21,264 nucleotides of DNA from a virus. Shown one piece after another: positions 1-21,264 of the stretch. The position numbers were made by a program, and so were the translations under genes. Under the pieces are notes generated by a model. It was not told the origin of the DNA and ran no database searches. It saw only the letters and a list, made by a program, of their open reading frames with translations. Where the stretch lies: positions 1-21,264 of the IMG/VR virus record IMGVR_UViG_3300048924_000502; one strand, 5' to 3'. Each line of letters opens with the position of its first letter. Positions within the stretch are counted from its first letter, which is position 1.

Positions 1-552
1 TTGGCCGGCGCGGCCGCCGGTGCTGCCATCGGTACGGCGGTCCCGATTATTGGCAACATCGTCGGCGGCTTGATTGGCGGATACCTCGGTTACATGGGCG
101 GCGATGCGGCGGGAGGTTTTCTGGGCAAAAAACTGTTCGGCACCGACGAGTCGCTCAAGCGCGTGCCGGACGCCGGGCCATTGATGATGGCCAATGCCGG
201 AAAAAGCCTGCCGCCGGTGATGGGCGACATTGCCAAGTCCTTCGAACCCAAGCCAGCCTCTGGTCCATTGGCTCCTGCTGCAATGGGCGATGTGGCCCGG
301 TCGTTGGCGGCGCCCGCCAGTGCCCCGATTCCGCCGGCACTGCTGCCCGCACCAACGCCTGTCGCCAGAACTGAGGCGCCGAAGATGGAACAACGGGTCG
401 AGATCTCGGCACCGCTGCATATCACCGTGCAGGGCGATGCCAAGGATCCGGCGCAGATGGCGCGGGAGCTGCAGCCCTTCATCGCGCAGCAAATGCAGCA
501 GGCCACGCAGCAGCTGCAGAACCGCAAACTCTACGACGAGCCGCATGTGTAA
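1..552 (+). CDS. Phage/tailocin tail tape measure protein, C-terminal part
   Basis: This is the last 183 codons of a longer protein that enters from the left edge; the first codon shown is internal, not a start. It begins with a glycine/alanine-rich hydrophobic stretch (about residues 1-45, with GNIVGGLIGGYLGYMGG-type small-residue packing). A proline/alanine-rich linker follows (about 80-125), then a Gln-rich tail with QQMQQATQQLQ. This is the usual C-terminal layout of P2-like and R-pyocin tape measure proteins, which set tail length inside the tube during assembly. The gene lies immediately before a GpU homologue, where the tape measure gene sits in these clusters. Its stop overlaps the ribosome-binding site of the next gene (AAGGAGG at 551-557), so the two are translated as one operon. 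The call rests on composition and gene order. Confidence 0.75.
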   Translation: MAGAAAGAAIGTAVPIIGNIVGGLIGGYLGYMGGDAAGGFLGKKLFGTDESLKRVPDAGPLMMANAGKSLPPVMGDIAKSFEPKPASGPLAPAAMGDVARSLAAPASAPIPPALLPAPTPVARTEAPKMEQRVEISAPLHITVQGDAKDPAQMARELQPFIAQQMQQATQQLQNRKLYDEPHV

Positions 553-561
553 GGAGGGCTC

Positions 562-1407
562 ATGGCCTACATGGAACAACTGCAGTCAGGGCTCAAGCAA
601 CTGGCAGCGGCAGGGGAGACCGGTCGGCGTAGCCTGGACGGCATGATGGGACCGGTCAACGGCGCGATCAGCGAAATCAGCGGCGCCGCTTCGGAGCTGG
701 AAGGCATTCCATTTGTCGGTCCGGCAATCGGAGAAAAGCTGCAGCGTGTGATGCGCGGGGTGAATGCCGCCCAGGCCAAGGTCGGTCAGGTGGTGGCCAC
801 CTACAACAAGGCTACGCGAGCTATGTCAGAGATCGATGAGCGCATGGGCCAACTGAAGGAACAGGCTGCCCGGGCGTCGACCGCGATCAACAAGATCGCC
901 GGCAAGGTCAGCCCGTCGCTGGGGAACATCCTGCCCACCGGATCGCTGGCCGGGGACGCGACGCCGGTACCGGAAGCGGTGAAGCCGTTCCCGCACCTGC
1001 TGATTGTGCAGCCACTGGATCCCAAGGCGGTGCCGTATTACTTCAACCTGGATACCGCCGCCTTCGACGAGCTGCGGCGCTCGACCGAATACCGCTGGGC
1101 TTCGCAGGAACGCCTGACCCGGCGACCGGCGCAGCAAGCGGTGGGCATCGGTGAGGAAAAAATCACCCTTAAGGGCGCGATCTTTCCGGGCTTTAAGGGG
1201 GGCATCAAGCAACTGGACACTTTGCGCAGCCTGGGCGCTCAGCAGCTGCCGCTGACGCTGACCACCGGTTATGGCGACGTGCTCGGTACCTGGTGCCTGA
1301 AGAACGTCGATGAAGAACAGAACGCGCTGCTGCAGGGCGGTATCCCGCGCAAGCAGGCGTTTACACTGGAGTTCGTGCGTTATGGCGATGACTTGCAGAA
1401 CGTCTGA
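562..1407 (+). CDS. GpU-family phage tail protein (P2 GpU-like)
   Basis: 281 residues starting at ATG 562 behind an excellent Shine-Dalgarno sequence (AAGGAGG, 551-557). Residues ~143-281 match the P2 GpU / R-pyocin PA0626 family, with PFPHLLIV, then YYFNL, FDELRRSTEYRWASQERL, a GxGE(E)K(I)TLKGAIFPGFKGG segment and a final FTLEFVRYGDD. GpU-type proteins cap or terminate the tail tube at the end that joins the head or collar. P2 GpU itself is about 160 residues. The extra ~140 N-terminal residues here are helical, Ala/Gln-rich and carry repeated coiled-coil-like stretches; I see this extension as typical of some Pseudomonas versions but cannot prove it. The gene overlaps the start of the tail X gene by about 20 bases. 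Confidence 0.88.
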   Translation: MAYMEQLQSGLKQLAAAGETGRRSLDGMMGPVNGAISEISGAASELEGIPFVGPAIGEKLQRVMRGVNAAQAKVGQVVATYNKATRAMSEIDERMGQLKEQAARASTAINKIAGKVSPSLGNILPTGSLAGDATPVPEAVKPFPHLLIVQPLDPKAVPYYFNLDTAAFDELRRSTEYRWASQERLTRRPAQQAVGIGEEKITLKGAIFPGFKGGIKQLDTLRSLGAQQLPLTLTTGYGDVLGTWCLKNVDEEQNALLQGGIPRKQAFTLEFVRYGDDLQNV

Positions 1408-1588
1408 CGGGGATGTGCTCGATACCTTGTGTTACCACGCCTATGGGCATCTCAGCGGAACGGTCGAGGCCGTTCTCGATACCAATCAAGGATTGGCCGA
1501 GGAGCCGCAACCTTATCGCGCTGGAATCGTGATCCTCTTCCCAGATTTGCTCCAACCAACGGAGGAGGGGATAGCGCTGTGGGATTGA
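1382..1588 (+). CDS. Tail protein X (GpX family)
   Basis: Small tail protein of 68 residues, with the RTSDGDVLDTLCYHAYGH motif followed by VLDTNQGLAE and VILFPDL. This is the signature of the P2 gpX / Tail_X (LysM-like) family, normally about 67-70 residues. Open reading continues upstream inside gpU, but the family length places the start at ATG 1382 or ATG 1388. GGAG at 1368-1371 sits about 10 bases before 1382, so I prefer that start. It overlaps the 3' end of gpU by 26 bases, which implies translational coupling. GpX acts in tail completion together with GpU and GpD, which are encoded on either side. Confidence 0.85.
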   Translation: MAMTCRTSDGDVLDTLCYHAYGHLSGTVEAVLDTNQGLAEEPQPYRAGIVILFPDLLQPTEEGIALWD

Positions 1589-1640
1589 TGAACTACAGTC
1601 ACCGCGTAACGCCCGCTGCTCCTTTAGCTTCATCCCCTTC

Positions 1641-1667
1641 AAAGCCCGCCCTGCGCGGGTTTTTTTT
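1641..1667 (+). terminator. Intrinsic terminator-like hairpin between tail X and gpD
   Basis: A CCCGC stem (1645-1649) pairs with GCGGG (1655-1659) around a five-base loop, and a run of eight T (1660-1667) follows directly. This is the form of a Rho-independent terminator. It lies inside the late operon, and the T-run ends only about 10 bases before the gpD start codon. It would therefore act as an attenuator between upstream tail genes and gpD plus the lysis genes. The stem is short, so read-through is likely. Confidence 0.6.
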
Positions 1668-1677
1668 GGACCAAATA

Positions 1678-2724
1678 ATGACCCCAATCTTTCGCGTCGT
1701 GGCCGATGGCGCCGATATCACCCAGCGGATTAATGACCGCCTCCTGCAGCTGAAGACCACCGACAAGCCGGGTATGGAGTCCGACGAGTTCGAGCTGCGC
1801 ATCGACGACCGCGACGGCGCAGTGGTGCTACCTCCACGCGGGGCAAGTATCGAGATTTACCTCGGCTATGCAGAAACCAAACTGACCCGCATCGGCCGTT
1901 ACGTCGTTGACGAGATCGAACTATCTGGGCCGCCGGACACGTTGGTGATCACTGGCAAGGCCAGCGACATGCGCGGCAGTGGCAAGACCACTCGCAGCGG
2001 CAGCTGGGAAAACGTGCCGTTGTCGCGGATCGTCGCCGATGTCGCCGCTCGCAACGGCTGGCAGGCGGTCTGCCCAATTCAGACTAAGGTGCCGCGTGCG
2101 GATCAACTCAACGAGTCGGACTTCAATTTCATCACGCGCCTGGCCAAGCAATACGACTGCACAGCCAAGGTGGCCGACGGCAAGCTGCTGGTGATGCCGC
2201 GTCAGGGCGGAGAGAGCGCGTCGGGCAAGGCGCTCGGCGTGGTGACAATCCGCCGCCCAGACGTTAGCCGCTTCCAGTTCAGACTCGGTGACCGCAACAC
2301 CCACAAAGCCGTGTCGACCAAGCATCAGGACAAGAAGACCGGCAAGCTCGCCGTGGTCACTCTCGACAATGATGAATCCCCGGACGGCCTGCCGCCGGTG
2401 CACACCGACCGGCACATCTACCCGAACAAGTCAGCCGCCGAAGCGGCAGCTCAGGCGCGTCTCACCGCGTTCAACCGCTCGACGGCCGGCGTTCGGCTGG
2501 AGATGGCAGGCCGCATCGACCTGTTTGCCGAACGATCAATCAACGCCCAAGGCTTCAAGGTCGGGCTCGACGGCGAATACCTGGTCGACTCGGTGGAGCA
2601 GGTGTTCACTCAGGCCGGCTGGAGCACGACGGTCGAGTGCAATGGCGGCAAGAAGGGCAAGGCGAAAGCCAAAGGCAAGAAAAAGCCGGCGAAGGATCTG
2701 AAGGTTGTTCAGATCAAACAGTAG
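1678..2724 (+). CDS. GpD-family tail protein / phage late control protein D
   Basis: 348 residues from ATG 1678. The frame is open further left, but that part overlaps tail X and the hairpin and is not protein-like. GGA at 1668-1670 serves as ribosome-binding site, and the protein begins MTPIFRVVADGADITQRIND, the normal start of this family. Visible family features are ESDEFELRIDDRDG near the N-terminus, LGYAETKLTRIGRYVVDEIELSGPPDTL, DLRG-like KASDMRGSGKTTRSGSWEN, and NESDFNFITRLAKQYDC. GpD-like proteins form the baseplate hub (gp27-like fold) that carries the spike in contractile tails. The C-terminal ~25 residues are strongly basic (GKKGKAKAKGKKKPAK). The gene matches PA0628 of the R-pyocin cluster in position. 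Confidence 0.9.
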   Translation: MTPIFRVVADGADITQRINDRLLQLKTTDKPGMESDEFELRIDDRDGAVVLPPRGASIEIYLGYAETKLTRIGRYVVDEIELSGPPDTLVITGKASDMRGSGKTTRSGSWENVPLSRIVADVAARNGWQAVCPIQTKVPRADQLNESDFNFITRLAKQYDCTAKVADGKLLVMPRQGGESASGKALGVVTIRRPDVSRFQFRLGDRNTHKAVSTKHQDKKTGKLAVVTLDNDESPDGLPPVHTDRHIYPNKSAAEAAAQARLTAFNRSTAGVRLEMAGRIDLFAERSINAQGFKVGLDGEYLVDSVEQVFTQAGWSTTVECNGGKKGKAKAKGKKKPAKDLKVVQIKQ

Positions 2725-2754
2725 TGCCGAAGACCTACAACCGAGGAGAACCCA

Positions 2755-3318
2755 ATGTCACTGACAGAGCAACAGCTGCAACGCATCATGCCCAACGCCC
2801 GCCGCCAAGCGGGCGTTTTTGTTTCTGCGCTCAATGCGGCGATGGTCCGCCGGCAGATCAACACACCGCAACGGCAGGCGGCGTTTCTCGCCCAGGTCGG
2901 ACACGAATCTGGCGAGCTGAATTACGTGCGCGAACTGGGCGGCGACCAGTACCTGAGCAAATACGACACCGGCAGTCTGGCCGTGCGGCTGGGCAACACG
3001 CCAGAGGCCGACGGCGATGGCCAGCGCTACCGTGGCCGGGGGCTGATCCAGATCACCGGCCACAACAACTACCTGCGCTGCAGCTTGGCACTGTTCGGCG
3101 ACGAGCGTTTGTTGCGCACGCCGGAGCTGCTTGAGCTGCCGCAGTGGGCCGCCGAGTCGGCCGCTTGGTTCTGGTGGGTTCGCGGGCTGAATGCCCTGGC
3201 GGATCAGGGCGAGTTCGAGGAAATCACCCGCAAGATCAACGGCGGCCTGAACGGTCTGCAGGAGCGCCTGCAGTTGTGGGGGCGGGCGAGGGCGGTGTTA
3301 TGCGCCTCGGCGAACTGA
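2755..3318 (+). CDS. Phage lysin, glycoside hydrolase family 19 (chitinase-like)
   Basis: 187-residue endolysin that should cut the peptidoglycan glycan backbone at lysis. The start at ATG 2755 follows GAGGAG at 2742-2747. The GH19 signature is clear: AAFLAQVGHESG with the general acid at E51, the second acidic residue near E60 in the LNYVRELGG segment, the YRGRGLIQITGHNNY block at about residues 92-106, and WAAESAAWFW at 131-140. It has no signal peptide, so release would depend on a holin encoded elsewhere, probably upstream of this window. It follows gpD by 30 bases and overlaps the Rz start by 19 bases. Its codons 14-22 form a terminator-like hairpin, listed separately. Confidence 0.9.
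   Translation: MSLTEQQLQRIMPNARRQAGVFVSALNAAMVRRQINTPQRQAAFLAQVGHESGELNYVRELGGDQYLSKYDTGSLAVRLGNTPEADGDGQRYRGRGLIQITGHNNYLRCSLALFGDERLLRTPELLELPQWAAESAAWFWWVRGLNALADQGEFEEITRKINGGLNGLQERLQLWGRARAVLCASAN
2794..2820 (+). terminator. Terminator-like hairpin inside the endolysin coding sequence
   Basis: AACGCCCGC (2794-2802) pairs perfectly with GCGGGCGTT (2809-2817) around a six-base loop. The T-run 2816-2820 follows, then G and three more T. This nine-base-pair GC-rich stem with a T tract is as good as many real intrinsic terminators, yet it lies about 40 bases inside the endolysin frame (codons for NARRQAGVF). It could attenuate lysis genes, or it could simply reflect coding constraint. Confidence 0.5.
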
Positions 3319-3842
3319 TCCCGGAGCCATATGGGCTGTTTGGCAAAGTGGTGCTGCTGACCACTTTGGTTGGCGGATCCGCTGCCATCGCCTGGCAAGT
3401 GCAGGATTGGCGCTACGGCAAACAGCTCGCCGAGCAGGCTCGCCTCCACACCGAAACTCTCAATCAACTGGCCCTGGCCTCGGCCGCGCAGCAGCGTGCC
3501 GAACAAGATAGACGCCTTGCGCTCGAGCAGCGCCTGGCATCCAGTGAACAAACCCACTACCGAGCCTTGAGCGATGTCCAACGTGATCAAGATCGCCTGC
3601 GCGACCGCCTTGCCACTGCTGATCTGCGCCTGTCAGTCCTACTCGATGCTACCACCGGCTCCGGCAACGGATCGATGCCAACCTCCGCCACCACCGGCGG
3701 CATGGTTCATGGTTCCACAAGAGCCGAACTTGACCCAGCGCATGCTCAACGAATTATCGGCGTCACCGATGACGGCGACCGGGGGCTGATTGCCCTGGCA
3801 GCCTGTCAGGCATACGCCAAAGAAGTCTCAACACCGAAGTGA
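3300..3842 (+). CDS. Rz-like inner-membrane spanin (i-spanin)
   Basis: 180 residues from ATG 3300, inside the last codons of the endolysin gene; the same frame is open further left but only as endolysin shadow. A short cytoplasmic N-terminus is followed by one membrane helix (about residues 16-33, VVLLTTLVGGSAAIAW). A long charged periplasmic coiled coil follows (about 38-115, rich in Gln, Glu, Arg and Leu), then a C-terminal domain ending GLIALAACQAYAKEV. This is the standard i-spanin (Rz / LysB) layout. It joins the outer-membrane lipoprotein Rz1 to fuse the two membranes at the last step of lysis. Rz1 is encoded in another frame inside this gene. Confidence 0.82.
   Translation: MRLGELIPEPYGLFGKVVLLTTLVGGSAAIAWQVQDWRYGKQLAEQARLHTETLNQLALASAAQQRAEQDRRLALEQRLASSEQTHYRALSDVQRDQDRLRDRLATADLRLSVLLDATTGSGNGSMPTSATTGGMVHGSTRAELDPAHAQRIIGVTDDGDRGLIALAACQAYAKEVSTPK
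3574..3789 (+). CDS. Rz1-like outer-membrane lipoprotein spanin, nested in Rz
   Basis: 71 residues in the +1 frame inside the Rz-like gene, starting at ATG 3574. The N-terminus is a lipoprotein signal: a hydrophobic stretch then LLICAC, giving a lipobox ending in ICA before the Cys. The mature part is proline-rich (LPPAPATDRCQPPPPPA) and ends with PNLTQRMLNELSASP. Complete nesting of a proline-rich lipoprotein within Rz is the classic lambda-type Rz/Rz1 arrangement, and the R-pyocin cluster carries the same pair. The ribosome-binding site is weak (only a GAG-like stretch), as is common for nested Rz1 genes. Confidence 0.82.
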   Translation: MSNVIKIACATALPLLICACQSYSMLPPAPATDRCQPPPPPAAWFMVPQEPNLTQRMLNELSASPMTATGG

Positions 3843-3848
3843 AAAAGA

Positions 3849-3886
3849 GCGGCTGATCTGGATGCGTCAACATCCAGATCAGCCGC
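3849..3886. terminator. 16-bp perfect inverted repeat after the lysis genes
   Basis: Positions 3849-3864 pair perfectly with 3871-3886 around a six-base loop, so the hairpin begins seven bases after the Rz stop. No T-run follows on the + strand. On the - strand the hairpin is followed by TCTTTTT (from 3848 leftwards), so it fits an intrinsic terminator better in the leftward direction. It may stop transcription of the late operon through its stability alone, or act in both directions. Confidence 0.5.
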
Positions 3887-3959
3887 CGTCCCTGCAGATT
3901 GTCCCTGCAAGTCCAGCCGAGGCTCTTGCTCCGTGCACAAAGCGCGGCGAGCCTAGCAC

Positions 3960-3975
3960 CTGTTTATCCATACAG
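3960..3975. promoter_or_regulatory. LexA (SOS) box upstream of the adenine methyltransferase
   Basis: The sequence CTGTTTATCCATACAG matches the LexA consensus CTGT-N8-ACAG exactly. It ends 17 bases before the methyltransferase start, where LexA would block transcription. The methyltransferase is therefore expected to be induced by DNA damage, together with umuDC and probably the tail locus. Confidence 0.8.
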
Positions 3976-3992
3976 TAAAGGTCTTGCTTTTA

Positions 3993-4787
3993 ATGTCCAC
4001 ACCTATCATCCCTTGGATGGGCGGCAAACGCCGCCTGGCCGACCGCCTCCTTCCGCTTTTTCCGCCACACGAATGTTACGTCGAAGTCTTTGCCGGCGGT
4101 GCCGCGCTGTACTTCATGAAGCCGCAACCATCACCCGTCGAAGTTCTCAACGACATCAACGGCGACCTGGTCACGCTCTACCGCGTCGTGCAGAACCACC
4201 TCGAAGAATTCGTGCGCCAGTTCAAATGGGCGCTCAGTTCGCGGCAAGTGTTCGAATGGCAGAAGATCACCCGCCCCGAAACTCTCACGGACATTCAGCG
4301 CGCCGCCCGATTCTTCTACCTGCAGCACCATGCCTTTGCCGGCAAGGTCTCCGGTCAGACGTTCGGCACGGCGACCACCGCACCGGCCATCAACCTGCTG
4401 CGTATCGAGGAAAACCTCTCGGCCGCGTGGCAGCGCCTGTCCGGTACCTACGTCGAAAACCTCCCTTGGCTTGAATGCGCAGAGCGTTATGACCGCGCTC
4501 ATACCTTCCATTACATGGACCCGCCTTATTGGCAAACCGCCGGCTACGGCGTGGACTTTCCGTTCGAGAACTATGAACGGATGGCCGACTTCATGCGCCG
4601 CTGCAAAGGCAAGGTGATGGTCAGCATCAACGATCATCCTGATATCCGCCGTGTGTTCAAAGGCTTCCACTTTGAGACTCTGGACATCCGCTACACCACA
4701 GCCAATCAGCGGCAGGGGAAGGCCGAAGTCAGTGGCGAGCTGGTAATCATGAACTGGCAGCCGGTAGCGTTGGGTGGGTTGTTCTGA
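3993..4787 (+). CDS. D12-class DNA adenine N6-methyltransferase (Dam-like)
   Basis: 264 residues from ATG 3993; an in-frame TTG at 3984 is less likely because TAAAGG (3975-3980) would be too close to it. The family motifs are in order: PWMGGKRRL (residues 7-15), the SAM-binding EVFAGGAALYF (31-41), an internal DINGDLVTLYR block, and the catalytic MDPPYW with DPPY at 176-179. These identify a phage-type Dam methylase that transfers methyl from SAM to adenine N6, most often in GATC, though the target cannot be read from sequence. It has no restriction partner beside it, so protection of phage DNA or gene regulation is more likely than restriction-modification. A perfect LexA box lies just upstream. 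Confidence 0.9.
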   Translation: MSTPIIPWMGGKRRLADRLLPLFPPHECYVEVFAGGAALYFMKPQPSPVEVLNDINGDLVTLYRVVQNHLEEFVRQFKWALSSRQVFEWQKITRPETLTDIQRAARFFYLQHHAFAGKVSGQTFGTATTAPAINLLRIEENLSAAWQRLSGTYVENLPWLECAERYDRAHTFHYMDPPYWQTAGYGVDFPFENYERMADFMRRCKGKVMVSINDHPDIRRVFKGFHFETLDIRYTTANQRQGKAEVSGELVIMNWQPVALGGLF

Positions 4788-4850
4788 CGGATGCTGGCTG
4801 TCATTTCTTTAGTTCCCGCCCTCCCGTTTATCCGATATTTCCTACAGAAA

Positions 4851-4893
4851 TTGACCGAGTGCCGTTCTGAACGTTAACTGTATATTCGTACAG
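4851..4893 (+). promoter_or_regulatory. umuDC promoter region with LexA box (4878-4893)
   Basis: CTGTATATTCGTACAG at 4878-4893 is a second perfect CTGT-N8-ACAG LexA box, ending 18 bases before the umuD start. The TATATT inside it can act as -10 element, and TTGACC at 4851-4856 is a possible -35, though their spacing (24 bases) is too long. TTAACT at 4874-4879 gives 17 bases but a poor -10. The operator is clear; the exact promoter is not. Confidence 0.7.
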
Positions 4894-4911
4894 TATCGGA
4901 AGTCGTGCGTC

Positions 4912-5337
4912 ATGAGCTTTTCAATCCTAGGCCCTATTGCTGTGGCCGGTCGGAAATTACCTCTTTGTCTTTTTCGGGTGCCGGCAGGTTTTCCTTCGCC
5001 TGCAGCGGATCACATCGAAACCCACATCTCGCTCGACGAAGTGCTCAATATTCGTGCCCCGCATGTTTACCTGGTGAAAATTGCCGGAGAGAGCATGCAG
5101 GGGGCAGGAATCTTTGACGGCGATTTGGCGGTAGTGGATCGTTCATTGGAGCCGGTGCATGGGCACATTGTTGTTGCGCTACTTAACAATGATCCACTTT
5201 GCAAACGGCTGTGCATCCGTGGAAAAGAGGTGATCCTTCTGTCCGAAAATCCCAAGTATCCACCGCGCTACGTGCTGGAAGGCGATGAGCTGGCGATCTG
5301 GGGCGTGATCATTGGCAGCGTGCGCAGTCATGTCTAG
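4912..5337 (+). CDS. umuD: UmuD-like SOS mutagenesis peptidase (S24 family)
   Basis: 141 residues, against 139 in E. coli UmuD. The protein keeps the self-cleavage layout: an Ala-Gly bond at residues 25-26 (RVPAGF), the nucleophile in GESMQGAGIFDGDLAVVDR with S61, and the general-base lysine K98 in the DPLCKRL segment. RecA filaments stimulate cleavage to UmuD', which joins UmuC to form the translesion polymerase Pol V. The stop overlaps the probable umuC start by eight bases, so the two are coupled. The LexA box at 4878-4893 should control both. The start at ATG 4912 gives the normal family length. Confidence 0.93.
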   Translation: MSFSILGPIAVAGRKLPLCLFRVPAGFPSPAADHIETHISLDEVLNIRAPHVYLVKIAGESMQGAGIFDGDLAVVDRSLEPVHGHIVVALLNNDPLCKRLCIRGKEVILLSENPKYPPRYVLEGDELAIWGVIIGSVRSHV

Positions 5338-6607
5338 GCGGGTGTCGGTGTTCGGCTTGATCGATTGCAACAGCTTCTACGCCAGCTGCGAACGAGTGTT
5401 CCGTCCTGACCTGGCAAAGGTCCCCATCGTTGTCTTATCGAATAACGACGGCTGCGTCATCGCCCGCAGCTACGACGCCAAACCATACGTGAAAATGGGC
5501 GAGCCGTATTTCCAGATCAAACACAAGCTTAAGAAGCACGGCATCGTCCCGTTCTCCTCGAACTACGCGCTATACGGTGACATGAGTGAGCGCGTCATGA
5601 CGCTGATTGAGTCCATGGTTCCCGCAGTGGAGGTCTACAGCATCGACGAAGCCTTTGTCGCACTCACCGGCATCAACGACCTGGACGGCCTCGGTCGAAG
5701 GATCCGTAGCCAGGCACTGCGTTGCACGGGTATTCCGGTCGGTGTCGGCATCGCGCACACCAAGACCTTGGCCAAGCTGGCCAACCATACGGCCAAACGC
5801 CTTCAGGCGCAGACGGGCGGTGTCGTCAATATTTGCGACCCAACTAAGCGTGACTGGGTGCTGCGCAACACAGATGTTTCAGAGGTGTGGGGTATAGGGC
5901 GTCGAATGAAAGCGCACCTGGATACGATGGGAATCAAGAGTGCGATGGATCTGGCAAAAGCTGATCCTTGGACGCTACGCAAAAACTTCAGTGTGGTGAT
6001 CGAAAAGACGGCGCGAGAACTTGCCGGCACTCCCTGTCTGGAACTAGACGAGCCCGATCCTCCGAAGCAGGAGATCTGCTGCAGTCGAATGTTCGGCACC
6101 CGGCTGACGGAACTTGCACCGATCAAGGAGGCGGTGGCCACGTACATGATGCGCGCCTCGGAAAAGCTGAGGGCGCAAAAATCGCTGTGCAAAAAAGTGC
6201 GCGTGAGCATCCGCACCGGGATGTTCAATCCTGAGGAGGCGAAATACGCCAATGGTGTGGTGATCGATATGCCTTATCCCACAGACGATGTCCGGCTCCT
6301 AACCAAGGCCGCAGTTGCTGCGGTGGTTCGGGTATATCGCCCTGGTTTCAAGTACAGCAAGGCGGAGGTATTGCTGATGAGCCTGTGTCAGCCAGGCGAA
6401 TACACGGATGATCTGTTTGCGGCTTCTCAACCAACCGAGTCTACCAAGGTGATGGCCGTACTGGATCAGATCAACGAACGGTGGGGAAGGGGGACGCTGC
6501 GAGCGGCGAGTGTCCCTAGTAGCCCAGCGTGGGCCATGCGACGTGAAATGATGAGTCAGAGCTACACGACTCGCTTGGACCAATTGTGGACGATCAACTG
6601 TAGGTAG
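5330..6607 (+). CDS. umuC: UmuC-like Y-family DNA polymerase V catalytic subunit
   Basis: 425 residues from ATG 5330, or 419 from GTG 5348, which would begin exactly at FGLIDCN as many family members do. Y-family catalytic residues are present: D12 in LIDCNSFYASCE, and D106/E107 in YSIDEAF. The fingers/palm motif LSNNDGCVIARS and the helix-hairpin-helix region around WGIGRRMKAHL are also clear. The little-finger domain begins near CCSRMFGTRL, and the UmuC-specific C-terminal part ends MRREMMSQSYTTRLDQLWT. The protein inserts bases opposite damaged template once assembled with UmuD'. The gene is full length and is followed by a terminator. Confidence 0.94.
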   Translation: MSRRVSVFGLIDCNSFYASCERVFRPDLAKVPIVVLSNNDGCVIARSYDAKPYVKMGEPYFQIKHKLKKHGIVPFSSNYALYGDMSERVMTLIESMVPAVEVYSIDEAFVALTGINDLDGLGRRIRSQALRCTGIPVGVGIAHTKTLAKLANHTAKRLQAQTGGVVNICDPTKRDWVLRNTDVSEVWGIGRRMKAHLDTMGIKSAMDLAKADPWTLRKNFSVVIEKTARELAGTPCLELDEPDPPKQEICCSRMFGTRLTELAPIKEAVATYMMRASEKLRAQKSLCKKVRVSIRTGMFNPEEAKYANGVVIDMPYPTDDVRLLTKAAVAAVVRVYRPGFKYSKAEVLLMSLCQPGEYTDDLFAASQPTESTKVMAVLDQINERWGRGTLRAASVPSSPAWAMRREMMSQSYTTRLDQLWTINCR

Positions 6608-6612
6608 TAAAT

Positions 6613-6643
6613 CGTCCGCTATCGGCCAAGAGCGGACGTTTTT
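6613..6643 (+). terminator. Intrinsic terminator after umuC
   Basis: CGTCCGCT (6613-6620) pairs with AGCGGACG (6631-6638) around a ten-base loop, and TTTTT (6639-6643) follows, five bases after the umuC stop. The arms and the GGCC in the loop resemble the dispersed Pseudomonas element noted at 7624-7679 and 13550-13615, so the terminator may derive from that repeat. Confidence 0.8.
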
Positions 6644-6700
6644 GAGTTGTCGGTACTAGGTTGATTTGACAATCCATTTGTACTGAATTTGATCCGCCCC

Positions 6701-7462
6701 TTATTGAGCGATACCACACTCAATCCCGTTCTTCGCCTCCCATGTGGCAAGCAGGAAAAGCGCAGTTGAGCCCGCCAGATTCACTGCCAGTTCTGCATGC
6801 CGTGGAGCAGCCTTCACCCCGCCTTTTCCTTTTCCGTGAGCATCGCTTAGACGATTCCGAAGCGCGCCTAACCCTTCTACAACTGCTGTACATCCTCCAA
6901 GGATTTGCTTGAACACGACCTCTTCATGCTGTGCCTTCGTCAGATTTAAAAGCGTAGCTGTTTGTTTGTAGAGCTTGTTCAGATCAGGAGTCGTCTCATG
7001 GTCGCTCGTTCCGGCTTCGTCAAGAATGTGTTTGCATACCGATTCTAGGAGCGTACGAGCCATGGTGATAGCTCCCTCGGGGTCAGTTGAGCGCCTTTCA
7101 AGTGCTTTTGTCCAAGCGATCCGAACGTGCTCAGCGTCAATACGGTCCAGCGTCTCCGAGACAACGATATCCGAAGGGTGCTCCCCACCCGATTCAGCAA
7201 AGTCGACGAGCGCCCTAAAATCATCCCAGATGAACTTCCTACGCTCTGCGTAGCTTGGGAATTTCGGCTGGATGAACCCCCAAAACTGATCTAAGTTCCT
7301 GTAACGACGCACCCACGCGGGCACCAGAGAGGCCACACGAGAGTCATCAAGAACGCTCTGCCGGTAAAGAGGGTAATCCCGCTCATCATCATCGTGTCCA
7401 TTCCCGGTGGCACGATTGATGTAGATCGATTGCAAGCCTTCAACGTCATCAATGAGAGCCAT
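6701..7462 (-). CDS. Abortive-infection C-terminal (Abi_C) HEPN-type protein
   Basis: 253 residues on the minus strand; start ATG at 7462 with an AGGGA ribosome-binding site just upstream. Residues ~130-245 look like the Abi_C domain: AITMARTLLESVCKHILDEAG, then TPDLNKLYKQTATLLNLT, then LRNRLSDAHGKG, and a final helix of small residues. The segment R202-N203-R204...H209 fits the HEPN ribonuclease motif (Arg, polar residue, 4-6 residues, His), so a phage-triggered RNase role is plausible. The N-terminal ~120 residues contain no domain I recognise and may be the sensing part. It stands alone between umuDC and a STAND NTPase that diverges from it. Its HEPN function is inferred from motif only. 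Confidence 0.78.
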   Translation of the reverse strand: MALIDDVEGLQSIYINRATGNGHDDDERDYPLYRQSVLDDSRVASLVPAWVRRYRNLDQFWGFIQPKFPSYAERRKFIWDDFRALVDFAESGGEHPSDIVVSETLDRIDAEHVRIAWTKALERRSTDPEGAITMARTLLESVCKHILDEAGTSDHETTPDLNKLYKQTATLLNLTKAQHEEVVFKQILGGCTAVVEGLGALRNRLSDAHGKGKGGVKAAPRHAELAVNLAGSTALFLLATWEAKNGIECGIAQ

Positions 7463-7879
7463 GGCTTCCCTACCTTCGTTGCCTGTATACCAAACAGTTA
7501 TACCAGCTCACGATTGCCTTTGAACCTCGCTCGTAACGGCATTTCTGCGCGGGCGCCTTCGGGGGCGGTGGTTTCGCACAATCTCAGATCCGCTACTCAC
7601 CATATGGCCGAATGCGGCCGCCTTTCGGCCAGAAACGGACGTTCAGAAACGACTGATTCGGCCAGAAGCAGGCGTTCCAAGGCAAAACTACCTTTTAGCA
7701 ATGGTGTAGCCTAACTCAACGGAATCCCCAATAAATATCTGTGACTTGGAGGAGCACTGCAGAGGGGTGGAGCCTAAGAATCCACCTCAGTTAGACAGCC
7801 TGAAGGAGTGTCAAATTGACATCAGCCTTTCGGATCGCCTAGTGTTAGAAAATTGCTTCTAATACATAGGGAAATGGTC
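7463..7879. other. Divergent intergenic region with degenerate repeats
   Basis: About 415 bases separate the Abi_C gene and the STAND gene, and both promoters must lie here. The frames contain no protein-like stretch. The left half is GC-rich and carries a repeated segment (7624-7679); the right half becomes AT-rich towards the STAND gene, marking the edge of the acquired block. I see no clear -35/-10 pair. Confidence 0.6.
7624..7679. repeat. Imperfect 23-bp direct repeat (Pseudomonas-type element)
   Basis: TTCGGCCAGAA followed by C-rich/CGTTC sequence occurs at 7624-7646 and again at 7657-7679, with about five mismatches. Together with GGCCGAATGCGGCCGCC just before, this resembles the dispersed GGCC-cored intergenic palindromes common in Pseudomonas. 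Related copies are the umuC terminator and the segment near 13550. Confidence 0.5.
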
Positions 7880-10825
7880 ATGATAACCGTAGATGAAATT
7901 TACGCCTGCCTCCAGGAAGAAGAGTCGCCTGTCCTAGAGTTTAAACGTGATTGGTATTGGACCAATGCTTCATCGCCAGTAGAAATTTCAAGGCAATGGG
8001 GTGAGTTCCTCAAAGACATAATTTCGCTTTGCAACTCTTACGTCGGATATTGCGGGATTGATCGATATCTGATAGTTGGATTTGGCGAAGCAGATAAAAA
8101 AGTATATCCCATAGATATATCCAGTATTAAAAAGCTTAGCGATCTAAAGCTTTTTAAAAAGGATTTATTAGCGCGACTGGAGAAAATAGTCAACACACCG
8201 CCACTTAACATCGAAATTGAAACAGTGCTGATAGATGGGCACACACTTCTAGCATTTAAAATCCCCAGCCCAACCTCTATTACCGAAATAAAAAATAATC
8301 TAGACACCAAAACTCTAACCGTGATGGCTGGAGTTGTTCTTGTTCGAAAGGGACAGGACAATGACTCTGTACGCGCAGCCTCAACAGAGGAAATAGCATT
8401 TCTAGTTTCTGATTTTTCGAAATTCAAAGATTCGCTCGACAAAAAGCCAAAGCCAGATCAAAAACGCGACAGAAGCATTAAGAGCACTGTTGAGCTGTAT
8501 ATAGATAAGAACAGAAGCCTGAGTATTGAGAAAGATTTTCCTGTGTCAAAAAGAGACTGGAGCGAAAATGTTCTTTTTGAACTTTACAGGCTGAACCAAA
8601 AATTTTCAAATCCAACTGTTTTCTTATACATACATGAAAATGCTGCGCAAAACAAAACATTCGAACATATCAAGCGCGAAAAGCTAACAAATACTAATGA
8701 TACTTTAATTGTATTGACAGAGCGTCCAAGTGAACTAAAAGACCTTGGCAGAAGAAAAAGCAATTTGAAGGCGCGCTTTCAAACAGAGCATGTTTTTTTT
8801 ATTGATGAATTCGGTTATAAAAATCTCTATTCCGAATACATGTTAGATTACCAACCTTATCGATTGGAGAACTACGTTGAGGGGGTTGCCGATATCGGCA
8901 GTGACGAAAAGAAAAAAGCACTTGACCAATTGAAGGATTGGTACGGCGCAGTGTCGAATCCATTGATGGTGATCAAGGGATATGGCGGGATTGGTAAAAC
9001 CACCTTAGTAAAACAGTTTCTCGACCACGTGCACGATCATCATGATGACGTGGGTATTCTATTTATCGACTCAAATGAAATCGTTGACGAGCTGATAAAA
9101 ATTGCCCGGTCGGATCATAATATTGACGATATTTATGATTTCTACCTGGCTCAAATGAAGAAAAAGGATTTTGATGGCAAAGGGTTTAGTAAAGAGCTTT
9201 TAAAACTTTCTGTAGATAACGGAAATTTGCTTATAGTTTTAGACGGTATAGACGAAGTTATTGCCAAACTTGGGACTGGATTCGACGTTTCTTCTTTTAT
9301 TACTTCAATCTCAGAAAGCTATACGACGAATTTAGAAAAAACAAAGATCATCATAACTTGTCGAGATTATTTCTGGGATACCTTGGAGTATAAAACAAAG
9401 GTTGAAGAGATTACTCTTGAGCCGTTTAGTGAAGATCTTGCCGCCGTGTTTTTTCAGAAATATTTCGCTGGAGATCAGGCTAAAATCTCAAAAGCTTTGA
9501 AAATGGCTTCGGAATTCAGGCTGAGTAGCGACAAAAAAGATAGCGACTTAATTTACATCCCTTATGTGTTAGACATGATCGGATACTTAATTAAGCAGCA
9601 TTCTGAGTTTGGTGGCCATAACAATGTAAAGGCCAAGGCGAGATTGCTCTCTCCGGCGATGTCCAATGATTTCTTAGTGCTTAGTGTTTGTGAGCGTGAA
9701 GTAACGAAGCTTGGCAACTTCAGCATAGATGATCAGGTGGGTTTTCTTATAAATCTAGCGATACAAGAAAGCGGTTACGTCACTGATTACAATATAAAAA
9801 ATCTTTCTAATTGCGATATAGATGACCTAACCATTGAAAAGTTAAAAGCACACCCTCTTCTTAGGTACAGCCACGGAAAAATAAATTTTAGATATGACTT
9901 TTTCTATGAGTACTTCAAAGGGTTGTATATTTATAGCTATTATCTCGACTTAAATGTATCAAAGTTGGATGATAAGCTTATCGAGTTGATTGGTTCATAT
10001 CTGCGCTATGGTAACCAACTGTGTAGCACTCTCAGTCGGAAGCTAGAATATAGCGACAGCCTTGTTTATTTTACAATGGAAACCGTTGAGCAACTTAATA
10101 AACTGGTTGATTTTGCAGAGCCGTCCGAGAAAAGCAAATACTTGTCAGCAATTTCTTCTTGTTTTGTTATGGCAATAACTTTGTTGATAGAGTCGGGTGA
10201 CAAAAAATTCGATAGTTCTTCAGCTACAGATCTTCTCACTACAATTTTTGGCGACTCTGGTGGCGGCGAGATTTCTGGCGTTGCATTAATAAATATCTTA
10301 GCTGGAGATTCGAAGAAACTAACGTTCGATCTTAAGTCAAAAACCATAAGAAAATCACATTTTGAGCGCTATGATTTCTTTTGGGATTGTGCAATGGACG
10401 AAAATACACATTTCGTCACTTCAAATTTTTATCAGTTGGAACCTCGAAAGGGACTTCGTCCTGCAGTGATTCCTAGTTTTGAAGATTGCGACACTATAGA
10501 TATTCAGCACGTCATTAACAAAAGAATAGAGGAAGAAAACGAGCAGAGTGAACGAATTACTGAGAGTTTAAAAAAGGTTTTTGAACTATTCAAGGAGCGC
10601 GGTAATTTTTACCCTCAAAAACAGCAGTACATAAAATCCAAGATCGTCACTAACAACTTGCTACCAACCCTTCTTAAGAATGGGGTAATTGAGGATTATA
10701 CGGATGACAAAAAGCCGACTTTGCGGCAATATAGAGTAAGTAACGAATATCGAAACATACTTAAATTTATAGATCAGGGTACGCCATGCATTGAGCTGGA
10801 TCGCGTGCTTAGTCTGTTTAAATAA
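7880..10825 (+). CDS. STAND NTPase: AlbA_2 (Schlafen-like) domain fused to NACHT
   Basis: 981 residues from ATG 7880, with AGGGA at 7868-7872 as ribosome-binding site; ATG 7874 and TTG 7853 are alternatives. Residues ~1-180 are an AlbA_2/Schlafen-type domain (SPVLEFKRDW at 16-25, SLCNSYVGYCG, YLIVGFGE, then VVLVRKGQDNDSVRAAS). A linker follows. The NACHT-type NTPase has Walker A GYGGIGKTT (367-375), Walker B LDGIDE (454-459) and an arginine sensor TCRD (493-496). Next come a helical/winged-helix part with FRYDFFYEYFKGLYIY, and a ~300-residue C-terminal region that I do not recognise and that probably senses a trigger. NACHT proteins of this plan are known bacterial anti-phage factors. The gene is AT-rich with many ATA and AGA codons, unlike the GC-rich flanks, so it was acquired. 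A HEPN-like gene follows by 92 bases. Confidence 0.85.
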   Translation: MITVDEIYACLQEEESPVLEFKRDWYWTNASSPVEISRQWGEFLKDIISLCNSYVGYCGIDRYLIVGFGEADKKVYPIDISSIKKLSDLKLFKKDLLARLEKIVNTPPLNIEIETVLIDGHTLLAFKIPSPTSITEIKNNLDTKTLTVMAGVVLVRKGQDNDSVRAASTEEIAFLVSDFSKFKDSLDKKPKPDQKRDRSIKSTVELYIDKNRSLSIEKDFPVSKRDWSENVLFELYRLNQKFSNPTVFLYIHENAAQNKTFEHIKREKLTNTNDTLIVLTERPSELKDLGRRKSNLKARFQTEHVFFIDEFGYKNLYSEYMLDYQPYRLENYVEGVADIGSDEKKKALDQLKDWYGAVSNPLMVIKGYGGIGKTTLVKQFLDHVHDHHDDVGILFIDSNEIVDELIKIARSDHNIDDIYDFYLAQMKKKDFDGKGFSKELLKLSVDNGNLLIVLDGIDEVIAKLGTGFDVSSFITSISESYTTNLEKTKIIITCRDYFWDTLEYKTKVEEITLEPFSEDLAAVFFQKYFAGDQAKISKALKMASEFRLSSDKKDSDLIYIPYVLDMIGYLIKQHSEFGGHNNVKAKARLLSPAMSNDFLVLSVCEREVTKLGNFSIDDQVGFLINLAIQESGYVTDYNIKNLSNCDIDDLTIEKLKAHPLLRYSHGKINFRYDFFYEYFKGLYIYSYYLDLNVSKLDDKLIELIGSYLRYGNQLCSTLSRKLEYSDSLVYFTMETVEQLNKLVDFAEPSEKSKYLSAISSCFVMAITLLIESGDKKFDSSSATDLLTTIFGDSGGGEISGVALINILAGDSKKLTFDLKSKTIRKSHFERYDFFWDCAMDENTHFVTSNFYQLEPRKGLRPAVIPSFEDCDTIDIQHVINKRIEEENEQSERITESLKKVFELFKERGNFYPQKQQYIKSKIVTNNLLPTLLKNGVIEDYTDDKKPTLRQYRVSNEYRNILKFIDQGTPCIELDRVLSLFK

Positions 10826-10917
10826 GTTGGCTCATTGCTTTCTTTTTAGTTTCTGGGATCTCTATGAGTGATTTTAGACAATGTTTATCTGCTTTGAGAC
10901 ACTGTATGGGGTGAGAG

Positions 10918-11547
10918 ATGGACGTTGAGGACATTGAGAAAGACTTTAAGGCTTTGGTCGAAGGTGAGGCCGACTTGTTGAATCTGGTTGTGAAGTTTCA
11001 CTTCTCGATAGATAAGGTACTAGATAAAGCTCTTTTTGAGGCTTTGCCTATGTCTAACGCAATGGAGCTAAAAAGGGTTTCTTTTTTATTGAAATTTGAT
11101 TTTCTGTCTGCCTTAAATGTTTTAAGTAGGGATGTGCGTAAATTTTTTGACTATTGTAATAGCATAAGGAATACGTTCGCGCATAATCCATATGCAACCT
11201 TCCAGGACAAGGATGTAGTTAAGGCAAAAAGCTTATTGCTTTCCCACCCGCGTCCGGTGGTTCCTAAGACTTTTCTGGGAGAGAAGGACAGCGTTGAAGT
11301 TTTGAAAACGCTTTTTAGTGTTTGCTTCTTGCAGGCTGTAGTAGCTTACGAGGCTTTATGTAGGCAGAAGGTTCTCAATCTTATCGCTAGTGAGATGACT
11401 ATCGAAGCGGCCAACGGTGAAGGGAGGAAGTTTCAAGGAAAAATGTCAGTGAACGCAGAGTTTGAGCGCAGGTGTGTCGAGCGTTTAAGTGTACTTTATC
11501 CTGCAATAGAACCTGGAGACTTTTACAATGAGGCCGCGAGAAAATAA
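10918..11547 (+). CDS. Small HEPN-like protein next to the STAND NTPase
   Basis: 209 residues; ATG 10918 is preceded by a GGGGTGAGAG ribosome-binding site. The protein is mostly helical. IRNTFAHNPY at residues 83-92 contains R84-N85-xxx-H89, the RX4-6H motif of HEPN ribonucleases with the usual polar residue after Arg. Upstream, FHFSIDKVLDKALFEALP resembles the first HEPN helix of DUF4145/Swt1-like or mannitol-repressor-like proteins. It lies 92 bases after the STAND gene in the same direction and shares its AT-rich composition. It may be that protein's effector, or an independent toxin-like gene. The domain class is a motif-based inference; no partner antitoxin is visible. Confidence 0.7.
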   Translation: MDVEDIEKDFKALVEGEADLLNLVVKFHFSIDKVLDKALFEALPMSNAMELKRVSFLLKFDFLSALNVLSRDVRKFFDYCNSIRNTFAHNPYATFQDKDVVKAKSLLLSHPRPVVPKTFLGEKDSVEVLKTLFSVCFLQAVVAYEALCRQKVLNLIASEMTIEAANGEGRKFQGKMSVNAEFERRCVERLSVLYPAIEPGDFYNEAARK

Positions 11548-11853
11548 ATTGTGCAGGCCTCCTTCAATCTTTTTTCACTCTTCGTTTCAAGGTTTAAATT
11601 TTGGCGAGTAGTATACCCACCGGTTAACTCCATGTGCTCCGCTACGCCTTCACCGCTGGTGGTAGATCCAGGGCAACCAATGGGGCATTCATGTGCACTC
11701 CCTGGAGTAGTGGATGGCTGCCGTGATACCAGTTAGAGATGATAGAACAACACGGTCCGGCGTGATTGCCAGGCGCGTAAGAAAAGGCCTCCGCACCGGG
11801 GCGAGGTGTGGGTGCCGATTGAACGTAGGGCGGAATGATTCACAGTCGGCTGG
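11548..11853. other. Gap with possible integrase remnant at 11622-11729
   Basis: There is no intact gene in these ~300 bases, and composition returns to GC-rich. In the + frame starting at 11628 the translation reads LHVLRYAFTAGG, with Thr-Gly and then a stop just before it. This resembles the TGQ..THVLRHTFAS box (HxxR motif) of tyrosine recombinases with the Gln codon turned into TAA. Only about a dozen residues match, so this is a weak call. If real, it is the scar of the integrase that brought in the preceding AT-rich block. Confidence 0.25.
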
Positions 11854-12225
11854 TCACTGTTTCCAATGGGTGACATCAATCGGCTTTAGGCCGAAAGAGG
11901 TAATCGACGGGTCATATTCGAGGTATTGGTTCAGCGAAAAGGTGTAGCTGCCAGATGGGATATTACGAACGCTTGCTGGCCACACTTCGTCGGTTGATAC
12001 CGGAGAACCTGATGCGTCGTAAGCGGTAATTTTGATCTGCACACCGACCGCTTCGGCACAATTGTTTTCCAACGTGGCCACGCCCTGCATCACCATGCAC
12101 GCGGCGGCATCGCACTTTTTCACAAACTGGGCTTTCATCGAGGTTATTTTGATGTCCGATACCGAACAGTCTGCATAGACCGAATGGGTGGCCACTAAAA
12201 TGGCTAGCGCTACGACGTACTTCAT
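11854..12225 (-). CDS. Small secreted protein of unknown function
   Basis: 123 residues on the minus strand starting MKYVVALAILVATHSVYADC: a positively charged first residue, a hydrophobic core and an AxA-like VYA site before Asp, which is a normal Sec signal peptide. An in-frame ATG at 12237 (MESPP) would lengthen it by four residues and keep the signal. The mature part (about 103 residues) has Cys residues in the segments ADCSV, KKCDAAACMVM and ENNCAEAV, suggesting two disulfides. Its FSLNQYLEYDPSITSFGL-type beta pattern suggests a small extracellular beta protein. I do not recognise a function. It stands alone, with no gene in the same transcript. Confidence 0.7.
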   Translation of the reverse strand: MKYVVALAILVATHSVYADCSVSDIKITSMKAQFVKKCDAAACMVMQGVATLENNCAEAVGVQIKITAYDASGSPVSTDEVWPASVRNIPSGSYTFSLNQYLEYDPSITSFGLKPIDVTHWKQ

Positions 12226-12436
12226 GGGGGGAGATTCCATTGATTGAGCTCTGCATAGTGCCGATCTGCCATAGCCGAAACAAGGCAGCAACGCCGTGGT
12301 AGAGCAAGAACGAAGGCACACAAAAACACTTCGTTGTTTTTTGAGGACGATTGAACGAAAACACCATTACTCGTAATGCGGGCTCAGTTAATTTGTTCGC
12401 GATCGTTAGCCAGTTTCTTGGCCCACAGGGCGGCTG

Positions 12437-12631
12437 TTAACTCATCGAGAAAGCGTCAACGCCCTCCCGGTCGAAAATTCCCAACTCCTTCAGCTCCAGC
12501 ATGCAGCCATGGAGCATACCTTGACGCCAAATCTGCGAGTCATGATTGTAGTCGTTGATAAGGTAGACCAGTTCTTCGCGCAGCTGCGCCAGACACCGGG
12601 CTTTCAGTGCTTCGGCAGGATCGATAGTCAT
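12437..12631 (-). CDS. Small hypothetical protein, probably truncated by a 1-base indel
   Basis: 64 residues on the minus strand; the start at 12631 has GAGGGA about ten bases upstream. It begins MTIDPAEALKARCLAQLREELV and is an amphipathic helical cytosolic protein I do not recognise. The frame ends early at GVDAFSMS. Restoring one A to the AAA run at 12450-12452 (T on the coding strand) would let it read on as FLDELTAALWAKKLANDREQIN to a stop at 12384-12386. That extension is protein-like in composition, so the true product is probably 82 residues. Confidence 0.6.
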   Translation of the reverse strand: MTIDPAEALKARCLAQLREELVYLINDYNHDSQIWRQGMLHGCMLELKELGIFDREGVDAFSMS

Positions 12632-12663
12632 AATGGGGGTTCCCTCGCGCTCGTTACTAGAAG

Positions 12664-13284
12664 CTATTCGCCTGCGTCTGGAGCGGAACGACTTTTCCTT
12701 TCCAGCTCATCGAGCCAGGCAATCACTTCGTTCATACTCTTATCCCGGTCCCACTCTCCGGGTAGAGGATCTTCAGCAGGTAGCCCTGCATGAGAACGAA
12801 GTTTTTTCACGATGGCAGATGCCTGCAGCCCGAGTAAGGCATACCCCCGTCTCCTTACCCAGAAAAATTCGGGGTGATCCGGCGGATCGCAATTGAAATC
12901 TTGGATGCCTCGAAGCTTTCCATGAAGCTGGTCTTGTTGATCGGGAATCCGAAGAATCAAATACATCAAATCTTTAGGTAGTAGCCGCCAATCAACATCA
13001 AGCTCCAGCGGCCGAAATACTGGGTCCGCGGTAGTGGTCTGGCAATAACCACTTTGGCCCGCTGGCTGCCCATGCCAGGTGCCATCGTCTTTGCAGCAGT
13101 CGAAGCATTCAGTGGCGAATCGATCCAAATGGGAAACTACAATAATTCCTAGATAGGTAGTGGCTTGGTTAATCGTCTTCCGCTTGATCCACCACTCTTT
13201 GATGAGGACAAATGCGTTGCCAAGCAAGACGCCGCTGATACCCGCCGCAGCCGAGATTATTGCTGAAACGTTCCCTGGATCCAT
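12664..13284 (-). CDS. Membrane-anchored protein of unknown function
   Basis: 206 residues on the minus strand; the start at 13284 has GGAGAGG a few bases upstream. Residues ~6-28 (VSAIISAAAGISGVLLGNAFVLI) form one N-terminal membrane helix, followed by a basic KEWWIKRK stop-transfer. The remainder is soluble. It contains a cysteine cluster (CFDCCKDDGTWHGQPAGQSGYC at about 60-81), long helices near 105-130 and 150-195, and an acidic C-terminus. The topology suggests a bitopic protein with a cytoplasmic domain. I cannot name the family. It is 32 bases upstream of the small gene that ends at 12437 and may be co-transcribed with it. Confidence 0.65.
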   Translation of the reverse strand: MDPGNVSAIISAAAGISGVLLGNAFVLIKEWWIKRKTINQATTYLGIIVVSHLDRFATECFDCCKDDGTWHGQPAGQSGYCQTTTADPVFRPLELDVDWRLLPKDLMYLILRIPDQQDQLHGKLRGIQDFNCDPPDHPEFFWVRRRGYALLGLQASAIVKKLRSHAGLPAEDPLPGEWDRDKSMNEVIAWLDELERKSRSAPDAGE

Positions 13285-13613
13285 TAATGCCTCTCCGTGA
13301 ATTGAATGTGTAAGCGCTGATTGTAGGCGCTTCGATCAATAGCGCGCAGAGGCTGATTTTGTGACAGCAGCCACTCCAGTCCCGTATCAGCATGATGTGG
13401 GTATTTTTCTTACGCCAAACGACACAAATCCAAGATACTCTCGGAAAATCAATTGCTTGCGATTACCGCATGTGGCGGTGCAGGAGAGGTTCGAACTCCA
13501 ACAAATTTTGCCAACATCATCTCTTCAAAATTCATCATTACTGTCCGCTTATGGCCGAAAGCTGCCGCTCACGGAATGCCGATTTTGGTCGATTGCTGCC
13601 TGCAAAGACGATA
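13285..13613. other. Gap holding a tRNA-like 3' fragment and a degraded palindromic element
   Basis: No protein-like frame is visible in these ~330 bases. On the minus strand, 13503-13473 reads as a T-loop (GTTCGAAC) followed by a C-rich stem and an end in ACCGCCA. That resembles the 3' end of a tRNA, but nothing upstream forms the rest of the cloverleaf. From about 13550 a GGCC/GGTCGA-cored imperfect palindrome of the Pseudomonas intergenic type follows. Confidence 0.45.
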
Positions 13614-13615
13614 TT
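13550..13615. repeat. Pseudomonas-type dispersed intergenic element, degraded
   Basis: TCCGCTTATGGCCGAAAGCTGCC and, after a short spacer, GGTCGATTGCTGCCTGC form the two arms of an imperfect palindromic element that resembles those scattered through Pseudomonas intergenic DNA. The umuC terminator and the repeat at 7624-7679 share the CGTCCGCT/TGGCC core. The arms here have diverged, so it is an old copy. Confidence 0.4.
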
Positions 13616-13832
13616 AGGATTGCCGTATCCGCATAATCGCATCTGTGATCGCTTTTGCATTTGTGTCTAAGGTCTCCATAGCCATCACAGCGTTATCTGC
13701 AACCACTGCCGCGCCACTGGCTGCAAGCCAAATGGCAACCTCCTCGATTGCCGCCGCCAGTGCATGCTGGTTGTGCAGGAGCAACGTCAGGGCGTCAGCA
13801 GTGGCGATATTAGAAGCTGAGTTATTTGGCAT
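13614..13832 (-). CDS. Small Pseudomonas-type hypothetical protein
   Basis: 72 residues from ATG 13832; AGGA about eight bases upstream of this ATG favours it over the in-frame ATG at 13841, which that same AGG touches. The sequence ADALTLLLHNQHALAAAIEEVAIWL is of a short all-helical type seen as orphan genes in Pseudomonas genomes. It has no signal peptide or membrane helix. Function is unknown. It is the last small leftward gene before the candidate defence operon. Confidence 0.6.
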   Translation of the reverse strand: MPNNSASNIATADALTLLLHNQHALAAAIEEVAIWLAASGAAVVADNAVMAMETLDTNAKAITDAIMRIRQS

Positions 13833-13841
13833 GCGATCCAT

Positions 13842-14406
13842 CCTGGAAATGAGGTGTTCGCGAAGCCTAGCTCATGCGGCCGCACCAGAGAGGCTTAGAT
13901 ACCGCATGCTTAAAAATTGCTACAACGCGCAGATGATTTGAGACTTCAGCCAATCAGTTGGGGGGGAGGCTGGCTACTGCATCCAATCCATCATCGGCGC
14001 GACGGAGAAACGGCGGGAGAGTGGGGCGGGTGTGGCGGTGATTGGGGGCATTGGGGGTACGGAATCGGTGTGGCTGGGAGGTGGGGGAGTTTATCAGGAT
14101 TGCAGAATCCGCGGCTCTCTCGGGATAGGTTTGTGCGGCCTATTGCTGTGTTCTGAGGGGGCCGTTTGGCTGTGCTGTAGGTGAGTGAGGGAGCTATGCA
14201 TTTTTTTCGGTTCTCCACTGCCCAGGTAAGTCCTTCAGTAGGTGGAGGCTCTGCTCATACAGGGCTCCGACGAATGTCGAAGAAAAAGCGGTGACCTCCG
14301 ATCTTATCGATCTTGATTGTTATCGTTCGGCTTGGGCATAGTGCTACTACGCGCGGAGCTTTGGGCGACCCGTTACGCCCCAATCTGGTCAAGCTGGGAG
14401 CTGGCT
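13842..14406. other. Long G-rich gap before the NdpA-like operon
   Basis: About 565 bases without a protein-like frame. The + strand from 13960 to 14087 is packed with G runs: seven G at 13960-13966, five G at 14044-14048, 14053-14057 and 14083-14087, and four G at 14023-14026. Such strand-biased G runs could form G-quadruplexes in single-stranded DNA or RNA, though some loops exceed the usual length. The promoter of the following operon must lie in the last ~150 bases, which are more AT-rich, but I cannot assign -35/-10 boxes. Confidence 0.5.
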
Positions 14407-15546
14407 ATGAATGAATACGTAGAACAATTAGATACTAAACACGTAGACCAGGCAGACAATGAGGAAGGTGCAGCGAGCTGGGGAGTTGTGGTGGTTGCTG
14501 CTTGTGCCGCCCGCTTTATAAAGAAAACTCTAGGTGGTCACACATTCTACGATAGTGTTAGAGGAAAAGACTGGGACCTTGATTCGGATGTCTGCCTGAA
14601 ATTTGTAGAGCTAATTGGTAAAAAGTTCGCGCGAGGCGGCAGAATCTATGGCTATGTCGACCCAAGAATGATCACCGCAGCAGAAAATTTTGCCAATTAT
14701 TCAACTAGCAAAGATTTTGCTGTTCTTGTCGACGGTGTTATGGAACGGATCTGCCACGAAGCCAATGATCCCAGTCGTAGTTCCATCAGTACTGGCTATG
14801 TGGTTTTTGCTCACTACAGAGATGCTCAGGCGCGTGATCAAGTATTAGTTGTCATGCTTGGTAAAAAAGGCGGGTATGATTTTGATGATAATGATCAGAT
14901 GACCCCCAAAGATACAGAGAGCCTTAATCTTCAAGATTTCCGACAAGCTGCATGCATGGATCTGACTGGTTTTGACTTAGGATATCCTGAAAATAAGGAG
15001 GATTCGTATCTATGCTTCATTAAGGGTAAGTCTAAAAGTGAATTTTTCAACGCTGCTCTTGGTTGCTCTGATTCGGTCCCAGGGAAAGTGTGCGTTGATA
15101 ACCTAAAAGAGGCTCTGTCAGCTTATTTCACAGAGGCGGGAGATGGGCTGTCTGCCACTGATAGACGAAAGATTTTCGGCAAGGTTGTATCTTATATTGA
15201 GAGCAAAGCCGGTGAGCGAGTACACCTTTCCGAAGTTCAGAATGTCATTAATAAGTGCTTGCCGGAGAATTCAGATCAGAATGGGAAGTTTCAAAAATTC
15301 TTAAGCGAAAACTCTGATCGGTTCAAGGTGAGTGAGGAGTTTCAGCCGTCTCATGTTGCGGCAAAAAATATGGGCTTTGTTGATGTTAAGCTTTCATCTG
15401 GCGACTTTGATGGAAAAGTGAAACTTGAGGCCATTTCAGTGGGGGAGAAGGGAGCAGATCTCTCAGTGGACAAGGATTTTGCTTATTTGACGATCAAGCT
15501 GCCGCCTGAGGTTTCCATGAAGCTGAAGGGTATAAGATTGGAGTAA
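14407..15546 (+). CDS. NdpA/YejK-like (NA37) nucleoid-associated family protein
   Basis: 379 residues from ATG 14407 with GGGAG about seven bases upstream; an in-frame TTG at 14317 is open but has no better site. The middle matches the NA37 family (E. coli YejK, 335 residues): STGYVVFAHYRDAQ corresponds to GGFVLFCHYR. QVLVVMLGKKGGYDF, LNLQDFRQAACMDLTGF and YLCFIKGKSKSEFFNAALGC follow in the same order as in YejK. The N-terminal ~80 residues are less conserved. YejK is a nucleoid-bound protein, so DNA association is expected here, but this copy lies in an AT-rich accessory operon with nucleases rather than in its usual place. It may be a DNA-sensing component of a defence system. The next gene starts ten bases after its stop. 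Confidence 0.8.
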   Translation: MNEYVEQLDTKHVDQADNEEGAASWGVVVVAACAARFIKKTLGGHTFYDSVRGKDWDLDSDVCLKFVELIGKKFARGGRIYGYVDPRMITAAENFANYSTSKDFAVLVDGVMERICHEANDPSRSSISTGYVVFAHYRDAQARDQVLVVMLGKKGGYDFDDNDQMTPKDTESLNLQDFRQAACMDLTGFDLGYPENKEDSYLCFIKGKSKSEFFNAALGCSDSVPGKVCVDNLKEALSAYFTEAGDGLSATDRRKIFGKVVSYIESKAGERVHLSEVQNVINKCLPENSDQNGKFQKFLSENSDRFKVSEEFQPSHVAAKNMGFVDVKLSSGDFDGKVKLEAISVGEKGADLSVDKDFAYLTIKLPPEVSMKLKGIRLE

Positions 15547-15556
15547 GGAGCCGGGT

Positions 15557-16783
15557 ATGATGGACCATATTGTTGTAGACGGCGAAGAAATTGTTTTAAC
15601 TGCATGCTATGCAGATCTACCCGCAGCTTACAGTTTTCTGGCTAGTCTTGGATGTGAGTCTCCGGAGCAGCTTGAGAGGGTAGGTGACCAAATTTACTTA
15701 TCAAGCAGTACCCAGGTGTGGCGGAAACGCTTTATCCCTTTTTTTTCAAGCGCTGAGAATCTTTGGTTCGCTTTGCGTAATATGGAGGATGAACCGGAGC
15801 ACTATTTCATTATAGGTGCAGATGACGCGGTGCTTGCTGATCTAAAAAGGAGATTTAAGTTTTATTTCTCGCTCAGGTCAATGCTAAAAGAGCTTTGTCA
15901 TCATGAGGGTGACGACCTTCAGCCTATGAAGTATGTTTTCTTCACCAGCAAAGAGTCGCATCTCAAGAAGCTTGAGGTCATGTATGCAATGGACCTTAAT
16001 GCTTTTATGGCGTTCGAGCTTTCGGATGGCGATATTCTAAACGCCAATGCCCTCATGGCTGCTGTTAAGCAAGTTGACGATGTGCATTGCGATGAGCGGA
16101 AGCATGTAATGCGTGAGGCTCTTGTCGAGTTTTTTAAAGAAGAAGACGGGCGTGCTTTGCAGCCCCTTATGTCTAATATTGGCAAGTTCTATGGGGCATA
16201 TAATGAGAGATATAAGGTTTACGTCAGTAAGTTTTCAGTCAATAAGATTTTGAGCGAAATTGAGAATGAGCGTATTGGGTTTCTCTGCAAAATCCAAGAC
16301 GCGATTATGTCCCAGCAAACGAAAGCCTTTGCTGTCCCTGGCGGGCTTGTTGCGGTAGGCGCAGTTCTTAGATTTTCAAAGGGTTTTTGGGACTTTGCCA
16401 TAATTTTTATTGGCTTGACGCTCACCACTTGGATGATTACTTCGCTTAATAAAACTGTGATAAATCACATAGAGTTGCTCGGCGATGAGTTCAAAAAATC
16501 AATATCAAAGTACGATGATATTATTGTTGGTGTTGAGAATGTCAAGGCTGAGATCGAAGTGTCAAGAGCTAGGCTGAATACTTCATCTGCCCATGCTCGG
16601 TCCAGGTTGGTGGGTCTAACAAGAATCTCATGGCTTATACTGATTGTAGTGACGATTATGTTGATTAGTCGCTCTGGTTTTTACAGCGGTGAGGCGGTCA
16701 AGGCAATATTGGAGCGGTTTCTCGACTGGCTTAAAGCTAACTGGGAGACTGCTATGGAGACCACGGTCTCTCTTTTTATGTGA
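15557..16783 (+). CDS. Three-helix membrane protein of unknown family, operon partner
   Basis: 408 residues; ATG 15557 (or 15560) lies behind AAGGAG. Residues 1-~250 are soluble, mixed alpha/beta then helical, and I do not recognise them. Membrane helices are likely at 257-272 (AFAVPGGLVAVGAVLR), 277-296 (FWDFAIIFIGLTLTTWMIT) and 357-372 (ISWLILIVVTIMLI). Between the second and third lies an acidic/helical stretch (300-350) suited to a coiled coil. A C-terminal amphipathic tail (380-408) follows the last helix. It could be a pore-forming or membrane-damaging effector, or an anchor for the partner proteins. It follows the NdpA-like gene by ten bases, so they are very likely co-translated. Confidence 0.7.
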   Translation: MMDHIVVDGEEIVLTACYADLPAAYSFLASLGCESPEQLERVGDQIYLSSSTQVWRKRFIPFFSSAENLWFALRNMEDEPEHYFIIGADDAVLADLKRRFKFYFSLRSMLKELCHHEGDDLQPMKYVFFTSKESHLKKLEVMYAMDLNAFMAFELSDGDILNANALMAAVKQVDDVHCDERKHVMREALVEFFKEEDGRALQPLMSNIGKFYGAYNERYKVYVSKFSVNKILSEIENERIGFLCKIQDAIMSQQTKAFAVPGGLVAVGAVLRFSKGFWDFAIIFIGLTLTTWMITSLNKTVINHIELLGDEFKKSISKYDDIIVGVENVKAEIEVSRARLNTSSAHARSRLVGLTRISWLILIVVTIMLISRSGFYSGEAVKAILERFLDWLKANWETAMETTVSLFM

Positions 16784-16868
16784 TTCAGAATAATCTTGTA
16801 AGGTAAATATTAATTTTTAGTGGCTCATCGGTCAGATGCTAGCCTAGCAAAAAAAGGTTGCTTACTTC

Positions 16869-17741
16869 ATGTCTAAACAAGCTGATTACAGACCTAGGAA
16901 GTGTTATATCTCTGCTCCTTTCGGATTGGATCTGGGGAACCTTCCAGAGCTGTTGGCAGAACGGAATTTGTTATGGGAGTGGGCGAAGGATGAATTCCTT
17001 GAAAACGAGAGTGCTAGTGAAAGAATTGCCGCATCTGATCTTGTGTTAATTGTTTTAAACGGCACCAAGGCAGATTACCGGGGTGCTTTCGAATCCGGAT
17101 TGGCGGTCGGTCTCGGTAAGCCGGTATTGTTGATTCAGACCAAAGCGCGAATGCTTCCTCTTGATTACAGCCTTTTTGCCGTTATCAAAACCAGTTTACA
17201 AGATAGAGAAGCTCTAAAATTTCATTTGGATCTGTTTCTCGCATCGCCATCTCCACCGGCTATCAGCGCGAAGACTAAACGTGTCAAAAATTTAGTGCCA
17301 TCACCTCCGAGTAAGGCACGTCAGCCAATGAAAACCTTTGATTCTGCTCTGGAACAAAGGGTATTCGAGGCAGTGAATATGGCAGGCGGCAGTGCAATAT
17401 CACAACCTCCGCCGTCTCCAGGGATGAAGTATCGACCTGATCTCCTGGCATGGCTTGGACATCTAGAGCCGGAATTGCTAGATCCTGTCGCGATTGAAGT
17501 GAAAGGTGTTGTTGATACAGCTGAAGCCGCCCAGCTTGAGCAGAAGCTTGGAACGTTTATAGAGTCAGCACGCCTAAAAATGGCTTTGGTAATCACTAGT
17601 TTCCCTCAGCCGCATCGAGACTACCTCTTACCAAACGTTATTTGGATAGATGTTGAAGCTTTTGAGTTGTTGGCGGCTTCTGGGCAGCTTGGTATGTATA
17701 TCAGAAATACGCGAAATCGTATTGCGCATGGGGTTCGATAA
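16869..17741 (+). CDS. TIR/deoxyribosyltransferase-like domain fused to PD-(D/E)xK nuclease
   Basis: 290 residues from ATG 16869; AAGG lies about 12 bases upstream. Residues ~11-90 look like a nucleoside 2-deoxyribosyltransferase/TIR-like Rossmann fold: CYISAPF (12-18), ASDLVLIVLNGTKADYRGAFESGLAVGLGKPVLLI with the conserved Glu at E75. A Ser/Pro/Lys-rich linker (124-155) follows. Residues ~155-265 have the nuclease pattern FDSALEQRVFEA (helix with Glu), YRPDLLAW (D191) and AIEVKG (E210, K212), then MALVITSF and VIWIDVEAFELL. The last residues read RNTRNRIAH, an RX4H-like motif of the HEPN type, although there is no HEPN fold around it. The gene overlaps the next by one base (TAATG). Its fold assignments come from motif reading only. 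Confidence 0.75.
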   Translation: MSKQADYRPRKCYISAPFGLDLGNLPELLAERNLLWEWAKDEFLENESASERIAASDLVLIVLNGTKADYRGAFESGLAVGLGKPVLLIQTKARMLPLDYSLFAVIKTSLQDREALKFHLDLFLASPSPPAISAKTKRVKNLVPSPPSKARQPMKTFDSALEQRVFEAVNMAGGSAISQPPPSPGMKYRPDLLAWLGHLEPELLDPVAIEVKGVVDTAEAAQLEQKLGTFIESARLKMALVITSFPQPHRDYLLPNVIWIDVEAFELLAASGQLGMYIRNTRNRIAHGVR

Positions 17742-18274
17742 TGGCTGCTATTGATCATGTCAATATTGCAGCTAAGCTTGCTGCTGGTGATGTAGGTAAT
17801 ACGGCGGTGAAGGGCGCGGCTCTTGAAGAAGTAGTTGCAGAAACGCTCTGTCAGCTTGAGGGTGTTGGATTAATTAAGCGCAATATCATGGATAATGCGG
17901 AGTCTCTTGAGATTGATATACTTCTCTATAATCATCGTCAGAGAAATGGATTACCCTTTCTCCCGAATCATTTAGTCATCGAGTGCAAAAATTGGCAAGC
18001 GCCAGTGAATTCGGCAACCTTAACCGTGTTTACCGGAAAGCTTCGTAAGTTTCGGGTCGATTTTGGTATTTTGGTTGCCGCAAGTGGGATAACGGGGGAT
18101 CCGCATGATCGGACGGCAGCTCACGCTCATCTTCGGAGTGTCTATGATCGTGATGGATTGGCTGTGATAGTAATCACCCGAGCGGAAATCGAAGCTTTAC
18201 GCGATACTGATGAGTTAGGTGCATTAATTCGTGAAAAGTACGGTGATTGTATCATGGGGGCTGACCAATTTTAG
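17741..18274 (+). CDS. Mrr-like restriction endonuclease-fold protein, PD-(D/E)xK
   Basis: 177 residues; ATG 17741 shares its A with the stop of the preceding nuclease gene (TAATG), so translation is coupled. Residues E30 (GAALEEVVAETL), D59 (ESLEIDILLY) and E81-x-K83 (HLVIECKNW) form a typical nuclease core, with the helix-Glu, Asp and ExK spaced normally. A downstream KLRKFRVDFGILVAASG strand/helix is typical of Mrr-type and DUF2034-like nucleases. No separate DNA-binding domain is visible, so specificity would come from a partner, probably the fused nuclease/TIR-like protein. The gene is followed by about 195 bases before the next remnant. Confidence 0.8.
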   Translation: MAAIDHVNIAAKLAAGDVGNTAVKGAALEEVVAETLCQLEGVGLIKRNIMDNAESLEIDILLYNHRQRNGLPFLPNHLVIECKNWQAPVNSATLTVFTGKLRKFRVDFGILVAASGITGDPHDRTAAHAHLRSVYDRDGLAVIVITRAEIEALRDTDELGALIREKYGDCIMGADQF

Positions 18275-18469
18275 CTAGTGTGGGTGGCGTTTCGGTTGAA
18301 CAATCTTGTCCGTTTTTCTATGTTGTACAACTCCCATGTGCGTACTCGGAGCGCTGAAAACGCAGATATAAATGCAAAGTGTGAGATGCGATTAAAGTAA
18401 TATAAATTTCCAGATCGGAAAATTATACGTAGCTTTTTATCTGCCTGTAGCTAAGTTTTTGGAAATGTT

Positions 18470-18838
18470 ATGGGCATGTCAAAGGTTGCGAGTGCACTAA
18501 AGCTGCCAAAGAAAGCATATTTTATGGGCAGTGTCATCTTAGGAATACTTCTATTTTCAGCGGACGAGTTTTTAGAAAAACTTTCGTTGTTTGACTTCAA
18601 GGGGGGTACACTATTTGGATTGGAATTTCTTTATTTTTGTTAGTGGGTATGGTAACTATCGAAGTGTTTGTATTTGTTATTAGCCAATATAAAGGGCGCC
18701 TTCAAAAAAGAAGATGCCGCTAATGGTTTTCAGGCTGAGCGTGCGGCCGAAGATCGTACTGCAAAGTTAATTGCTAACAAAAAAGTGTCATTCGAAGTAT
18801 CATTTGGGACAGATTTAATTGTTTTAAGTGGTAAATAA
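18470..18838 (+). pseudogene. SieB-like superinfection-exclusion membrane protein, frameshifted
   Basis: Reading starts at ATG 18470 (GGA about seven bases upstream) with SKVASALKLPKKAYF and a first membrane helix, then DEFLEKLSLFDFKGG. This is the LKLPKKA..DELLEKLGL pattern of phage SieB-like proteins. At GGGGGG (18601-18606) the frame is lost and stops at 18643. In the +2-shifted frame the expected YTIWIGISLFLLVGMVTIEV helix continues. At the A6 run 18704-18709 the frame returns, giving EDAANGFQAERAAEDRT to a stop at 18838. One missing G and one extra A would restore a ~122-residue protein. Whether this is real decay or a sequencing error cannot be told from here. Confidence 0.6.
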
Positions 18839-18879
18839 ATCCGTGCCAATTTTTTAGAGTAAGAGGGTTACCTGCGCGA

Positions 18880-19392
18880 TCAATGTGTGCGGAATGTATT
18901 CCATACGGCGGTATCAAAGTGCATGGCTGCCAAGACCTCAAACAGGTATAGCTCCAAATCGTTACCGATTTCAATGAATGCAACCGTCATCTCCCGAAGT
19001 CGGCTTTGGGCAGACAAGAAAACCTCACGAAATTCGTCATCCTTCATTGCTTGGTCTCGCTTCATTTCATGCGGAAAATCCTCACTCGCCATCCTGTAGA
19101 CCAAGCTAGCAGTGAAGTGCGACTGAAAGTTCAAATGCTGGACCAGCCGTTTAACGACACCTCGCGAGATACCTACGTATATAGGCTTATCTGCATTTAT
19201 GAAGACATAGCAGCCTGAAAAGTCTGTTGTTCTACCAGCTCGTGCGAGAGCCTCCCTGGTCGGACTCTTAAATCCGACGAACTTCTGCGCCGGTATCGGA
19301 TGATCGAGTGCCTCGATGAGTCGAGTCAAATGGCTGGGAAGTACCTTTTCAGTAAGTTCGTCGAAAGTATGTGAACATTTATCAATTGGCAT
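18880..19392 (-). CDS. GIY-YIG family nuclease
   Basis: 170 residues on the minus strand; ATG 19392 follows CAGGA by seven bases. The catalytic core is seen in order: SGCYVF (59-64, the GIY part with Y62), PIYVGIS (70-76, the YIG part with Y72 and G74), VVKRLVQH with R82, FEVLAAMHF with the metal-binding E152, and WNTF near the C-terminus with N165. Such single-domain proteins cut DNA and occur in mobile elements, repair and restriction. The N-terminal ~55 residues are helical and not recognised. It has no clear partner; the next gene to the right on the same strand is a remnant. Confidence 0.8.
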   Translation of the reverse strand: MPIDKCSHTFDELTEKVLPSHLTRLIEALDHPIPAQKFVGFKSPTREALARAGRTTDFSGCYVFINADKPIYVGISRGVVKRLVQHLNFQSHFTASLVYRMASEDFPHEMKRDQAMKDDEFREVFLSAQSRLREMTVAFIEIGNDLELYLFEVLAAMHFDTAVWNTFRTH

Positions 19393-19478
19393 ACATAATC
19401 CTGTAAAAGCAGAAATGACCGAAAGGTAATAGATTTGTTTTTATGAATTTTTAGTCCTGAAGTGGGTTTGCACCTGTT

Positions 19479-19641
19479 TCACCAAAACTCACGATACATC
19501 GCATCGGGCTTTTTTTGTATTTTAAAGTCACGAACAGTTTTAAAGGTGTGGGTTCGGACGATGCCATCCAAAAAATGTCTATGGATACTTTCATTTTTAG
19601 CGTGGCGCAGGTATCTGTTTGGGGCTGTTTTGTCGATTCAT
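19479..19641 (-). pseudogene. Short frameshifted gene, ~53 codons
   Basis: On the minus strand an ATG at 19641 opens MNRQNSPKQ and stops after 14 codons. Removing one C from the four-base C run on the coding strand (G run on the + strand near 19622-19625) joins it to an open frame reading SIHRHFLDG, then TVRDF and KKPDAMYREFW, ending at TGA 19481-19479. The combined ~53-residue sequence is protein-like, but no ribosome-binding site is evident and I do not recognise it. It sits just left of the immunity-like gene. Confidence 0.3.
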
Positions 19642-19644
19642 ATT

Positions 19645-20001
19645 TTAAATATTTTTCAGAATCTCTTTCCAAATGTACCTATAGCTGTAACGCAACCAAC
19701 TTACCTTCAGTTTATCAAAAGCTCGACGCACCTTGCTTTTTTGGCGCGCTCGCAGTTCTTGTTTTATTTCATCTAAAAGCCACTCATCCTTAAACCCCGT
19801 CCAGATCGGCGGTACGGGCGTCTCTAGGTTGCCGAAGCAAACGGGTGCGACTTCTGAGTACAGGATGTTTTCGACAAGCTTCAGATCATAATGTCGAATG
19901 CGCTCCGCGATGTAGGCATAGTCGACTTCGTTGTCAACAAAGGCCTCAGCCAATGCTATCTGGATTTTGGCTTTATCTTCCGGAGTTAAAATACTTCCCA
20001 A
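19645..20001 (-). CDS. Putative immunity protein for the PAAR-linked toxin
   Basis: 118 residues on the minus strand. The start is TTG 20001: AGAGGAG about eight bases upstream fixes it, and no ATG is better. The start overlaps the last 16 bases of the toxin gene, so the pair is translationally coupled, as is common for T6SS toxin/immunity genes. The protein is helical and begins LTPEDKAKIQIALAEAFVDNEVDYAYIAERI, with SEVAPVCFGN and PPIWTGFKDEWLLDEIKQEL following. I take these as a DUF7079-like Pseudomonas family, but only by recollection of its look. The C-terminal part is basic and aromatic (LKVSWLRYSYRYIWKEIL), possibly membrane-facing. The immunity role is inferred from position. Confidence 0.6.
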   Translation of the reverse strand: MGSILTPEDKAKIQIALAEAFVDNEVDYAYIAERIRHYDLKLVENILYSEVAPVCFGNLETPVPPIWTGFKDEWLLDEIKQELRARQKSKVRRAFDKLKVSWLRYSYRYIWKEILKNI

Positions 20002-20693
20002 TGGGAAAGCTCCTCTAATTCTTCGTCAAAAGTATCTGCAGCTACGCTTCCGGCGATGCCGCCTGCCATGCTACCTATTAAAACCACAGCTACTGCGCAT
20101 GCTGGTGCTGCTGGGCCGCAAATCGCGCTAACACCTAGGCCCGCAAGGAAGCCGCCGGCGGCTCCCGCGCCAAGGATTGTTGCTTGTCGCGCGCTTTCTT
20201 TTACTTTGTTGTCAGCGTTCAGAATCTCGTAGGTAGCAAGGGCGGCTGTCATGATGATCCCAACCTTGCCCATGACGGTCATGATTTTTGTACCGGCTGT
20301 AAACTTGGCGTTGTCTCGGCCCGATCCCTCGAGGGCTTTATAAAGAATTTCTTTTTGCTGAGTCTTTGAAAGTTGGTTGTAATTTTTGTTGAAGCCGGTT
20401 CGAGATTTTTCATCAAGAATATCTGCGTGCGTTTTTCCGCCTTTTTTCTTTTTCTCGGCAACGGCAACGCCCTGGGCGGAGGTGAACTTACGATGTTCAA
20501 ACATTATTTTGTTGCGCATTTCGTTGCTGAATTTTGTACCGTCTTCAACGGTGATATTGCCAGCTCTAACGTCTGCCAATACCTGTTGCGCCATTCGTTT
20601 GATATTGCGCTGGTAGCTGGCGCGGACGCGTTCGTCTTTGATCGCGTCGATCGAAAAGCGTGTGGCAGCGCCTTCCATGCCCGCGATTGCCAT
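19986..20693 (-). CDS. Glycine-zipper toxin linked to a PAAR gene, N-terminus frameshifted
   Basis: 235 residues on the minus strand from ATG 20693, with no ribosome-binding site just before it. Residues ~1-120 are helical and soluble (with RFSIDAIKDERVRASYQRNIKR and RNKIM). Two or three hydrophobic segments follow: 137-157 (MTVMGKVGIIMTAALATYEIL), 172-191 (ILGAGAAGGFLAGLGVSAIC) and 198-219 (ACAVAVVLIGSMAGGIAGSV). The last two have glycine-zipper GxxxG-type repeats, as in pore-forming toxins. The gene lies between a PAAR-domain gene upstream and an immunity-like gene downstream. The natural beginning is probably the 18-codon frame at 20767-20711, which becomes continuous with this one if one C is restored. 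The toxin role is inferred from context. Confidence 0.6.
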   Translation of the reverse strand: MAIAGMEGAATRFSIDAIKDERVRASYQRNIKRMAQQVLADVRAGNITVEDGTKFSNEMRNKIMFEHRKFTSAQGVAVAEKKKKGGKTHADILDEKSRTGFNKNYNQLSKTQQKEILYKALEGSGRDNAKFTAGTKIMTVMGKVGIIMTAALATYEILNADNKVKESARQATILGAGAAGGFLAGLGVSAICGPAAPACAVAVVLIGSMAGGIAGSVAADTFDEELEELSHWEVF

Positions 20694-20710
20694 TTCGAGT
20701 GGAGACTGGC

Positions 20711-20767
20711 TTAGGGTTGCTCACTCTTGACAACATAAGAGCCGGTTACGAGGTACGGTTCGGTCAT
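20711..20767 (-). other. Detached N-terminal 18 codons of the toxin gene
   Basis: Minus-strand frame ATG 20767 to TAA 20711: MTEPYLVTGSYVVKSEQP. The next frame, shifted by one base, begins LSQSPLEMAIAGMEG and runs into the toxin gene without a stop. A one-base change at the CCC before TAA would fuse the two. This frame starts nine bases after the PAAR stop codon, where the toxin start would be expected in an operon. Confidence 0.55.
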
Positions 20768-20776
20768 GAGAAGTTC

Positions 20777-21264
20777 TTATCCCAAGATATCTTTAAGCAG
20801 TGCATCAATGCTTGATGTCGTGCAGGTGTTTTCGTGCTCTGCGAATGCGAGCGTATGGCACATTTTGCCGGTTGGGTTGGCAAATCGGACTGTGTTATTC
20901 GAGTCGAAGGATCCAGTCATTGATGACCCGTCATCAAAGTGCGCGGTGCATGTGAATCCTTGATAGCTCTCAGAAGCTGGGATCTTAAAGGCGATCCAGT
21001 TCCCATGAATAATCATCGGCGTCGGTGGCGTAAACGGCGCAGGCGTATGTGAGTCACCAATAATCACCGTTCCCGATCCTCCGATCACGACGTCTCCATG
21101 TGATCCGACTGTGCCAACCAGCGCGGCGTTTTTGCCGTTGATGAATACGGTGCTGGACACGGCAGAGGCGAGTGCGCTGCCGCAGGTACAGGTGTCGTCT
21201 TTTCGGGCGGCGGCAAGTCCGTCGAAGAATACGTCTGGGGATCCGGAGGCAATGGCTTTTGGGC
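20777..21264 (-). CDS. PAAR-domain protein with C-terminal extension, partial
   Basis: At least 162 residues on the minus strand; the gene enters from the right edge and its true start lies outside. Starting at the window edge it reads SGSPDVFFDGLAAARKDDTCTCGS, then TVFINGKNAALVG and GSHGDVVIGGSGTVIIG. This is a PAAR repeat, the cone that tips the VgrG spike in type VI secretion. About 90 residues follow (GNWIAFKIPASESYQGFTC, DDGSSMTGSF, four cysteines) of a separate unrecognised C-terminal part. The downstream toxin is probably delivered as cargo of this protein. The GTG inside at 21160 is not the start. Confidence 0.8.
   Translation of the reverse strand, partial: PKAIASGSPDVFFDGLAAARKDDTCTCGSALASAVSSTVFINGKNAALVGTVGSHGDVVIGGSGTVIIGDSHTPAPFTPPTPMIIHGNWIAFKIPASESYQGFTCTAHFDDGSSMTGSFDSNNTVRFANPTGKMCHTLAFAEHENTCTTSSIDALLKDILG

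Follow-up and report, generated by a model that had tools for sequence, protein, structure and literature searches.

The locus analysed here lies in a virus record of 21 kb that stands alone, and our search of its own genome was confined to that record, a stretch of 21,264 nucleotides referred to below as the window. The locus raises the question of whether two adjacent genes, one for a large STAND NTPase and the other for a small HEPN-like protein, make up one defence system. An earlier note on the same DNA had proposed so, describing a two-gene AlbA_2-NACHT plus HEPN set. Based on our comparisons, we instead favour, with a probability of about 0.7, two independent, adjacent prophage defence genes: a single-gene Schlafen-NACHT receptor and a stand-alone HepS-like HEPN RNase. 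That both genes are AT-rich and adjacent was correctly observed in the note. Their GC contents are 38% (STAND) and 42% (HEPN) against 57-61% in the phage backbone, and they lie on the same strand with a gap of 92 bp. The two genes occur together in one further locus, G209, which belongs to the same prophage lineage as the window.

Table 1. Coordinates of the main features in the window.
Feature	Position	Strand	Basis or remark
Repeat, TCGGCCARAARCGGAC-like	6614..6637	.	Left edge of exchanged segment
AbiJ-like gene (Abi_C), RNRLSDAH	6701..7462	-	Pfam Abi_C 1.9e-20; PADLOC AbiJ 1.4e-18
Repeat, two copies	7625..7673	.	Left edge of STAND-HEPN block common to G209
AlbA_2-NACHT STAND gene	7880..10825	+	ORF, Pfam, fold matches, homologues at 28-98% identity
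SLFN_AlbA_2 domain, predicted RNase effector	7922..8365	+	P0001 residues 24-171; Pfam
Alpha/beta domain between effector and NACHT	8462..8890	+	Residues ~204-346; alignment, predicted structure
NACHT NTPase	8963..9469	+	Residues 371-539; Walker A ~374-384, Walker B 459-468, R504
C-terminal part, presumed sensor	10313..10822	+	Predicted secondary structure, alignment
Small HEPN-like protein, HepS-related	10918..11547	+	209 aa; RNTFAH at residues 84-89
Repeat, inverted copy	13543..13558	.	Where G209 homology changes orientation
DS-1 pair	14317-16783		NF053868 9.6e-117, NF053869 3.8e-102, above cut-off

Architecture of the STAND protein and the role of its head

The STAND reading frame is open from 7853 to 10825 on the plus strand. 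Counted from the TTG at 7853 it encodes 990 residues (P0001), and residue numbers here follow that version, so that K382 is the K373 of the earlier note. In-frame ATG codons are found at 7874 and 7880; since AGGGA stands about 8 nt upstream of 7880, a start there is plausible. The domain calls made previously, AlbA_2, NACHT STAND and a HEPN-like partner, hold in Pfam searches, fold matches and a profile match to HepS. In Pfam, both NPHP3_N (5e-9) and NACHT (1.2e-8; 35.4 bits versus a cut-off of 26.7) exceed their gathering scores. The nucleotide-binding motifs are intact, as the note had it: Walker A is GYGGIGKTT (K382), Walker B is LLIVLDGIDE and the Arg sensor is R504 in ITCRD, with K382, D464, D467, E468 and R504 invariant in the nine homologues aligned. 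The fold is of the NLR type, with PDB matches to NOD2, NLRP3, NLRC4, Avs3 and Avs4; the Foldseek E-values for NOD2, NLRP3, Avs3 and Avs4 lie between 1e-10 and 1e-7 with low global TM-scores, from a model of mean pLDDT 69. The alpha/beta domain ahead of the NACHT module, with alternating predicted strands and helices, is among the better-scored parts of this model. In the C-terminal part, the model suggests a short beta-rich stretch resembling pentapeptide repeats (residues ~821-875) followed by a winged-helix-like end (residues ~880-990). The gene is under purifying selection, with a dN/dS of 0.03 between the window and G209. No curated NCBIfam model scored above its cut-off for this protein, and its PADLOC matches were weak.

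The head of the protein scores 2.4e-5 and 25.3 bits with the Pfam SLFN_AlbA_2 model, exactly the gathering cut-off; a 71% relative (L001) scores 26.3 and another homologue (L002) 25.0, just below it. Within this domain, whose predicted structure is of low confidence, E24, E29, K31, W34-Y35-W36, E51 and D55 are invariant among the 11 sequences compared. The catalytic acidic triad of SLFN13 consists of E205, E210 and D248, of which E205 and E210 are essential, and E24 and E29 are spaced as in that E205/E210 pair (PMC5862951). Conserved candidates for the third acid of such a triad are E51, D55, E79 and E110. In an Azonexus homologue (L003, 5167-8397), which is 39% identical overall and has the same STAND body, a PNP_UDP_1 domain replaces AlbA_2; this replacement fits an exchangeable effector position at the N-terminus. 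By alignment, the alpha/beta domain is common to the AlbA_2 and PNP_UDP versions.

From two analogues, bNACHT25 (PMC12169576) and human SAMD9, a tRNase that combines an AlbA-type domain with a STAND-like NTPase (PMC5445408, PMC12331169), we infer sensing, oligomerisation, RNase activity, a tRNA substrate and an anti-phage function for the STAND protein. Its C-terminal half would sense an infection cue, and the NACHT module would bind NTP and oligomerise. The AlbA_2/Schlafen domains, united by oligomerisation, would then cut RNA, with tRNA the most likely substrate; with translation halted, the infected cell would die or stall before the phage matures. What the comparisons establish is the anatomy: the domain order, the intact NTPase motifs, the invariant Glu pair and the exchange of the head in one relative, together with purifying selection and the occurrence of the gene by itself on several kinds of mobile element.

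The head might instead make no cut at all, the protein being a regulator or a receptor that senses nucleic acid through an AlbA_2 domain bound to DNA or RNA. AlbA_2 was originally described as a nucleic-acid-binding domain (PMC5445408) and could bind without cutting, and the winged-helix-like end in the predicted structure could bind DNA as well. However, the invariance of E24 and E29 and the exchange of AlbA_2 for PNP_UDP in what fits an effector position both argue against a non-nuclease, and the Schlafen domains of bacteria are regarded as RNases in defence loci (PMC12839542). We consider a non-cleaving protein unlikely, and retain the Schlafen-NACHT receptor with a predicted RNase head as our working model.

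The small HEPN gene and the neighbourhoods of both genes

The RNxxxH motif pointed out in the note is RNTFAH in the window protein and is invariant in 12 homologues. Across these, which go down to 17-21% identity, N81, R84, N85, H89 and H28 do not vary. An RNxxxH turns up in 0.75% of shuffles of the protein's own composition. The protein was described as helical, and it is indeed predicted to be nearly all-helical, at low confidence and from a poor model (mean pLDDT 54). The protein alone (P0002) had no significant match in Pfam, NCBIfam, PADLOC, phage or plasmid searches, and Pfam HEPN families matched its family below threshold. A profile of the extended family matches the Gifsy-1 prophage protein HepS (E=8.7e-5) over about 40 residues around the motif; the alignment falls on RNKYAH of HepS, whose His is the residue changed in the H105A entry. 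HepS ranks first by structure too, at a non-significant E=0.4 with the poor model. The dN/dS of 0.1 indicates purifying selection. Judged from its sequence, the small protein is probably a stand-alone HepS-like RNase, and it would act alone as an infection-activated enzyme.

The neighbours of the HEPN gene differ among its seven loci. They are the AbiJ-like gene and the STAND gene in the window, the STAND gene in G209, a DS-1-like pair in L009, an RloAB/AbiL-like pair in L010, another STAND protein in L022, two small genes in L033 and unrelated genes at the contig end in G382; five of the seven are thus without this STAND gene. Such surroundings would also be expected if the HEPN protein were a promiscuous accessory in a defence or exchange hotspot, serving whichever defence module adjoins, and five of the seven loci do adjoin defence-type genes (STAND twice, DS-1-like, RloAB/AbiL-like and another STAND protein). 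But clustering is usual for defence genes, the partner differs between loci, as do its distance and orientation, and the conserved leader of the HEPN gene, which includes the RBS region and is kept behind different upstream genes, begins only ~34 bp before its own start codon. We regard an accessory role as improbable and the stand-alone RNase as the better description.

The decisive locus is L009, a sibling prophage that shares its flanks with window positions 3661-6633 (93.3% identity) and 10890-14102 (92.1%). Between these flanks L009 has the DS-1-like pair instead of the AbiJ-like and STAND genes, and the HEPN gene is retained. Because this swap keeps the HEPN gene, it belongs to the right flank and not to the STAND gene. 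From its counterparts in L009 and G209 it differs by a dS of 0.26-0.28, which equals that of umuC (0.25).

The STAND loci lead to the same answer. The linkage of the two genes, which the note had named as a point to check, is found in two of 17 STAND loci and two of seven HEPN loci, and the proposed two-gene set fails by the refuting criterion that the note itself had set. The remaining 15 STAND loci, at 28-72% identity and distributed over Pseudomonas, Burkholderia, Vibrio, Campylobacterota, E. coli and P2-like phages, are without this HEPN gene. The gene was sought by profile in every ORF of the loci then in the set and, among the STAND loci, was detected in the window and G209 only; for two E. 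coli STAND loci we relied on the annotation, which lists no HEPN gene. In three genomes that carry the STAND gene, that of a 72% relative among them, no homologue of the HEPN gene is present at all. In Burkholderia lata a protein of a different HEPN family (RiboL-PSP) is encoded near the STAND gene; it is not a detectable homologue of the small HEPN protein. A single system, with the STAND protein as sensor and the HEPN protein as regulator or further effector, could draw on the close spacing on one strand, on the lack of a terminator-like site between the genes in the window and G209 (by which co-transcription in this lineage is possible) and on their being kept together at low dN/dS over a dS of ~0.26, but the neighbourhoods disagree in both directions, among STAND loci and among HEPN loci, and we reject it as very improbable.

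The STAND gene by itself is widely scattered. Its homologues in the Pseudomonas group are 71-72% (P. gregormendelii) and 41% (G115, a genome of the same genus group) identical; others occur in Burkholderia lata, Azonexus, Vibrio, Campylobacteraceae and another Campylobacterota genome, and, at about 40% identity, in five virus contigs. By DNA similarity to one of these virus contigs, the gene is present in 5 of 5426 E. coli genomes. In E. coli it adjoins tRNA-Thr, beside conjugation genes. In P2-like phage contigs it is a single-gene insert that adjoins tail completion/baseplate genes (L023, L024, L026) or the portal gene (L025, L027), the phage genes being named from translations. A tblastn search with P0001 gave no match in phages and, in plasmids, no more than partial NACHT matches of low identity. 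In P. gregormendelii the STAND gene directly follows PD-Lambda-2 B and C genes (L001:3267-5624), and the Helicobacter cinaedi homologue (L007:5989-9000) is spread over three frames and is apparently a broken copy.

Prophage setting and exchange of modules

A Pseudomonas host is suggested by the left part of the window, because its matches are to Pseudomonas phage and prophage genes (tail, lysis and DNA methylase). As read from translations, the G209 sibling (L028, L029) has lambda-type head genes, a P2-type tail and an integrase adjoining dusA, and appears to carry capsid, portal, terminase and repressor genes. We had also considered a tailocin and dropped this reading, since that gene set makes a temperate prophage more likely. 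A search for att repeats returned 13-bp words only, which were unconvincing.

The AbiJ-like gene, which has a HEPN-like motif of its own (RNRLSDAH), lies on the upstream side of the STAND gene and is read in the opposite direction, away from it. Neither L009 nor G209 has it in the homologous stretch; it lies within the exchanged segment and does not belong to the STAND system. The 16-bp repeat TCGGCCARAARCGGAC, with up to two mismatches, has four copies in the window, at 6622, 7625, 7658 and 13543, where shuffles give 0.04; this figure concerns the number of copies and, since the breakpoints themselves revealed the pattern, is no test of their coincidence with them. One L009 breakpoint (6633) and both G209 breakpoints (7626, and 13562 to within a few bases) fall at repeat copies, and the right L009 breakpoint (10890) has none. 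In G209 the block between the breakpoints is inverted relative to umuDC. Copies are also seen in L009 and L017, in tandem at a spacing of ~34 bp. From these positions we infer that recombination uses the repeat. The prophage region is a site where whole defence modules are exchanged.

To the right of the DS-1 pair, 16869-18274 encodes a nucleoside deoxyribosyltransferase-like protein, with the C-terminal end RNTRNRIAHGVR, that overlaps an Mrr_cat protein (weak PADLOC match to PDC-S02); the two may be a further defence pair. At the record edge (18880-21262, minus strand) are a PAAR-like protein and small ORFs which, judged from their translations, look like a secreted effector with immunity genes.

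Meaning and likeness to known systems

Of the two genes, the Schlafen-NACHT gene is the more interesting. We tentatively suggest, as a possibility, that it represents an undescribed single-gene family of NLR-like receptors, borne by prophages and other mobile elements, with a Schlafen RNase effector, and a bacterial counterpart of SAMD9 in plan. Our search of the open-access literature found no AlbA_2-NACHT system, and none of the curated defence models that we searched covers the protein. Its gene lies on phages, on integrated elements and in chromosomes, the hosts being Campylobacterota and several groups of proteobacteria. The analysis removes a false two-gene system. In its place stands a testable one, a compact NLR-like protein encoded by a single gene and predicted to have a Schlafen RNase as its head. 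The HepS-related HEPN gene emerges as a separate unit, and several module-exchange breakpoints fall at a short dispersed repeat. If the suggestion is right, it would open a direct route to asking whether STAND oligomerisation on phage infection triggers Schlafen-type tRNA cleavage.

Among known systems, DS-1, whose number is that of DefensePredictor (PMC13092281), is present in the window as a full pair, and a divergent DS-1-like pair takes the place of AbiJ and STAND in L009; it is unrelated to the STAND or HEPN protein and is a neighbour and exchange partner only. HepS (PDB 9OIJ, 9OIK) is, like the small protein here, a prophage-borne single HEPN protein, but its host and prophage are different, and whereas membership of HepS is defined by whole-protein homology and phage tail-tip sensing, the match here is local.

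The Schlafen-NACHT protein can be placed among the NACHT/STAND receptors with exchangeable effectors, a kind already known. With bNACHT proteins such as bNACHT25 it shares the effector-NACHT-sensor plan and the fold that matches NLRP3, NOD2 and NLRC4; it differs in having an AlbA_2/Schlafen effector, not PD-(D/E)XK, and in the extra alpha/beta domain, and its matches to the antiphage NACHT models HyoA and EruA are marginal, far below cut-off. Avs3 and Avs4 (AVAST) are also STAND NTPases, with structure matches over 620-760 alignment columns, but the sequence match to Avs3a is marginal and far below cut-off, and the window protein is without a recognised long TPR array and about half to two thirds their length. 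It also resembles the animal proteins SAMD9/SAMD9L, as in SAMD9 an AlbA_2-type head likewise sits on a STAND-like NTPase, and the Schlafen proteins, with which it shares the Glu pair at a five-residue spacing, as in SLFN13. Neither a SIR2 or OB domain nor a TPR array can be recognised in the window protein, whose P-loop is canonical whereas that of SAMD9 is atypical (PMC5445408). The likeness is one of plan, with homology supported for the domains.
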